Of a stretch of DNA of 64,000 nucleotides, positions 1 to 64,000 are shown one piece after another; within the stretch, counting starts at the first letter, position 1; each line of letters begins with the position of its first letter. A model generated the notes under the pieces. That model was not told where the DNA came from and made no database searches. It worked only from the letters and a program-made list of their open reading frames with translations. The stretch spans positions 868,001 through 932,000 of the forward strand of contig NZ_KB898646.1 of the NCBI RefSeq assembly GCF_000377665.1, read 5' to 3'. Source of the stretch: Vreelandella zhanjiangensis DSM 21076 (GTDB lineage Bacteria; Pseudomonadota; Gammaproteobacteria; Pseudomonadales; Halomonadaceae). The position numbers and the translations under genes were made by a program.

Positions 1-275
1 GTCTGCTAAACGGCAGTATCGACCCACGCAACGTACAAACGCTGCTGGTTCCTGAAGAAGTCGATACTCAGGTATTAGCTCAGCTTTCGCCCACTACGTC
101 TACAGAGCTTGCCTCTACCCAAACGCCGGATATTCACCGCGTTGAAAGTGGGGACAATCTGTCAGCCATTGCCAGCCGCTACAATGTAAATCAGAATGAC
201 TTAATACGCTGGAATGCCCTCGACCGCCCCGAGGCCATACGACCAGGCCAGCTCCTGACCCTTTCAGGACGTTGA
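1..275 (+). CDS. mltD: C-terminal part of membrane-bound lytic murein transglycosylase D (LysM domain), truncated by window edge
   Basis: Only the last ~90 codons are present (reading frame begins at base 3, TGA at 273-275). The visible part ends in a LysM peptidoglycan-binding module: it starts HRVESGDNLSAIASRYN, continues with a typical N-x-x-D-L-I-x-W-N stretch and closes with RPGQLLTL. MltD cleaves glycan strands of murein in the periplasm, and its LysM modules anchor it to the wall. The catalytic domain lies outside the window, so the name rests on the LysM tail and on the context: in pseudomonads mltD also precedes a yejABEF/npp-type transporter. Another LysM protein is possible. Confidence 0.7.
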   Translation, partial: LLNGSIDPRNVQTLLVPEEVDTQVLAQLSPTTSTELASTQTPDIHRVESGDNLSAIASRYNVNQNDLIRWNALDRPEAIRPGQLLTLSGR

Positions 276-309
276 GTTAAAAAAACGCTGATCACATGGG
301 ACGTAACCA

Positions 310-2229
310 ATGCCGCGTGGTGTTCTGTTTGTAAAGACGTTTTTAATCGTCAACTGTTTGCTGTTGAGCCTGTCAGCCTCTGCTCTCGATACACAGGCTG
401 ACTCCCAATGGGAGGCCATGACAGCAGACGGAGTAACGGCCGCAGATGTATTGCCGTCAAACACCGCGCCCATTGAAACCATGCATGGCTTATCGCTTTA
501 TGATAGCCCTGAGCTTCCGGCAGATTTTGCCTACTTTCCCCACGTCAATCCACAGGCGCCTAAAGGCGGCACCATCACCCACACCGCCGTGGGCAGCAGC
601 TTTGACTCTACCAATCCGTTCATTATTCGCGGTACGCCCGCCACCGGCATATCGCAGATCTACGATACCCTGATGGTGAGTAATCCGGGTGAGCCATTCA
701 GCCTTTATGGCTTGCTAGCCGAAGGCGTGCGCCTGGACCCGAACCGTGAATGGATGGAATTTGATCTGCGACCAGAAGCACGCTTTCAGGATGGCGAGCC
801 CGTCACAGCTTATGATGTCGTATTTAGCTTTAACCTGCTGCGTGAGAAAGGCAATCCGTTTTACGCCAGTTATTATGCCGACGTTGAGCAAGTCGTTGCG
901 CTAAACGAGCATCAGGTTCGTTTTGAGTTTTCGAGCACAGAGTCTCGTGAATTACCGTTAATCGTTACCCAACTTCCCATCCTGCCCCGCCACTATTGGG
1001 AATCGCACGATTTCACCGCGCCCACGCTTACTGCACATCCAGGCTCCGGCCCCTATCGTATTAGCGAGGTCGACCCTGGGCGGCGCATCGTTTATCAGCG
1101 TGATGAAGACTATTGGGGCAAGGATCTGCCGGTTAACGTTGGCCGCTACAATATTGATCGGGTGATTTACGATTACTATCGTGACAGGGATATCGCCTGG
1201 GAAGCCTTCAAGGCGGGCCTGACAGATTTTAGAATTGATGCGCGAGCGGCCACCTGGGCGATTGGCTACGATTTTCCGGCGTATCGCGAAGGGCTGGTTA
1301 AACGCATTACGGTACCTGATGTAAACCCTTCATTGATGCAGGCGTTTGTTTTCAACCTACGCAAAGAAAAGTTTCAAGACCCGCGAGTTCGCGAAGCGCT
1401 TAGCCTGACCTTCGATTTTCCCTGGCTGAATACCAATATTTTTTACCATGCCTACCAGCGCACCGAGAGCTATTTTCAGAACTCAGAAATGGAAGCCGCT
1501 GGCCCTCCGTCAGAAGCGGAGCTTGCCCTGCTGGAACCTTTCCGCGAAGAGCTTTTAGCATCTCATCACTCAGACAGGCTATTTACCGACTCACTGCCTA
1601 TTGATCAACCGGCCGAGATTCGTGAACGGCTGCGCCGGGCACTTGAACTACTTCATGAAGCGGGCTACCAAGTTGAAGACGGCGTATTGGTTAATGAGCA
1701 GACAGGAGAGCCTCTACGCCTAGAGGTCATGCTTTACGACGCAAGCCTTGAGCGTGTAGTGCAACCAATGCTTAGAAACATGGCGCGCCTTGGGGTACAA
1801 ACCTCCATGCGAATTGTGGATATCAACCAATACCTCAATCGTCAGCGTAATTACGATTACGATATCGTGATCAGCCATTTCCCCCAATCCAACAACCCCG
1901 GTAACGAACAGCGTGACTTCTGGAGCAGTGCTGCTGCTGAGGCGCCGCAAAGCCGTAACCGAATGGCGCTTGCTCACCCGGCAGTGGATGCATTAGTTGA
2001 GGAGATTATTAGCGCGGAGAACCGGGAAGAACTGGATACTGCGACGCGTGCGCTTGACCGCGTGCTGCGCTGGGGATTTTACACGATTCCTCACTATCAC
2101 TCCGGCGAAACGCGTATTGCGGTATGGGATAAGTTCGGCTACCAAGAGCCTTTCCCAGAGTACGCGATGGATTTAGATGCCTGGTGGGTCGACACCAACC
2201 GCGAAGCTGCCTTGCAGCGTCGTCGTTGA
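310..2229 (+). CDS. yejA: Periplasmic peptide-binding protein of an ABC importer (YejA/NppA type)
   Basis: A 639-residue extracellular solute-binding protein family 5 member. The N-terminus has a basic start, a hydrophobic run ([15 protein letters not shown]) and a likely cleavage after the Ala residues, so it is exported. The body carries the family-5 pattern ([38 protein letters not shown]). The length fits YejA rather than the shorter OppA. It delivers oligopeptides or peptide-like compounds such as microcin C-type molecules to the YejBEF complex. It lies 34 bp after mltD and 64 bp before yejB, and no terminator is visible, so it heads the yejABEF operon or continues from mltD. Confidence 0.88.
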
Positions 2230-2293
2230 GTCTGGCCAGGCCACAAAAAATACTAATCACAATATCCAAGTCACACGACTCACGGAGTGCACT

Positions 2294-3367
2294 GTGGCAC
2301 GCTATACACTACGCCGACTGCTGTTAATGATCCCCACGCTGGTGGGGATCATGCTGCTCAACTTTATGATTGTTCAGGCAGCCCCCGGTGGGCCGATTGA
2401 TCAGATGTTGGCGCGCTTTGAAGGCGCCAATGCCATGGCCAGCACGCGCCTGGACATGGGCGGTGCCGATGTACAGGTAAGCGATGACTCGCGTGGCGCA
2501 CGCGGTATTGACCCCCGGTTTATCGAACAGCTAGAACAGCAGTTTGGGTTCGACAAGCCTGCCCACGAGCGTTTTATTGGCATGATGGCGGATTATCTTA
2601 CCTTCGACTTCGGAACGAGTTTTTTTCGTGATCGCCCGGTTATCGACCTGATGATTGAACGCCTGCCGGTATCGGTTTCATTAGGGCTATGGACCACCCT
2701 GCTGGTCTACTTGATTTCCATTCCCCTAGGCATCCGCAAGGCGTTACGACACGGCTCACGGTTTGATGTGTGGACCTCAGGGCTAGTGATCGTCGGCTAC
2801 GCCATACCCGGGTTTCTTTTTGCGATCCTGCTGATTGTGCTTTTCGCAGGCGGCACCTATTTAGACTGGTTCCCGCTGCGCGGATTAACCTCACCGGATT
2901 TTGCCGACCTGTCCACCTGGGGCAAGATAAAAGACTACTTCTGGCATATCACGCTGCCGGTGACGGCGGCGGCCATTGGCAGCTTTGCAACGCTAACCAT
3001 GCTGACTAAAAACAGCTTTTTAGACGAGATTCATAAACAGTACGTACTGACGGCGCGCTCCAAAGGAGCCACCGAGCAGCGCATTCTGTATGGCCATGTG
3101 TTTCGCAACGCCATGCTGATCATCATTGCGGGTTTACCGGCTGCCATGATCGGTATTTTCTTTACCGGCGCGCTGCTGATTGAAGTCATTTTCTCACTCG
3201 ATGGTTTGGGACTGCTGGGGTTTGAGGCCGTTATGCAGCGGGATTATCCGGTAATTTTTGGCACGCTTTTTTTATACACGGTGATTGGATTGCTGCTTAA
3301 ACTGATTTCCGACCTGACCTATATGTGGGTAGATCCGCGTATCGACTTCGCTTCAAGGGAGTCGTGA
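2294..3367 (+). CDS. yejB: ABC transporter permease YejB
   Basis: A 357-residue inner-membrane permease. I take the GTG at 2294 as the start because a GGAG lies at 2284-2287 at good spacing and the product then begins at the first membrane helix ([25 protein letters not shown]). A longer in-frame ORF begins at 2177 but overlaps yejA. The binding-protein-dependent transport fold is visible: an N-terminal helix, a long periplasmic stretch, and an EAA-type cytoplasmic loop ([22 protein letters not shown]) that docks with the ATPase. It pairs with YejE to form the peptide import channel. The stop is followed two bases later by the yejE ATG. Confidence 0.9.
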
Positions 3368-3369
3368 AG

Positions 3370-4440
3370 ATGTCTATCAGTTCACGGCTTTCACCAATTA
3401 CGCTGCGTCGGCTTGCGGCTTTCAAGGCCAATCGCCGGGCGCGCATTTCGCTTTGGTTATTTGGCGTACTGTTTATTTTAAGCTTATTTGCTGAACTCAT
3501 CGCCAACGACAAGCCGCTCATTCTGCATTACGACGGCCAGTGGTACGCACCGCTGCTGGTTGACTATCCAGAAACCGAGTTCGGCGGTTTTTTACCCACT
3601 CGAACAGATTATCTGGACCCCTTTATTCAGCAGCAGATTAACGAGAATGGCTGGGCGCTATGGCCGCTTATCCCGTTCTCCTATCAAACGCTGGATATGC
3701 AGATGACAGAGCCTTCCCCCGCGCCGCCCGATACCCGCCACTGGCTGGGTACCGATGATCAAGGCCGTGATGTACTGGCCCGCGTCATTTATGGCTTTCG
3801 GCTCTCGGTTGCCTTTGCCCTGGTGTTAACGGCAGGTTCATTGGTAATGGGTGTACTGGCAGGCGGTGTGCAGGGTTATTTTGGTGGCAAGGTGGATCTT
3901 ATTGGCCAGCGGATAACCGAAATATGGTCGGGTCTTCCCGTCCTGTTTCTGCTGATAATTCTGGCAAGCTTTGTGCAGCCGGGTTTTTGGTGGCTGCTGG
4001 GCATTATGCTGCTGTTTTCCTGGCTGGGCCTGGTCGATATTGTCCGCGCGGAATTTTTACGCGCCCGCAATCTGGAATATATCCGCGCTGCAAAAGCCAT
4101 GGGGCTGCCTTCACGCCTGATAATGTGGCGCCATGTCCTGCCGAATGCCATGGTCGCCACGCTTACGTTTATTCCTTTTCTCTTTACCGGAGCGATCGGT
4201 ACGCTGACTGCGCTGGATTTCCTAGGCTTTGGTTTGCCACCAGGCTCTCCCTCGCTGGGTGAGCTTGCCGCCCAAGGTAAAAACAACCTTCATGCGCCGT
4301 GGCTTGGGATTACGGCGTTCATGACGCTGGCCATTATGCTCTCGCTACTCGTGTTTATTGGCGAGGGCCTGCGCGATGCCTTTGATCCACGCCACGTAAA
4401 ACCGCGTCTTAAACCCGCGCAGGAAGCTAACCATGCTTAA
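3370..4440 (+). CDS. yejE: ABC transporter permease YejE
   Basis: A 356-residue second permease of the importer. The ATG at 3370 has an AGGGAG upstream and starts two bases after the yejB stop; an upstream in-frame ATG at 3325 lies inside yejB and is unlikely. It has an N-terminal helix (ISLWLFGVLFILSLFAELIA), a large periplasmic insertion with aromatic residues, a GTDDQGRDVLARVIYG motif typical of OppC/DppC-type permeases, and the EAA loop RAAKAMGLPSRLIMWRHVLPNA. Its 3' end overlaps the ATPase gene by 8 bp, which indicates translational coupling. Confidence 0.9.
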   Translation: MSISSRLSPITLRRLAAFKANRRARISLWLFGVLFILSLFAELIANDKPLILHYDGQWYAPLLVDYPETEFGGFLPTRTDYLDPFIQQQINENGWALWPLIPFSYQTLDMQMTEPSPAPPDTRHWLGTDDQGRDVLARVIYGFRLSVAFALVLTAGSLVMGVLAGGVQGYFGGKVDLIGQRITEIWSGLPVLFLLIILASFVQPGFWWLLGIMLLFSWLGLVDIVRAEFLRARNLEYIRAAKAMGLPSRLIMWRHVLPNAMVATLTFIPFLFTGAIGTLTALDFLGFGLPPGSPSLGELAAQGKNNLHAPWLGITAFMTLAIMLSLLVFIGEGLRDAFDPRHVKPRLKPAQEANHA

Positions 4441-6025
4441 ACCACTGCTTCGCCTCGACAACCTGACCATTGCTTTTGATGGCGCAGTGGTAGTGGATGC
4501 CCTAACGCTTACCGTCAATGCCGGTGAAACCCTGGCTATCGTGGGTGAATCCGGGTCTGGCAAGTCAGTCTCAGCATTAGGCGCCATCAATTTATTGCCC
4601 AGTAATGCCGAAGTAAGCGGTGGGCGCTGGCTTGAGGAGACAGACCTTAATAAGCTTACCCGCCGAGATTGGAATGCGGTACGCGGCAATCGTGTTGGAT
4701 TTGTCTTTCAAGAGCCCATGACCTCGCTTAACCCGCTGCATCGTATAGGCAAGCAGATTGGCGAAGCGCTACGCCTGCATCAGGGGCTTCGCGGGCAGGC
4801 AGCACGTACCCGGTCGAAAGAACTTCTAGAGCAGGTCAAACTGCCCCGCGCTGATGAGTTGCTTGAGGCATGGCCACACCAGCTTTCCGGCGGCCAGCGC
4901 CAGCGGGTGATGATTGCCATGGCCATCGCCAACAACCCGGCGCTGCTGATCGCCGATGAGCCCACGACAGCGCTGGATGTTACCGTTCAGCAAGACATAC
5001 TCGCCCTTTTAAAAGAGCTTCGTGATCAGCACGGCATGGGTATGCTGTTTATTAGCCACGATCTTAACCTGGTACGCCGTTATGCCGAACGGGTTTGCGT
5101 CATGTATCGCGGTAAAATTCAGGAAATAGGGCCGGTTGAAGAGGTGTTTAACAACCCGCAAAGCGACTACACCAAAGCGCTTTTAGCGGCAGAACCTGAA
5201 GGCAGGCCTGCGGCACTTGCCGCCACCAAGCCACTACTCACCGCGCGCCAGCTAAAAGTCAGTTTTGAGCGCCCCAAAACGGGATTATTCAAGCGTCAGC
5301 CGCCCCCTTTCGAAGCCGTCAAGGCAACGGATTTGACGATTGCCCCAGGTGAAACGCTGGGCATCGTCGGTGAATCAGGCTCGGGCAAAACCACGCTCGC
5401 CTCCGCGATCATGCGCCTTGTGCAGAGCCGGGGAGAAATCAACCTGGGCGATGTTCCGTTAAGCCAGTTGACGGGCAATGCATTACGCCGCCAGCGCCAT
5501 CGTTTGCAGATGGTCTTCCAGGACCCTTATGGCGCGCTTTCGCCGCGTATGCCGGTATTTGATATCGTCAGCGAAGGGCTGCGCTTTCATTACCCTGATT
5601 TGCCCCTCAGCGAAGTAACCCAACGCGTGCATCAAACTCTGCATGAAGTGGGCTTACCGGAAAGCTGTGCGGCGCGTTACCCGCACGAATTTTCCGGCGG
5701 GCAGCGCCAGCGTATTGCCGTGGCCAGGGCGATTATTCTGGAGCCTGAGCTATTAGTACTGGATGAGCCGACCTCGGCGCTGGACCGCACCGTGCAAAAG
5801 CAGCTAGTTACCCTGCTGCGCCAGCTACAGGAACGCCGCCAGCTGAGCTATCTGTTTATTAGCCACGACCTGGCCGTCATACGCGCCATGGCGCACCGTA
5901 TTATGGTGTTAAAAGATGGTGAAGTGGTTGAACAAGGGTCCTGCCTTGACGTTCTCGCCTCGCCCCAGCACCCGTACACCCAAGCATTAATTGCGGCCGC
6001 CCATTTGCGCCAACTACCTGCTTAA
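4433..6025 (+). CDS. yejF: Duplicated ABC ATPase YejF of the peptide importer
   Basis: A 530-residue protein with two ABC ATPase domains in one chain, as in YejF. The first has a Walker A (GESGSGKS, residues 38-45), the signature LSGGQRQRV near residue 151 and a DEPTTALD Walker B. The second repeats this (GESGSGKTT near 313, [17 protein letters not shown]). Each half also has the OppD/OppF-type C-terminal extension ([30 protein letters not shown]). It powers YejBE. It is the last gene of the operon, overlaps yejE by 8 bp, and is followed by a perfect 11-bp inverted repeat. Confidence 0.92.
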
Positions 6026-6104
6026 CGATTTAAGCGTTTGAGGGAGAATGTGTTATTTCAAGGCAACAAACAAAGATAACGGTATAAATTATAGAGGTTT
6101 GTTC

Positions 6105-6133
6105 CGGCGCTATTGCTTGGTGCAATAGCGCCG
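6105..6133. terminator. Hairpin between convergent yejF and rsuA
   Basis: A perfect 11-bp inverted repeat (CGGCGCTATTG / CAATAGCGCCG) with a 7-base loop lies between two convergent genes. There is no clear T-run on either side. A bidirectional terminator is likely from position, but termination is not proven by sequence. Confidence 0.5.
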
Positions 6134-6150
6134 AGAACGCATGACGTGCT

Positions 6151-6855
6151 TTAGAAGCTGGCTATTTCTTCTGCGGTTAGCTCACGCCATTCCCCTGGTG
6201 CCAAATCATTGGGTAACGTTATATCGCCTATCGATTGGCGGTGCAGCGCATTCACATGATTCCCCAGGGCGACAAACATGCGTTTCACTTGGTGATAGCG
6301 CCCTTCGGTAATGGTCAGCTCGGCTTGGGTCGGCGTTAGAAAGCGTAGCAATGCGGGCTGAGTTGGCGTCTCCTCACCTTCAAGCATAATGCCTTCGGCT
6401 ACCTGGTTAATGGCCCATTTAGCGGCGCTACCTTCTACCGGTTCAGCAAGTTCGGCAATATACACCTTCGCGCAGCGATGGCGTGGCGAGGTAACCCGGT
6501 GTGACCACTGGCCGTCGTCGGTGAGCAACAAAAGCCCCGTGGTATCGGCGTCCAACCGCCCTACTGGTTGCAGGCGCTCCACTTTAGGCAGGTCAATCAA
6601 GTCGATAACGCGCGGATAAAGACCCCGCCTGGCGGTGCACTCCACATCCGTGGGTTTATGCATCATAAGGTAGCGAAGCCCGACCAGTTCGAGCTTTTCG
6701 CCATTAAACGTTACCTCATCTTGCTCGGTATCAATCTGGGTGGCCGCTTGCTTGATAGGTTTGCCATTTAAGGTAACGTCACCATCTTTAAGCGCCCGTT
6801 TGGCCAAGCTACGCGTTAGCGGGGTTGTTTCACTCAGAAAGCGGTCAAGGCGCAT
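6151..6855 (-). CDS. rsuA: 16S rRNA pseudouridine(516) synthase RsuA
   Basis: A 234-residue RsuA/RluB/E/F-family pseudouridine synthase. It has an N-terminal S4-type RNA-binding module (MRLDRFLSETTPLTRSLAKRALKDGDVTLNG) and the catalytic motif GRLDADTTGLLLLTDDG with the nucleophilic Asp, followed by KVYIAELAEP and a C-terminal TEGRYHQVKRMF motif. It would isomerise U516 of 16S rRNA. The length matches RsuA (about 230 aa). Its ATG overlaps the TAA of the upstream nitrilase gene (TAATG), so the two are translated together. Confidence 0.88.
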   Translation of the reverse strand: MRLDRFLSETTPLTRSLAKRALKDGDVTLNGKPIKQAATQIDTEQDEVTFNGEKLELVGLRYLMMHKPTDVECTARRGLYPRVIDLIDLPKVERLQPVGRLDADTTGLLLLTDDGQWSHRVTSPRHRCAKVYIAELAEPVEGSAAKWAINQVAEGIMLEGEETPTQPALLRFLTPTQAELTITEGRYHQVKRMFVALGNHVNALHRQSIGDITLPNDLAPGEWRELTAEEIASF

Positions 6856-7670
6856 TATTGACCCACTCCTGGCAGTAGCGAAAAGCGGTCGGCATCTTGC
6901 CAGGCAGGAAATTTTTCACGAAAAGCATCTAATTCCATTTTATCTAGCGTTCCCGTTTCAATAAACGGTGTATTTGCAGGGTGGTCAATGAGCGGTTCGC
7001 CCTTAAAATCGACCAGCATGGAGTCACCACTGTAAGCCAGCCCTTTGGCATCTTCCCCTACCCGGTTGACCCCGACGACATAGGCAAGGTTTTCAACCGC
7101 TCGGGCTTGAAGCAGCGTTCGCCAGGGTTGGCGGCGCGGCGCTGGCCAGTTAGCAACACAAAGTAGCGCATCATACTCGAAGTGCTCATTGTCTGCTGGC
7201 TGTTGGCGCGACCAAACGGGGAAACGCAGGTCGTAGCACACACTTAAGAGTAATTTGAACCCTTTAAGCTCGACTATCTGGCGAGTTTTACCCATGCCAT
7301 AACGTTCGTGCTCACCCGCCATGCGAAACAGATGCCGCTTATCGTAGTAGCTAGCCTCGCCTTCTGGGGTGGCCCATACCATTCGGTTGTAATACTGTCC
7401 GTCATCGACAATTGCGACACTGCCGGTCATCACGCAGTTACGTGCCTTCGCCTGGTCCAGCAACCAGTTAACGCTTTGGCTTTCCGCCATAGGCTGGGCC
7501 ATTTCACGGGAATTCATGGTAAATCCCGTGGCAAACATTTCAGGCAAGACAATAAGGTCGGTGTCGCGGCTGTCCAAATCGCCTAGCAGCTGAGCTAGAT
7601 GTGCATGGTTTGCCTGCGGATCTTCCCAGCGCAGGTCGCACTGAACAAGGCTCGTTTTAAGCTGACTCAT
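6855..7670 (-). CDS. Carbon-nitrogen hydrolase, omega-amidase (YafV/Nit2) type
   Basis: A 271-residue nitrilase-superfamily enzyme, started at the ATG whose product begins MSQLKTSLVQCDLRWED. A longer ORF to 7790 runs back over the rarD start and is unlikely. The catalytic triad is visible: Glu44 (VLPEMF), Lys111 (YDKRHLF) and Cys145 (SVCYDLRFP). The YDLRFPVWSR context matches the YafV/omega-amidase branch, which hydrolyses 2-oxoglutaramate and similar omega-amides formed after glutamine transamination. It is divergent from rarD across a 73-bp gap and shares a stop/start overlap with rsuA. The exact substrate is inferred from family only. Confidence 0.82.
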   Translation of the reverse strand: MSQLKTSLVQCDLRWEDPQANHAHLAQLLGDLDSRDTDLIVLPEMFATGFTMNSREMAQPMAESQSVNWLLDQAKARNCVMTGSVAIVDDGQYYNRMVWATPEGEASYYDKRHLFRMAGEHERYGMGKTRQIVELKGFKLLLSVCYDLRFPVWSRQQPADNEHFEYDALLCVANWPAPRRQPWRTLLQARAVENLAYVVGVNRVGEDAKGLAYSGDSMLVDFKGEPLIDHPANTPFIETGTLDKMELDAFREKFPAWQDADRFSLLPGVGQ

Positions 7671-7743
7671 GCCACTTCTCCTTTCGGCCAGTATGTTTTT
7701 CAAATTATGTGCTAGATTAGCATTTTTAGTTAATGAGGCTGCT

Positions 7744-8652
7744 ATGCTTTCCACGTCAACTCGCGATCCCCAGGCAGTCAAAGGCGTCACGTTTGGCTTA
7801 ACTGCCTACATTATGTGGGGATGTTTTCCGCTATTTTTCGCGCTGTTTGACGGCATTCCAGCCTTTGAAATTCTTATTCATCGAATTTTATGGTCGTGCC
7901 TTTTCCTGGTCGGCTTGATTACGTTTTTAAAGCGCTGGGCACCCGTGACCCAAGCATTAAGCCAGCCCAAGCGCCTGGGCCGCGTGCTGATCTGTGCATT
8001 GCTGATTGCCTTTAACTGGGGCCTTTACATTTATGCCGTCGAAAGCAAGCAGGTGCTCCAGGCAAGCTTAGGCTATTTCTTGACACCTTTGGTCAATGTC
8101 GCCCTAGGCATGCTGGTGCTGCGTGAAGTGATGGCCCGCCTACAACTAGTTGCTCTGGGGCTAGCAAGCCTTGCCATCGCCATTCAGTTTGCGATGTTGG
8201 GTGAGCTGCCCTGGATCAGCCTAATGCTCGCGCTCAGTTTTGGTAGCTATGGGCTGTTTCGCAAGCAGGTGCCGCTTGATGGCTTGTCGGGCCTATTTGT
8301 GGAAACTCTGCTGCTCTTCCCCCTCGCTCTTATAGCGATTAGCTGGCTTAGTTGGCAGGGCGATTCGCACTTTCTTTATGATATGCCCATGAGTGGGCTG
8401 CTCATTATCAGTGGCGTATTAACCGCACTGCCGTTAATGGCGTTCGCGGGTGCTGCCCGACGCTTGAGGCTCTCGACGTTGGGCTTTTTGATGTACATCA
8501 ACCCCAGCATTCAGTTTTTGATCGCGCTAACCATTTTTGGCGAGCCGCTGGGTATGATTCAGCTCGCCACCTTTATCATGATCTGGCTGGGGCTTGCGCT
8601 TTACTCATGGTCATCCTGGCAATCACGCCCGCGCCAAGCCGTTGTGAGCTAG
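7744..8652 (+). CDS. rarD: EamA/DMT-family transporter RarD
   Basis: A 302-residue inner-membrane protein with about ten hydrophobic helices in two EamA halves. The start at 7744 (ATGCTTTCCACG) gives the normal RarD N-terminus ([21 protein letters not shown]). Motifs such as [33 protein letters not shown] and [16 protein letters not shown] are strongly RarD-like. RarD proteins are drug/metabolite-superfamily permeases, and the substrate is not established. The last 30 bp overlap the 3' end of the convergent chemoreceptor gene. Confidence 0.9.
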
Positions 8653-10281
8653 CTGATTCTGGCCTGAATGTGATACCGCCAGAGAAACCTCGTCTCTGTC
8701 AGAAACACGCTCCGGCTGGTAGCCCACGCGAAAACCGCCCCAATGCTTACCGTTAATAAAAATCGGTACGGAAAGGTCATGCATCACCTCACCCGTATCG
8801 CGTTTATAGGTTTGTAGTAGTAAGGGCTGGGTATGTGTGCCGCACCGACTGCCGGTAGGATCATCGAAGATGCGCTTACTCCGGCAGTATTTTAAGTCAT
8901 GCGCACTATCCCCCGTTGGTGCGCGGCTTACCGCAGCATTATGGGTAGGCACGTAGCCGTTGCGATCACAGGCAATCGCGTAGCTAAGTTCATACCCTGT
9001 AAGCAGCGGCTCCTGAAGGTCAGGTAGCACTTGATCGGTAAAATCATCAAACGCCGTACGATACAACGGCGGCTGAGTGCCCGTTATTTTTTGGTAGTCC
9101 GGCTGAAATAGCGCTGACTCTGAAAGCGCACCGCTTTTGAGAGCTTTCTCAAATAGCCTGCCAATGTGATCAGCGGCTTGGCGTGCCACACTGAATACCT
9201 GCTGATGGCGCCCCTGCAGGCGCTGCTGGGCCAGCTCTCCGTCCACCCCTTCGGCTGCCTCCATCAAAGCCCGCGCCTGCGCCGCCAGGTCATGCATATT
9301 GCGATTACCTTCATCTACATCGCTTTCCAACTGACGTAGGCTGTCGGCCACGGTTTGACTATGGGCTTTGGTCGTTTCCATGGCGTCAGCGACGCTGGTG
9401 ATTTCACGCTGAACATGATCGAACTCGTGGGTAATAGTACCCAGCCCCTCGCCTACTTGGCTCATACCCTGGGAGCGCTCGCGGATACGCATCATTAGTG
9501 CCCCCAGCGTAGTGGCAACATCCTGGCCGCTTTCGTGCATATCTTTAACCAGCGTCTCGACACTTTGGGTTGCGGTTGAGGTTTTTAATGCCAAGCTGCG
9601 TACTTCGCCTGCAACTACCGCAAAGCCCCGCCCATGCTCCCCGGCTCGGGCGGCTTCGATGGATGCGTTAAGTGACAGCAGATGCGTTTGCTCAGCGATA
9701 CCCTCAATCATTGAGGTGACTTGACGTACTCGCTCAATTTTATCGTTGAGGAGCGTTAACATCTCAAGCGCCTGGTCCGAGCGTTCAGCTACGTCACTCA
9801 TATCACTGACGATATCGGCAAGCTCAGCGTGATTATGGTGGCTGGATTGACGGGCTTTTTCGGCAAGTGCTGCCACTTGGCTGGCACTGGTACTCACCTG
9901 CAAGATAGCGGCATTGATCGCCGCCATGCTGGAGGACGCCTCCCGGGCCATTGTTTCCTGCTTGCCAAGGCGCTGATCCATCAGATCGGCATAGTGTGAA
10001 ACCTCAGCCGATGCGATGGCCGTACTGCTAGCTCGCTGCATCAGCCGATACGCCATGGCCCGTAGCGAGCCATAATCCTTAAGCGGTTTGAATCCACGCA
10101 TAGGCTGGGCCAGGCGCTTTTGACTGGCTAAATACACGCTTAGTTGAGTATTGGCGACCATTCCGGCGCCAGCTAACCCGGCACACACAAGCGCAAGATA
10201 GGTTAATAGACTGGCCTGCGCTACTAACCAGACCGATAGTCCCAGCAGCGCCAAAGGCGCCAGCAAACGAAGTAGCCGCAT
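8623..10281 (-). CDS. Methyl-accepting chemotaxis protein with a C-terminal Cache-like sensor domain
   Basis: A 552-residue chemoreceptor. Two closely spaced N-terminal helices (residues about 3-50) leave almost no periplasmic domain. A cytoplasmic coiled coil follows, with the conserved signalling hairpin ([20 protein letters not shown]). After it comes a C-terminal region of about 140 residues containing [19 protein letters not shown] and HWGGFRVGY. Those are marks of a sensor domain of Cache-like type, here on the cytoplasmic side. This points to sensing of an internal cue. The ligand is unknown. The gene is monocistronic and its 3' end overlaps rarD by 30 bp. Confidence 0.88.
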
Positions 10282-10345
10282 GTGGAGTACTCTTTTTTAA
10301 TTAACGTTATTGAGTAGCGTTACAGATTTGGCGCTTGTAAGCATT

Positions 10346-10377
10346 TTTCATGAGCTTAACGGGTTACGCTTATGAAA
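10346..10377. promoter_or_regulatory. 32-bp imperfect palindrome between the chemoreceptor and SulP genes
   Basis: The arms TTTCATGAGCTTAACG and GGTTACGCTTATGAAA match as an inverted repeat at 13 of 16 positions, centred between 10361 and 10362. It sits 65-96 bp upstream of the chemoreceptor start (minus strand) and about 140 bp upstream of sulP. It could be an operator for either gene or a hairpin in a leader RNA. The rest of the 10282-10515 gap is AT-rich and shows no promoter I would defend. Confidence 0.35.
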
Positions 10378-10515
10378 GAAGTAGCACTTTGGGGGAAGAG
10401 ATAAGTAATTTATCCAGCAACGCCGCAATGATGGCTTTAACGCGTTAATATAGTCATATAAAGAAAGAACTATCGGTTCTTAAAAAAACACAGCTTCCAA
10501 ACGGTCCATAAGTTC

Positions 10516-12216
10516 ATGCTGAAGCGTTACTTGCCTATTTTTACGTGGCTGCCTCACTATCATAAGCGCTTGCTGGGCGCTGATATGCTGGCGGGTGTCA
10601 TTGTTACCGCCATGGTGATTCCACAGTCGCTGGCTTATGCATTGCTGGCGGGATTGCCTGCCGTTGTTGGTTTGTACGCCAGCATCCTGCCCCAACTGTT
10701 TTATACCCTGATGGGAACAAGCCGCACGCTTGCCGTAGGGCCAGTGGCCATTATTGCGCTAATGACCGGCGCGGCACTCTCATCTATTGCCCAGCCTGGC
10801 ACAGAGGCGTATCTGCAGGCCGCGTTAGTCCTTTCGCTACTTTCAGGCCTGATATTGGTGACCATGGGCGCGCTTCGCATGGGCTTTTTTAGCAACTTTT
10901 TAAGCCACCCCGTTATTTCAGGCTTTTTAACCGCCTCGGGCATATTAATTGCGGCAAGCCAGCTAGGTAGCTTGCTGGGTGTGTCCAGCAGTGGTTTTAC
11001 CCTGATTGAACGAGCCATCACGCTAATCCCCAATTTACCCGCGTTTAACCCCTACACACTTGGGATAGGCGCCGGTACGCTGACGTTTTTAATCGCCATG
11101 CGCCGTTATGGCAAGCAGACCCTCACCCGGTTTGGTATCCCCCCCGCCCTTGCTGATTTGCTCACCAAGGCAGGTCCGGTGTTTGCGGTAGTTGCTACCT
11201 CACTGATCACCTGGCATTGGCAGCTGGCAGCGTCAGGTGTCGCGGTGGTCGGCGCCATCCCCAGCGGCTTGCCCGCCCTCAGCTTTCCCTGGGCAGACGC
11301 TTCACTATGGCGAGCGTTATTAATCCCGGCGCTGCTGATCAGCTTGGTAGGTTTTGTTGAGTCGGTTTCCATGGGACAAATGCTCGCTGCCAAACGGCGC
11401 CAGCGTATTTCCCCCAATCAGGAGTTGATTGGTTTGGGAGCAGCCAATCTTGCCGCCGGTATCACTAGCGGTATGCCGGTCACTGGCGGCTTATCGCGCA
11501 CCGTTATCAACTACGATGCTGGGGCACAAACGCCCGCTGCTGGCGCCTTTGCAGCCTTGGGTATTGCGCTGGTCACCATGTCGTTTACCGGTTGGCTTTA
11601 CTACCTGCCCATTGCCACACTGGCTGCGACTATTTCGGTATCCATACTCACTCTGGTGGATATCCCCATGCTGCGCCAAACGTGGCGCTATTCGCGCAGT
11701 GATTTTGCCGCAATGGCAGTGACCATCCTGCTAACCTTGGTAGAAGGTATTGAAGCGGGCATTATCGGCGGCGTCACTCTGTCTATTGCGCTATTTCTTT
11801 ACCGTACCAGCCGCCCGCATAGCGCTATTGTGGGCCGGGTGCCCGATACCGAACATTTTCGTAATACCGCCCGCCATGATGTGGAAACCGTCAGCAACGT
11901 GGCGTTACTGCGTATTGATGAAAGCCTCTATTTCGCTAACGCCCGCTATTTGGAAGATACCGTCTACAACCTGGTTGCAAGCCATCCTGAGCTTGAGCAC
12001 GTTGTGCTGATTTGCTCCGCGGTTAACCTGATTGATGCTTCCGCCTTGGAAAGCCTGGATGCAATCAATGCCCGGCTGAAAGACTCCAACGTGAAGCTGC
12101 ATCTATCTGAGGTGAAAGGCCCCGTCATGGACAAGCTGAAAAAGAGTGATTTTTTGGACGCTCTGACAGGCCGGGTTTTTTTGAGTACTTACGCGGCCTG
12201 GCGCGAATTCTCATAA
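10516..12216 (+). CDS. SulP-family anion transporter with C-terminal STAS domain
   Basis: A 566-residue SLC26/SulP permease. The N-terminal family signature is clear (AGVIVTAMVIPQSLAYALLAGLPAVVGLYAS), followed by VGPVAIIALMTG and a long membrane region of about 10-14 helices to near residue 400. The last 130 residues form a STAS domain (VALLRIDESLYFANARYLED; VVLICSAVNLIDASALESL). The family carries sulfate, bicarbonate, dicarboxylates or other anions, and sequence alone does not choose. The ribosome site before 10516 is weak, so the start is the first ATG giving a normal N-terminus. A strong terminator follows. Confidence 0.88.
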   Translation: MLKRYLPIFTWLPHYHKRLLGADMLAGVIVTAMVIPQSLAYALLAGLPAVVGLYASILPQLFYTLMGTSRTLAVGPVAIIALMTGAALSSIAQPGTEAYLQAALVLSLLSGLILVTMGALRMGFFSNFLSHPVISGFLTASGILIAASQLGSLLGVSSSGFTLIERAITLIPNLPAFNPYTLGIGAGTLTFLIAMRRYGKQTLTRFGIPPALADLLTKAGPVFAVVATSLITWHWQLAASGVAVVGAIPSGLPALSFPWADASLWRALLIPALLISLVGFVESVSMGQMLAAKRRQRISPNQELIGLGAANLAAGITSGMPVTGGLSRTVINYDAGAQTPAAGAFAALGIALVTMSFTGWLYYLPIATLAATISVSILTLVDIPMLRQTWRYSRSDFAAMAVTILLTLVEGIEAGIIGGVTLSIALFLYRTSRPHSAIVGRVPDTEHFRNTARHDVETVSNVALLRIDESLYFANARYLEDTVYNLVASHPELEHVVLICSAVNLIDASALESLDAINARLKDSNVKLHLSEVKGPVMDKLKKSDFLDALTGRVFLSTYAAWREFS

Positions 12217-12240
12217 TTTACTTGCTCATTCAATTTTTTG

Positions 12241-12267
12241 AAAAGCCAGGTTTTTACCTGGCTTTTT
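12241..12267 (+). terminator. Rho-independent terminator after sulP
   Basis: Perfect 10-bp stem AAAAGCCAGG / CCTGGCTTTT with loop TTTTTA, ending in a T-run at 12262-12267. It lies 24 bp after the sulP stop. Confidence 0.85.
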
Positions 12268-12310
12268 GCATTTCAGATGAGGGTGTTTTTGGTCTGGATT
12301 GACAACAGCA

Positions 12311-12340
12311 TTGACATTTCCCCATTGGCTTACCTACTAT
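12311..12340 (+). promoter_or_regulatory. Sigma70-type promoter of the TRAP-TAXI operon
   Basis: A perfect -35 hexamer TTGACA (12311-12316) is followed after 18 bp by TACTAT (12335-12340). A second TTGACA lies just upstream at 12299-12304. The leader to the TAXI gene start would be about 80 nt. Confidence 0.55.
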
Positions 12341-12427
12341 CACTCGACCACTAAGCAAAACCAAATACCGCATAGCAAAACACTAAGTAACTAAATGTAA
12401 CGACAAACATAATAATGGAGCCTGCCA

Positions 12428-13588
12428 ATGCGCCCTTTCGCCCATCGCCTTCTCATCGCCGCCTTACCACTTTCGTTGTTAAGTGCCGCTGTTACCTATG
12501 CCAACGAGGTTGAATTGCCCTCCACCATGGCATGGACTGCCTACGGCACTAACTCGAGCGGTTACGCTCAAGCCGTGGCCATCGGCAATATGCTGCAAAA
12601 CAAATACGACTCATCGGTGCGCATTCTGCCGGGAGACAACGATGTCTCTCGCATGACACCGCTAAAGCAAGGGCGTGTTGACCTTTGTGCGTGCGGTATA
12701 GCCAGTTACTACGGCGCTGAAGGCGTGATGATGTTTGCCGATCGCGACTGGGGCCCTCAGCCGCTGCGCGTGATTACCACGTCGACTGCCTCTTTTGGCC
12801 TTTCTCTGGCGGTGGCGGGCGATCTGGATGTTGAAACACCCGCAGATCTAGCGGGCAAGCGCATTGCCTATATACGCGGCGATGATGCGCTAAATAAAGG
12901 CACCGAAGCGTACCTGGCGTTTGGCGGGCTTACCTGGGATGACGTTGAACGGGTCGATTACCCAGGCTACGGCCGTTCGTTTGATGGCATTATCGCCGGT
13001 GATGTAGACGCCTCATTTACGACCACTGTCACTCCTCCGGCCCAGCAGCTTGCCAGCAGCCCGCGCGGTATCAGCTGGCCGGTGCTCGACCCTAACGATG
13101 AAGCAGGCTGGGAGCGCATGGCCGCGGTGGCGCCTTATTTTCGCCCTCATGAAGCCACATCAGGCGCAGGCGGCATCAGCGCGGACAATCCGGTGCCCAG
13201 TGCCAGCTATCCGTATCCTATCGTGGTGGCCAATCAAGACCTGGAAGACAACGTCGCTTACGGCCTGATCAAAGCGATGCAGGAGAATTTTGACGACTAC
13301 AAGGATAACGCTCCCGGTGCGCTTGGTTACGCCTTGGATCAGCAGGACCTTCAATGGGTAGTGCCGTTCCACGACGCCGTGGTCGAGTACTACAAAGAGA
13401 TCGATGTATGGACCGATGAAATGCAGGCGCACCAGGATAAACTGGTTGAACGCCAGAACGTGCTGTTAAGCGCCTGGGAAAGCTTTATGCAGGACGCACC
13501 CAGTGATGACGAGGCCTTTACTACCGCATGGATGGAAGCCCGCGCCAGCGCATTGAGTGATGCCGGCTTCGAACCGATCTTCGAGTAA
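12428..13588 (+). CDS. TAXI-family TRAP transporter solute-binding protein
   Basis: A 386-residue periplasmic binding protein of the TAXI (TRAP-associated extracytoplasmic immunogenic) family. A cleavable signal peptide spans about residues 1-24 (LLIAALPLSLLSAAVTYA). The mature start WTAYGTNSSGYAQAVAIGNML is the family's ligand-site opening, and RMTPLKQGRVDLCACG is also typical. A GGAG at 12417-12420 supports the start. It captures a small organic acid, or possibly an amino acid, for the fused permease that follows 102 bp downstream. The ligand cannot be read from sequence; the adjoining acyl-CoA genes suggest a carboxylate. Confidence 0.88.
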   Translation: MRPFAHRLLIAALPLSLLSAAVTYANEVELPSTMAWTAYGTNSSGYAQAVAIGNMLQNKYDSSVRILPGDNDVSRMTPLKQGRVDLCACGIASYYGAEGVMMFADRDWGPQPLRVITTSTASFGLSLAVAGDLDVETPADLAGKRIAYIRGDDALNKGTEAYLAFGGLTWDDVERVDYPGYGRSFDGIIAGDVDASFTTTVTPPAQQLASSPRGISWPVLDPNDEAGWERMAAVAPYFRPHEATSGAGGISADNPVPSASYPYPIVVANQDLEDNVAYGLIKAMQENFDDYKDNAPGALGYALDQQDLQWVVPFHDAVVEYYKEIDVWTDEMQAHQDKLVERQNVLLSAWESFMQDAPSDDEAFTTAWMEARASALSDAGFEPIFE

Positions 13589-13615
13589 TACTCAAGTCCT
13601 CGGGCAATACGTCAA

Positions 13616-13635
13616 AGGGCGGCATTCGCCGCCCT
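13616..13635 (+). terminator. Intra-operon hairpin between TAXI binding protein and TRAP permease
   Basis: Perfect 8-bp stem AGGGCGGC / GCCGCCCT with an ATTC loop and no T-run. More likely an RNA-stabilising or partial-termination element that lets the binding protein be made in excess over the permease than a full terminator. Confidence 0.45.
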
Positions 13636-13690
13636 CTGCTGATTGACGATCTTTCCATATCATAGTCGCCATAACCAAAGATACCTCGCC

Positions 13691-15706
13691 ATGACTACAG
13701 ATACTGCTCCTGCCAATAATCAGCAGGTTAAAGAAAAGATCAGCCAGATCCGTGAGCTGCCCCCGGCGCTGCGCTGGGTCCCCGCCACAGTGACCGTCAT
13801 TTTGATGCTGATGACGCTGGATTTTCTTTTCAACCTGGGGTTGCTTACCTTTGTCACGGGCCTGGAAACACAATTTTATTACGCTGTGGTCGCGCTTCTG
13901 CTTCCCTTGGTTTTCTTGCTTTGGCCCATGCGTAGCAGCCAGCAGGAGCAGCCTATCCCGTGGTACGACTATCTGCTAAGTGCTGCAACGCTCATCGTGG
14001 GTGGCTACTTTGTTGTTAACGCGGTGCCCATTCTGGAGCGCGGCTGGGCGTTCGACGCTCCGCAGCTTGCGATCTATGCAAGCTACGCCTACTGGTTATT
14101 AATCGTTGAGGCGGCCCGGCGAGCTGGCGGCTTGCCCATTGCGATTATTGCAGGTGTGTTCTCGCTTTATCCGCTGGTGGCTGACATTGTCCCTGGGCCA
14201 ATCCAGGCGTTCCCATCCACCCTTGAACAAACCGCCATGTACCACACCATGAGTACCGAAAGCATCATGGGGGTACCGTTACAGGCATTCGCGGGCCTGG
14301 TAATCGGCTTTTTGGTATTTGGCGTTGTGCTGCAAAAAAGCGGTGGCGGCAAGTTTTTCATCAATCTGGCGTTTGCGTTGCTAGGCCATGTGCGCGGCGG
14401 CCCGGCCAAAGTTTCGATTTTCTCGAGTGGCCTGATGGGCTCCATGAGCGGTAGCGTCATCAGTAACGTGCTCACTACCGGCGTATTATCAATTCCGGCC
14501 ATGCGGCGTATCGGCATGAGCCGCTCTTTTGCGGGCGGCGTTGAAGCCTGTGCCTCAACAGGCGGCGTGTTAATGCCCCCGGTAATGGGTGCCACAGCGT
14601 TTGTCATGGCGATGTTTCTGGACATTCCCTATTCGGCCGTGGCGCTTGCCGCCGTTATTCCCTCTATCCTGTATTTTTTAGGCCTTTTTATTCAGATAGA
14701 CGCCTACGCCGCGCGTCACGATATAAAAGGCCTGCCGGCCATTGAGCTGCCTTCGCTGAAGCAGACACTCAAAGAGGGCTGGTACTTTATTTTCGTTTTC
14801 GCCTTACTCGTCTGGATGCTGCTGATCATGCAGCGCGAAGCCGTGGCGCCGTTTTACGCCACCGCCCTCCTGCTGGTGCTCAATCAGTTCTCCAAGCACA
14901 ACCGCTGGGGCTGGAAGGACGTAGCCGATACGCTGTCATCGGCGGCTAAGCTGTTTGCCGAGCTGATTGCCATTCTGGCAGGCGTCGGCATGCTGGTCGG
15001 CGCACTTTCGATGACCGGCCTTTCCGGCACCATCGCTAATGATTTCATTAATATCGCCGGAGGCAGCGTGCCCTTGCTGCTGATTATGGGCGCCGTTACC
15101 AGCTTCGTGCTTGGCATTGGCATGACCGTCACCGCGGCTTATATCTTCCTGGCAGTGGCTCTGGCACCAGCCTTGATTCAGGGCGGCGGCCTGGACCCCA
15201 TGGCAGTACACATGTTCATCCTCTACTGGGGCATGCTGAGTTTTATCACACCGCCAGTAGCGCTGGGGGCGTTTGCCGCTGCTACCGTTGCCGGTGCCCG
15301 GCCGATGGAAACAGGCCTACAGGCGATGCGCCTGGGTAGCGTCATTTACTTTATTCCTTTTTTGTTCGTACTTAACCCCGCGCTAATTATGCAGGGCACG
15401 CCGCTTATGATCGTTGCCGTGTTTATCCAGGCGGTTATCGGCATCATCTTGTTTGCCTCAGCCATGCAGGGCTATCTGATGGGCGTTGGCCGCCTGGGTT
15501 ATGGCGCCCTGCAGGAGATCATCATTCGCAGCTTGATTCTTATCGCGGGGCTGTTGCTGGCATTACCCGGGGGTGGAATGGTGCCGCTGAGCCAATGGGA
15601 GCTAATTGGTCTGGCACTTGCCGCACTAGTGCCCGGCATTTTGTTGGCACGCTTAAGCCAACGCTATCATCAGCGCTCTCATGCCCCGACGGCCATAGAA
15701 CCTTGA
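13691..15706 (+). CDS. TRAP transporter fused permease (DctQM type)
   Basis: A 671-residue inner-membrane protein joining the small and large TRAP permease subunits, as is usual for TAXI systems. The start at 13691 (ATGACTACAG) is preferred to an upstream in-frame ATG at 13643, which lies close to the hairpin. Helices near the N-terminus form the DctQ-like part. The DctM part has the typical LMGSMSGSVISNVLTTG, ACASTGGVLMPPVMGATAFVMA and GMTVTAAYIFLAVALAPALI motifs. It uses an ion gradient (Na+ in known TRAP systems) to import the ligand held by the TAXI protein. It is followed by the catabolic genes. Confidence 0.9.
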   Translation: MTTDTAPANNQQVKEKISQIRELPPALRWVPATVTVILMLMTLDFLFNLGLLTFVTGLETQFYYAVVALLLPLVFLLWPMRSSQQEQPIPWYDYLLSAATLIVGGYFVVNAVPILERGWAFDAPQLAIYASYAYWLLIVEAARRAGGLPIAIIAGVFSLYPLVADIVPGPIQAFPSTLEQTAMYHTMSTESIMGVPLQAFAGLVIGFLVFGVVLQKSGGGKFFINLAFALLGHVRGGPAKVSIFSSGLMGSMSGSVISNVLTTGVLSIPAMRRIGMSRSFAGGVEACASTGGVLMPPVMGATAFVMAMFLDIPYSAVALAAVIPSILYFLGLFIQIDAYAARHDIKGLPAIELPSLKQTLKEGWYFIFVFALLVWMLLIMQREAVAPFYATALLLVLNQFSKHNRWGWKDVADTLSSAAKLFAELIAILAGVGMLVGALSMTGLSGTIANDFINIAGGSVPLLLIMGAVTSFVLGIGMTVTAAYIFLAVALAPALIQGGGLDPMAVHMFILYWGMLSFITPPVALGAFAAATVAGARPMETGLQAMRLGSVIYFIPFLFVLNPALIMQGTPLMIVAVFIQAVIGIILFASAMQGYLMGVGRLGYGALQEIIIRSLILIAGLLLALPGGGMVPLSQWELIGLALAALVPGILLARLSQRYHQRSHAPTAIEP

Positions 15707-15723
15707 TGGCAGCCTAGGACACG

Positions 15724-15763
15724 TTAACTAATGATTTATATAGTCAACTAACGATTTACATAG
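15724..15763. repeat. 20-bp direct tandem duplication upstream of the crotonase gene
   Basis: Two adjacent 20-bp units (15724-15743 and 15744-15763) agree at 17 of 20 positions. Every difference is T to C (core ACTAAYGATTTAYATAG). The pair lies 40-79 bp before the chosen start at 15803, where a promoter or operator would be expected. Confidence 0.6.
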
Positions 15764-15802
15764 ATATTACCAATGCCACTAAACACAGCACGGGAGCAGG
15801 CC

Positions 15803-17218
15803 ATGTCCGTTCATTATCAGCGCCACGGCGATATAGGCGTTATCCAAATTGCCAACCCACCGGTTAACGCCCTGGGTCAGGCAGTGCGCAGTGGCTTGAT
15901 CAATGCGCTTGAAGAAGGCATTGCCGACTCTGACGCTAAAGCGCTGGTGCTATTAGCAGAGGGGCGAACCTTTATTGCCGGCGCGGATATTCGTGAGTTT
16001 GGCAAGCCGCCCCAAGCGCCGCTTTTACCGGATGTGATTGCTCAACTCGAAGCCTGCCCGAAACCTTTAATTGCGGCGCTACACGGTACGGCGCTCGGCG
16101 GCGGCTTGGAGGTAGCGCTGGGCTGCCACTACCGCACCGCACTGGAAGGCACCCGCGTAGGGCTGCCAGAAGTAAAGCTGGGCCTACTGCCCGGCGCGGG
16201 AGGCACCCAACGGCTGCCACGCTTAGTCGGCGTTGAGCGTGCGCTCGAAATGATTACTAGCGGGCGCTTCATTGAGGCTACAGAAGCGCTTGAGGCGGGG
16301 ATCATTGATGACGTTAGCACCGCCAAGACACCGCTTGAAGCGGGCTTATCAGCGGCACACGCGGTGTTATCCGGCCAACAAACCTCGCGTATTACCGGCA
16401 CCCTGCCTGCGCCTGAAAGCGACTCGCAAGCGATTGCCGATACGCGTAAGCGCCTTACTTGGGAAACGCCGGAACTTTTTTCACCGTTTCGCATTGTTGA
16501 AGCAATCGAAGCAAGCGTAACGGCTGACTCGCTTCAAGGCGGGTTGCGCCGCGAGCGGGAGCTTTTTGTCGCCTGTATGGATTCGCCTCAGCGTGCGGGG
16601 CTTATTCATCTGTTTTTCGCTGCGCGCAGCCCGCACATTGTCCCTGGGGTCGAGAATGCCAGCGCCTTTAACCAAGTGGCGTTAATCGGCGAGCATCCGC
16701 TATTTGAACGCTTACAAAAAGCCGCCCAGCGGGCCGGCATTCAGTTAACTGATACTGCTAACGAAAACACCGAGCTGTGCCTTATTGCATCGACAAGCCA
16801 TGCGGAGCAACCACTCCATATTACTACCATTACCCTGACCGAAATTGGCAATCAAGGTGACATCAACACCGCGTTAAGCCTGGTCATTCCCCAAAGTGGT
16901 GATTTGATTGAGCTGGTCAATCTAGGCGCTGAGCCGCTTACTCAGCAACGCGCTGCGCTTACGCTCAAAGCCCTTAGGGCAAACGTAGTGGTCAGCCAGA
17001 AGCGTAGCTTACTCAACACACTGTACGAAGCGACTCAGCAGGCCCCAGCCAGCGAAAAACGCTCAGCCCTTGAACAGGCAAGCATCGGCATTGCACAGCA
17101 GGGCTTTTGCTACCGCGAAAGCGATATCGATTTACTCGCGGTAGAGGCGCTGGGCTACCCGCGCCACTTAGGTGGGCCGCACCGCCAGGCAGCGCTCTCA
17201 ACGGCTAAGGACGTATAA
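15803..17218 (+). CDS. Enoyl-CoA hydratase fused to a shortened, degenerate 3-hydroxyacyl-CoA dehydrogenase-like region
   Basis: A 471-residue protein. The ATG at 15803 has GGAG six bases upstream, so I prefer it to the ATG at 15773. Residues 1-190 are a crotonase with both hydratase glutamates in place (Glu103 in GGGLEVALG, Glu123 in LPEVKLG) and the CoA/oxyanion segments. The C-terminal part recalls FadB/FadJ/PimF dehydrogenase halves (ESDIDLLAVEALGYPRHLGGP). The Rossmann GxGxxG, however, is replaced near residue 280 by ALIGEHPLFERL, and the chain is about 230 residues shorter than FadJ. Hydratase activity is likely; NAD-dependent dehydrogenase activity is unlikely. It heads a tight operon with the next three genes. 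Confidence 0.78.
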   Translation: MSVHYQRHGDIGVIQIANPPVNALGQAVRSGLINALEEGIADSDAKALVLLAEGRTFIAGADIREFGKPPQAPLLPDVIAQLEACPKPLIAALHGTALGGGLEVALGCHYRTALEGTRVGLPEVKLGLLPGAGGTQRLPRLVGVERALEMITSGRFIEATEALEAGIIDDVSTAKTPLEAGLSAAHAVLSGQQTSRITGTLPAPESDSQAIADTRKRLTWETPELFSPFRIVEAIEASVTADSLQGGLRRERELFVACMDSPQRAGLIHLFFAARSPHIVPGVENASAFNQVALIGEHPLFERLQKAAQRAGIQLTDTANENTELCLIASTSHAEQPLHITTITLTEIGNQGDINTALSLVIPQSGDLIELVNLGAEPLTQQRAALTLKALRANVVVSQKRSLLNTLYEATQQAPASEKRSALEQASIGIAQQGFCYRESDIDLLAVEALGYPRHLGGPHRQAALSTAKDV

Positions 17219-17220
17219 CG

Positions 17221-18414
17221 ATGAATCTTACCTTTAGCCCCGAAGAGCAGGCATTTCGCGCCCAGGTTCGTCGTTTTCTAGCCGATGCGTTGCCCGGTGA
17301 TATCCGTGAGCGCGTGCGCCTGGGGCGTCATCTGCGAGCCGATGATCATCTACGCTGGCAGAACATTCTTAGCGCGCAGGGCTGGCTAGCCGCTAATTGG
17401 CCAACGGAGCACGGCGGCCCCGGCTGGGGGCCTGTCGAGCGGCATATATTCGATGAGGAGTGTGCCGCAGCTCACGCGCCGACGGTCGTGCCCTTCGGGG
17501 TTAACATGGTGGCCCCGGTTATCATGAAATTCGGCAGTCCTGAGCAGCAACAGCACTATCTGCCGCGCATTTTGAGCAACCAGGATTGGTGGTGCCAGGG
17601 CTACTCAGAGCCAGGCGCAGGCTCTGACCTGGCGGGGTTGAATACACGCGCCGTACGCGAAGGCGATCACTACATCGTTAACGGCCAGAAGACCTGGACC
17701 ACGCTGGGCCAGCACGCCAACATGCTGTTTTGTCTGGTGCGCACCAACCCGGATGCCAAGAAACAGGCGGGCATCAGTTTTTTACTGATTGATATGCAGA
17801 GCCCAGGCATTACGGTGCGCCCGATCATTACCCTCGATGGTGCCCACGAGGTAAATGAAGTGTTTTTAGACAACGTCCGGGTGCCGGTTGAAAATCGCGT
17901 GGGTGAAGAGGGCCAGGGATGGACCTGCGCCAAGTTTCTACTTACCCATGAACGTACCGGTATTGCCGGTCTGGGCCACGCCAAGCAAGCACTGCGTCAT
18001 TTGAAATCGCTGGCCAGCCGTATTGAGCATCGTGGCAAGCCTTTGCTGGCGCTACCTAGCTTTCGTTTACGGGTGGTAAAGGCGGAGCTTGAGCTCATGG
18101 CCCTTGAAGTCACCAACCTACGCGTGATTGCGGCCACCCGGGATGGCGGCGCCCCCGGCGCGGAAAGCTCGCTACTCAAGGTACGCGGGTCTGAGCTTCG
18201 CCAGGAGCTAAGCGAGCTGACTCGGCGTGCGCTTGGCCCGGCGGCGCTGCCCTTCTTTCCTGATTTTCTGCACGGCGATGCACCGTTGGATGACGCCAAC
18301 GCGCAAAGCGCGTCCGCCAGCGCGCAGTATTTTAATCGCCGCAAGCTATCGATTTATGGCGGCGCCAATGAAATACAAAAAAGTATCGTCGCCAAAACCA
18401 TTCTAGAAATGTAA
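17221..18414 (+). CDS. Acyl-CoA dehydrogenase, large subunit of a likely heteromeric pair
   Basis: A 397-residue acyl-CoA dehydrogenase, starting two bases after the crotonase gene's TAA. The flavin-binding middle domain is present (WCQGYSEPGAGSDLAGLNT, NGQKTWTT, GLGHAKQALRHL). At the C-terminus the motif that normally carries the catalytic glutamate (YEGT) reads IYGGANEIQ, so Gly380 replaces it. That pattern is typical of large subunits in two-gene alpha2-beta2 systems such as PimC or mycobacterial FadE26/FadE28. The smaller dehydrogenase 10 bp downstream is the natural partner. It would introduce the 2,3-double bond into an acyl-CoA, passing electrons to ETF. The substrate is unknown. Confidence 0.85.
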   Translation: MNLTFSPEEQAFRAQVRRFLADALPGDIRERVRLGRHLRADDHLRWQNILSAQGWLAANWPTEHGGPGWGPVERHIFDEECAAAHAPTVVPFGVNMVAPVIMKFGSPEQQQHYLPRILSNQDWWCQGYSEPGAGSDLAGLNTRAVREGDHYIVNGQKTWTTLGQHANMLFCLVRTNPDAKKQAGISFLLIDMQSPGITVRPIITLDGAHEVNEVFLDNVRVPVENRVGEEGQGWTCAKFLLTHERTGIAGLGHAKQALRHLKSLASRIEHRGKPLLALPSFRLRVVKAELELMALEVTNLRVIAATRDGGAPGAESSLLKVRGSELRQELSELTRRALGPAALPFFPDFLHGDAPLDDANAQSASASAQYFNRRKLSIYGGANEIQKSIVAKTILEM

Positions 18415-18424
18415 GGACGCCACC

Positions 18425-19543
18425 ATGGATTTTGCTTTGACCGACGAGCAGCGCATGCTCGAAGAGACGCTCACCCGCTTGGTGGCTGATCAGGTTTCCC
18501 CCACCCAGCGTCGCGCCATGCTGGATGCACCCCGCCAAGCGCCCTCTACGCTTTGGCGTACCTTTGCCGAGCTTGGCTTGCTGCATATGCCCTTTAGCGA
18601 AGCGGTGGGCGGTTTAGGCGGTGATGGTACGGATCTTATGATTATCATGCAGGCGCTGGGCCGTGGGCTGGTACCCGAAGCCTATGTGGCAGGCCTGGTG
18701 CTGCCGGGCCAGCTCCTCGCCTTGACCGCCAACAGCGTGCAGCAAACCCGCTGGCTGGCCCCGCTCCTTGAGGGTGAGCATCAATTGGCGCTCGCCTGGC
18801 AAGAGCATGGTGCCCGCTACGATGCCTTTGCCGTATCTACCCAAGCTATAAAGCACAACGTTCAATGGCGGTTAACCGGCAGAAAAGATGTCGTGCTGAA
18901 CCTGGAAGCCGCTGCCGCCTACTTGGTCACCGCTCGGCTGGAAAGCGGTAAGCTAGGCCTATTTATCTTGCCTGCGGGCACTCCCGGCCTATCGCTGCAC
19001 CTCTACCGCACCATGGATGACCAGGCCGCCGGCGACCTAACCCTTGATGACGTTACGCTGCCAGATGAAAACTGCCTGAGTGAAGATGTCAGTGAGGCGC
19101 TGATCGACGTGCTTGCCTTGGGCCGCGCGGCGCTATGTGCCGACGCCATTGGGGCGATGGAAGAGGCCTGCGATCAAACCCTGGCCTATTTAAAGGATCG
19201 CAAGCAATTTGGGCTGCCGCTCGCGACGTTCCAAGCGCTTCAGCACCGCATGGTCGATATGCACCTACACCTTGAGCAATCGCGTTCCATGGCGATTTTA
19301 GCTTGCACCAGCCTGTCACTGCCCGCTGATGAGCGGGACTATAAAATAGCCGCGGCCAAGGCGTATTGTGGTGAGTCAGCACGCTTTATTGCCGAGCAGG
19401 CGATTCAGCTCCACGGCGGTATGGGCATGACAGAAGAGTGCCATGTGGCTCACTATGCCAAGCATCTGGTCATGTTTGATCACTATCTTGGCGATAGCGA
19501 CTATCACCTTGAGACGGTCAGTGACCAGCTAAGCGTTGCTTAA
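18425..19543 (+). CDS. Acyl-CoA dehydrogenase, small/divergent subunit of the heteromeric pair
   Basis: A 372-residue, more divergent acyl-CoA dehydrogenase. It retains the N-terminal helical domain (FALTDEQRMLEETLTRLV) and the C-terminal helical domain (YLKDRKQFGLPLATFQALQHRMVDM; IQLHGGMGMTEECHVAHYAKHL). Its middle flavin domain is weakly conserved and the YEGT end is missing. It resembles PimD/FadE27-type beta subunits that only work with their partner. It lies 10 bp after the large subunit, with AAGGACG serving as ribosome site, and is followed by the isomerase gene with AAGGAG overlapping the TAA. Confidence 0.83.
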   Translation: MDFALTDEQRMLEETLTRLVADQVSPTQRRAMLDAPRQAPSTLWRTFAELGLLHMPFSEAVGGLGGDGTDLMIIMQALGRGLVPEAYVAGLVLPGQLLALTANSVQQTRWLAPLLEGEHQLALAWQEHGARYDAFAVSTQAIKHNVQWRLTGRKDVVLNLEAAAAYLVTARLESGKLGLFILPAGTPGLSLHLYRTMDDQAAGDLTLDDVTLPDENCLSEDVSEALIDVLALGRAALCADAIGAMEEACDQTLAYLKDRKQFGLPLATFQALQHRMVDMHLHLEQSRSMAILACTSLSLPADERDYKIAAAKAYCGESARFIAEQAIQLHGGMGMTEECHVAHYAKHLVMFDHYLGDSDYHLETVSDQLSVA

Positions 19544-19553
19544 GGAGCTTTGT

Positions 19554-20333
19554 ATGCCGGATAACCCTAGTGAGTTGATTAGTCTCAGTGCGATTGAAAA
19601 CGGTATCGTCGAAGTTGCCATCAACCGGCCAGATGTTCGCAATGCGCTAAATGAGCCTACCGCTCTGGCGCTTAACGAAGCACTCGCAAACGTGGCACAG
19701 GATGACCGGGTGCGCTGCGTGATTATTTACGGTTCAGGTAGTGCATTCTGCGCTGGCGCAGACCTTGCCGAGTTTGAAAAGGCGGCCTCCCAGCCGGCCA
19801 GCGAGCGGCTTGAGACACTCTTTTTACCCGCTTTGCGCACCTTGATGACGATGGAAAAACCGGTGATTGCGGCGGTCAGTGGTGCGGCAGCAGGCATTGG
19901 TGTTTCCTATGTGCTCGCCAGCGATATGGTGGTCATGGGACGTTCGGCTTACCTCAAGCTCGCCTTTATCAATATTGGCTTGATTCCCGATGGCGGCGCC
20001 TGTTGGCACTTGGTGCGCCAGCTTGGTCATGCCCAGGCTTTTGAAATGGCCGCGCTGGCAACCCCGATTACGGCTGAACGCTGCATGGCACTTGGCCTGG
20101 CCAACCGCGTTGTGGAAGATGACCAGGTGCTGGTGCAAGCCCGCGCGCTGGCGCAGGCATTGGTTGGTCAATCACCCCAAGCGTTGAGCGCAACCAAGCG
20201 TGCATTGCGGGAAGCGGCACAGCATTCGCTTGGCGATACCATGAAATTAGAGGGGGAACTGCAGGATCAGTGCAAAGCATCCGATGATTTTCAGACGCGA
20301 GTGGCGGCCTTTCGTCAAAGCCGCCGCAAATGA
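19554..20333 (+). CDS. Crotonase-family enoyl-CoA isomerase/hydratase (PaaG-like)
   Basis: A 259-residue crotonase. The start at 19554 has AGGAG at good spacing; the in-frame ATG at 19536 lies inside the previous gene. The fold motifs are present (GSAFCAGADLAEF; GLIPDGGACWHLVRQLG), but both hydratase glutamates are absent: Ser118 and Phe138 stand at those positions. Asp146 in IPDGG is retained, as in PaaG and delta3-delta2-enoyl-CoA isomerases. An isomerase role (moving a double bond, or ring-opening isomerisation as in phenylacetate breakdown) is therefore more likely than hydration. Last gene of the four-gene plus-strand operon; its 3' end overlaps the convergent gene by 19 bp. Confidence 0.82.
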   Translation: MPDNPSELISLSAIENGIVEVAINRPDVRNALNEPTALALNEALANVAQDDRVRCVIIYGSGSAFCAGADLAEFEKAASQPASERLETLFLPALRTLMTMEKPVIAAVSGAAAGIGVSYVLASDMVVMGRSAYLKLAFINIGLIPDGGACWHLVRQLGHAQAFEMAALATPITAERCMALGLANRVVEDDQVLVQARALAQALVGQSPQALSATKRALREAAQHSLGDTMKLEGELQDQCKASDDFQTRVAAFRQSRRK

Positions 20334-21280
20334 GTCAGCGCCTGCTGATAATCGCTGCGTAGCGTGGCCACTTCTTCGGCGACGCTATTAAGCGTAGTAA
20401 TACTGCCCACGCCTTGCCCGGCACCCCAAATATCACGCCACGCTTTGGATTTACTGCTGCCGCCTGAACCATAGCGCATCGAGGCTTTGTCACCTTGCGG
20501 CAACGCCTCGGGGTCTAGCCCCGCTTGCTCAATACTGGCGCGCAGATAGTTACCGTGAACGCCTGTAAACAAGTTGGTATACACAATATCCACCGCCGCC
20601 GAATCCAGCACCATCTGCTTGTAAGCCGATGAAGCATTTGCCTCCTGGGTGGCGATAAAGCGCGTGCCCATGTATACCAAGTCCACGCCTAGCGCCTGGG
20701 CAGCGGCAATCTGCTTACCTTGAGTAATGGCGCCTGCCAGTACCAACGGGCCGTCGTAAAAGCGGCGCACCTCGTCCACAAAGGCAAACGGATTGAGCCC
20801 ACCGGCATGCCCACCTGCACCATGGCAAACCAAAATAAGACCATCGACGCCGGCATCAATCGCTTTTTTGGCGTGTCGCAGCGTGGTCACATCATGAAAT
20901 ACCAGTCCGCCATAGGCATGCACCTGCTCCACCACCCGATTAGGAGCATGCAGGCTGGTAATCACCAGCGGCACCTTGAACTCGGCGCACAGCGCCACGT
21001 CGTGCTCCAGTCGATCATTCGTGGGGTGTACGATCTGATTAACCGCAAAAGGTGCAGAGGGGCATTCCGGATGGCGTTTATCATAGTCAGCCAGGGCTTG
21101 AGTGATCTGTTCGAGCCATTCCCTGAGCGTTTCAGCGGGCCGGGCATTTAGGGCCGGAAAAGCCCCGATAATGCCAGCCTGACACTGGGCAATGACCAGC
21201 TCTGGCCCAGAGACAATAAACATTGGAGAGCCGATCATCGGCAGAGTTAACGAAGCGGTTAAGCGCGTTAGCATGGGCAT
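20315..21280 (-). CDS. Nitronate monooxygenase / 2-nitropropane dioxygenase-like FMN enzyme
   Basis: A 321-residue TIM-barrel flavoprotein of the nitronate monooxygenase family. Seen are the N-terminal PMIGSPMFIVSGPELVIAQCQAG, the glycine-rich AGGHAGGLNPF segment of the FMN/active-site loop, GAITQGKQIAAAQALG and GTRFIATQEA. Members oxidise nitronates such as propionate-3-nitronate, or act as FMN-dependent enoyl/dehydrogenase enzymes. The role here is not fixed by sequence. It lies just downstream of etfA on the same strand but beyond a strong terminator, and overlaps the convergent isomerase gene by 19 bp. Context hints at acyl-CoA metabolism or detoxification of nitro-acids. Confidence 0.82.
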   Translation of the reverse strand: MPMLTRLTASLTLPMIGSPMFIVSGPELVIAQCQAGIIGAFPALNARPAETLREWLEQITQALADYDKRHPECPSAPFAVNQIVHPTNDRLEHDVALCAEFKVPLVITSLHAPNRVVEQVHAYGGLVFHDVTTLRHAKKAIDAGVDGLILVCHGAGGHAGGLNPFAFVDEVRRFYDGPLVLAGAITQGKQIAAAQALGVDLVYMGTRFIATQEANASSAYKQMVLDSAAVDIVYTNLFTGVHGNYLRASIEQAGLDPEALPQGDKASMRYGSGGSSKSKAWRDIWGAGQGVGSITTLNSVAEEVATLRSDYQQALTHLRRL

Positions 21281-21311
21281 CTCACTGGTTATTTTTATAA
21301 GGCTTAGCGCA

Positions 21312-21336
21312 AAAAAGGCCCCTGGGGGGCCTTTTT
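21312..21336 (-). terminator. Rho-independent terminator after etfA
   Basis: Perfect 11-bp stem AAAAAGGCCCC / GGGGCCTTTTT with a 3-base loop. Read on the minus strand it ends in a T-run, 13 bp beyond the etfA stop. Confidence 0.85.
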
Positions 21337-21348
21337 GCGCCTCATGGC

Positions 21349-22275
21349 TTACAACTTGCTTTCAAGCTCGGGCAGGATCTCGAACAGATCGCCTACCAGG
21401 CCGTAGTCGGCCACCTGGAAGATCGGCGCTTCGTCGTCCTTGTTGATCGCGACGATCACCTTGGAGTCCTTCATGCCCGCCAGGTGCTGAATGGCGCCGG
21501 AGATCCCTACCGCGATGTACAGATCCGGGGCGACGATTTTACCGGTTTGACCAACCTGCATATCGTTGGGCACAAAGCCTGCGTCCACCGCGGCGCGCGA
21601 GGCACCTACCGCCGCACCCAGCTTGTCGGCAATCCCGTTGAGCAGCTTGAAGTTGTCGCCGTTGCCCATGCCGCGGCCACCGGAGATCACCACCTTGGCA
21701 CCGCCGAGTTCGGGGCGGTCGGACTGCGCCAGTTCCTGTTTCACAAAGCTAGATTGGGTGTTCTCGACAACCACGTCTACCGCTTCCACCGTGGCGCTAC
21801 CGCTGTCGCCGACCGCGTCAAACGCGGTGGTGCGTACGGTCATCACCTTAAGCACATCGTCGCTTTTCACCGTGGCGATGGCGTTGCCCGCGTAGATCGA
21901 GCGCTTGAAGGTATCCGCGCTTTCCACCCCAATCACGTCAGACAGCTGGCTGACATCTTTAAGGGCGGCCAAGCGTGGCAGCACGTTTTTGCCCGTGGTG
22001 GAGGCACTGGCTAATACGTGGGTGTAGTCGCCGGCCAGCTCGACCAGCAAGGCGCCCATGGGCTCGGCGAGCTGGTGGGCATAGACGGCGTTATCCGCCA
22101 CGCGCACTTTGCTGACGCCGTCCAGCTTGGCGGCCGCGTCAGCGGCGGCTTGAACGCCCTCCCCAGCGATCAGCACATCAATATCGCCACCGATCGCTTT
22201 GGCGGCCGCCACCACATGGGCGGTTGCGCCCGCCAACTGGCCTTCATGAAGGTCGGCAAGTACCAGAATGCTCAT
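21349..22275 (-). CDS. etfA: Electron transfer flavoprotein alpha subunit
   Basis: A 308-residue EtfA. The C-terminal FAD-binding domain is complete ([74 protein letters not shown]). The N-terminal domain starts [16 protein letters not shown]. Together with EtfB it accepts electrons from acyl-CoA dehydrogenases and passes them to ETF:ubiquinone oxidoreductase in the inner membrane. It lies 14 bp after etfB and is ended by a strong terminator. Its position among three acyl-CoA dehydrogenase genes fits service to this cluster, though it may serve the whole cell. Confidence 0.96.
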
Positions 22276-22289
22276 GCGTTCGACTCCTC

Positions 22290-23039
22290 TTAAAGCACCT
22301 TGGCTTCGTTTTTAAGTTTATCGATCAATTCGTCCACCGAGGCGACCTTGATGCCGCCTTTGCGCTCGGCCGGGGATTCCACCTTGAGCAGGCTGACCTT
22401 GGACGCCACCTCAACGCCATAATCGGCAGGGGTCTTGACGTCCATGGGCTTTTTCTTGGCCTTCATGATGTCCGGAAGCTTGGCGTAGCGCGGCTCGTTC
22501 AGGCGCAGGTCGGTGGTCACAATCGCCGGGAGCGTCAGCGCAATCGTCTGCAGACCGCCGTCGATTTCACGGGTGACGTTGACCTTGTCCCCGTCGACAG
22601 CCACTTCCGAGGCAAACGTGCCTTGCGGCAGGTTGGTCAGCGCAGCGAGCATCTGGCCGGTTTGGTTGTTATCGGTATCGATCGCCTGTTTACCCAGAAT
22701 CACCAAACCGGGCTGCTCTGCATCGACAACTTTGGCCAACAGTTTGGCGACCGCCAGCGACTCGGCCCGTTCGTCGGTTTCGATATGCAGCGCACGGTCG
22801 GCGCCCAGCGCCAGTGCGGTACGCAGCTGTTCCTGAGCGGCCTTGGGGCCAATGCTGACGGCAACGACCTCCGTGGCCACACCCTTCTCTTTGAGGCGCA
22901 CGGCTTCTTCCACGGCGATTTCGCAGAAGGGGTTCATGGCCATTTTGACGTTGGTAAGATCCACGTCGGAATGATCCGCTTTAACGCGGATCTTGACGTT
23001 GTAATCGATGACGCGTTTAACCGCGACGAGAATTTTCAT
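22290..23039 (-). CDS. etfB: Electron transfer flavoprotein beta subunit
   Basis: A 249-residue EtfB, first gene of the etfBA pair. Family marks are [19 protein letters not shown] at the start, [19 protein letters not shown], and [18 protein letters not shown]-like segments, with the ETF-beta signature ending [21 protein letters not shown]. The recognition region contacts acyl-CoA dehydrogenases and the AMP site is in this subunit. A purine-rich AAAGAGAGC sits upstream as ribosome site. About 80 bp upstream is a TTTTGC-ACA-GCAAAA palindrome related to the candidate IclR operators of the cluster. Confidence 0.96.
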
Positions 23040-23114
23040 ATGACATGCTCTCTTTGATCAGCCCTGATACGTTGAGCTAGCGGCTTGTTCAACGTTTAAA
23101 GCGCGGATGATTTA

Positions 23115-23129
23115 TTTTGCACAGCAAAA
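23115..23129. promoter_or_regulatory. 15-bp palindrome upstream of etfBA, related to the candidate IclR sites
   Basis: TTTTGC-ACA-GCAAAA is a perfect palindrome with 3-base centre. It matches the stronger site at 28006-28020 at 11 of 15 positions, and two of the four differences are a compensating symmetrical pair. Same geometry, different place in the same cluster. Confidence 0.35.
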
Positions 23130-23156
23130 CATTATTTCACTTTATTAAAACACCTT

Positions 23157-23185
23157 AAAAAAACGCTCGCGATAAATCAAGCGTT
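23157..23185 (-). terminator. Possible terminator after the permease gene
   Basis: On the minus strand a 6-bp stem AACGCT / AGCGTT with a 12-base loop is followed by seven T residues, starting about 19 bp beyond the permease stop. The stem is short, but the T-run is good. Confidence 0.45.
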
Positions 23186-23203
23186 CCTGCCTTTAGTGTC
23201 TGA

Positions 23204-24592
23204 TTAAAACGGCGACCATAAAAACCAGGCCGCCAATAGAGGGATACACGCTGCCAGAAACCTTCCATTCCAACGATAGCCGATGAGCGTGGCGGGCACG
23301 CCGGTAAATCTTGATAAAATCAGCATGGAAGCGGTCATTGGTGAGGACATCAGTGCCAGTGCCCAGCCCACCATTAATGAGGCGCCGATCAGGATAGGCG
23401 AAAGACCTTCAATCATTAACGGCGGCAGCAGTCCCAGCAATAATGTAACCGTTACGATGGGATTGACACCGATCTGGGCTAACCCTACGACCATGAGCAT
23501 GGCTAAGACGGCGTTAAATGCTCCCCACTGGTCGAGTACGCCCAATAGAGGGGTAAGTTGCTGAACATCGACCAGACCGACGCACAAATGCCCTAAGTAG
23601 CCTGCCGCACCCAATACCACAATTTCATTAGCACTAGGCGAAAGTAACCAGGGCAGCTGTCGATGCAGCGTACTCAACGCACCAGGTACTCCCGCATAAC
23701 CAAGACGACGACGCTGCCATGCAAGCCAGATAATCGCCGCTAGCGGCGCGCCTAGTAGCGCCGCAATGGGTAAACGCAATTCACCCAGCCAGGCAATCGA
23801 GAAGACCAGCGTTACAATGGCCATCAATAGCCAACTGAACTGGACCATTGGCCGCAACGATGGTGATACAGGCTTAGCGTTATTGCCAGGTGGATGGGGG
23901 CCGGTCAAAAAATCGATGGCCCAGCCGACAAAAAATATCAGCGCGGCGGCCCCCAAAATATACGGCGCAAGCTCAAGCCAGGTAATTTGCGGCAGACTTG
24001 AGAGCACAACGGCAACGCCAATGCCCATTGGCGAAATCAGCGGCGCCAAAGCAAATCCACGCAACAACCCAAGCATCATGCGCCGCTGGCGTGCCTGCTG
24101 AACCCATACGCGCCCTTGCGCCGCTTCCAGGGTGTTACTCTTTTCAATCATCGATGCAAACAGATTCAGCACGCCAATATTCAGAATAATGCCGAAGAGT
24201 GCCGAACCTAGCGATAGGATGGGGTAACGCCGACTGGGTGGCTGCAGCAGCATACTCTGCCCACAACGGCGCACTAACCGTGAACGGTAAGCAGGTAGCC
24301 TGAGCATACTAAGCGCCACCACAAAGGTCGCAAAAAACGCAAAGCGTCCTCCAGCGTCAAAAAGCAGCTGAGCGGGTGCAGGCGAGCGCCAAAGCGCCAG
24401 TAGGCTTACCCCACCGGCTACCCCGAGCAACCCTTTGGCCATCGTTGTAAGCTGACCGCCAAGGGTCAGTAGATATAGCAGTAGCGCGCCAATTCCCAAT
24501 GCTTCGAACAGACGACTACCAAGTACCAGATGGATAAGCGTTGCCGAGGTTACGACTAGCAGAAAAGATACCCGCAGGCGGGCTGGGCTCAC
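23204..24592 (-). CDS. Multi-pass membrane protein of unknown function in an acyl-CoA operon
   Basis: A 462-residue, very hydrophobic protein with about 10-12 membrane segments. I do not recognise a named family. Paired motifs in each half (RGFALAPLISPMGIGVAVVLS; IGVNPIVTVTLLLGLLPP and SSPMTASMLILSRF) recall the inverted-repeat layout of ion-transporter-superfamily carboxylate permeases, but this is only a resemblance. The start is GTG, overlapping the thioesterase stop by 4 bp (GTGA), so it is translationally coupled to an acyl-CoA operon. Possible roles are uptake or efflux of the acid handled by that operon. Confidence 0.6.
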   Translation of the reverse strand: MSPARLRVSFLLVVTSATLIHLVLGSRLFEALGIGALLLYLLTLGGQLTTMAKGLLGVAGGVSLLALWRSPAPAQLLFDAGGRFAFFATFVVALSMLRLPAYRSRLVRRCGQSMLLQPPSRRYPILSLGSALFGIILNIGVLNLFASMIEKSNTLEAAQGRVWVQQARQRRMMLGLLRGFALAPLISPMGIGVAVVLSSLPQITWLELAPYILGAAALIFFVGWAIDFLTGPHPPGNNAKPVSPSLRPMVQFSWLLMAIVTLVFSIAWLGELRLPIAALLGAPLAAIIWLAWQRRRLGYAGVPGALSTLHRQLPWLLSPSANEIVVLGAAGYLGHLCVGLVDVQQLTPLLGVLDQWGAFNAVLAMLMVVGLAQIGVNPIVTVTLLLGLLPPLMIEGLSPILIGASLMVGWALALMSSPMTASMLILSRFTGVPATLIGYRWNGRFLAACIPLLAAWFLWSPF

Positions 24593-25068
24593 TCGTGGCC
24601 CTCCCCAGCCAGCGGGTCTGGCATCCCCTCAGGCGACTCGCTTCCGCTGCGCCGACGAAATGCGCCCTCCCCGATGGCCACCAGGTTTCCCTGGGAATCC
24701 TTGATTTCACCGCTCGACATATACGTCTTTTGCCCACCGCCGCGTACCGTGCCTATCGCTTGGATCACTCCTTCACGGGCAGGCCCTACAAAGCTGGTGG
24801 TTAGCGAGAGCGTCATGCCGCGGCGAATATTGCCGGGTACGCTGCAGTGCAGGCCCGCAAGGCTCAAGGCGCTATCCAACATCGAGGCCAATACGCCACC
24901 GTGAACATTGCCGCTGCGATTAAGGTGCTGGGGCTTGATGGCAAGTTCGACCACGGCGCGCCCTTCCTGCCACTCCACTACCTGCATTCCCAGCAGTTCG
25001 TGATACCCCATAAGCGCCTGCTGCGGCGCGTTATCGGTTGACGACTCAGCGCTGGATGAATGACTCAT
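24589..25068 (-). CDS. PaaI-family hotdog thioesterase
   Basis: A 159-residue single hotdog-domain thioesterase. The family signature is clear: SGNVHGGVLASMLDSALSLA (His-Gly-Gly and the acidic residue of the active site), then MTLSLTTSFVGPAREGVIQAIG. Such enzymes hydrolyse acyl-CoA or aryl-CoA esters, often to free trapped CoA when a pathway stalls. It overlaps the ligase gene by 4 bp upstream (ATGA) and the permease gene by 4 bp downstream (GTGA), so the three are one translationally coupled block. Confidence 0.85.
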   Translation of the reverse strand: MSHSSSAESSTDNAPQQALMGYHELLGMQVVEWQEGRAVVELAIKPQHLNRSGNVHGGVLASMLDSALSLAGLHCSVPGNIRRGMTLSLTTSFVGPAREGVIQAIGTVRGGGQKTYMSSGEIKDSQGNLVAIGEGAFRRRSGSESPEGMPDPLAGEGHE

Positions 25069-26702
25069 GAGCGGCTCTCCTGCTGGGCTAAATCACGTTG
25101 TTGGTCTAAATCGCGTTGTTGGGCTAAATCACGCAGCCGCCCTTTAAGAATTTTGCCGCTCGCCGTAGAAGGCAGCGCATCCATTAGTACAATTTGAGTC
25201 GGTCGCTTGTAGGGCGCCAGCCGCTCGGCAATAAATGCCTTGAGTTCTGCCATATCAACCTCAATGCCCGCCTCGCACTGCACAAAAGCAACGACTTCTT
25301 CATTACCCGCGATTTGGCGTCCTACTACGGCGGTTAGCGTGACTGCCGGATGCTCGTTGATGACTGCTTCGACATCGGGGGGATAAATATTAAACCCAGA
25401 GCGAATGATCAGCTCTTTACTGCGCCCCACAATATACAGCTGGTTCTCGGCGCCAAGCCGGGCAATGTCTCCCGTATTAAGCCAGCCGTCTTCATTTAAC
25501 GTCGCGCGGGTAGCTTCCGGCTGACGAAAATAGCCTTTCATGATATTGGGGCCCCGCACCCAAAGCTCGCCGACCTCATCGCCAGACGGCTCGTCGTTGC
25601 CGCTATCACTTAAAGGCTCCAGACGATATTCCAGAAGCGGCAATACCCGGCCGACCGTACTGCTGGTATAGCGGTCATCGATGCGCGTTTGGCTAATGGT
25701 GGGGCTGGCTTCGGTCAAGCCGTAACCGTTATGCAGTGTCAGACCAAAAGCTGCTTCTACACGCACTTTGGTGTCGCTATCCAGCGGCGATCCGCCGGCG
25801 GAGATATAGATTAGCTCAGGGGCTTCCAGGGAGCGCTGTTCGCGCTTTAAAAACTCCAGCGCACGGGCGTACATGGCGGGTACGCCCTGCAGAACGGTAA
25901 TCCGCTCCTGCTTCAACGCAGCCAGGAGTTGGGCGGCGTCAAACCGAGGCACGGTATAAAGACAGGCCCCGTTATAAAGAGAGCCCATGCATACCGATGA
26001 AAGCCCAAATACATGCGACATGGGCAGCACGCCATACACACGCTGGCCTTGACTTAAATGGCGCATGCCGCCTGAAATCGAAGCGATATACAGGATGCCC
26101 CGGTGGGTCAGCATGACGCCCTTGGGCGTGCCCGTTGTTCCGGAGGTATAGATCATCGCCGCGACTTGGTCAGCCCCACTGGCGCTTACCGGCTCGGGGT
26201 CGCTCTCATACAAGGGCGAGATAGCCAATTCGCCCCATTGCGGATGCTGATAGCGCTCAGCCATGTGGCGCTCTGCATGCTGAGCGGCCTCAGGAGAAGC
26301 TTCACAGGTATAAAACACTCGCCGAGGTAGGCAGTTAGCCTGAATCAGGTCAACCTCTTGAGCAGAAAGGCGTGAATTGACGATGGCTAACCACACATCC
26401 ATTTCGCTGGCCGCGAGAAGCAATACCACCAGGGCACGACAGTTCTCACTCACCGTCATGATACGGTCGCCAGGGCGAATGCTCAGCGTTTTTAGCCAGT
26501 GGCAGGCGGCATGTATTTCCTGACCCAGCTCGGCATAACTCCAGCGCACCTGGCCATCTACAATGGCAGGCTGGTCACCAAGACGCTGCGCGTTTTCAAG
26601 CACGCGCGTACTGAGCCGTTCAGGAAGCTCAGCCACCAGCTCGCTTGCCCAGCGTCCAAAAATCTCCTCATCCTGGGCCTGGTAGGCAACCGACAAAGTC
26701 AT
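25065..26702 (-). CDS. Acyl-CoA synthetase (AMP-forming) with a C-terminal hexapeptide repeat
   Basis: A 545-residue AMP-binding enzyme that activates a carboxylic acid to its CoA ester. Key motifs are the P-loop AAMIYTSGTTGTPKGVMLTH (about residues 182-201), NGYGLTEASP, GWLNTGDIARLG, VGRSKELIIRSGFNIYPPDVEAVI and the C-terminal lysine in TASGKILKG. The tail carries three copies of a six-residue unit (RDLAQQ/RDLDQQ) that the family does not need. It overlaps the thioesterase by 4 bp and the upstream dehydrogenase by 1 bp. The acid substrate is not determined; the fold is of the medium/long-chain fatty acid or aryl acid ligase type. Confidence 0.88.
   Translation of the reverse strand: MTLSVAYQAQDEEIFGRWASELVAELPERLSTRVLENAQRLGDQPAIVDGQVRWSYAELGQEIHAACHWLKTLSIRPGDRIMTVSENCRALVVLLLAASEMDVWLAIVNSRLSAQEVDLIQANCLPRRVFYTCEASPEAAQHAERHMAERYQHPQWGELAISPLYESDPEPVSASGADQVAAMIYTSGTTGTPKGVMLTHRGILYIASISGGMRHLSQGQRVYGVLPMSHVFGLSSVCMGSLYNGACLYTVPRFDAAQLLAALKQERITVLQGVPAMYARALEFLKREQRSLEAPELIYISAGGSPLDSDTKVRVEAAFGLTLHNGYGLTEASPTISQTRIDDRYTSSTVGRVLPLLEYRLEPLSDSGNDEPSGDEVGELWVRGPNIMKGYFRQPEATRATLNEDGWLNTGDIARLGAENQLYIVGRSKELIIRSGFNIYPPDVEAVINEHPAVTLTAVVGRQIAGNEEVVAFVQCEAGIEVDMAELKAFIAERLAPYKRPTQIVLMDALPSTASGKILKGRLRDLAQQRDLDQQRDLAQQESRS
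25084..25137 (-). repeat. Three 18-bp tandem units in the acyl-CoA synthetase 3' end
   Basis: Units at 25084-25101, 25102-25119 and 25120-25137 share the core CTAAATC-CG and encode RDLAQQ, RDLDQQ and RDLAQQ in the ligase tail. Likely a recent slippage expansion. Confidence 0.75.
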
Positions 26703-27853
26703 TAGGACGCCTCCCGCACCATATTGCGCGCAATGACGATTTGCTGAATTTGCGTGGTGCCTTCGTAGATACGAAACAGCCGCACGTCACGATAAAAGCG
26801 CTCTACCGCATACTCCGACATGTAGCCTGCACCGCCATGAACCTGCACCGCGCGATCAGCTACCCGGCCAACCATTTCAGCGCAGAACAGCTTGCAGCAT
26901 GAGGCAAGCGTGGAGACGTTTTCACCATCGTCCTTGCGGCGCGCAGCGTCCATCACCATGGTTCTTCCCGCGTAGGCTTCGGTTTTACTATCGGCTAGCA
27001 TCGCCTGGATCAGCTGGTGCTCGGCAAGCGCGGCGCCAAACTGCTTGCGCTCCATCGTATAACGTAACGACTCTTCCACTAGGCGCTCTGCCACGCCAAC
27101 ACATACCGCTGAAATATGTAGCCGCCCTCTATCCAGCACTTTCATGGCGGTTTTAAACCCTTGGCCCTCTTTGCCGCCGATAATGTTCTCGGCGGGCACT
27201 CGGCAATTATCAAAAATGATATCGCAGGTATGCGCGCCCTTTTGGCCCATCTTGTTATCAGCCGGGCCGCGGATTAAACCAGGCGTGTCACCTTCAACGA
27301 TGAACGCAGAAATACCCCCGGCTCCTTTATTAGCGGGGTCTGTACGCGCCATCACGGTAAACAGGTCGGCTTCAGGGCCATTGGTGATATAGCGCTTGGT
27401 GCCATTTAAAATGTAGTGATCGCCATCGCGTACCGCCGTGGTGCGCAGGCTGGCCGCATCGGAGCCGGAATCGGGTTCGGTAAGACAAAACGAACTCAAG
27501 ATTTCACCGGTAGCCAAGCGCGGTACATATTTGGCTTTTTGCTCCTCAGTGCCATCTATCAAAATGCCCTGGGCACCAATGCCGTTATTGGTCCCGAATA
27601 CCGAGCGGAAGGCAGGCGAGGTTTTACCAATTTCCATGGCCACCAACGCCTCTTCTTCCATGGTAAGCCCCAGGCCGCCGTACTCTTCAGGAATGGATAA
27701 ACCAAACAATCCCATTTCCTTCATTTCCGCCAGAAGCTCAGCAGGTACCGCATCCTCTTCGGCTAAGCGCGTTTCATTAGGAATTAACCGTTCGCGAACA
27801 AAGCGAGAGATGGTATCAACGAGTTGATTGAGCAATTCAGTATCACGAATCAT
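26702..27853 (-). CDS. Acyl-CoA dehydrogenase (catalytic Glu present)
   Basis: A 383-residue acyl-CoA dehydrogenase of the standard homotetrameric type. It has FCLTEPDSGSDAASLRTTA (flavin/substrate loop), NGTKRYITNG, ERKQFGAALAEHQLIQAMLADSKTE, QVHGGAGYMSEY and an intact C-terminal motif IYEGTTQIQ with Glu364 as the catalytic base. This contrasts with the Gly in the pair at 17221-19543. First gene of the minus-strand operon with the ligase, thioesterase and permease; its TAA overlaps the ligase ATG. It is transcribed away from the 3-hydroxyacyl-CoA dehydrogenase across a 197-bp divergent promoter region. Confidence 0.92.
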   Translation of the reverse strand: MIRDTELLNQLVDTISRFVRERLIPNETRLAEEDAVPAELLAEMKEMGLFGLSIPEEYGGLGLTMEEEALVAMEIGKTSPAFRSVFGTNNGIGAQGILIDGTEEQKAKYVPRLATGEILSSFCLTEPDSGSDAASLRTTAVRDGDHYILNGTKRYITNGPEADLFTVMARTDPANKGAGGISAFIVEGDTPGLIRGPADNKMGQKGAHTCDIIFDNCRVPAENIIGGKEGQGFKTAMKVLDRGRLHISAVCVGVAERLVEESLRYTMERKQFGAALAEHQLIQAMLADSKTEAYAGRTMVMDAARRKDDGENVSTLASCCKLFCAEMVGRVADRAVQVHGGAGYMSEYAVERFYRDVRLFRIYEGTTQIQQIVIARNMVREAS

Positions 27854-27921
27854 GATGGCTCCTGGCGTGAATAATCGGTTTTAATCTTTTTAGAGTGAGA
27901 TAAAGTGAATCAACCCATTAG

Positions 27922-27938
27922 ATTCTGCCTGGCGGAAT
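27922..27938. promoter_or_regulatory. Candidate IclR operator, site A
   Basis: ATTCTGCC-T-GGCGGAAT is a 17-bp palindrome with one mismatched pair. It sits 16 bp upstream of the -35 of the plus-strand promoter and 69 bp upstream of the minus-strand dehydrogenase gene. It has the same form as site B at 28005-28021. Confidence 0.55.
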
Positions 27939-27953
27939 TAACGTTCACTTTTC

Positions 27954-27982
27954 TTGTCAGGCACTTTTGCATAGCCTAGGAT
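27954..27982 (+). promoter_or_regulatory. Sigma70-type promoter for the 3-hydroxyacyl-CoA dehydrogenase / thiolase operon
   Basis: TTGTCA (27954-27959), a 17-bp spacer and TAGGAT (27977-27982). The predicted transcript start near 27989 is just upstream of operator site B, which would then act as a block within the early leader. Confidence 0.55.
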
Positions 27983-28004
27983 GGCAGTCAATAAACGAAA
28001 CGCC

Positions 28005-28021
28005 ATTCTGCAATGCAGAAC
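28005..28021. promoter_or_regulatory. Candidate IclR operator, site B
   Basis: ATTCTGCAATGCAGAAC contains the perfect 15-bp palindrome TTCTGC-AAT-GCAGAA (28006-28020). It ends 30 bp before the dehydrogenase ATG. Fifteen-bp palindromes of this build are usual for IclR-family regulators, and an IclR gene ends this operon. Confidence 0.6.
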
Positions 28022-28050
28022 AAAATAAATTCAAAGCAAGGATTTAATAC

Positions 28051-29574
28051 ATGGCTAACGACTCAACATCGCTCCCCTTCACCACGCTTGGCATTGTTGG
28101 CACTGGCGCCATGGGGCGCGGCATTGCCCAATTAGCCGCTCAGGCAGGCCTTGACGTCATGCTTTTTGACGTCAAAGAAGGTGCCGTACAAGAAGCGCAA
28201 ACCTTCATTAATGGCCTGTGGCAGAGAAGCGCTGACAAGCAGCGCATTACTGCCGAACAAGCACAGCAATATAGCCAGCGCCTGCGCGAGGCAACCGAGC
28301 TGGCCGCCCTCGCCCCCTGCGATATTGTGGTCGAAGCGATCGTTGAGAAGCTGGAGGCCAAGCAGGGGCTGTTCAGCGATCTAGAAGAAATTGTTAGCCA
28401 GCAGGCGGTGCTGGCAACAAATACCTCTTCGCTATCAGTAACGGCTATTGCAGCGGCGTGTCAGTACCCAGAACGGGTCATCGGCTTTCACTTCTTTAAC
28501 CCCGTTCCGCTGATGAAAATCGTCGAGGTTATTCCTGGTCTGCGCACGGCCAGCGATGTTACCCAGCGAGTAAACGCGCTGGGCGACGCCATGGGCCACT
28601 TTACTGCCCAGGCAACCGACACGCCTGGCTTTCTGGTCAATCATGCTGGACGCGCCTTCGGCACTGAAGCGCTTAAAATTCTGGGTGAAAGCGTCACCGA
28701 GGCGGCGACGATCGACCGGATTATGGTCGACCAGGGCGGTTTTCGGATGGGGCCTTTCACACTGCTTGATTTAACGGGTCTGGATGTTTCTCATGCGGTA
28801 ATGGAATCGATCTATCACCAATATTATGAAGAGGCGCGTTTTCGCCCTTCACCGTTAACGCGTCAACGCCTGAGCGCGGGTCTATTGGGCCGTAAAACCG
28901 GCGAAGGCTTTTACCGCTATGTTGAAGGCCAGCAGCAGATGTCGGATGAGCCGGCCATAGCCTCAATATCCCCTTGCCCGGTATGGATTAGCCAAGACGA
29001 CCCCGATCATGCTGCTGCGCTTAGGGAACTGGTAGAAGCGGCTGGCTGGGCTTTAGAAACCGCTACACAGCCCACCGAAAAAGCGCTCTGCCTGCTGACC
29101 CCACTGGGCGAAGATGCCACCAGCTGCGCGCTTCGCCAAGGTCTAGATGCCAAACAGTGCGTTGCGATAGATATGCTGGCAGGCCTTGAAAAACGCCGCA
29201 GCTTGATGACGACACCGCTGACCGATACTAATTTCGCTCAAGCAGCGGCCAGCTTACTCAGCCATGACGGCACCCCGGTGAGCACGCTGCAGGACAGCAA
29301 TGGCTTTGTGCTTCAGCGCATTATTGCCTGTATCGTCAATGTAGGTGCCGACATTGCCCAGCAGGGCGTTGCCGACCCTGCCACTATCGACCGGTCGGTA
29401 GAACTTGGCTTGGGCTACCCCTTCGGCCCGCTACGCATGGGCGACCATTACGGGCCAGTACGCATTATGACGATACTCACCAACCTGCTGGATGCGACCG
29501 GCGACCCCCGTTACCGCCCTAGCCCGTGGTTGCGCCGCCGCGCCGCCCTGCAGATGTCGCTTACTAAAGCCTAA
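28051..29574 (+). CDS. 3-hydroxyacyl-CoA dehydrogenase (PaaH/PaaC-like, two C-terminal domains)
   Basis: A 507-residue NAD-dependent dehydrogenase. The N-terminal Rossmann motif GIVGTGAMGRGIAQ (GxGxxG at residues 17-22) is intact, as are GFHFFNPVPLMKIVEV with the catalytic His and TPGFLVNHAGR. Two 3HCDH C-terminal domains follow, the second ending QQGVADPATIDRSVELGLGYPFGPLRMGD. Length and layout match the 3-hydroxyadipyl-CoA dehydrogenases of phenylacetate and adipate pathways (about 475-510 aa). It can supply the dehydrogenase step that the degenerate fusion at 15803-17218 appears to have lost. It starts the plus-strand operon that ends with the IclR regulator. Confidence 0.88.
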   Translation: MANDSTSLPFTTLGIVGTGAMGRGIAQLAAQAGLDVMLFDVKEGAVQEAQTFINGLWQRSADKQRITAEQAQQYSQRLREATELAALAPCDIVVEAIVEKLEAKQGLFSDLEEIVSQQAVLATNTSSLSVTAIAAACQYPERVIGFHFFNPVPLMKIVEVIPGLRTASDVTQRVNALGDAMGHFTAQATDTPGFLVNHAGRAFGTEALKILGESVTEAATIDRIMVDQGGFRMGPFTLLDLTGLDVSHAVMESIYHQYYEEARFRPSPLTRQRLSAGLLGRKTGEGFYRYVEGQQQMSDEPAIASISPCPVWISQDDPDHAAALRELVEAAGWALETATQPTEKALCLLTPLGEDATSCALRQGLDAKQCVAIDMLAGLEKRRSLMTTPLTDTNFAQAAASLLSHDGTPVSTLQDSNGFVLQRIIACIVNVGADIAQQGVADPATIDRSVELGLGYPFGPLRMGDHYGPVRIMTILTNLLDATGDPRYRPSPWLRRRAALQMSLTKA

Positions 29575-29650
29575 TGCGTACCAGCACCCTCGTTCAGAAC
29601 AACCGTTTTCATGACAGCTATCGGCCATAAGAATAATCGGGAGAATCATT

Positions 29651-30859
29651 ATGCAAGACGCCTATATTTATGATGGTTTACGTACACCTTTTGGGCGCCA
29701 TGGCGGTAGCCTAGCGGCTATTCGCCCGGATGAACTGCTGGGGTTGACGCTGAAAGCCCTGGTCGCCCGCAATCCTTTCGCCCTTGAAAGCTATGAAGAG
29801 GTGCTCGCAGGCTGCACTAACCAGGCAGGCGAGGATTCCCGTAATGTCGCTCGTCATGGTGCGCTGCTGGCGGGCCTGCCTATCGAAGTGGCGGGGCAAA
29901 CGGTCAATCGCCTTTGCGGCAGTGGTTTGGCGGCGATGATGGATGCCGCTCGTGCAGCCCGGCTAAACGAGGGCGAGCTATTTCTGGCCGGTGGCGTGGA
30001 ATCCATGTCCCGTGCGCCCTATGTGCTCGGCAAGGCAGACGCCGCGTTTGCCCGTAACCAGCCAATGTACGATACGGTGATTGGCTCACGCTTTCCCAAC
30101 CCGTGGATCGCCAACGAGTACGGCAGCCACAGCATGCCTGAAACGGCGGACAATATTGCCCATGATCTGAATATTAGCCGTGACGCAAGCGATGCCTTTG
30201 CGGCCCGCTCCCAGGCGCGCTACGCCCAAGCGCTGGCCGCCGGTTTTTACGATGCTGAGATGTTTGGCGTTGAGGTCCCTCAAGGGCGTAAACAGCCGCC
30301 GCTAATAGTTGATAAAGATGAACACCCGCGTCCGCAAAGCACTGAAGACAAGCTTGCCAAACTAAATGCCCTGTTTGAAGGCGGCGTGGTGACGGCCGGG
30401 AATGCATCCGGGCTTAACGATGGCGCTGCGGCGTTAATTGTTGGCACATTGGGGGCCGGCGAACGGGTTGGGTTGCGCCCGCGCGCGCGTATTTTGGCGA
30501 GTGCCGTCGCTGGCGTTGCGCCACGCGTAATGGGCTTGGGTCCGGTGCCTGCTTCACAAAAAGCCTTAAGCCGAGCAGGGCTTACCCTTGAGCAAATGGA
30601 TGTTATTGAAATTAATGAGGCGTTCGCCGTTCAAGTGCTGGGCTGCGTACAGCAGTTAGGGCTATCCGCCGACGATCCGCGCCTAAACGCTAACGGAGGC
30701 GCCATCGCGATCGGCCACCCGTTAGGTGCCTCGGGCGCGCGCCTGGCTCTGACGGCATTGCGCCAGCTGGAGGCAACGGGGGGACGTTACGCCCTGGTGA
30801 CCATGTGTATTGGAGTTGGCCAGGGTATTGCGACGATTATCGAGCGGCTCAATCCCTAA
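29651..30859 (+). CDS. Acetyl-CoA acyltransferase, 3-oxoadipyl-CoA thiolase-like
   Basis: A 402-residue thiolase. Active-site residues are visible: Cys89 (NRLCGSGL), His356 (GHPLGASGARL) and Cys386 (TMCIGVGQG). The sequence around GCTNQAGEDSRNVAR, AGGVESMSRAP, DEHPRPQSTEDKLAKL and VTAGNASGLNDGAAA is close in kind to PcaF/PaaJ 3-oxoadipyl-CoA thiolases, which release succinyl-CoA and acetyl-CoA. A broader beta-ketothiolase role cannot be excluded. It lies 76 bp after the dehydrogenase gene with GGGAG as ribosome site, probably on one transcript. Confidence 0.9.
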   Translation: MQDAYIYDGLRTPFGRHGGSLAAIRPDELLGLTLKALVARNPFALESYEEVLAGCTNQAGEDSRNVARHGALLAGLPIEVAGQTVNRLCGSGLAAMMDAARAARLNEGELFLAGGVESMSRAPYVLGKADAAFARNQPMYDTVIGSRFPNPWIANEYGSHSMPETADNIAHDLNISRDASDAFAARSQARYAQALAAGFYDAEMFGVEVPQGRKQPPLIVDKDEHPRPQSTEDKLAKLNALFEGGVVTAGNASGLNDGAAALIVGTLGAGERVGLRPRARILASAVAGVAPRVMGLGPVPASQKALSRAGLTLEQMDVIEINEAFAVQVLGCVQQLGLSADDPRLNANGGAIAIGHPLGASGARLALTALRQLEATGGRYALVTMCIGVGQGIATIIERLNP

Positions 30860-30979
30860 TCCAACTTGGCGAATCCAATATCGCTAGCGCCTGGGTCGTT
30901 TCGTTGATAGCGCTTTGTATGGTTATTAAGCACTTATGCGATACTTGCTGCTATAAGACATTCTCTGCTGGAATTATTA

Positions 30980-31801
30980 ATGACCGCTATCGACAATACT
31001 GCTGATGATCCGCAGCTGCCGGAAAAAGATCGCAATTTCGTTACTGCACTGGCACGCGGATTAGAGCTGATGCGTGCCTTCGGCAATGGCGAGGAATACC
31101 TGGGTAACGCGGAGCTTTCCAATCGAACCGGGATTCCACGTCCCACGGTTTCGCGCTTGACCTATACCTTAACCCAGCTAGGTTATTTACAGCACAACAC
31201 TCATTTGGAGAAATACCGCTTAGGCCCCGGCGTACTGGCGCTGGGGTATCGGTTTCTGGCCAATATGGGCATTCGTGAAGTCGCGCGTCCGCATTTGCAA
31301 AAATTTGCCGATGCCACGGATTGTAACGTGAGCCTGGGCGGCGCTGACCGTAGCGATATGGTTTATCTGGAGACGTGTCACGGTAGCGGCCCCCTGATCA
31401 TTCGCTTGGACGTTGGTTCACGCTTGCCAATAGCCACCTCGGCAATAGGCCGAGCCTGGCTATGCGGCTTGCCTGAAACACGTCGCCAACAAATTCTTAA
31501 AGAGCTGGCGGCATTCCATGGAAAAGAGTGGCCTGCTCTGGAAGCTTCCATTAAGCAAAGCATGGAAGATTATGCCTATTACGGCTTTTGCTTATCCGAG
31601 CAGGACTGGCAACGCGATATTAGCGCCGTTGCCATGCCGCTGATTCTAGAGGATGGCGCTGAAGTGCTGGCGATCAACTGTGGGGGATCCAGCTTGCGTT
31701 TGGATCATGATCGTCTGGTCAATAATCTTGGCCCGAGGCTTAAAGAAGTGGCAGCTCAAATTAAGCAGGAACTCGCTCCAAAGCATAAACTGATGCGCTG
31801 A
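30980..31801 (+). CDS. IclR-family transcriptional regulator
   Basis: A 273-residue regulator. It has an N-terminal winged helix-turn-helix (about residues 20-85; NAELSNRTGIPRPTVSRLTYTL as helix-turn-helix) and a C-terminal IclR effector domain (GIREVARPHLQKFADATDCNVSLG; RLPIATSAIGRAWLCGL; DISAVAMPLI). The opening DRNFVTALARGLELMRAF resembles PcaR/PobR-type members. It is 120 bp after the thiolase, perhaps with its own promoter; an ATTC-N7-GAAT half-match lies just before the start. By position it should control this cluster, with sites A and B as likely targets. The effector is unknown. Confidence 0.9.
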   Translation: MTAIDNTADDPQLPEKDRNFVTALARGLELMRAFGNGEEYLGNAELSNRTGIPRPTVSRLTYTLTQLGYLQHNTHLEKYRLGPGVLALGYRFLANMGIREVARPHLQKFADATDCNVSLGGADRSDMVYLETCHGSGPLIIRLDVGSRLPIATSAIGRAWLCGLPETRRQQILKELAAFHGKEWPALEASIKQSMEDYAYYGFCLSEQDWQRDISAVAMPLILEDGAEVLAINCGGSSLRLDHDRLVNNLGPRLKEVAAQIKQELAPKHKLMR

Positions 31802-31811
31802 GTTTATGCTT
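31781..31811 (+). terminator. Hairpin embedded in the end of the IclR gene
   Basis: A perfect 11-bp stem (AAGCATAAACT / AGTTTATGCTT) spans the last codons and the stop codon of the regulator gene, with a 9-base loop. The following sequence has only scattered T residues, so termination strength is uncertain. Confidence 0.45.
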
Positions 31812-31883
31812 CTTGGCCTTTCCCTAACGCTCGTTTGAATGCATCATAGAAACTTAACGATAGGCGGGTGTAGAGGAGCAGGG

Positions 31884-32999
31884 ATGCCAAGTGAGTGGAT
31901 AACGCGCCAGGATGGGAAGTTAGTTTTACAAGGGGAATGGACACTTAACCATTACCAAGAGCTTAAGAAAGCCTCCACGTCTTACGCGAAGAATCACGCA
32001 GACGAGACGGTATCGCTGACCGATATACAGCGTCTGGATACCGCTGGAGCCGTACTGGTTATCGGCATTATCGGGGTTGAGAAAGCCAAGCAGGTGCCCG
32101 ACTGGGCGAAAGATCTGCCCAAGGAACAGCAGGCGCTGCTGGTTCGCATCGCCGAGGCCATGGATGCACCGCTCGATGTATCTCGTCACAATACCCATCG
32201 TATTACCGATGCGCTAGCCAGCGTCGGCGAGCAAATGATGGGGTTGTGGTCCCAGCAGCGCCAGCTGCTGGCGTTTATAGGTTTGGTACTGGCCACCTTT
32301 GCCCAAACGCTATTGCGGCCACGCCACTGGCGCTTTACCGCGACCGTCGCGCATATTCAGCAAACCGGCCTGAATGCCGTCCCCATTGTTGCCCTGCTCA
32401 CCTTCATGGTGGGCGCGGTGGTCGCTTTTCTGGGGGCTACCGTTCTTGCCGATTTTGGCGCCACCGTTTATACCATCGACCTGGTCGCCTTCTCGTTTCT
32501 TCGCGAGTTCGGTGTTCTTTTGGCTGCCATCCTATTGGCTGGCCGAACAGCGAGCGCCTTTACGGCCCAGCTGGGGGCAATGAAATCCAATGAAGAGATT
32601 GATGCCTTGCAGGCTCAAGGGCTTGATCCGATAGAGCTTCTGGTCCTACCCCGCGTCATGGCACTACTGGTAAGCCTTCCCCTACTCGCTTTTATAGGCA
32701 TGCTTAGCGGCTTGTTAGGCGGGGCGCTGGTTGCAGTTCTTTCGCTGGATATTTCATTTCACCAGTTTATGACCACTCTACAAAAAGATGTCTCGGTGGT
32801 GCACTTTCTGGTCGGGCTGAGCAAGGCGCCGGTCTTTGCCTTTGTTATTGCCGTGATTGGCTGCCTGGAAGGTTTTAAAGTCAGCGGCAGTGCCCAGTCG
32901 GTTGGCGCCCACACTACGTCCAGCGTGGTGCAATCCATTTTTATGGTGATCCTGATTGACGCCTTAGCGGCACTCTTTTTTATGGAGATGGGCTGGTGA
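31884..32999 (+). CDS. MlaE-type lipid ABC transporter permease with N-terminal STAS-like domain
   Basis: A 371-residue protein. The start at 31884 has GGAG about 7 bases upstream. Residues 1 to about 110 form a soluble STAS/MlaB-like domain (LTDIQRLDTAGAVLVIGI). The rest is an MlaE permease (ALLTFMVGAVVAFLGATVLADFGA, LLAGRTASAFTAQLGAMKSNEEIDAL, PRVMALLVSLPLLAFIGM). In E. coli MlaB is a separate protein; here it is fused. With the following ATPase, MCE protein and lipoprotein it should move phospholipids or other lipids between the membranes. It overlaps the ATPase gene by 4 bp (GTGA). Confidence 0.87.
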   Translation: MPSEWITRQDGKLVLQGEWTLNHYQELKKASTSYAKNHADETVSLTDIQRLDTAGAVLVIGIIGVEKAKQVPDWAKDLPKEQQALLVRIAEAMDAPLDVSRHNTHRITDALASVGEQMMGLWSQQRQLLAFIGLVLATFAQTLLRPRHWRFTATVAHIQQTGLNAVPIVALLTFMVGAVVAFLGATVLADFGATVYTIDLVAFSFLREFGVLLAAILLAGRTASAFTAQLGAMKSNEEIDALQAQGLDPIELLVLPRVMALLVSLPLLAFIGMLSGLLGGALVAVLSLDISFHQFMTTLQKDVSVVHFLVGLSKAPVFAFVIAVIGCLEGFKVSGSAQSVGAHTTSSVVQSIFMVILIDALAALFFMEMGW

Positions 33000-33871
33000 G
33001 CAAGCAATCTTCATCCAAGGATGTATCCGCGGAGGCATCATCCAGCAATACATCAAGCCATGCATCAAATCCTGCATCCAGCCAAGAGCCGGTTATCAAA
33101 GTCCGCGACCTGGAAAACCGCTTTGGTGATCATGTCGTGCATGAGTCTCTGGATCTTGACCTTCTAGACGGTGAGATACTCGGCGTGGTGGGTGGTTCGG
33201 GTACCGGCAAATCCGTTTTGTTACGCAGCATCGTAGGTTTAAAACGCCCTAATGCTGGAACCATTGACGTATTAGGCACTAACCTTAATGAGCTTAGTGA
33301 AAAAGAGCGTAGCCAGATAGAGCGACGTTTCGGGGTTCTGTTTCAGCAAGGCGCACTGTTTAGCTCGCTTAATTTGCAGGAAAACGTAGCGCTTCCACTG
33401 ATTGAGCATGCCAAGCTGGCCAGAGAAGATGCGGAGCACTTGGCCCGGGTAAAGCTTTCTCTAGTAGGGCTTGAGCCTGAAGCCGCTTTGCAATATCCCG
33501 AATCGCTCTCCGGCGGGATGATAAAACGCGCCGCATTGGCCCGCGCATTGGCACTGGACCCGGATATTTTGTTTCTTGATGAGCCAACGGCAGGACTCGA
33601 CCCCATTGGCGCTGCCGCTTTTGATCAACTACTGGTCACGTTGCGCGATGCGCTGGGTTTTAGCGTTTTTCTGGTCACCCACGACCTGGATACGCTTTAC
33701 GCCGCCTGCGACAGAGTCGCGGTTTTATCTCAAAAACGGGTTTTGGTGGTGGACACGCTGCAAAACGTTGCCGAAACCGATGATGAATGGATTCAAAACT
33801 ATTTCCACGGACCTCGCGGCCGGGCTGCAGAGCAGTCATCATCCTCTTCAACGGCTCAGCCTAAGGAGTGA
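32996..33871 (+). CDS. MlaF-type lipid ABC transporter ATPase
   Basis: A 291-residue ABC ATPase starting at a GTG that overlaps the permease stop. About 30 N-terminal residues are low-complexity and Ser/Ala-rich, which the family does not usually have. Then come Walker A GGSGTGKS (66-73), FGVLFQQGALFSSLNLQENVALPL, signature LSGGMIKRAALARAL, Walker B ILFLDEPTAGLDP and the H-loop VTHDLDTLYA. The FQQGALFSSL and GGM-KR patterns mark the MlaF/Ttg2A group. It energises lipid transport by the permease. It lies 7 bp before the MCE gene. Confidence 0.9.
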   Translation: MSKQSSSKDVSAEASSSNTSSHASNPASSQEPVIKVRDLENRFGDHVVHESLDLDLLDGEILGVVGGSGTGKSVLLRSIVGLKRPNAGTIDVLGTNLNELSEKERSQIERRFGVLFQQGALFSSLNLQENVALPLIEHAKLAREDAEHLARVKLSLVGLEPEAALQYPESLSGGMIKRAALARALALDPDILFLDEPTAGLDPIGAAAFDQLLVTLRDALGFSVFLVTHDLDTLYAACDRVAVLSQKRVLVVDTLQNVAETDDEWIQNYFHGPRGRAAEQSSSSSTAQPKE

Positions 33872-33878
33872 GTAGCAC

Positions 33879-34820
33879 ATGGAAACGCGCGCTCATCACG
33901 TTTTAATTGGATTATTTACCTTACTCACCGCCGCTGCCGCCCTGCTATTTGCGCTATGGATGAGCCAAGTAGCCGGCCAGCAAGACTATCAGCCTTATCG
34001 CATCCTATTTGAGCGAAGCGTTAGTGGCTTATCCGTGGGTAGCACTGTGCAATATAACGGCATCGAAGTGGGGGATGTGACCGAGCTGACGCTAGACCCC
34101 ACTGACCCTCGCCAGGTGGTTGCCCGCATTCGCGTTGAGGAAGATACGCCAATCAAAACCGACACCCGGGCCAAACTCGCGTTTGCCAGCATTACCGGCA
34201 GCATGTCGGTACAGCTTCATGGCGGCACGCCGGAAAGCCCACGCCTTATTGACCAGACCGACGATGATGCACCATTTATTCGTTCAGATCCTTCTCCCAT
34301 CGCCACACTGTTTGAAGAAGGCGAGGAAATGATCGATAACATCAATGCGATTTTACAGAATGTTAATGAGCTGTTTGATGATAATAACCGGGAACAGGCA
34401 GGCAATATTTTAACCAACGTTGCCCAAATCACCCAGATGATAGCCTCTCAGCAAGACGCGCTGGATGAGAACATGGCGCTTTTCGCGGACGTTTCACGCG
34501 AGGCGACTACCACGCTTGAAAGTATCAATACGCTTAGCCAAGAGGCCACTCAGCTCCTCAGACAAGACGGGCAACAGGTCATGCAAAGCGCTGCCGATGC
34601 GAGTAACGATGTGGCCCGCGCGGCGCAGCGCCTGGAGCAGCTTATCGATCAAAACGCCGGTGCCGTAGAGAGCACCCTTCAAGGCACGCGCGATATAGCG
34701 CCCGCCCTTTCCGCGCTGCGCTCCACGCTCAATACGTTAGACCGCATTACCCGCCAGCTAGAAGAGAGCCCGAGAGACTTTTTACTGGGCCGCGATCAGG
34801 TAGAGGAGTTTCGACCATGA
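33879..34820 (+). CDS. MCE-domain lipid-binding protein (MlaD type)
   Basis: A 313-residue protein with one N-terminal membrane anchor (VLIGLFTLLTAAAALLFALW, residues 8-27) and one MCE domain (YRILFERSVSGLSVGSTVQYNGI through about residue 120). A long helical region rich in Gln, Asp and Ala follows (about 145-290), longer than in MlaD and more like MCE proteins of Pqi/Yrb-like systems. The MCE ring and helices form a lipid channel in the periplasm. AAGGAG precedes the ATG. It overlaps the lipoprotein gene by 4 bp (ATGA). Confidence 0.88.
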   Translation: METRAHHVLIGLFTLLTAAAALLFALWMSQVAGQQDYQPYRILFERSVSGLSVGSTVQYNGIEVGDVTELTLDPTDPRQVVARIRVEEDTPIKTDTRAKLAFASITGSMSVQLHGGTPESPRLIDQTDDDAPFIRSDPSPIATLFEEGEEMIDNINAILQNVNELFDDNNREQAGNILTNVAQITQMIASQQDALDENMALFADVSREATTTLESINTLSQEATQLLRQDGQQVMQSAADASNDVARAAQRLEQLIDQNAGAVESTLQGTRDIAPALSALRSTLNTLDRITRQLEESPRDFLLGRDQVEEFRP

Positions 34821-35452
34821 GCTTACGCCCTTGGGCTATTGCCGTAACCGCGACGGTGCTTTTATTGAGCGCAGGTTGCTCTATATTGCCGGAAAGCGAT
34901 CCTGCAACGCTTTACCGCCTGCCGTCTTCAGACCCAGCGCGCAGCAGCGTAGCGCCAACGGCCATAAGTGGTCAGAAACGCTTGGGCATTGCAGCACCCG
35001 AGGCGGGATATCTGTTAAGCAGTAACCGCATCGTGGTGTACCCCGAGCACAACGTCGTGAATGTTTATGAAGGCGCCCGCTGGCACGAAGATATGCCGGA
35101 GCTTGTCCAGGCCAGGTTAATAGACGCCTTACAGCAAAGCCGCCTGTTTGCCAGTGTAGGCAGCGATCATATGCCGTCTGATTTACTACTGCTCAGTGAG
35201 CTGCGCCATTTTCAAAGCGAATATGACAATGGCCGCCCCAAGGCGGTTATTCAGCTGGATGTACAGCTTGTAGAAGCCAGCGCGCGGACGCCTATTGCCT
35301 CGCAAAGCTTTAGTGCCACAAGCCAAGCCGCAGACGTTGAAATTCCCTCGGTCGTGGATGCCTTTGGACGCGCCAGCGATACGCTTACCGAACAGCTCAC
35401 CACATGGCTTTCAGAGAATGCCCAAACGGTCGCTGAATCTTCCAGCCCGTAA
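34817..35452 (+). CDS. Transport-associated outer-membrane lipoprotein (PqiC/ABC auxiliary type)
   Basis: A 211-residue lipoprotein with a lipobox LLSAGC giving acylated Cys21. The domain resembles the ABC-type transport auxiliary lipoprotein family (YRLPSS near the N-terminus; VYEGARWHEDMPELVQARLIDALQQS; RPKAVIQLDVQLVEA). Such proteins sit in the outer membrane and dock MCE tunnels such as PqiB. It is the fourth and last gene of the lipid transport operon and ends 20 bp from the convergent kinase gene. Confidence 0.85.
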   Translation: MSLRPWAIAVTATVLLLSAGCSILPESDPATLYRLPSSDPARSSVAPTAISGQKRLGIAAPEAGYLLSSNRIVVYPEHNVVNVYEGARWHEDMPELVQARLIDALQQSRLFASVGSDHMPSDLLLLSELRHFQSEYDNGRPKAVIQLDVQLVEASARTPIASQSFSATSQAADVEIPSVVDAFGRASDTLTEQLTTWLSENAQTVAESSSP

Positions 35453-35472
35453 GTGCGGTGTTCATGTTTAGC

Positions 35473-37317
35473 TCACTGTGCTAGCTGCTTTATATATCCC
35501 CGCGGATCGCGGGGATAATAGTGCTCTGGCTGGCGTTCCAGGTGGGTAAAAAAGCGCGTATCTTTATAAGGCATCTTCATAAATCCCGAAACACCCAAGC
35601 CTTCAATCTGGTCGACACAGGCGAGAATACTCGCCAATAGCACGCGAAACTCATCTTCCTTGGCCGGGTCCAGCAAACGGTAGTAGCTGTGAATTTTCAG
35701 ATGCTGGGGTAGCGCTTCAAAGATGATCATGCCGGTATGGTGGATATCGTTAAGTCTTTGCAGGATATCCATGATCGATTGGGGAAGCGCTAACAGCTCC
35801 TCCGGGTCAGGCCCATCCTCAAAATAACTGTGCTGGCGCGTTCGATCCTCAAGCTCGGGTACCGCGCTTAACTCGTAGTTAATCGCCATCTTCACTTCAG
35901 GATAAAAGGGCTCATCGAGCGCCGTACGCTCCAAGTGTAGCGTTTGGCGGGCGTTAAACAGGCAGCTTTTAAACACCCCCTGGCGATGAATCGCCCGAGC
36001 CAGGTGCACCATGTTATTGACGGCCTCGATGAACGCAGGCTTCAGAGCTGGGTCGTGAAGGTTTAACGACGAATCGATATACACGCCATCGCGTTCCCAG
36101 CGCACAGCCAAGCCACCCACCACCGGGTATTTGCCCAAGCGACTTACGGCGGCCAGGAAGGCTTTTTCAGTCTCCCCCATCCCCTGCATAAACTGCTTAT
36201 AGTAGCGGTCAAGCTGTACGTCATTGACGTCGTTTAAGGTTTCCTGAACGTTGGCTTCGCGCAGAAACGCCTTGCGAGAGCTATAAACCACGGTGTCGAT
36301 TTCTTGTTTGGAGGAGCGCGCCCAGACCGGCACCAGTGGCGTTTTTAGACTAACCGGCAGGTCAATCATGACCATCTTGGAAAGCCTGGGCATCGCGCTT
36401 AAAAAATAGTCACCGGCTTTACGACGCACCTGCGGGTTGGGGTCCAGCATGCCGTCTAGAGTTTTTGCAAACTCCATGGGCAGACCTAACGAGCTTGCCG
36501 GTATTGCCCGATGACCAAATCGACATGACTGGGCTGACGCCAGAGCATAAAGCGTTCCGGCGGCGCCCTGCTCATCAAAGCGTGGCGAAGACAGCGCGCC
36601 GTTGAGCTGCTCTTCGCCAATAAAGTAGACATCTCCCAGACGGGCATTGGTCTGCTGCAGGTTATCGGACATCAGCTCCATCACGTTAGCGCCAACGAAC
36701 TGCAGCTCGCTATCCAGCTGAGCAAATACTGAAGAGCCCCAATCGATAAGCCCAATCGACTCATCCAGCGGATCAAACACAATGTTGGAGGGCTTAATAT
36801 CACCATGCACCACGGGCCGACACTGTGGCCCTACTTCGCGGCGCAGCGCTTTTAAAATATCCGCCAGCTGCTGCGCGATACGCATAATCAGACGCGGAGA
36901 CAAACGCCCTTCTCTCAGGGATATTTGCTCTAGATTCCATCCTGGGGCGCGCTCCATCACCAGGATCGACTGGCCTCTGGCGCGCTGGTAGGTAATCAGT
37001 TTAGGAATGCGGGGGTGAGAGACTTGCTCCAGCATGAACGCCTCTTCTTCCAGACGTTCTTGCAGGTGAGTGGGTAGCGTAATACGGGAAAACTTGAACA
37101 CATAGTGAACTGAGTCGTTTCCCTGGGGCACGCTTCCCGCAAAGACAAAGCCATAGGCGCCCTTACCGATCAGCTCGATATCCCGATAACCCAACTGGGT
37201 AAGCTGTGCCTGGCACAGCGCTACCCAGTCTTTAAGCTTTTGGGCATCGTGATGGTTCAGCAGATAAACCGACTGCTCTTCGGGTATATAGAACTGCTGT
37301 AACGGCGCCTGCGGCAT
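35473..37317 (-). CDS. Hanks-type serine/threonine protein kinase with C-terminal domain of unknown function
   Basis: A 614-residue cytoplasmic protein with no membrane helix. The kinase domain spans about residues 45-310: glycine loop GKGAYGFVF (51-59), Lys75 in VFKFS, catalytic loop HGDIKPSN (171-178, Asp173), and DWG (192-194) in place of DFG. The remaining 300 residues are not recognised. It follows the E2 gene of the 2-oxoacid dehydrogenase by 23 bp with no terminator, so co-transcription is likely. A regulatory role toward that complex is an inference. It faces the lipid transport operon. Confidence 0.85.
   Translation of the reverse strand: MPQAPLQQFYIPEEQSVYLLNHHDAQKLKDWVALCQAQLTQLGYRDIELIGKGAYGFVFAGSVPQGNDSVHYVFKFSRITLPTHLQERLEEEAFMLEQVSHPRIPKLITYQRARGQSILVMERAPGWNLEQISLREGRLSPRLIMRIAQQLADILKALRREVGPQCRPVVHGDIKPSNIVFDPLDESIGLIDWGSSVFAQLDSELQFVGANVMELMSDNLQQTNARLGDVYFIGEEQLNGALSSPRFDEQGAAGTLYALASAQSCRFGHRAIPASSLGLPMEFAKTLDGMLDPNPQVRRKAGDYFLSAMPRLSKMVMIDLPVSLKTPLVPVWARSSKQEIDTVVYSSRKAFLREANVQETLNDVNDVQLDRYYKQFMQGMGETEKAFLAAVSRLGKYPVVGGLAVRWERDGVYIDSSLNLHDPALKPAFIEAVNNMVHLARAIHRQGVFKSCLFNARQTLHLERTALDEPFYPEVKMAINYELSAVPELEDRTRQHSYFEDGPDPEELLALPQSIMDILQRLNDIHHTGMIIFEALPQHLKIHSYYRLLDPAKEDEFRVLLASILACVDQIEGLGVSGFMKMPYKDTRFFTHLERQPEHYYPRDPRGYIKQLAQ
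35495..35517. terminator. Perfect hairpin within the kinase gene 3' end
   Basis: TATCCCCGCG / CGCGGGGATA with a 3-base loop, in the last codons of the kinase gene and 43 bp after the convergent lipoprotein gene. No T-run follows on either strand; it may stop or stabilise transcripts from either side. Confidence 0.35.
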
Positions 37318-37340
37318 TCGTTAGCCCCTGCGATGACGTT

Positions 37341-38648
37341 TTAGCCCAAATAAAGCAGCATCGTTTCAGGCGCTTCCAGAAAACCTTTCCACGTATTACA
37401 GAAGCGGGCAATGGTCCCGCCATCAATAAACCGGTGATCGCCCGCCCAGGTAATCGTCATGATGGCACGGCGCTGAACGACGCCCTGATCATCAAAGCGC
37501 GGTAGCCACTGGGTTTTGCCTATCGCCACAATCGCCGCTTCCGGAGCGTTGATGATGGGGGCGGCATACGTGCCTCCCAAGGCACCAATATTGGAAATAC
37601 TAATCGTGCCTCCTTTAAGGTCGGCCTGATCAACACGCCCTTCACGCGCAGAGGCGGTCAAACGGCCTACTTCACGGGCAATCTCGAATAGCGTTAAGCG
37701 CTCAACGCCTTTGACGTTGGGTACTAGCAAACCTGCCTTGCTGTCTACCGCCATGCCGATATTGCACTGGGGATAGTAGTGCAGCGCGTCGCCAGCCTCG
37801 TTTAGCTGAGCATTGAGTATCGGAGTTTCGGCAACGGCCAATGCCATTGCTTTCATAAAGAAAGGCATTAAGGTGAGGCGTTGCCCCTGAGCGTCGACCT
37901 GGGGTTTTAACCGTTCGCGCAGGGCCAATAGCTCGGTGACATCGATCTCTTCGCCATAATGAAAATGTGGAATCGTGGTGGCCGAAACCACCATGCGCTT
38001 GGCCATTACAGCACGCACGCCCCGCAAGGGCTCAATTCTGGGTGGCTCCTGGCCCAGGGCGCGGGCTTCAGACTGATCGGATACCGGCTTATCGGGCGCT
38101 TCTACTGTCTTGCCTTGATCAAGATACGCTAGCACATCTTCTTTAAGCACCCGGCCATCTTTACCGCTACCTACCATATCGGTCAGCTTGACGCCGTGTT
38201 CGCGCACCAGCCGCCTCACGGCGGGGCTGGCAGGCACCTTGCCCTTATCGCTATAGACACCTTCGCCAGACGCTTTGGGCGGTGCAGCACCGGGCAGCTC
38301 CGCGGCGTCCTCTACTGCGTTATTAAAGGCTTGAGACGGCGCCTGGGAAGGGTGAGTCGCCGAACGATCATCCTCGTGGGCCTCTTGAAGCTGGGTGGTG
38401 GACTCTCCCTCGCTCTCGCCCTGATAGGCATATAACGGAGCATGCACTTTGGCAATCTGCCCCTGGGCCACGTAAAGCTTGGTCACTACGCCAGCTTCCG
38501 GCGCAGTGATTTCTACCAGCGCTTTGTCGGTCATTACTTCGACAATGGGCTGGTCTTCCTCGATCTGGTCGCCTTCCGCGACCCGCCACTCCACCACTTC
38601 ACACTCGACGATGCCTTCACCGATATCGGGCAGCTTAAAATCGCTCAT
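37341..38648 (-). CDS. bkdB: Branched-chain 2-oxoacid dehydrogenase E2 (dihydrolipoyl acyltransferase)
   Basis: A 435-residue E2. The ATG at 38648 is chosen because it starts MSDFKLPDIGEG at the lipoyl domain with GGAGAG upstream; an in-frame ATG at 38663 adds five residues. The lipoyl lysine is Lys42 in MTDKALVEI. The peripheral-subunit-binding domain (ASPAVRRLVREHGVKL) lies near residues 140-180, and the catalytic domain ends in DHRFIDGG (His405, Asp409). It transfers the branched acyl group to CoA. There is one lipoyl domain. No E3 gene is nearby, so lipoamide dehydrogenase must come from elsewhere. Confidence 0.9.
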   Translation of the reverse strand: MSDFKLPDIGEGIVECEVVEWRVAEGDQIEEDQPIVEVMTDKALVEITAPEAGVVTKLYVAQGQIAKVHAPLYAYQGESEGESTTQLQEAHEDDRSATHPSQAPSQAFNNAVEDAAELPGAAPPKASGEGVYSDKGKVPASPAVRRLVREHGVKLTDMVGSGKDGRVLKEDVLAYLDQGKTVEAPDKPVSDQSEARALGQEPPRIEPLRGVRAVMAKRMVVSATTIPHFHYGEEIDVTELLALRERLKPQVDAQGQRLTLMPFFMKAMALAVAETPILNAQLNEAGDALHYYPQCNIGMAVDSKAGLLVPNVKGVERLTLFEIAREVGRLTASAREGRVDQADLKGGTISISNIGALGGTYAAPIINAPEAAIVAIGKTQWLPRFDDQGVVQRRAIMTITWAGDHRFIDGGTIARFCNTWKGFLEAPETMLLYLG

Positions 38649-38686
38649 TGTGTTTCTCTCCATGCGTTCTTAGGCGCTTTAAACCG

Positions 38687-39664
38687 CTAAAAATTAACGC
38701 TTTCGCGAATCGCTTCAAAAATTTTCAGGTGGTCCGGGAAATACTCTTTTTCCAGTACTAGTGGAAAAGGCGTATCAAGCCCGGTTACCCGTCTAATCGG
38801 CGATTCCAGGTAGAGAAAACAACGCTCTTGTATGGTCGCCGCTATTTCACCGGCAAACCCGCCGGTTAACGGCGCTTCATGACTGACCACTAACCGGCCC
38901 GTTTTCAGCACTGACTCGGCCACGGTATCGGCATCCCAGGGAAGCAACGATCGAAGATCTATGACTTCGCAGGTAATGCCCTGCTCTTCAGCAAGCTCTA
39001 CCGCTTTACCAATCACTTCCATCTGCGCGCCCCATCCCACTAGGGTAATATCACTGCCCTCCTTGATGACTTCCGCCTCGCCGATGGGCAGCTGATAATC
39101 TTCTTCAGGTACTTCACCAACCGAGGCGCGATAAAGACGTTTGGGCTCCATAAACAGCACTGGGTCTGGGTCGCGTATCGCCGCCAGCAGTAATCCTTTG
39201 GCTTGGTAGGGGTTGCGCGGCACGACTACTTTCAGACCGGGCGTATGCGTAAAGTAGGCTTCGGGGGACTGAGAGTGATAAAGGCCCCCGGCAATACCGC
39301 CGCCATAAGGCGTACGAATTGTAAGCCCACCTACGTTAAACAAATCGCCGGAACGATAGCGGTATTTGGCGGTTTCATTAACGATCTGATCAAAGGCGGG
39401 AAAGATATAATCAGCAAACTGAATTTCTGCTACGGGAACGGAGCCTTGCGCGGCTAAACCGTTGGCAAAGCCAATAATGCCCTGCTCGACCAAGGGCGTA
39501 TTGAAACAGCGTGCCTTGCCGTATTTTTCCTGAAGATGGCTGGTAGCGCGAAACACACCACCGAAAATGCCCACGTCCTCACCAAAGCAGATGACTTTTT
39601 CATCCTCCGCCATGGCAATATCCAGCGCATTATTAATCGCCTGTAGCATATTCATCGTGGGCAT
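38687..39664 (-). CDS. bkdA2: Branched-chain 2-oxoacid dehydrogenase E1 beta subunit
   Basis: A 325-residue E1-beta starting [18 protein letters not shown]; a longer ORF reaches back into the alpha gene. AGGAGG lies about 10 bases upstream inside the alpha gene's end, and the ATG follows the alpha stop by one base. Seen are [54 protein letters not shown] and [15 protein letters not shown], all typical of branched-chain E1-beta. With E1-alpha it decarboxylates the 2-oxoacids of Val, Leu and Ile. Confidence 0.93.
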
Positions 39665-39665
39665 A

Positions 39666-40871
39666 TTACGCGTCCTCCTGCGGGCTGGTGGCGGCATCCA
39701 CGTCTAAATCCAACGATTGCATTCCGCGCGGGTATGCCTCGGGATAACGGCGAATATGGCTTTTCAGGTGATCGAACTGGCGCTGCAGCGCTGGGGTAAC
39801 GTCGGCATAGACATCGCTAACCAGGCTATCCAGAGGCGGAGACGGGCGTTTCTCAGCGCGCTTCATGGTTTCGAGCACTTCACGACGCAGGGTTTCCTGC
39901 AGGTGGGTCTCTTCCTCCTCACTCCACCAGCCCTTTTTAAGCATCCACTTCTGCATACGCAGCACAGGGTCTTTGAGCCGCCACGTCTCTTCTTCACTTT
40001 TCAGCCGGTAACCCGACGGGTCATCAGACGATGAATGCGCCGCAAGGCGATACGTCATGGCCTCAATTAACACGGGCTGATTTTGCTCAACGGCGATTTT
40101 TCGCGCCCGTTGCGTGGCCTCAAAAACCGCCAGCACATCGTTACCATCCACGCGAATAACGTGCATATGGTAGCCAAACGCACGCGGTGCGATGCCGTCG
40201 GCGGCAAACTGCTCAACCGCCGGGGTGGAAATGGCGTAGCCATTATTACGGCAGAAAAAAATGACCGGCACTTTATGCACCGAGGCCATATTCAGCGCCG
40301 CATGAAAATCGCCTTCCGAGGCGGCGCCTTCGCCAAAAAAGGTCAGCGTGCAGTTACCGTCTCCGGCAAGCTTCTGGCCATATGCGTAGCCTGTCGCCTG
40401 AGGAATTTGCGTCGCCAGCGGTGAGGAAATTGTCATGTAGTGGAGCTTGCGCGAGCCGTAGTGAACCGGCATCTGGCGGCCTTTGCCATAATCCAGCTCA
40501 TTACCAAATAGCTGGTTCATAAATTCATCAATGGAAAAGCCGCGATACATCAGAGCACCCTGTTCACGGTACTGGGCCATGATCATATCGGTGTCGCTCA
40601 GGGCAGCGGTAGAGCCGATAACGGCGGCTTCTTCACCGACACACTGCATATAGAAGCTAAGCCGCCCCTGGCGTTGCGCAGCCATCATGCGCTCGTCAAG
40701 AATCCGGGTGGAAAGCATGGCGTGATAAAGCCTGCGAGCATGGTCACGTTCAAGCGCCGGCTCTTCGGCGCCGCTATACAGCTCGCCTTCAGGATCAAGC
40801 ACGCTGAAGGTGTCAATGGACAGCTCATCACCGGTCATGAATGTTGGCTGGTGTACGTAGTGCGTCATCAT
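39666..40871 (-). CDS. bkdA1: Branched-chain 2-oxoacid dehydrogenase E1 alpha subunit
   Basis: A 401-residue thiamine diphosphate enzyme. The TPP motif begins GDGN (171-174) and ends with the asparagines of [13 protein letters not shown] (Asn209/210). [17 protein letters not shown] is characteristic of branched-chain E1-alpha. The loop [19 protein letters not shown] (about 271-289) is the counterpart of the human BCKDHA loop that is phosphorylated by its kinase, and Ser280-282 are present. First gene of the operon E1alpha-E1beta-E2-kinase. The 192-bp gap upstream shows no regulator gene and no promoter I would defend. Confidence 0.93.
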
Positions 40872-41063
40872 TATTGTCCTTGTTTTGCCCCTTTTGAAGG
40901 CAGTGTTGTTGGTGATGACCTTTTATGCCAGTGGATTTATCTGGTTTAAGTCAACGCAACTACTGCGACAGTAACGCAGCACAAGACAATAAGGGATTCA
41001 ACTTAAGACGAAGAGACACGCGACAGCGCGCTTTGAGATGAGGCGACTTAGGCAAGGCGCCGC

Positions 41064-41879
41064 TTAACGTGTCGAATGACGGGCCAAATCCCCTGGGGAG
41101 GACGACAAATGCAGGCGTATCTTGCTTTGTAAGGCATCAAACAGGCTATCGATCGTCAGTGCCAGCAGTGCAATCAGTAGCGCTCCCTGAATAACATACG
41201 CCATATTGCCATTGATGATGCCGGCAATAATCGGGTCGCCCAAATTGCTGGCCCCAACTGTTGCCCCCAAGGCAGCGGTGGCAATATTGATCGTCACCGA
41301 TGTACGAATCCCGGCCAGAATAACCGGCGCGGCAAGCGGAAGTTCTACCTGATAAAGCGTTTGTAACGGCGTCATGCCCATGGCATGGGCAGCCGTTTTC
41401 ATATCGGCGTCTACATCCTGAAGACCTGTGAGCGTATTGCGGACAATCGGCAGCAGGCCATACAGCATTAACGCCATGATAATGGGCAGCGTACCAAAAC
41501 CCAGCACCGGCACCGCCAGCGCCAGTACCGCCACCGGTGGAAACGTTTGCCCAAGCGATGCAAGCTGCGACACTAAGGGTAAAAAGTCTTGGCCTTTTTT
41601 GCGCGTCACCGCAATACCCGCGCCAACGCCAAGGCTAATAGTGACAATCGCCGCCACTCCCACCACCAGCAGATGACGGCCAAGCAGATCGTAGAAATGC
41701 GCGCGCTGATAAATCACCTGCCGGGCATTAGGTTCAAACCACCGAAAGAGCCCTTCTGCATACGGGATACCCAGCACACAGATCGCCAGCAATAAGCCCC
41801 AAAGTAGCGGCTGCCCCCATAAGCGATTACTGGGGGATTGCGCTGACAGGCGAGCAGGCTGTTTTACGTTAGGCTTCAC
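41064..41879 (-). CDS. yehW: ABC permease, OsmU/YehW type (compatible-solute importer)
   Basis: A 271-residue permease. I choose the GTG at 41879 (product VKPNVKQPARLS) because AAAGGAAG precedes it at normal spacing; the longer ORF runs back through the ATPase gene. It has six or so helices and the EAA loop AHAMGMTPLQTLYQVELPLAAPVI. GIRTSVTINIATAALGATVGASNLGDPIIAG is typical of glycine betaine/choline permeases. Last gene of the four-gene importer operon; it overlaps the ATPase gene by 11 bp. Confidence 0.85.
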   Translation of the reverse strand: MKPNVKQPARLSAQSPSNRLWGQPLLWGLLLAICVLGIPYAEGLFRWFEPNARQVIYQRAHFYDLLGRHLLVVGVAAIVTISLGVGAGIAVTRKKGQDFLPLVSQLASLGQTFPPVAVLALAVPVLGFGTLPIIMALMLYGLLPIVRNTLTGLQDVDADMKTAAHAMGMTPLQTLYQVELPLAAPVILAGIRTSVTINIATAALGATVGASNLGDPIIAGIINGNMAYVIQGALLIALLALTIDSLFDALQSKIRLHLSSSPGDLARHSTR

Positions 41880-42834
41880 GCATACTTCCTTTTTCCAGCT
41901 GGGCCTCTTTAACGATTTTGCGCAGCGACAGTTCGCCAATGGGCACATCGTGCTGGTCGACAACAGCAAGGCGGTCGGTATGATCGCGCAGCATCATCGA
42001 TAGCGCCTGGCGCAGAGAGAAGTCCGCGGGAATACGATACTGTGAAGGCAAGGTGGGTCCCATAGACGACATATGATCTTTGACGCGCGTCAATGCCGCC
42101 TGTTTCAAACCGCGCTCCAGTCCACCCAAAAGCGATTCGACAAAGGGGTCCTTCGGGTGCTGCAAAAGCGCCAGCGGTGTGCCCTGCTGCACAATCAAAC
42201 CGTCACGCATCACCACTAGATGATCGGCAAGTTTTAATGCTTCATCCATATCGTGGGTAACAAATACCACTGTTTTATGCAGGCGAGCTTGAAGACTTGC
42301 CAGCTCATCCTGGAGCTTGATGCGGGTAATCGGGTCCAGCGCACCGAAGGGCTCATCCATCAATAGAATATCCGGATCCGCCGCCAGAGCCCGGGCTACT
42401 CCTACGCGCTGCGCCTGGCCGCCGGAAAGCTGATGCGGATACTTGTGGGCAAACTCCTCAACGGGCAGGCCAAGCAACTCCATCAGCTCTTTCACACGCG
42501 CCTGAATATCCTCAGCCGACCATTTGAGTAGCCGAGGCACCAGGCCGATATTGCGTGCGACCGTCCAATGCGGAAATAAGCCGGTGCTTTGTATCACATA
42601 GCCAATCCGGCGGCGCAGCTTGACCGGGTCGTAAGCCTCGATAGCTTGACCATCCAGAATAATATCGCCATCGCTACGCTCGATCAGGCGGTTGATCATA
42701 CGCAGCGTGGTTGATTTACCGCAGCCCGACGTGCCTACCAGCGCACAAAACTTGCCTTTGGCGATCTTCAAATCAATCGCATTGACCGCCGTTTCATCGC
42801 CAAAGCGTTTGGTGACTTGTGATAGCTCAATCAT
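41869..42834 (-). CDS. yehX: ABC ATPase, OsmU/YehX type (compatible-solute importer)
   Basis: A 321-residue ATPase of the OpuCA/ProV/YehX group. Walker A is GTSGCGKST (34-42), FPHWTVARNIGLVPRLL follows, the signature is LSGGQAQRVGVARAL, and Walker B is ILLMDEPFGALDP. The C-terminal part after about residue 240 keeps a CBS-like stretch (RLAVVDQHDVPIGELSLRKIVKE). Such domains sense ionic strength in OpuA-type transporters. ATG overlaps the upstream permease stop (ATGA). Confidence 0.9.
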   Translation of the reverse strand: MIELSQVTKRFGDETAVNAIDLKIAKGKFCALVGTSGCGKSTTLRMINRLIERSDGDIILDGQAIEAYDPVKLRRRIGYVIQSTGLFPHWTVARNIGLVPRLLKWSAEDIQARVKELMELLGLPVEEFAHKYPHQLSGGQAQRVGVARALAADPDILLMDEPFGALDPITRIKLQDELASLQARLHKTVVFVTHDMDEALKLADHLVVMRDGLIVQQGTPLALLQHPKDPFVESLLGGLERGLKQAALTRVKDHMSSMGPTLPSQYRIPADFSLRQALSMMLRDHTDRLAVVDQHDVPIGELSLRKIVKEAQLEKGSMREA

Positions 42835-44027
42835 CGAACACCTCCGGGGCGCAGCACTTCAGCCAAGGCACCCAGCCCCGCATCCACCACTAGAGCCAGT
42901 ATCAAAATAGGCAGTGCGCCAAGCAGCACCATATCCATAGCAGCTTGACCGAGCCCTTGAAATATAAACGTTCCTAGCCCGCCAGCGCCGATTAACGCGG
43001 CAACCGCTGTCAATCCTATGGCTTGTACGGTGGTAATACGCACCCCCTCAAGCATAATCGGAAGCGCCAGGGGTAAGCGCACCTGCCAGAACCGCTGGCT
43101 GGCGCGCATGCCCATGGCGCTGGCGGCTTCCAGCGTATCAGGGCTGACTTCTTCAAGCGCAATGTAGGTATTGCGCACCATGGGCAGCAGGCTGTAGGCC
43201 ACCAGTGCAATTAATGCCGGCGTATTACCAATCCCGCTGACCCCTAACTGGGCAAGGATAGGTACGTTAGCGGCCAGCCAGGCAAGCGGCGCCAGCAAAA
43301 GGCCAAACAGGGCCAGGCTCGGAATGGTTTGTAAAAAGTTGAGTAGCGCAAAAGCGCTTTTCTGCAGTTTTACAAAGCGTCGCATCAACAACGCCAGTAA
43401 CGTGCCTACAACGATGCTAATACTGACCGCCACACTTACTAGTAAAATGTGCTCTAACGCTGCCTGGATAAACTGTCGATCACGTGCTTTAAATTCTTGA
43501 ATCAGCGCCAAATCGCTCAACCATAGCGATGCGCATAGCCACCAGACCAGCCCTATACTCGAGAGTATCACCACCGGCCAAAAGCGCCTCAAGGCGAGTT
43601 TTAAGCGCAGCTCAATCAGGCATAGCATCAGGATAAACAACAAAACCCAGTAGCCTGCCCCTATACCTAACCGTGCTTGAGGAAGCTCTGGGTCTATTAA
43701 AAAGTGGCCAGCAACCATTAATCCAAACGGCATTAGCGCTAGAATTAACACCACCACCCCAAGGGCTGCCCAGTAATTAGTGCGGCTGGGTTGATAGGCA
43801 AGCCCGCCCACCGCGATAATTAATAGCGATGCCAGCAGCACCCCAGGCCAGCCAATGGCATCCATTGCGCTAACACCTGTCGCCTGGACAATTCGATTCG
43901 CCGCAACGCTTACTGCGTCCAACCCCCAAACCGCCGCCAGCATCGTCACGCTTAAACTGACTAAAACAACATTAGGGTGCTTGCCACGCCCTAGCCTGGG
44001 CGTGGGTAGCGCATCCAAAAGCGACAT
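42831..44027 (-). CDS. yehY: ABC permease with extended N-terminus, OsmU/YehY type
   Basis: A 398-residue permease. About 180 N-terminal residues form extra membrane helices absent from short OpuCB-like permeases; this matches YehY (about 385 aa) and distinguishes it from the 271-residue partner. The C-terminal half carries the transport fold (GTLLALLMRRFVKLQKSAFALLNFLQTIPSLALFGLLLAPLAW; ALEEVSPDTLEAASAMGMRASQRFWQVRLPLALPIMLEG). The order binding protein, YehY, YehX, YehW reproduces the E. coli osmF-yehYXW operon. It is 3 bp from the binding-protein gene. Confidence 0.87.
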   Translation of the reverse strand: MSLLDALPTPRLGRGKHPNVVLVSLSVTMLAAVWGLDAVSVAANRIVQATGVSAMDAIGWPGVLLASLLIIAVGGLAYQPSRTNYWAALGVVVLILALMPFGLMVAGHFLIDPELPQARLGIGAGYWVLLFILMLCLIELRLKLALRRFWPVVILSSIGLVWWLCASLWLSDLALIQEFKARDRQFIQAALEHILLVSVAVSISIVVGTLLALLMRRFVKLQKSAFALLNFLQTIPSLALFGLLLAPLAWLAANVPILAQLGVSGIGNTPALIALVAYSLLPMVRNTYIALEEVSPDTLEAASAMGMRASQRFWQVRLPLALPIMLEGVRITTVQAIGLTAVAALIGAGGLGTFIFQGLGQAAMDMVLLGALPILILALVVDAGLGALAEVLRPGGVR

Positions 44028-44030
44028 TAA

Positions 44031-44942
44031 TTAGTTATCCAGACTGTCGAGATAGTCGTTGGCGACTTGATCCGCCGATAGGCCATTAACGGCTACGTTG
44101 GCATTGAGTTCCTGCAGGGTTACTTCATCAAGAGTTGAAAAAACCTTTTCAAGAAGCGGCTTGATATCCGGATAGGCGTCTAAAACGCTTTCACGCACAA
44201 CAGGCGCCGGCTGATACACCGGCTGAACGCCTCGGGTATCCTCTAACACCACCAGACCCAGCGCATTTAATCCACCGTCGGTCCCATAAGTCATGGCACC
44301 ATTAACTCCGCTGGTCTGTTGGGCGGCGGCGCGCATTGTCGCGGCGGTATTGCCCCCTGAAAGTACCAGCAGCTGATCTGCCGTCAGTTCAAACCCGTAA
44401 GCCTCCTGAAACGCAGGGAGCGCTTGGGCGGACTCAACGAACTCAGCGCTGGCTGCGAATTTGAAATCCCCACCATCAGCGATATAGGCGGCTAAATCAT
44501 CCAGCGTTTTTAAATTATGCTCACTCGCCACATCTTCACGAATACTCATGGCCCAAGTGTTATTGGCACTCGCCGGCGTTAACCACACCAACCCGTTTTG
44601 AGCATCCTGTTCGCGTACGGTCTGGTAGGCCTGTTCGGGGTCTTTCCACACATCACTGTCAGCCATGTCAAAGAAGAACGCGCCGTTACCGGTATATTCA
44701 GGGTACAGATCTATTTCACCGGTCGTCAGCGCAGTACGCACAACATTGGTCGCCCCCAGCTGTAGACGGTTTTCAGTGGCGATACCGTTGCGCTCCAGCG
44801 TCTGAATGATCAGCTCGCCCAGCACGGCACCTTCCGTATCGATCTTGGAAGACACCACGACGGGGTCGTTCGCGCTCGCTTGAGAGAGTGTTACCAGCGA
44901 GAGGCTGGTCACCAATAGCAAAGGTTTCATTGTAAAGCGCAT
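44031..44942 (-). CDS. osmF: Periplasmic glycine betaine/choline-type binding protein (OsmF/YehZ)
   Basis: A 303-residue exported binding protein of the OpuAC/QAT type. The signal peptide is KPLLLVTSLSLVTLSQASA. The mature protein begins with VVVSSKIDTEGAVLGELIIQ. NAVLTTGEIDLYPEYTGNG-like text (here ALTTGEIDLYPEYTGNGAFFF) is the family hallmark for compatible-solute binding. First gene of the operon. Upstream is a 261-bp non-coding gap with an inverted repeat and a 15-bp tandem array that may control osmotic expression. Ligand choice between betaine, choline and others is open; E. coli OsmF has low betaine affinity. Confidence 0.88.
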   Translation of the reverse strand: MRFTMKPLLLVTSLSLVTLSQASANDPVVVSSKIDTEGAVLGELIIQTLERNGIATENRLQLGATNVVRTALTTGEIDLYPEYTGNGAFFFDMADSDVWKDPEQAYQTVREQDAQNGLVWLTPASANNTWAMSIREDVASEHNLKTLDDLAAYIADGGDFKFAASAEFVESAQALPAFQEAYGFELTADQLLVLSGGNTAATMRAAAQQTSGVNGAMTYGTDGGLNALGLVVLEDTRGVQPVYQPAPVVRESVLDAYPDIKPLLEKVFSTLDEVTLQELNANVAVNGLSADQVANDYLDSLDN

Positions 44943-44994
44943 CTTGGCAATCCTTTAGTAGACGTCTTTATTGAAGGGGTCGTTGCTGAGCGTT

Positions 44995-45028
44995 GTAGGC
45001 AAACTGACGCTCACGCCAGCTTGCCTAC
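44995..45028. promoter_or_regulatory. Interrupted inverted repeat in the osmF upstream region
   Basis: Outer arms GTAGGCAA (44995-45002) and TTGCCTAC (45021-45028) enclose a second partial stem CTG-CG / CG-CAG. On the minus strand there is no T-run, so it is either a weak end for cysS transcripts or an operator/leader hairpin for osmF, whose start is 53 bp away. Confidence 0.4.
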
Positions 45029-45054
45029 ACATCCTGGCATTTACAGGTTCTACA

Positions 45055-45144
45055 TTTATAAATGCTGTGTTTATAAACCCCGTATCTATAAACCCTGTCC
45101 TTACGAAGCGTGAATTTATAAATACTGAGGTTATAAACTCCAGT
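45055..45144. repeat. Six tandem 15-bp units with TTTATAAA core
   Basis: Units start at 45055, 45070, 45085, 45100, 45115 and 45130. Five keep a TATAAA core in exact 15-bp register; the fourth (45100) is degenerate (TTACGAA). A partial unit precedes at 45040. Consensus TTTATAAA-NN-CTG-NN. The array lies 112-202 bp upstream of osmF and ends 60 bp from the cysS stop. Short ORFs on both strands read through it as five-residue repeats because 15 is a multiple of three. Confidence 0.8.
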
Positions 45145-45203
45145 ATAAGAGGCATTTGCGCGGATGCCAGACGCTGCTACTGCGGCGCCTGGCCTACATA
45201 TGC

Positions 45204-46607
45204 CTATTGCGGAGCTTCAACCACCCAGGTGGTTCCTTCCCGGGAGTCTTTCAGAATAATGCCTAACGCAGCCAATTCGTCACGAATGGCATCCGCCTGG
45301 GCAAAATCCTTGTCCGCTTTCGCCGCTTGCCGCTGAGCAATCTTTTCTTCAATTGCCGTTTCGCTTAACGCAGCGGTTTGCGATTGCGTACCCTTTAAAA
45401 ACGCCTGGGGTGCTTGCTGAAGAAGGCCCAATAGGCCGGCGAGCTGTTTAAGCTCAGCGGCCAGCGGACGGGCTTTTTCAGGCGCTTCGCTCTTGGCGCG
45501 ATTCAAGTCCCGGGCCAAGTCAAAGAGCACGGCAAGCGCTTCAGGCGTATTGAAGTCATCATCCATCACGGCCGTGAAGCGCTCTCGATAGTTGCCGACA
45601 GCGTCTGCCTGAGCATCCTGGCTATCGCTCTCCACGCCTTCCAGCGCGGTGTAAAAGCGCGTTAGCGACTTTCTGGCTTCATGCAGTGAATCGATCGAGT
45701 AGTTGATCGCGCTCCGGTAGTGGCTGGCCACTAACAAATAGCGCACTACCTCCGGGTCGTGATCAACCAGCACATCGCGAATAGTGAAAAAGTTGCCCAG
45801 GGATTTCGACATCTTTTCCTGATTAACCCGCACAGCACCCGCATGCATCCAGGTATTGACGTAAGTTTTACCCGTCGCGGCTTCCGACTGGGCAATTTCG
45901 TTTTCATGGTGGGGGAAAGTCAAATCAGGCCCACCGCCATGAATATCGAAAGTATCGCCCAGGCAGCAGGTCGACATGGCGGAGCACTCAATATGCCAGC
46001 CAGGACGGCCGTTGCCCCAAGGAGACGGCCAGTGTGCTTCACCCGGTTTTGCGGCCTTCCAGAGCACAAAATCGAGCGGATCTTCTTTATGAATATCCAC
46101 ATCAACCCGTGCGCCTGAGCGCATGTCATCGAGCTGGCGGTTATTGAGCTTGCCGTAATCGGTAAATTTACGCACCCGGTAGTACACATCGCCGTTGTCA
46201 GCGGGGTAGGCGAAACCTTTAGCAATTAGCGTTTCGATCATCGCGACGATATCGCCAATATGCCCCGTTGCCCGGGGCTCATGGCTGGGAGGCAGCACAT
46301 TCAGCCGCGCTTCATCTTCATGCATGGCGTCAATCATGCGTTCCGTAAGCGCGGTAATGCTTTCTCCATTTTCCTCGGCACGCTTGAGGATCTTATCGTC
46401 GATATCGGTGATGTTACGTACGTAGGTAACATCGTAGTCCCGGTGGCGTAGATAGCGGGTAATGACATCAAACGCGACCATGACGCGCGCATGGCCAAGG
46501 TGACAATAGTCATACACCGTCATGCCGCAGACATACATGCTCACTTTACCCGCGACCAGCGGAGTAAATGGTTCTTTGCGACGCGTCAGCGTATTGTAAA
46601 TTTGCAT
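45204..46607 (-). CDS. cysS: Cysteinyl-tRNA synthetase
   Basis: A 467-residue class I synthetase. The HIGH-type motif is in [32 protein letters not shown] supplies the second ATP motif, and zinc-ligand Cys/His residues are in [22 protein letters not shown] and the HHENE segment. The C-terminal DALR-like domain ends with [20 protein letters not shown]. It charges tRNA-Cys. It lies 11 bp after glnS on the same strand, so the two synthetases share an operon. Confidence 0.97.
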
Positions 46608-46618
46608 ATGACTATTCC

Positions 46619-48298
46619 TTAGCCTTTCTGTTTGATTTTCGCCCAGCTATCTTTTAATCCTACGGTACGGTTAAACACCAGCTGACCCGGTTTGGACAGG
46701 TGGCGGTCAGCACAGAAGTAGCCTACCCGCTCAAACTGAAAACGTGCTTCAGACGCTGCATCGGCAAGGCTCGGTTCACCAATCGCCTGGCATACGCTGA
46801 GTGATTCTGGATTCAGGTGTTCCAGGAAATCGACGTCTTTATCACGGTCAGGCTGCTCTACCATAAACAGGTTGTCATACAGGCGTACTTCCATGGGAAC
46901 GCCGTGAGCCGCACTCACCCAGTGAATGACACCTTTGACCTTACGCCCTTCCGGGTTTTTACCTAACGTATCAAAATCAACTGAACAGTGAAGCTCAGTG
47001 ATCTCGCCCGCCGCGTCTTTAATCACATCATCACAACGGATGACGTAGCTATTGCGTAGGCGGACTTCTTTACCTGGTGCCAAGCGGAAGAACTTCTTGG
47101 GCGCATCTTCCATAAAGTCGTCCTGGTCGATGTAAAGCTCTCGACTAAACGGCACTTTGCGCATCGGCATATCGTCACGCGCGGGGTGGCCCGGCACTTC
47201 GTACACCTCTTCATGACCTTCAGCCACGTTGGTTAGGACCACTTTAAGCGGCTTCAATACGCACATGGCACGCGGCGCGTTATCTTCAAGATCCGAGCGA
47301 ATGGCGTGCGTCAGCATGGCAATATCCACCAGCCCACCATCAGCGCGGGTTACCCCGATCATTTCGCAGAATTTACGAATAGAGGCAGCGGTATAACCAC
47401 GGCGGCGCATACCGGAAATCGTCGGCATCCGCGGATCATCCCAGCCGTCCACAATCTGCTCGTCAACCAACAGCTTCAATTTGCGCTTGGAGGTCAGCGT
47501 GTAATCAAGATTCAGGCGTGCAAACTCGATCTGGCGCGGTTTTGCAGGCACCGGCAGATTGTTAAGGAACCACTCATACAGGGGACGGTGGTCTTCAAAC
47601 TCGAGAGTACAAATCGAGTGGGTAATCCCTTCGATCGCATCCGACTGGCCATGGGTAAAATCATAGGAAGGATAGATCTTCCATTTATCGCCCGTCTGGT
47701 GGTGGCTTGCATGACGAATGCGATACAGGATCGGATCGCGCAGGTTGATGTTGGGCGATGCCATATCGATTTTAGCGCGCAAGACTTTCTCGCTTTCGCC
47801 AAATTCACCGGCGCGCATACGCTCCAGCAGATCCAGGTTTTCCTCAACGCTGCGTTCGCGGTAAGGGCTTGGCTTACCGGGTGCCGTTAACGTGCCGCGA
47901 TACTCACGAATCTCATCGGGTGAAAGGTCATCGACATAGGCCTTATCTTCGCGAATCAGGTGCTGCGCCCAGGCGTAAAGCTGATCAAAGTAGTCTGAGG
48001 CAAAGCGAACCGGACCCGCCCAGTTAAAGCCTAACCAGCTGACGTCCTCTTTGATGGCATCGATATACGCCTGCTCTTCTTTTGCGGGGTTGGTGTCGTC
48101 AAAACGCAGATGACAGTCACCACCCATTTGCTCCGCCAACCCGAAGTTCAAGCAGATCGATTTTGCATGACCGATGTGCAGAAAGCCGTTGGGCTCAGGG
48201 GGGAAACGTGTCACGATTTTTGTGACCTGGCCGCCCTCGATTTCGTCGCGTACTTGGTTGCGAATGAAGTTCGGCGCTGGGGTGGTCTCGTTGGTCAT
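46619..48298 (-). CDS. glnS: Glutaminyl-tRNA synthetase
   Basis: A 559-residue class I synthetase of the GlnRS branch. [21 protein letters not shown] holds the HIGH motif, [10 protein letters not shown] replaces KMSKS, and [20 protein letters not shown] and [16 protein letters not shown] are the usual GlnRS blocks. The C-terminal beta-barrel anticodon-binding domain is complete ([27 protein letters not shown]). It charges tRNA-Gln. It is divergent from ppiB and leads the glnS-cysS pair. Confidence 0.97.
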
Positions 48299-48391
48299 GG
48301 TGGTGTTGAAAACCTCGTGGTGGATGGCGTGCCAGGCAACCAGTACCTACGCTAATCGGGTTAGCGCTTCGCGGTGCAGGGCAAAACCGCT

Positions 48392-48422
48392 ATTATAGCG
48401 TGACGCCGATGCACAGCGCCAA
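48392..48422 (-). promoter_or_regulatory. Possible glnS promoter
   Basis: On the minus strand a perfect -10 TATAAT (48392-48397) is preceded after 19 bp by TTGGCG (48417-48422). The spacer is long, so the -35 is uncertain. The leader to glnS would be about 85 nt and would include a GCTAA-N5-TTAGC hairpin (48351-48365). Confidence 0.4.
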
Positions 48423-48454
48423 GGCGAACGCCTTTATTGAACAGGAATTTATCT

Positions 48455-48955
48455 ATGATCGTATTACAGACGAACCACGGTGACATCACTATCGCGCTTA
48501 ATCATGAAAAAGCGCCGGTAACAGCGGCTAACTTTGAGCAGTATGTTCGTGACGGCTTCTACGATGGCACACTGTTTCACCGGGTCATCGACGGATTCAT
48601 GGTCCAAGGCGGTGGCTTTGACCAGGACTTTAATCAGAAGCCTACGCGTGACCCGATCGAAAATGAAGCGGATAACGGCTTGAAAAATACCGTTGGCACG
48701 CTGGCCATGGCCCGCACCCAGGATCCGAACTCGGCTACCGCTCAGTTTTTTATCAATGTGGGCGACAACAGCTTTTTAGACCATAGCGGCAAAAGCCTGC
48801 AAGGCTGGGGTTACGCGGTTTTCGGTGAAGTAGTTGAAGGTATGGATGTGGTTAACGCTATCAAGGGCGTGAGCACTACTCGCCGTGGCATGCACGCCGA
48901 TGTGCCAGCGGAAGATGTGATCATTGAGCGTGCCTATGTAAAAGAAGCGGAATAA
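48455..48955 (+). CDS. ppiB: Cytoplasmic peptidyl-prolyl cis-trans isomerase B (cyclophilin)
   Basis: A 166-residue cyclophilin without a signal peptide, started at ATG 48455 ([15 protein letters not shown]) with AGGAA upstream; an in-frame ATG at 48437 adds six residues. The active-site text [15 protein letters not shown] and [15 protein letters not shown] are intact. It speeds proline isomerisation in cytoplasmic proteins. It is 15 bp from lpxH on the same strand, a pairing also common in pseudomonads. Confidence 0.95.
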
Positions 48956-48970
48956 CCCTTCGGGAGTTTT

Positions 48971-49744
48971 ATGCGCACACTGCTTGTAGCTGATATGCAC
49001 CTAAGCAGCGATACCCCTGAGATCAATCAGGGGTTTTATCGCTATTTGGAACACACTGCTCAAGGAGCCAATGCCCTTTATATACTGGGCGATCTTTTTG
49101 ATGCATGGATTGGCGATGACCTGCTTGATACTCAGCACCCGCTGAGTGCAGTGGCTCATGAGGTTATCCAACGCTTACGCCAGCTAAGCGATAACGGTAC
49201 AGCCATTTACATAATGCATGGCAACCGGGATTTCTTATTAGGTGATCGCTTTATCAATGCCTGCCAGGCATCGCTTCTCTCGGATGTACAGGAAGTGGAG
49301 CTGGAAGGCCTGCCGGTTGCCCTGCTGCATGGCGACAGCTTATGCACCAAGGATGAGGCCTACATGGCCTTTCGCCAGCAGTCGCGCAATCCTGCATGGC
49401 AGGCTCAAATACTGGCCCTGCCGTTTGAGCAGCGCCTGGAGCTGGCTAAGAGCTTGCGGTTACAGTCGGGTGATGCCAATGCCAACAAGGCTGAGGCGAT
49501 CATGGATGTGACCCAGGAAGAAGTCGTGGCACTGATGGAGCGCTTCGGCCTTACTACCATGATTCATGGCCATACCCATCGGCCGAAGGTGCACGACCTT
49601 ACGGTGGAAGATGTGCCTGCCAAGCGCTTTGTGCTGGGTGATTGGAATAATCAGCACGGCTGGGATGTGATCATTGAACGATCAGACCACAATACCATGC
49701 CAAACTTGCGCCAGTTTGACCTGACAACGCCTCCAGCGGCTTAG
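48971..49744 (+). CDS. lpxH: UDP-2,3-diacylglucosamine diphosphatase LpxH
   Basis: A 257-residue metallophosphoesterase, slightly longer than E. coli LpxH (240). Metal-binding motifs are all present: ADMHLS, LGDLFDAWIGDD, HGNRDFLLG, LLHGDSLCTKD and HGHTHRPKVHD. It removes UMP from UDP-2,3-diacylglucosamine to give lipid X in lipid A synthesis at the inner-membrane face. CGGGAG precedes the ATG. A strong terminator follows. Confidence 0.95.
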   Translation: MRTLLVADMHLSSDTPEINQGFYRYLEHTAQGANALYILGDLFDAWIGDDLLDTQHPLSAVAHEVIQRLRQLSDNGTAIYIMHGNRDFLLGDRFINACQASLLSDVQEVELEGLPVALLHGDSLCTKDEAYMAFRQQSRNPAWQAQILALPFEQRLELAKSLRLQSGDANANKAEAIMDVTQEEVVALMERFGLTTMIHGHTHRPKVHDLTVEDVPAKRFVLGDWNNQHGWDVIIERSDHNTMPNLRQFDLTTPPAA

Positions 49745-49763
49745 TCTGTTCATAATCTAGCGA

Positions 49764-49795
49764 TAAAAAAAGCCGATCAATTTGATCGGCTTTTT
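49764..49795. terminator. Bidirectional rho-independent terminator between lpxH and ppiD
   Basis: Stem GCCGATCAA / TTGATCGGC flanked by an A-run on the left and a T-run on the right, so it can end transcripts from both convergent genes. Confidence 0.9.
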
Positions 49796-49824
49796 ATCTT
49801 AGGCGCTCGTCTTACGTGAGTAGA

Positions 49825-51642
49825 CTAGCGCTTGATATCGGCATCCTGATGCAGGTTGTCAATCAACCCCTGAATCACTGCCTGAGCCCTTAACTGCTCT
49901 GACATTTGCGCGACAAAACCTGACATCTGTTCGTCAACCTCACCGTCAGAGACCTCATCCAAGGCCACCACGGCAACGCCCTGCGGCAACACGACTGCCC
50001 GGTAAAGGCTCTCGCCATCTTCCGGATGCGGCATGCGGAAGGCTTCCTGCACCAATGCCTGAGGCAATGCGCTCTCCGACTGGCGGCTCACATTGGCGGC
50101 CTCCAGCCAATCGACATCGACCGACTCACCGGCATTAAGCTCAGCGGTCATGGCTCGTGCCTGCTCCAGCACGGCCTGCTGGCGCTGTTCAGCCGCGACG
50201 GATTGCTCTACTTCATCGCGCACTTCATCCAGACCAATCAACGTTGCATCGCGATGCTCTGCTACACGAAGCACCAGGCGACGGTCATCATCCAATTCGA
50301 TGACTTCGCTGTTATAGCCATCTTCCAAGACTTCGTCGCTAAAGGCTTCATCCAGCACGCCTGGCTCAGAAAGGACGCCTTCCCCTTCACCACGGGCAAG
50401 CCAGTCGGTCTGATTGAGGGTTAGGTCCAGCTGGTCGGCAACGCTTTGCAAATCTTCAGCGGCGAAACTTTCATCAATCAGCTGCTGCACTTTGGTATTA
50501 AACGTGTCATTGACTTCAGTCAGGGCAACGTTCTGGCGCAGCATCTCACGCTGCTCTTCAAATGAAGGCGCATCGATTTCGGTCACTTGAAGGATATGGA
50601 ATGCACCGTCAATCTCCACCACCGAAGAAGTGTCTCCTTCTTCGAGGGCAAAGGCGGCATTATCAAACTCCTCGCCAAAAATGCCGCGCGAAATCGTGCC
50701 TAAATCTCCGCCCTCTTCGGCACTCACGGTATCATCAGAGTAACGCAGAGCGGTGTCAGCAAAGGTTTCACCGCTTTCCAGATCGCTTTTTGCGGTTTCA
50801 GCAATCTCGCGCGCTTCATCGCGAGTGCGCTCATCGCCAAATGCCACCATGATATGCGAGATACGCCGATCGGCATTTTGATTCTGTTCACGCCACGCAT
50901 TGCGCAGAGTTTGTTCATCGACATCGCTTTCAGAAGCCATCGCCTGGCGATCAATCAGCACATACTCGACGCGCACTTGCTCAGGACGCTCAAAGCGCTC
51001 CTGGTTGGCATCGTAGTAGGCTTGCACCTGCTCGTCAGTGACATTGGTCTCGATATTGGCGTTATCGTTATCCAACAAAACATAACGGAAACTGCGCTGC
51101 TGACGCTGCAGCTCCGCTAAACGATTCTGTTCGCTTGGCAGGCTAAAATCACTGAACGCCAGACCTTGCTGCAAGTGCTGACGTTTGATGTCAACCCGCA
51201 GGTCTTGCCGAAATGAAACGGGCGTGTAGCCTGCGCCTGCCAGACGGTTGCGGAAAATCTCAGCTGAGAAACGGCCTTCCTGGTCATGAAACTCGGGCAG
51301 GCCAACAATGATCTGATCTAGCTGTGCATCGGAAACAAAAAAACCGCCGTCATCGGCGTACTGCGTTAGCAGTTGCTGTGTAATCAGCTGATCAAGCATG
51401 TCATTGCGTAACGCGCGTTCCTGCTCTGGCGGCACTTGGCCAGAGCGCAGCGCCCGCTGCACTTCAAGCTCCACCTGCTGACGCATGATGGGCTCGCCGT
51501 TAACGCTTGCGACCTCATTGGGATCACTACCAAAGACACTAAACAGGGATTCCACCCCAAACAGCGCCATGGCAGCTACCATGAGACCGATAATAATTTT
51601 GGCGCCCCAGCTTCTGGAGCCATTTCGAATACTTTGCAGCAT
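49825..51642 (-). CDS. ppiD: Periplasmic folding chaperone PpiD (SurA-like N domain, parvulin domain)
   Basis: A 605-residue inner-membrane-anchored protein. The N-terminal anchor is KIIIGLMVAAMALFGVESLF (residues 16-35). The SurA/PpiD-like helical region begins VNGEPIMRQQVELEVQRAL, and a PpiC parvulin domain follows around residues 265-355 (ISHIMVAFGDERTRDEAREIAE; DTVSAEEGGDLGTISRGIFGEEFD). It helps newly exported proteins leave the Sec channel. It lies after hupB, as usual in gammaproteobacteria, separated by a terminator. Confidence 0.94.
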   Translation of the reverse strand: MLQSIRNGSRSWGAKIIIGLMVAAMALFGVESLFSVFGSDPNEVASVNGEPIMRQQVELEVQRALRSGQVPPEQERALRNDMLDQLITQQLLTQYADDGGFFVSDAQLDQIIVGLPEFHDQEGRFSAEIFRNRLAGAGYTPVSFRQDLRVDIKRQHLQQGLAFSDFSLPSEQNRLAELQRQQRSFRYVLLDNDNANIETNVTDEQVQAYYDANQERFERPEQVRVEYVLIDRQAMASESDVDEQTLRNAWREQNQNADRRISHIMVAFGDERTRDEAREIAETAKSDLESGETFADTALRYSDDTVSAEEGGDLGTISRGIFGEEFDNAAFALEEGDTSSVVEIDGAFHILQVTEIDAPSFEEQREMLRQNVALTEVNDTFNTKVQQLIDESFAAEDLQSVADQLDLTLNQTDWLARGEGEGVLSEPGVLDEAFSDEVLEDGYNSEVIELDDDRRLVLRVAEHRDATLIGLDEVRDEVEQSVAAEQRQQAVLEQARAMTAELNAGESVDVDWLEAANVSRQSESALPQALVQEAFRMPHPEDGESLYRAVVLPQGVAVVALDEVSDGEVDEQMSGFVAQMSEQLRAQAVIQGLIDNLHQDADIKR

Positions 51643-51731
51643 GCTAGCCTCAGATAAACACAGCCATACAAATAAACCTTAATGTTGCCCGAAAGTTGTT
51701 TTCGGATAACCCCTTAAATACCAGGCCAAAA

Positions 51732-51767
51732 AATAACATGGGCGCATCGCGGATGCGATGCGCCCAT
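51732..51767 (-). terminator. Rho-independent terminator after hupB
   Basis: Perfect 13-bp stem (51738-51750 with 51755-51767) and GGAT loop. On the minus strand it is followed by GTTATTTTTTGG. It separates hupB from ppiD. Confidence 0.85.
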
Positions 51768-51790
51768 TAGATTACTTAAACACAGATCAA

Positions 51791-52063
51791 TTAATTGACG
51801 GCGTCTTTCAGCGCCTTGCCTGCTTTGAAGCTGGGTACTTTAGCAGCTTTGATCTCAATAGGCTGACCAGTCTGCGGGTTACGACCAGTACGTGCAGCAC
51901 GTTCTTTAATTGCGAAGGTACCAAAACCTACCAGTGAAACGCCTTCACCTTTTTTGAGGCTCTCGGTGACAGACTCCACCATGGCATCCAATGCGCGGGT
52001 TGCCGCTGCTTTAGGAATATCGGCAGACGCGGCAATGGCTTCAATCAGCTCGGACTTATTCAC
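51791..52063 (-). CDS. hupB: DNA-binding protein HU-beta
   Basis: A 90-residue histone-like protein. [28 protein letters not shown] opens the helical body, and the DNA-binding arm with [21 protein letters not shown] carries the conserved Arg-Asn-Pro tip. It bends and compacts DNA as a dimer. It sits between lon and ppiD in the conserved tig-clpPX-lon-hupB-ppiD order. A near-consensus promoter lies upstream and a strong terminator downstream, so it is highly expressed as a single gene. Confidence 0.97.
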
Positions 52064-52144
52064 ACTTCACCCCTTAACTGTTTCAAAAAAATGGCTCTGA
52101 ACGGCATGGCCACCAGAAGGTACAACCTCAAAGCATAGCTGCGT

Positions 52145-52174
52145 TTTATAGCAATGCCTTGAAACACCTGTCAA
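52145..52174 (-). promoter_or_regulatory. Strong sigma70-type promoter of hupB
   Basis: On the minus strand TTGACA (52169-52174), an 18-bp spacer and TATAAA (52145-52150). The predicted leader before the hupB ATG is about 75 nt. Confidence 0.65.
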
Positions 52175-52254
52175 GCAACCACACCGTGAAATGCCCGCCG
52201 CACAAGGCATTGGGCAAATTCATTAAGTAAAATTAAAGACCAATGGCTTTAAAA

Positions 52255-54654
52255 TTAATGGGTATTGGCGACGGCGGCGTCAAACGATGGCTCGGAGCTC
52301 TTTAACGGCGCACCTTCATCGTTTTCATTACTTACTAACGCCACTGCCAATACATCATCTATCCAGCGTACCGGGCGAATATCAAGTACCCCTTTGATAT
52401 TTTCCGGTACTTCCTTGAGATCACGACGGTTTTCTTCAGGAATCAAGACAGTCTTTATACCACCGCGGCGGGCTGCCAGCAATTTCTCCTTCAAGCCGCC
52501 AATCGGCAGAACCTCACCACGCAGGTTCACTTCACCTGTCATGGCGACATCGCAACGTACCGCACGCTGTGTATAGGCCGACACCATTGCCGTAACCATC
52601 GCCACGCCCGCGCTGGGGCCGTCTTTAGGCGTCGCGCCTTCAGGCACGTGGATATGCAGGTCCTCAACCTCAAACCGCGCAGGGTCGATACCAAAGCCTT
52701 TAGCGCGCGCTTTGACAACCGTTTGCGCCGCGCTAACCGACTCTTTCATGACATCGCCCAGCGAGCCGGTTTTATGGATGCGCCCTTTACCCGGCGTAAC
52801 CACCGACTCGATGCTTAAAAGCTCACCGCCCACCGATGTCCAGGCAAGCCCTGTCACCCGGCCGATCTGATCATCCTGCTCTGCCAACCCGTAGCTGTAG
52901 CGCCTAACGCCCGCGTAAGTCTCAATTTGCTCGGCAGATAGAACCTGCTGCTCTTCAAGCGCCTTGCTCTCAAGACGCTCACGAAGCACCTTACGGCTCA
53001 CCTTCGCGATCTGACGCTCTAGCTCACGTACACCGGCTTCACGCGTGTAATAACGAATAAGCTCTAACAGCGCATCATCTTGAAGCGCCAGCTCGTCGGT
53101 TTTCAGGCCATTAGCCGCAAGCTGCTTAGGCAGCAGGTATCGCCGTGCGATCGCAAGCTTCTCATCTTCGGTGTAGCCAGGCAGACGAATAATTTCCATA
53201 CGATCCAAAAGCGGACCAGGAATATTCATGGAGTTGGCAGTACAGATGAACAGCGTTTCCGAGAGATCGTAATCGAGCTCAAGGTAGTGATCGCTGAAAC
53301 TGTTGTTCTGCTCTGGATCCAACACTTCAAGCAGCGCCGAGGCGGGGTCACCGCGGTGATCCATACCTAACTTATCAACTTCATCCAGCAAAAATAGCGG
53401 GTTCTTGACGCCCGCACGGCTCATGCGCTGCATCAACTTGCCGGGCAGCGAGCCGATATAAGTGCGCCGGTGACCACGAATTTCCGATTCATCGCGCACG
53501 CCGCCAAGCGCCAAGCGCACGTACTTGCGATTCGTCGCCCGCGCAATGGACTGACCCAAAGAGGTCTTACCCACCCCTGGCGGGCCTACCAGACACAGCA
53601 CCGGGCCTTTCATCTTGCGAACGCGCTTTTGCACGGCCAGGTACTCAAGAATGCGCGCCTTGACTTCTTCCAGGCCGTAATGATCCTCATCAAGCACCTC
53701 TTGCGCTTTGACTAGATCATGCTTCACACGCGTACGTTTTTTCCAAGGTACTGCTATCAACCAGTCAAGATAGGAGCGTACAACGGTCGACTCGGCAGAG
53801 TTCGTGGCCATCATTTTGAGCTTGTTGAGCTCTTGAGTCGCTTTGGCGGCGGCCTCTTGGGGCATGCCTGACTCTTTGATCGCCTTCTCGTACTTTTCCG
53901 CCTCGTTAGGCACGTTGTCGAGCTCACCCATTTCTTTCTGGATGGCCTTCATCTGCTCGTTGAGGTAGTACTCGCGCTGTGTTTTCTCCATCTGCTCTTT
54001 AACCCGCGAGCGGATGCGCTTTTCTACCTGAAGCAGATCAATTTCGGACTCGATCAACGCCATGAGGTGTTCGATGCGATCACGCACCCGATCCATCTCT
54101 AAAAGCTCTTGCTTATCGCCAATTTTCAGCGATAAGTGGGCACAGATGGTATCCACCAAACGGCTTGGGTCCTCAATACCTGATAGCGAGTTAAGCACCT
54201 CGTTAGGCACTTTTTTGGACAGCTTGACGTATTGCTCGAACTGATTAAGCAGCACACGTACAAGCGCTTCCTGCTCGCGACTACTTAGTGGCTCGCTCTC
54301 ACGCGGAGAAAGGTGCGCCTGAGTGTAGCCCGCTTCGTTCTCTTCGATCTCAAGTACATCTGCGCGAAAACTGCCCTCTATCAGCACTTTTACCGTGCCA
54401 TCAGGAAGTTTCAGCAGCTGCATAATATCCGCCACGGTTCCCATGGCGTAAAGATCAGCGTTATCCGGCTCGTCCTGGGAAGCTTCGCGTTGAGCCACCA
54501 GCAATACACGCTTATCAGCTTCCATCGCCGCTTCAAGCGCTTGGATCGACTTTTCACGACCCACAAATAGTGGAATAACCATCTGCGGGTAAACCACGAC
54601 ATCCCGCAATGGTAATAGGGGTAGACATTGAGTCTGTTCGGCGTTCTGCTGCAT
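52255..54654 (-). CDS. lon: ATP-dependent protease Lon
   Basis: A 799-residue Lon. The N-terminal substrate-recognition domain (LPLRDVVVYPQMVIPLFVGR) and coiled region precede an AAA+ module with Walker A GPPGVGKTSLGQ near residue 358 and Walker B FLLDEVDK. The C-terminal protease has the Ser-Lys dyad: Ser in PKDGPSAGVAM near 680 and Lys in GGLKEKLLAARRGG near 724. It degrades misfolded and regulatory proteins. It lies 188 bp after clpX, and a heat-shock promoter is expected there, but I could not find a convincing sigma32 site. Confidence 0.98.
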   Translation of the reverse strand: MQQNAEQTQCLPLLPLRDVVVYPQMVIPLFVGREKSIQALEAAMEADKRVLLVAQREASQDEPDNADLYAMGTVADIMQLLKLPDGTVKVLIEGSFRADVLEIEENEAGYTQAHLSPRESEPLSSREQEALVRVLLNQFEQYVKLSKKVPNEVLNSLSGIEDPSRLVDTICAHLSLKIGDKQELLEMDRVRDRIEHLMALIESEIDLLQVEKRIRSRVKEQMEKTQREYYLNEQMKAIQKEMGELDNVPNEAEKYEKAIKESGMPQEAAAKATQELNKLKMMATNSAESTVVRSYLDWLIAVPWKKRTRVKHDLVKAQEVLDEDHYGLEEVKARILEYLAVQKRVRKMKGPVLCLVGPPGVGKTSLGQSIARATNRKYVRLALGGVRDESEIRGHRRTYIGSLPGKLMQRMSRAGVKNPLFLLDEVDKLGMDHRGDPASALLEVLDPEQNNSFSDHYLELDYDLSETLFICTANSMNIPGPLLDRMEIIRLPGYTEDEKLAIARRYLLPKQLAANGLKTDELALQDDALLELIRYYTREAGVRELERQIAKVSRKVLRERLESKALEEQQVLSAEQIETYAGVRRYSYGLAEQDDQIGRVTGLAWTSVGGELLSIESVVTPGKGRIHKTGSLGDVMKESVSAAQTVVKARAKGFGIDPARFEVEDLHIHVPEGATPKDGPSAGVAMVTAMVSAYTQRAVRCDVAMTGEVNLRGEVLPIGGLKEKLLAARRGGIKTVLIPEENRRDLKEVPENIKGVLDIRPVRWIDDVLAVALVSNENDEGAPLKSSEPSFDAAVANTH

Positions 54655-54774
54655 CGCAGACGTTCCTCAACAAATCGGATGAGTACTCGATAAAACGTAG
54701 CCAAGTACATCACTGTATGAAAAGTACTACGCAGTGTAGAGCATGCTACGCAGTGACACCTTATGAACAACAAG

Positions 54775-54794
54775 GGGCCGCCTAGGCGACCCCT
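54775..54794 (-). terminator. Possible terminator after clpX
   Basis: GGGG-C-CGCC / GGCG-A-CCCC forms a GC-rich stem with one mismatch, about 48 bp past the clpX stop. The T-rich tail is poor (TTGTTGTTC), so it may only slow the polymerase. Confidence 0.4.
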
Positions 54795-54842
54795 CGAATT
54801 GGCGCAAGCGGTTAAAGCTAGGCCGCGGCTATTGATTCATTA

Positions 54843-56123
54843 CTAGCCATCAGTGCCATCAACCTTCGCTTCTTCCTGCTTTGAGTACACTAAAAGCGGC
54901 TCGCTTTCACCAGCAATTACCGAACCATCGATAACCACCTTGCTGACGTTTTCCAATGAAGGAATTTCATACATGGTGTCAAGCAATACTGATTCAAGGA
55001 TCGAGCGTAGGCCACGTGCACCTGTTTTACGCTCCATTGCCTTGGCAGCAACCGCCCGCAACGCCTCATCTCGGAACTCAAGCGTTACGCCTTCCATTTC
55101 GAAGAGCTTCGCATACTGCTTGATGAGAGAGTTTTTAGGCTCTGTCAAAATCTGCACCAGCGCATCTTCGGTAAGCTCGGTTAGCGTCGCGATCACCGGA
55201 AGACGACCAACGAACTCTGGAATCAAACCAAATTTTACCAGATCCTCAGGTTCGACATCCGCCAACAGCTCGCCCACACCGCGCGATGACTCTTTGCTTT
55301 TTACGCTGGCGTTGAAGCCGATGCCGCCTTTTTCAGCACGGTCACGGATAACCTTATCCAGCCCAGCAAAAGCACCGCCCACAATGAACAGAATATTGCC
55401 GGTATTAACCTGAACAAATTCCTGCTGTGGATGCTTACGCCCGCCTTGAGGCGGTACAGAAGCCGTGGTGCCCTCAATCAGTTTGAGTAGCGCCTGCTGC
55501 ACGCCCTCGCCCGATACATCGCGTGTAATGGACGGGTTATCGGACTTGCGTGAAATCTTGTCGATTTCATCAATGTAAACAATACCGCGTTCGGCCTTCT
55601 CTACATCGTAGTCGCATTTTTGCAGCAGTTTTTGGATGATGTTTTCAACATCTTCACCCACATAACCTGCTTCGGTCAGCGTTGTTGCATCCGCAATGGT
55701 GAAAGGTACGTTCAATAAACGCGCCATGGTTTCCGCGAGCAGCGTTTTACCGCTACCGGTCGGGCCGATGAGCAGAATATTGGATTTACCTAGTTCTACA
55801 TCGCCATCACGTACATCCGTTTTAAGACGCTTGTAGTGGTTATAAACCGCTACAGACAGCACCATCTTGGCGCGGTCTTGTCCGATGACGTAGTCGTCCA
55901 GGGTATGACGTATTTCGCGAGGCGTAGGTAAACGCTCCTCATCGCTCTCGGCATCGGCTTCGAGAACTTCCTCGCGAATGATGTCATTACATAAGTCGAC
56001 ACACTCATCGCAGATATATACGGACGGGCCAGCAATTAGCTTACGTACTTCGTTTTGGTTTTTTCCGCAAAACGAGCAGTAAAGCAGTTTGCCACCTTCG
56101 TCCTTGCCTTTGCCGTCGGCCAT
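54843..56123 (-). CDS. clpX: ClpX, ATPase subunit of ClpXP protease
   Basis: A 426-residue AAA+ unfoldase. The N-terminal zinc-binding domain has Cys16, Cys19, Cys38 and Cys41. Walker A is [12 protein letters not shown] (about 116), pore loop [10 protein letters not shown] follows, Walker B is [10 protein letters not shown], and the IGF-type ClpP-docking loop appears in the [10 protein letters not shown] segment. The sensor-2 region is [11 protein letters not shown]. It recognises tagged substrates and feeds them to ClpP. It lies 74 bp after clpP. Confidence 0.98.
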
Positions 56124-56197
56124 TCGCGTACCTCTGTCACTGCGGCGGCTTACACCGCCATAAAAGCTCGTTAGAAAAGCAAAACCTCATCACGCTA

Positions 56198-56815
56198 TCA
56201 GGATGTAGGCCGCTTATCCAGCACTGCGTCAATCAAGCCATACTCTTGAGCTCTATTGGCGCTCATAAAGTTATCACGGTCAGTATCACGGGAAACCGTT
56301 TCTAAATCCTGGCCAGTATGGTGCGCCAAAATCTGGTTTAGCTTCTCGCGGATACCTAAAATCTCACGGGTATGGATTTCGATATCGGAAGCCTGACCCT
56401 GATAGCCACCCAGCGGCTGATGAATCATAACGCGTGAGTTGGGAAGGCAATAACGTTTGCCTGCCGCACCTGCTGTTAACAGCAGCGCGCCCATACTGGC
56501 CGCTTGACCAATACACACAGTCGATACATCGGGTTTAACAAACTGCATGGTGTCGTAGATCGACATACCTGCAGTTACCGAACCGCCCGGTGAATTGATA
56601 TAAAGGTGAATATCCTTGTCGGGATTTTCCGACTCAAGGAATAACATCTGAGCGACCACCAGGTTAGCCATGTAGTCTTCAACCGGGCCAACCAAGAAAA
56701 TGACACGCTCTTTCAGCAGACGCGAGTAAATATCATAGGCTCTTTCCCCTTTGGCGCTCTGCTCAACCACCATGGGCACTAAACCGCCGGCGTTTTGAAT
56801 ATCAAATTCACTCAT
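56198..56815 (-). CDS. clpP: ClpP, proteolytic subunit
   Basis: A 205-residue serine protease with the triad Ser107 ([10 protein letters not shown]), His132 (MIHQPLGG) and Asp181 (DTDRDNF), spaced as in E. coli ClpP. A short N-terminal propeptide is expected to be removed. It forms the double-ring chamber served by ClpX (next gene) and possibly ClpA. It lies 71 bp after tig, and the tig-clpP-clpX order is standard. Confidence 0.98.
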
Positions 56816-56886
56816 TAAGGTGATTCCTTGCGTCCGATAAGGGAAAGGCGCACCACCGCAAGCGGTGCGCCGCGCTGATGGGTAAC

Positions 56887-58239
56887 TTAGGCGTCCGCTT
56901 TCTCGCCTTCTTCAGCACCCTCGTCTTGCTCAGCCTGTTGCTGAGCGGCAGCTAGTGCTTGCTGATAAGACATTTCAACGTCTTTAACGTTCGTTTGCTC
57001 AAGCAGCTTGTCTACCGCTTTCTCTTCGAGAATGGCAGATTTTACCTGAGTTTTCAGCTGATCGTTGCTCATGTAGTACTCAACAACCTCGGAAGGATCC
57101 TGGTACTGCTCGGCCAGCTCTTCTACTTTCGCTTTGATAGCAGCATCGTCAGCGTCAAGCTCATTAGCTTTGATTACTTCAGCCAGCAGAAGGCCTACCT
57201 GAACGCGACCTTTAGCCTGCTCTTCAAAAAGCTCATTGGGCAGCTGGCTAACATCGAAGTCTTCGCCCAGGCCAAACTGCTGTGCCGCTTGACGCTTCAT
57301 GGCATCGGTTTCTTGCTGAACCAGTGCGCTCGGCACCATGATGTCATTGGCTTTTTTCAGCGCGTCCAGCACTTGCTGCTTAACACGATTATCGACGGCT
57401 TGCGTCGCTTCACGAGTCATGTTTTTCTTAATTTCAGCGCGGAATTTTTCCTGGTCGCCATCTTCAACGCCAAAGCGCTCAATGAAGGCAGCATCAATTT
57501 CAGGCAGTTTCTGCGTGCTGACTTTATGAACCGTAACGTTAAAGCTTGCTTCTTTACCAGCCAAGTGCTCGGCCTGGTAGTCGTCCGGGAAGGTCACCTT
57601 GATAGTTTTCTCTTCACCGGCTTTAGAACCGATCAACTGCTCTTCAAAGCCCGGGATAAAGCTGTTGGAGCCAATGACCAAGGCGTGGCCTTCAGCACTG
57701 CCACCTTCAAACGGCTCATCGCCCAGGAAACCCTGGAAATCGATAGTCACCTGATCGCCATCAGCTGCCGGCGCATCAGTTTCCTGCCAATCGGCATTCT
57801 GCTTACGCAGCGTTTCGATCATTTCATCAACGTCAGCATCGCTTACGCTAACTACCGGACGCTCAACATCGGTACCTTCAATAGATGCCAGCTCAACCTG
57901 CGGGTAGATTTCCATGATCGCTACGAACTCGAGATCTTTGCCAGCCTGATTCACCTGCGGCTCAATCTGCGGGTAGCCAGCCGGGTTAAGACCTTCTTCG
58001 GTGATGGCACGTACATAGCGCTCGCGCATCACTTCACCCACCACTTCACTGCGGACGCTGTCGCTGTAGCGCTGACGAACAACGGACATCGGCACGTGGC
58101 CCTGACGGAAACCGTTCAGGCGCACGTTTTTCGCGGTGTCTATCAGGCGAGCACTGACAGCCTCGTCGATTTCGGCAGCCGGTACTTGAATAGTAATACG
58201 GCGTTCGATCTGGGAGGTCGTCTCGACGGAAACTTGCAT
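56887..58239 (-). CDS. tig: Trigger factor
   Basis: A 450-residue ribosome-associated chaperone. The N-terminal ribosome-binding signature is [21 protein letters not shown] (GFRxGxxP). The FKBP-like PPIase domain ([21 protein letters not shown]) lies near residues 160-245, and the long helical C-terminal chaperone arms end in an acidic, Gln/Glu-rich tail. The C-terminal tail is strongly acidic ([12 protein letters not shown]), as is common in halophilic proteins. It is the first gene of the tig-clpP-clpX group. Confidence 0.97.
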
Positions 58240-58552
58240 GAATTGTCCTCTAGCGGCTGGGCGTTATGTTAGCTGTGTTTAAATAAATTCTAAGGGGCAA
58301 TTTTAAGAACCCTGACGCAAGGTGGCAAGCGCCATGCTCGCAAGATGGGGGCACAGCGATTAATTACAAGGGAATAAGTGACTAATTTATTACTTTTAGA
58401 CCTTGGCCAATGAATTAATTGCTCAATAAGATACGCCACCTGCCTCCTAGCACCTCGTTATCAGCCATCGTAACGATACTGATAACCCTTCATCAAGATT
58501 TACCCTTCTTAGAGTATTACCTTTCATCAAAACGACTGCACAATGTGAAGCA
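58240..58552. other. Intergenic region upstream of tig (313 bp)
   Basis: No supported gene. The right end follows the small membrane protein stop at 58553; the left end should carry the tig promoter. The minus strand is AT-rich (58270-58310), but I see no promoter pair of good spacing. A plus-strand ORF starting at 58419 is treated as a shadow of the membrane protein gene. Confidence 0.5.
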
Positions 58553-58927
58553 TTATATGCGGGCTTTAGGCTTCCACCACAAGCTTACCGCATGGACCAA
58601 TAAACCACAGGTAGCGGCATGGGAGATAAACACCTGCCAGCTAATCCAGGCCGTATACAGGGCGTGCCAGACACCCATGATCGCAGCACCAACTATCATC
58701 ATTAGCGCAAGTCTTAGACACAGCCTGGGCAGCTTCCTTCGACCCTCACTGGTTAACATACGCCACTGCGCTATTGCGGCACTGGCGACCAATACTACCG
58801 CCATTATAATCAGCGTTTGGCGCGTACCATATCCACCCGCCATGAAGCGTGGCAAAGACGCCAGCATCACAACACATAGCCCCAGCGCAACGCTGACACG
58901 CTCAGCTGAATAAGGCATTGTCTGCAT
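58553..58927 (-). CDS. Small four-helix membrane protein of unknown function
   Basis: A 124-residue protein starting at ATG 58927 (MQTMPYSAERVSVALG), two bases after the flavodoxin stop. It has four hydrophobic segments (VALGLCVVMLASLPRFM, TLIIMAVVLVASAAIAQW, LRLALMMIVGAAIMGVWHAL, FISHAATCGLLVHAVSLWW) with basic loops between. I do not recognise a family. Its tight coupling to the flavodoxin gene supports it being real and suggests, without proof, a membrane partner in electron transfer. The start could also be the ATG at 58918. Confidence 0.6.
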   Translation of the reverse strand: MQTMPYSAERVSVALGLCVVMLASLPRFMAGGYGTRQTLIIMAVVLVASAAIAQWRMLTSEGRRKLPRLCLRLALMMIVGAAIMGVWHALYTAWISWQVFISHAATCGLLVHAVSLWWKPKARI

Positions 58928-58929
58928 GG

Positions 58930-59391
58930 TTAGACTACCTTTAGCTGCTGCTCTTCGATCCATTCTTCAACCCATGGCACAGCGGCGTCATCCGCCATAA
59001 ACGTTTCCATGGCGTCCACTTCCAAGCGCTCACCCAAGCGTCGCGCGCCGTGATCCTCAAGCAGGCTATCAAGTTTTTTACCAGCACCGCAGAAGGTATC
59101 GCCATAGGAGCTATCGCCCAAGGCAATCAAACCATAACGAAGCTCCGTAAGTGCAGGGCTTTTATCGCTTAGGCTGCGCACAAAGGGAACGAAGTTACCG
59201 GGATAGTCACCACTACCGGTGGTCGAAATTACAAACAGTGAAATATCCTCGCCATCTGTCAGATCATCAAGCGTCGGCTGCTCGACAATATCCACACCAA
59301 ATCCGGCCTGCTCAAAGAGTGGCTTTACCTGCTCAGCCACATCCAGCGCGCCACCATACATCGTACCCACCAATATTTTCAGTTGAGGCAT
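58930..59391 (-). CDS. Flavodoxin (MioC-like)
   Basis: A 153-residue FMN-binding flavodoxin domain. It starts LKILVGTMYGGALDVAEQVKP, the phosphate-binding region (here GTMYGGA rather than the usual T-x-T-G-x-T), then ISTTGSGDYPGNFVPFVRSL and YGLIALGDSSYGDTFCGAGKKLDSLL, both typical of MioC and CysJ-like flavodoxins. It carries electrons in the cytoplasm; MioC is linked to biotin synthase in E. coli. It appears to lead a two-gene operon with the membrane protein. Confidence 0.85.
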   Translation of the reverse strand: MPQLKILVGTMYGGALDVAEQVKPLFEQAGFGVDIVEQPTLDDLTDGEDISLFVISTTGSGDYPGNFVPFVRSLSDKSPALTELRYGLIALGDSSYGDTFCGAGKKLDSLLEDHGARRLGERLEVDAMETFMADDAAVPWVEEWIEEQQLKVV

Positions 59392-59543
59392 TGTTTATCC
59401 TCCTTTTAATGTTCACGGCAGCAACTTGCTGGCTAGCAAATAGCCATTTGAATTTATACGAATATTAACATAACTCACTTATACGACCCATTTTGCCGAC
59501 ATGGGATTAACTGCTGACAGCACGGCTGATTCCGCTGGATATC

Positions 59544-59568
59544 AAAAAAGTCCGCTGACTTGCGGCTT
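59544..59568 (-). terminator. Possible second terminator downstream of ihfA
   Basis: On the minus strand CCGC-N6-GCGG, extended by AAG/CTT after one bulge, is followed by six T residues. It would back up the stronger terminator at 59624-59655. Confidence 0.35.
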
Positions 59569-59623
59569 TCAAGGCTTCCGCATAACCGCGCTTAATCGCC
59601 ATCTCTTACGCTTTTACTGCCTT

Positions 59624-59655
59624 ATAAAAAAACGGAGTGCTTGAAAGCACTCCGT
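59624..59655 (-). terminator. Rho-independent terminator after ihfA
   Basis: Perfect 11-bp stem ACGGAGTGCTT / AAGCACTCCGT, followed on the minus strand by a long T-run, 48 bp beyond the ihfA stop. Confidence 0.88.
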
Positions 59656-59702
59656 TTGTATAGCAGAAGATAGCCGTATACCGATACCACCCCTATCAAG
59701 CC

Positions 59703-60002
59703 CTACTTATTTTGCACGTAATGCTCGACTTGCTGCTTTAGCTTTTGGCCTGGACGAAACGTTACAACCCGACGTGCAGAGATAGGTATTTCTTCACCGG
59801 TTTTAGGGTTGCGGCCTGGCCGTTCACGCTTATCACGCAGGTCAAAGTTGCCAAACCCTGACAGCTTGACCTGTTCATTTTCTCGTAAGCAGGCTCGAAT
59901 CTCTTCAAAAAAAGCTTCGACCATGGCTTTTGCTTCTCGCTTAGATAGTGCCAGCTCAGTATGTAAATGCTCTGCCAACTCTGCTTTGGTCAACGCACCC
60001 AT
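59703..60002 (-). CDS. ihfA: Integration host factor alpha subunit
   Basis: A 99-residue IHF/HU-fold protein. [28 protein letters not shown] opens the body, [25 protein letters not shown] holds the DNA-intercalating Pro arm, and [16 protein letters not shown] closes it, all alpha-type. It bends DNA sharply with IhfB. It follows pheT by 60 bp, the conserved pheST-ihfA order. AGGAGG-like AAGGAGGTCC precedes the ATG on the minus strand. Confidence 0.97.
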
Positions 60003-60062
60003 AGGGACCTCCTTATAGCAAACGCATTGCCAAGAACGTGATAAGCGTCGTGCATATTATTG

Positions 60063-62444
60063 TCAGCCGCGTAGCTCAGCCTCCAATTGGACACGCACTT
60101 GTGTCACGATGGAATCTACCAACTGATTGATTTCTTCATCGTTTAGCGTGCGTGAAGGATGCTGCCAGGTCAAGCCTAAAGCAATACTCTTATGGTCGTC
60201 CGCCACGCCTTTACCAGCATAGACATCAAATAGCTTAATGTCTTTTAAGTAATCACCGGCTTTTTCTTTGGCGCAATCCAGCAAGGCCTGCACGGGCACT
60301 GCGCTTTTAACGATGAAAGCTAAATCGCGACGCACTTCAGGATAACGCGATAAGGCTTCAAAGGCGGGAATCTGGCCTTGGCTTAGGGTATCCAGCCGGA
60401 CCTCAAACAGTACAGCGTCCACTTTCAGACCAAGTTTTGCACGCACCTGCGGGTGTAGCGTGCCAATCCAGCCAGCGTGCTCGCCATTACACAGTATCTC
60501 GGCACTTTGCCCGGGATGCAGCGCCGAATGCTCAGCTGGCTCAAAACGCCATGCATCGGGGTTGCCCCCCAGGGCTAAAAGACTTTCCAGATCCCCTTTT
60601 AGATCGTAGAAGTCGATACGCTCTTTCGAGCCAGTCCAGCCTTCGGTTTCCCGAGTGCCACAGACTAACGCACCCATCATGGGCACCTGAGAAAGCTGGT
60701 CTAATTCGCCATTAAATACCAGGCCCGTCTCAAATAGCCGTACGCGGTTTTGCTGACGATTCAAATTATGTTCCATGGCCCGCACAAGACCTGGGAACAA
60801 GCTTGCCCGCATCACCGACAGGTCGGCGGAGATAGGATTGGCAAGCACTGGAGAGACAGCATCAGGCAACAGAGCGGCCTGCAGCTCAGGAGCAACAAAG
60901 CTGTAGGTAATAGCTTCCTGGAAACCACGCGCCACCATCTGATGACGCAGCTGCGCCTGGGTCAGTGTCGCTTCATCAGCAGAACGCAGCGCTAATCGCG
61001 CAGCAGGCCGGCGAACGGGCAGATTGTTGTAGCCATGAATCCGCGCGATCTCTTCGATTAGATCTTCTTCAATCGCCACATCGAACCGCCAGCTGGGTGC
61101 AACAGCGGACCAACCTTCTGCCTGAAGACTTACCTCAAGCCCCAACCGTGTCAGAATATCAGTGACGTCATCAGTGGCTAGCTTCTTGGAAAGCGCACTT
61201 TCCAGACGCGCCTCACGCAGCAAAATAGTGCGTGAAGCAGGGACATCCGCCTCACTGACGCATTCAGTGACAGGTCCTGGTTGACCGCCGCAGATTTCGA
61301 TCAACAAGCGGGTTGCCCGCTCAACGGCTGCTTTAGCAAGCTCAGGATCCACGCCACGCTCAAAGCGGTGTGACGCATCCGTATGCAGGCCGTAGGAGCG
61401 CGCCTGACCGGCAATAGCCAGCGGGGTAAAAAAGGCCGACTCCAAGAAAATCGTCTGGGTGGTTTCGTTGACCCCTGAATTTTCTCCGCCCATGACACCC
61501 GCCATGGCAAGCGGCCCCGTATCGTCCGCAATCATCAGCGTTTCAGGGCGCAGGGCAACGTCTTGGCCATCCAACAGCGTTAACCGATCACCCTCTTTCG
61601 CCATGCGTACAATGATGCGGCCGTTCAGGTTATCGCGATCAAATGCATGCATCGGCTGCCCGAGCTCAAGCATGACGTAGTTGGTAACATCAACCACAGG
61701 GTCGATGGAGCGAATACCGCTACGACGCAGGCGCTCTACCATCCAGAGCGGTGTTTCTACTTTTACATTGATACCCCTGATAACACGGCCAATATAGCGA
61801 GGGCACTGCTCAGGCGCTTCAACGCTAATAGCAAATGTGTCGTCAATTACCGGGGCAACGGGCTCAATAACCGGCGGCGTTACGGCAAGACGGTTAAGCA
61901 CACCCACTTCACGGGCCAGGCCCTTAACGCTTAAACAGTCACCACGGTTCGGCGTTAGATCCACCTCAATGGTCATATCATTGAGGTGCATATACTCACG
62001 GAAATCGACGCCAACAGGTGCAGAATCCGCCAGTACCAAAATACCCGGCGAGGTATCTTCCTCAAGCCCAAGCTCTGATGCTGAACAAATCATGCCGCGT
62101 GATTCAACGCCACGCAGTTTCGCCTTTTTAATTTTAAAATCGCCGGGCAAGACACCGCCCACCTGAGCAAACGGTATTTTCTGACCGATATCGACATTGG
62201 CCGCACCGCAGACCACTTGCACTGGCTCGCCGGTACCATCGTTTACGGTACAAACGTTTAACTTATCGGCATCTGGGTGCTTTTCTTTGGTAAGCACTTC
62301 AGCCACGACAACGCCACTAAACGCAGCGGCTACCGCCTCAACGGCATCGACCTCTAAGCCGGCCATGGTGATCTGATCTGCAATCGCCTGCGTGTCCAGC
62401 TGCGGCGATACCCATTCGCGCAGCCACTGTTCTGAAAATTTCAT
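60063..62444 (-). CDS. pheT: Phenylalanyl-tRNA synthetase beta subunit
   Basis: A 793-residue PheRS beta chain. The N-terminal EMAP-type tRNA-binding domain (VVVAEVLTKEKHPDADKLNVC; GAANVDIGQKIPFAQVGGVLPG) is followed by the B3/B4 editing domain (DLTPNRGDCLSVKGLAREVGVLN), B5 region (RIHGYNNLPVRRP) and the C-terminal ferredoxin-fold anticodon domain (FEALSRYPEVRRDLAFIVK). It forms the alpha2-beta2 enzyme with PheS, 26 bp upstream. Confidence 0.98.
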   Translation of the reverse strand: MKFSEQWLREWVSPQLDTQAIADQITMAGLEVDAVEAVAAAFSGVVVAEVLTKEKHPDADKLNVCTVNDGTGEPVQVVCGAANVDIGQKIPFAQVGGVLPGDFKIKKAKLRGVESRGMICSASELGLEEDTSPGILVLADSAPVGVDFREYMHLNDMTIEVDLTPNRGDCLSVKGLAREVGVLNRLAVTPPVIEPVAPVIDDTFAISVEAPEQCPRYIGRVIRGINVKVETPLWMVERLRRSGIRSIDPVVDVTNYVMLELGQPMHAFDRDNLNGRIIVRMAKEGDRLTLLDGQDVALRPETLMIADDTGPLAMAGVMGGENSGVNETTQTIFLESAFFTPLAIAGQARSYGLHTDASHRFERGVDPELAKAAVERATRLLIEICGGQPGPVTECVSEADVPASRTILLREARLESALSKKLATDDVTDILTRLGLEVSLQAEGWSAVAPSWRFDVAIEEDLIEEIARIHGYNNLPVRRPAARLALRSADEATLTQAQLRHQMVARGFQEAITYSFVAPELQAALLPDAVSPVLANPISADLSVMRASLFPGLVRAMEHNLNRQQNRVRLFETGLVFNGELDQLSQVPMMGALVCGTRETEGWTGSKERIDFYDLKGDLESLLALGGNPDAWRFEPAEHSALHPGQSAEILCNGEHAGWIGTLHPQVRAKLGLKVDAVLFEVRLDTLSQGQIPAFEALSRYPEVRRDLAFIVKSAVPVQALLDCAKEKAGDYLKDIKLFDVYAGKGVADDHKSIALGLTWQHPSRTLNDEEINQLVDSIVTQVRVQLEAELRG

Positions 62445-62470
62445 GATCGTTCCTGTGTTCGGCAGCGGTC

Positions 62471-63505
<1,035 letters not shown>

Positions 63506-63550
63506 TTAAGCGGTTCCCTCGTAATGAGGGTGTAGCACGTTGAAGGTGAC

Positions 63551-63585
63551 AAAAAAACAGGGGAAGAGCGGCTGCTCTTCCCCTG
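63551..63585 (-). terminator. Rho-independent terminator between rplT and pheS
   Basis: Perfect 12-bp stem CAGGGGAAGAGC / GCTCTTCCCCTG with a 4-base loop. On the minus strand it is followed by seven T residues. It ends the ribosomal protein transcript and must be passed, or bypassed by a new promoter, to express pheST. Confidence 0.92.
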
Positions 63586-63643
63586 CGGGTCACACTGAAA
63601 TGACCTTCGTCAATTCACGCTGGCAGTCGCGCAGCGTATGACG

Positions 63644-63997
63644 TTATTGGGCAGCCTTGGCTTTTTCCACGATAGCAGCAAAAGCAGCTTTTTCGTGTAC
63701 AGCCAGATCAGCCAATACTTTACGGTCAATTTCGATACCGGCTTTCTTCAAACCGCCAACAAAGCGGCTGTAAGACATACCGTTGATGCGCGCAGCAGCG
63801 TTAATACGCTGAATCCACAGCGCACGGAACTGACGCTTACGGTTACGGCGGTCACGATAAGCATACTGGCCCGCTTTAATTACGGCCTGCTTAGCTACAC
63901 GGAAAACACGCGAACGGGCACCGTAGTAACCTTTAGCCTGCTTCAATACTTTTTTATGGCGACGACGGGCCACTACACCACGCTTAACACGGGTCAT
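63644..63997 (-). CDS. rplT: 50S ribosomal protein L20
   Basis: A 117-residue L20 (bL20), complete at the right window edge. The highly basic N-terminal helix ([27 protein letters not shown]) and [24 protein letters not shown] are intact; the usual length is 117-118. It binds 23S rRNA early in assembly and in E. coli represses its own operon. The preceding genes infC and rpmI should lie beyond the window. Confidence 0.98.
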
Positions 63998-64000
63998 AAC

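Follow-up and report, generated by a model that had tools for sequence, protein, structure and literature searches.

Control of 2-oxoacid dehydrogenase complexes by dedicated kinases is generally presented as a mitochondrial trait, the kinase of the branched-chain 2-oxoacid dehydrogenase complex (BCKDH), BCKDK, being a member of the GHKL superfamily, and the regulation of bacterial bkd genes has been described chiefly at the level of transcription. In the PknG-OdhI system of actinobacteria, according to those parts of the report available to us, a Ser/Thr kinase governs 2-oxoglutarate dehydrogenase in response to nutrients (PMC8546545). A 2010 survey distinguished a Cluster 5 of 'Gammaproteobacteria specific' kinases from Shewanella, Marinobacter, Pseudoalteromonas and Alteromonas, for which the accessible text gives neither a function nor a tie to a dehydrogenase, the words 'dehydrogenase' and 'branched' being absent from its main text (PMC2877116). 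Papers on Shewanella name SO_2339-2341 and, in their accessible portions, do not mention a Ser/Thr kinase, and our literature search, outside of which lay most subscription journals, found no earlier paper that links a Hanks kinase to a bacterial BCKDH. The analysis presented here suggests that Halomonas-type bacteria and several related families control BCKDH by a dedicated kinase that differs in kind from the one in animals.

The window analysed is a 64,000-nucleotide stretch of the genome of Vreelandella zhanjiangensis DSM 21076. In it the genes for E1-alpha, E1-beta, E2 and the kinase form a head-to-tail block, all on the minus strand and with the kinase last:

39666..40871, minus strand: E1-alpha of a mitochondrial-type branched-chain 2-oxoacid dehydrogenase, 401 aa (PF00676, 327.8 bits)
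40020..40037, minus strand: E1-alpha loop HSSSDD, residues 279-284 (alignment to the 1dtw chain)
38687..39664, minus strand: E1-beta, 325 aa from the ATG at 39664 (PF02779 and PF02780)
37341..38663, minus strand: E2 acyltransferase, 440 aa (PF00364, PF02817, PF00198)
37318..37340, minus strand: E2-kinase gap, 23 bp, no terminator or promoter match (coordinates and consensus scan)
35473..37317, minus strand: Hanks-type Ser/Thr kinase with a C-terminal region matching no family, 614 aa (PF00069; co-occurrence with the E1-alpha type)
36382..37188, minus strand: kinase domain, kinase residues 44-312 (residue conservation in 20 diverse sequences; fold match)
35476..36381, minus strand: kinase C-terminal region, residues 313-614 (motifs conserved in 20 diverse sequences)

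The start of E1-beta was read from the sequence as the ATG after the E1-alpha stop, the mechanical ORF beginning at 39697. The initial annotation had placed the kinase gene 23 bp after E2 with no terminator between them, and this is borne out by the coordinates and by a simple consensus scan (35300-41200), in which the gap held no promoter- or terminator-like site and total sites were no higher than in shuffles; the HSSSDD loop was likewise read at the position it had given.

By sequence, the E1-alpha is of the mitochondrial type, mitochondrial BCKDHA being a closer relative than the BkdA1 of Pseudomonas. Its best solved relative is the human BCKDHA chain 1dtw (397.9 bits, versus 234.2 bits for 2bp7 of P. 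putida), and a tree unites it with human BCKDHA and separates the two from the kinase-free E1-alphas at a support of 100/100, long branches that meet, the human one included, being flagged in that tree. Kinase-paired E1-alphas share 48-55% identity with human BCKDHA versus 31-42% with kinase-free bacterial E1-alphas, and kinase-free genomes carry another E1-alpha type. E2 has one lipoyl domain, an E3-binding domain and a catalytic domain; its best solved relatives are the PDH E2 3duf (252.9 bits, full length) and the BCKDH E2 core 2ihw (230 bits). The complex, for which the NCBIfam models fell below their cut-offs, would, to judge by its sequence relatives, prefer branched-chain keto acids, and its E3 is presumably supplied from elsewhere.

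The kinase matches PF00069 at 62.1 bits (Pfam cut-off 31.7; profile positions 1-153 of 263), and the same model matches all 20 of 20 diverse members of the family. GKG (51-53), K75, E92, HGDIKPSN (171-178) and DWG (192-194) do not vary among 20 sequences drawn from seven families. Since HGD replaces HRD in the catalytic loop of 20/20 sequences, the kinase is of the non-RD kind; the RD loop is common among Hanks-type kinases without being universal, and non-RD kinases still count as Hanks-type. The earlier expectation that it would not be a mitochondrial-type BCKDK is supported, as Pfam at E<=0.1 found in it neither BCDHK_Adom3 (PF10436) nor a GHKL/HATPase domain. The N-terminal part of a kinase model whose mean pLDDT is 52 over its full length aligned with Rad53 (5xzw; VIA-align Z 14.9, 170 aligned, rmsd 3.0). 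Further along, three C-terminal motifs, HSYFEDGxDPxE (496-507), HTGxIIFE (527-534) and MKxPxK (580-585), are invariant or almost so in the 20 diverse sequences. Residues 336-614 (~280 aa) of the window copy gave no Pfam or NCBIfam match and their profile no PDB sequence match, and weak matches to this region among the 20 members occurred in single members only, the best to DUF4417 (E 6e-4). A separate model of the C-terminal region (mean pLDDT 59; input alignments for both models from Halomonadaceae only) found no Foldseek match at E<=0.001, and its best VIA-align comparison was with 8guo (Z 4.6, 82 aligned, rmsd 4.7); the model hints at a possible arrangement of two alpha-beta-beta-alpha-beta repeats, and we base no conclusion on these comparisons.

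Close linkage is the rule among near relatives. Among the best 80 of 284 relatives, the kinase starts ~200 nt or less from the estimated end of E2 in 77 loci, the larger distances being 2.1 kb (L055), 7.6 kb (L065) and 0.7 kb (L081). Because these 80 loci are all named Halomonas, Vreelandella, Billgrantia or Halovibrio, the wider samples weigh more. There, of the 123 genomes of the family sample that hold both genes, 118 have the kinase on the strand of E1-alpha and at most 6 kb downstream of it, and the finding that would have spoken against the proposed link, a kinase gene away from bkd in most relatives, did not occur. The two genes are unlinked in 23 genomes, on one contig and 17 kb to 2 Mb apart in 9 and on different contigs, where true separation is unproven, in 14; these are 18 of 33 genomes in the order sample (6 sharing a contig, 12 split between contigs) and 5 of 123 in the family sample (3 and 2). 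They lie apart or on different contigs in 11/11 genomes of family f194, in the 6/6 of family f244 that have both, in genome G868 and in genus g273. In nine loci from five other families, only these four of the 17 window genes tried were found, again with the kinase last. A congener (G512) has the glnS-cysS-OpuC synteny intact and the four genes absent from the site, neither kinase nor E1-alpha being found in its genome; its gap exceeds the four genes, since the MlaE operon and the IclR, thiolase and dehydrogenase genes are absent from the site too.

An operon layout as the sole evidence for a tie between kinase and complex was set aside as insufficient, and for that reason co-occurrence was tested. 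Mitochondrial-type E1-alphas were called at 480 bits or more, the next E1-alpha class reaching at most 265 bits in all samples. Both genes were present in 12 of the 249 genomes of the phylum sample, one only in 0 and neither in 237. The family sample (161 genomes) gave 123 with both, one with the kinase only, on a contig that begins inside E1-beta, and 37 with neither; in one of the 123 (G471) the kinase match is broken and the assembly apparently corrupted. In the sample from the order of G139 (177 genomes), 33 had both, one the kinase only (93% complete, 450 contigs), one E1-alpha only (80% complete) and 142 neither, the same 14 of 75 genera holding kinase and E1-alpha. In the class sample, G362 carries 86 aa of the kinase C-terminus at the end of a contig and lacks a mitochondrial-type E1-alpha. 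The solo genomes (G834 and G899, both of f244, G497 and G362) are all fragmented, incomplete or at contig ends. Fisher values for the family and order samples are too strong, because the sampled sister species are not independent. The kinase co-occurs with the mitochondrial-type E1-alpha in eight families, linked or not, so that its tie to the complex is backed also by co-retention in families where the genes are unlinked.

The starred branches of the kinase and E1-alpha trees, judged by eye, are without conflict, and G504 joins family f183 in both, which suggests transfer as a block. Distances of the kinase correlate with those of E1-alpha (0.91), E2 (0.78) and E1-beta (0.44), values that weigh little because E1-beta correlates poorly with E1-alpha itself (0.43) and the set lacks an unrelated control gene. 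Among the matches listed, PF13672 was found in 14 of 20 genomes, namely in 13 of the 15 kinase-bearing genomes and 1 of the 5 others, in a sample that is small and clumped by family; a PF13672 phosphatase may possibly be associated with the kinase, and the window's own genome gave no match to this model. PF10436, the mitochondrial BCKDK model, matched 0/20 genomes, as did its control, so that this zero does not speak for absence.

The kinase is very probably dedicated, in function, to this complex or its pathway. A general housekeeping or stress kinase, or a defence kinase like PD-T4-6, which was considered because of PADLOC matches, could also have come into the operon by chance, and the kinase domain does match PD-T4-6 along with other kinase models. 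However, among the best 25 of 30 PADLOC matches the best stretches all lie within residues 34-301, the generic kinase domain, with none C-terminal; none of the 237 phylum-sample genomes that lack this E1-alpha gave a kinase match, nor did any of 72,556 plasmid records at E<=1e-15; and 141 positions of the kinase are near-invariant in 33 sequences. A PD-T4-6 kinase is disfavoured, and chance membership as a whole is improbable. The sampled genomes do share ancestry, and common descent with joint transfer of the four-gene block, as the position of G504 suggests, might produce the co-occurrence of a kinase with no functional tie to its neighbours. We give this little credence, in that f194, f244, G868 and g273 keep both genes though unlinked or on different contigs, solo finds come only from contig ends or from genomes that are fragmented or incomplete, and the upstream neighbour, a permease gene, is without the same pattern. 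Least probable of all is a small-molecule substrate: PF01636 (APH) is a second model that clears its threshold (34.6 versus 23.2 bits) and HGD is common among small-molecule kinases, whereas PF00069 scores much higher, a catalytic loop with DxKPxN is the form seen in Ser/Thr kinases, and the modelled domain is similar to Rad53, PknB and Aurora.

It is harder to choose between the complex and its pathway. The kinase could serve branched-chain amino-acid catabolism or nitrogen/carbon status by acting on a regulator, a transporter or a later enzyme rather than on the complex, which would account equally for the co-occurrence and the unlinked copies; in G408 (L096), moreover, it lies 4 nt after the gene for a different ThDP enzyme. 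Against this, the nine loci of five other families share only the four window genes, with the kinase last, and we regard this alternative as unlikely, if worth keeping in mind. Most likely the protein is a dedicated BCKDH kinase, similar to mitochondrial BCKDK in its action and belonging to another superfamily, and the overall account of a mitochondrial-type BCKDH with a dedicated Hanks-type kinase is, on balance, the one we favour.

The direct substrate is probably one of the subunits of the complex. Co-occurrence by itself does not tell which protein is phosphorylated, and another protein of the same pathway could be the target. Ser280 of E1-alpha aligns with mitochondrial phosphorylation site 1, and the position of the second mitochondrial site is occupied by Leu in the window's E1-alpha. 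The loop serine does not tell paired from kinase-free E1-alphas. For the HSSSDD loop, proposed in the initial annotation as the kinase target, the sequence gives no support, this serine being invariant in 33/33 kinase-paired and 11/11 kinase-free proteins and the second site being Leu; phosphorylation at the site-1 loop is a tentative idea. Several Ser, Thr or Tyr residues are conserved only in kinase-paired rows (E1-alpha 33, E1-beta 30 and E2 33, versus 11, 12 and 12 kinase-free), for example E1-alpha S150 and S185, E1-beta S53 and E2 T230. S150 and S185 occur in human BCKDHA too and look structural, and no clear kinase-specific phosphosite emerged from this comparison of E1-alpha, E1-beta and E2.

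Our best explanation is that the four genes encode a mitochondrial-type BCKDH (E1-alpha, E1-beta and E2) and its own Hanks-type kinase, which would phosphorylate a subunit, most likely E1, and in this way switch the flux of branched-chain keto acids. The conserved C-terminal region may read a signal or make a docking contact. We would guess that the effect is inhibitory and exerted at the active-site loop, as in mitochondria. It is conceivable, if rather doubtful, that Gammaproteobacteria arrived convergently and independently of mitochondria at a Hanks-type kinase, from another superfamily, whose private C-terminal domain docks on the mitochondrial-type BCKDH and which phosphorylates the same E1-alpha loop serine. 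Such convergence on one phosphorylation switch becomes directly testable, and the pairing in eight bacterial families offers a tractable bacterial model of BCKDH control. An orphan kinase family gains a likely role, and a bacterial Hanks kinase a defined substrate hypothesis, the substrates of such kinases often being unknown.

Compared with known systems, two loci from the window's order (L131, L138), which we take to be Pseudomonas-type bkd operons, have E1-alpha, E1-beta and E2 in the same order but an E1-alpha of another type (38-41% identity), and their genomes gave no match to this kinase. PknG, as described in the available parts of its report (PMC8546545), is likewise a Ser/Thr kinase from bacteria that has an additional module at its C-terminus and a tie to a 2-oxoacid dehydrogenase, but it acts via the regulator protein OdhI and has TPRs, whereas the kinase studied here has no TPR match (Pfam, E<=0.1) and no inhibitor gene was seen in the four-gene block. 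Cluster 5, compared by description only from the accessible text, fits the distribution of our kinase in class and genera, and by these it may be the same kinase family (PMC2877116). The mitochondrial BCKDK system differs in its kinase, that of the present locus being a PF00069 protein without a BCDHK or HATPase domain; the likeness lies in the type of target complex and in a dedicated kinase gene, kept here together with the complex.

The 4.06 Mb genome has Halomonas colorata and other Halomonas/Vreelandella as its closest named relatives (kinase 99% identical), and in it the genes for E1-alpha, E1-beta, E2 and the Hanks-type kinase lie head to tail on the minus strand, from 40871 to 35473. 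The initial annotation placed the kinase gene 23 bp after E2 with no terminator; the gene coordinates and a simple consensus scan, which gave no promoter- or terminator-like match in the gap, bear this out. An OpuC-type ABC transporter lies upstream of the four-gene block. On the other side, 20 bp from the kinase 3′ end, a convergent operon that includes MlaE, MlaD and PqiC-type genes comes to its end at 35452. No E3 gene was seen among the ORFs of the window's 28–48 kb. The mechanical caller starts the E1-beta ORF at 39697, within E1-alpha; the likelier start, judged from sequence, is the ATG at 39664, directly past the E1-alpha stop and preceded by GGAGG.

The dehydrogenase is of a mitochondrial type. 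In sequence comparison with solved chains, E1-alpha scored 397.9 bits with human BCKDHA (1dtw), against 234.2 for 2bp7 and 226.5 for 1um9, which we take to be the P. putida and T. thermophilus enzymes. Twelve genomes of the phylum sample scored 491–916 bits with it and the next one 265. E1-alpha sequences from 33 kinase-paired and 11 kinase-free loci plus the human one were placed in a tree (one of the twelve kinase-free sequences having been removed by a length filter), which split the kinase-free set from all other rows at 100/100; the exact place of the human row is unsure because of its long branch. A branched-chain substrate preference is inferred. By motif count, the number of lipoyl domains in E2 varies among the relatives between one, the number in the window, and two, seen in 16 of 32 kinase-paired loci (L047, L059, L072, L089, L090, L100, L111, L122, L125 and L128 are example loci from the count).

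Kinase and mitochondrial-type E1-alpha occur together almost without exception. Among 369 genomes of the class, six had the kinase and five the E1-alpha, all five shared; the sixth (G362) holds only 86 kinase residues at a contig end and no mitochondrial-type E1-alpha. The phylum sample (249 genomes) gave 12 with both, 237 with neither and no discordant case. In the family sample (161 genomes), 123 had both, 37 neither and one the kinase only (G497), in a contig that starts inside E1-beta. The order-of-G139 sample (177 genomes) gave 33 with both, 142 with neither, one with the kinase only (G834; 93% complete, 450 contigs) and one with E1-alpha only (G899; 80% complete). These samples overlap in part and related genomes are non-independent. 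Counted by genus, kinase and E1-alpha have identical distributions, each being present in the same 14 of 75 genera of the order sample and in an identical set of 16 of 24 in the family sample. Both genes were found in eight families over all samples (f1, f141, f167, f183, f194, f244, f247 and f251). One kinase match among the 123, in G471, has 32% identity and three stop codons, and looks like a corrupted assembly stretch rather than a real diverged kinase; its locus (L109) is of low identity and odd composition from the E1-beta end onward (about 6480 to 16000). Ten other matches of the 124 were reported with one stop inside, which we take to be terminal since the open frames are 610–778 aa.

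Could this association simply reflect physical linkage? The adjacency of kinase and bkd, which the initial annotation made its first check, was recovered across genomes: the kinase lies within 6 kb downstream of E1-alpha on the same strand in 118 of 123 family-sample genomes and in 15 of 33 in the order sample, with 18 unlinked. The five unlinked family-sample genomes belong to one genus (g273), with the genes 17–28 kb apart in three and on different contigs in two. All 11 pairs of family f194 are unlinked (five on one contig, 1.4–2.0 Mb apart; six on different contigs), as are all six of f244, every one on different contigs, and in G868 the genes are 0.29 Mb apart. Different-contig pairs are likely truly separate. 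Since the pair is kept though the genes lie apart, linkage is not the cause, at least for the nine pairs that share a contig. In G408 the kinase is on a contig different from that of bkd and begins 4 nt downstream of the gene of another thiamine-diphosphate enzyme (L096:6127–9646). Of 17 window genes tried, only the four turned up in the nine loci fetched from five other families (L089, L090, L091, L125–L128, L149, L150), and an upstream permease, used as a control, occurred in 5 of 20 genomes (3/11 with the kinase, 2/9 without). In G512, of the window's genus, glnS, cysS and the OpuC genes keep their order, the four-gene block is absent, window genes beyond it are missing too, and neither kinase nor E1-alpha was found anywhere in the genome. 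Kinase and E1-alpha trees, compared by eye, show no conflict among starred branches; G682 and G504 form a starred pair in the kinase tree that is not shown in the E1-alpha tree. In both trees L110 (from G504, of the window's genus) groups with the f183 pair L127 and L128, suggesting that the block was transferred as a whole. The simplest reading would be a kinase dedicated to the mitochondrial-type BCKDH complex.

The kinase matches PF00069 and is predicted to be an active enzyme: GKG, K75, E92, HGDIKPSN and DWG are invariant in 20 sequences from seven families, with identity down to 53%, and GDVYFIGxEQL and SSPRFDEQG, downstream of the catalytic motifs, are invariant or nearly so. As the catalytic loop reads HGD, it is a non-RD kinase. 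The kinase part of a structural model aligned with known kinases at Z 14.9 (170 aligned, rmsd 3.0). The C-terminal ~280 residues have motifs of their own (HSYFEDGxDPxE, HTGxIIFE, MKxPxK); they gave no Pfam or NCBIfam match in the window's copy, and their profile no PDB sequence at E ≤ 10.

As to the target site, Ser280 of the E1-alpha loop is invariant in 33 of 33 kinase-paired and 11 of 11 kinase-free sequences, and so is neither supported nor excluded as the site. Ten positions on, at mitochondrial phosphorylation site 2, 28 of the 33 kinase-paired rows and 3 of the 11 kinase-free ones have Ser or Thr; the window's E1-alpha has Leu. PF13672, a phosphatase candidate, was found in 13 of 15 genomes with the kinase versus one of five without, and not in the window's own genome. 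The sole other PF00069 match of that genome is a 572-aa protein (L094:1945–3663) in which HRD is replaced by HQQ and DFG by DFS; it may be a pseudokinase. The N-terminal half of this protein is PP2C-like by eye only, with no Pfam match. PF13672 matches in other kinase-bearing genomes lie in ORFs of similar length (about 570–630 aa), which may be its relatives.

In mitochondria, 2-oxoacid dehydrogenases are under the control of GHKL kinases. Among bacteria, actinobacteria exert kinase control of a 2-oxoacid dehydrogenase via PknG and OdhI (excerpt of PMC8546545), and the pyruvate dehydrogenase E1-alpha of Mycoplasma genitalium is a phosphoprotein (excerpt of PMC3639085). A 2010 classification contains a kinase cluster specific to Gammaproteobacteria, with members in Shewanella, Marinobacter, Pseudoalteromonas and Alteromonas and no function given in the excerpt available (PMC2877116), and this is probably the family of the window's kinase. 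No report tying a Hanks-type kinase to BCKDH was found in the literature searched.
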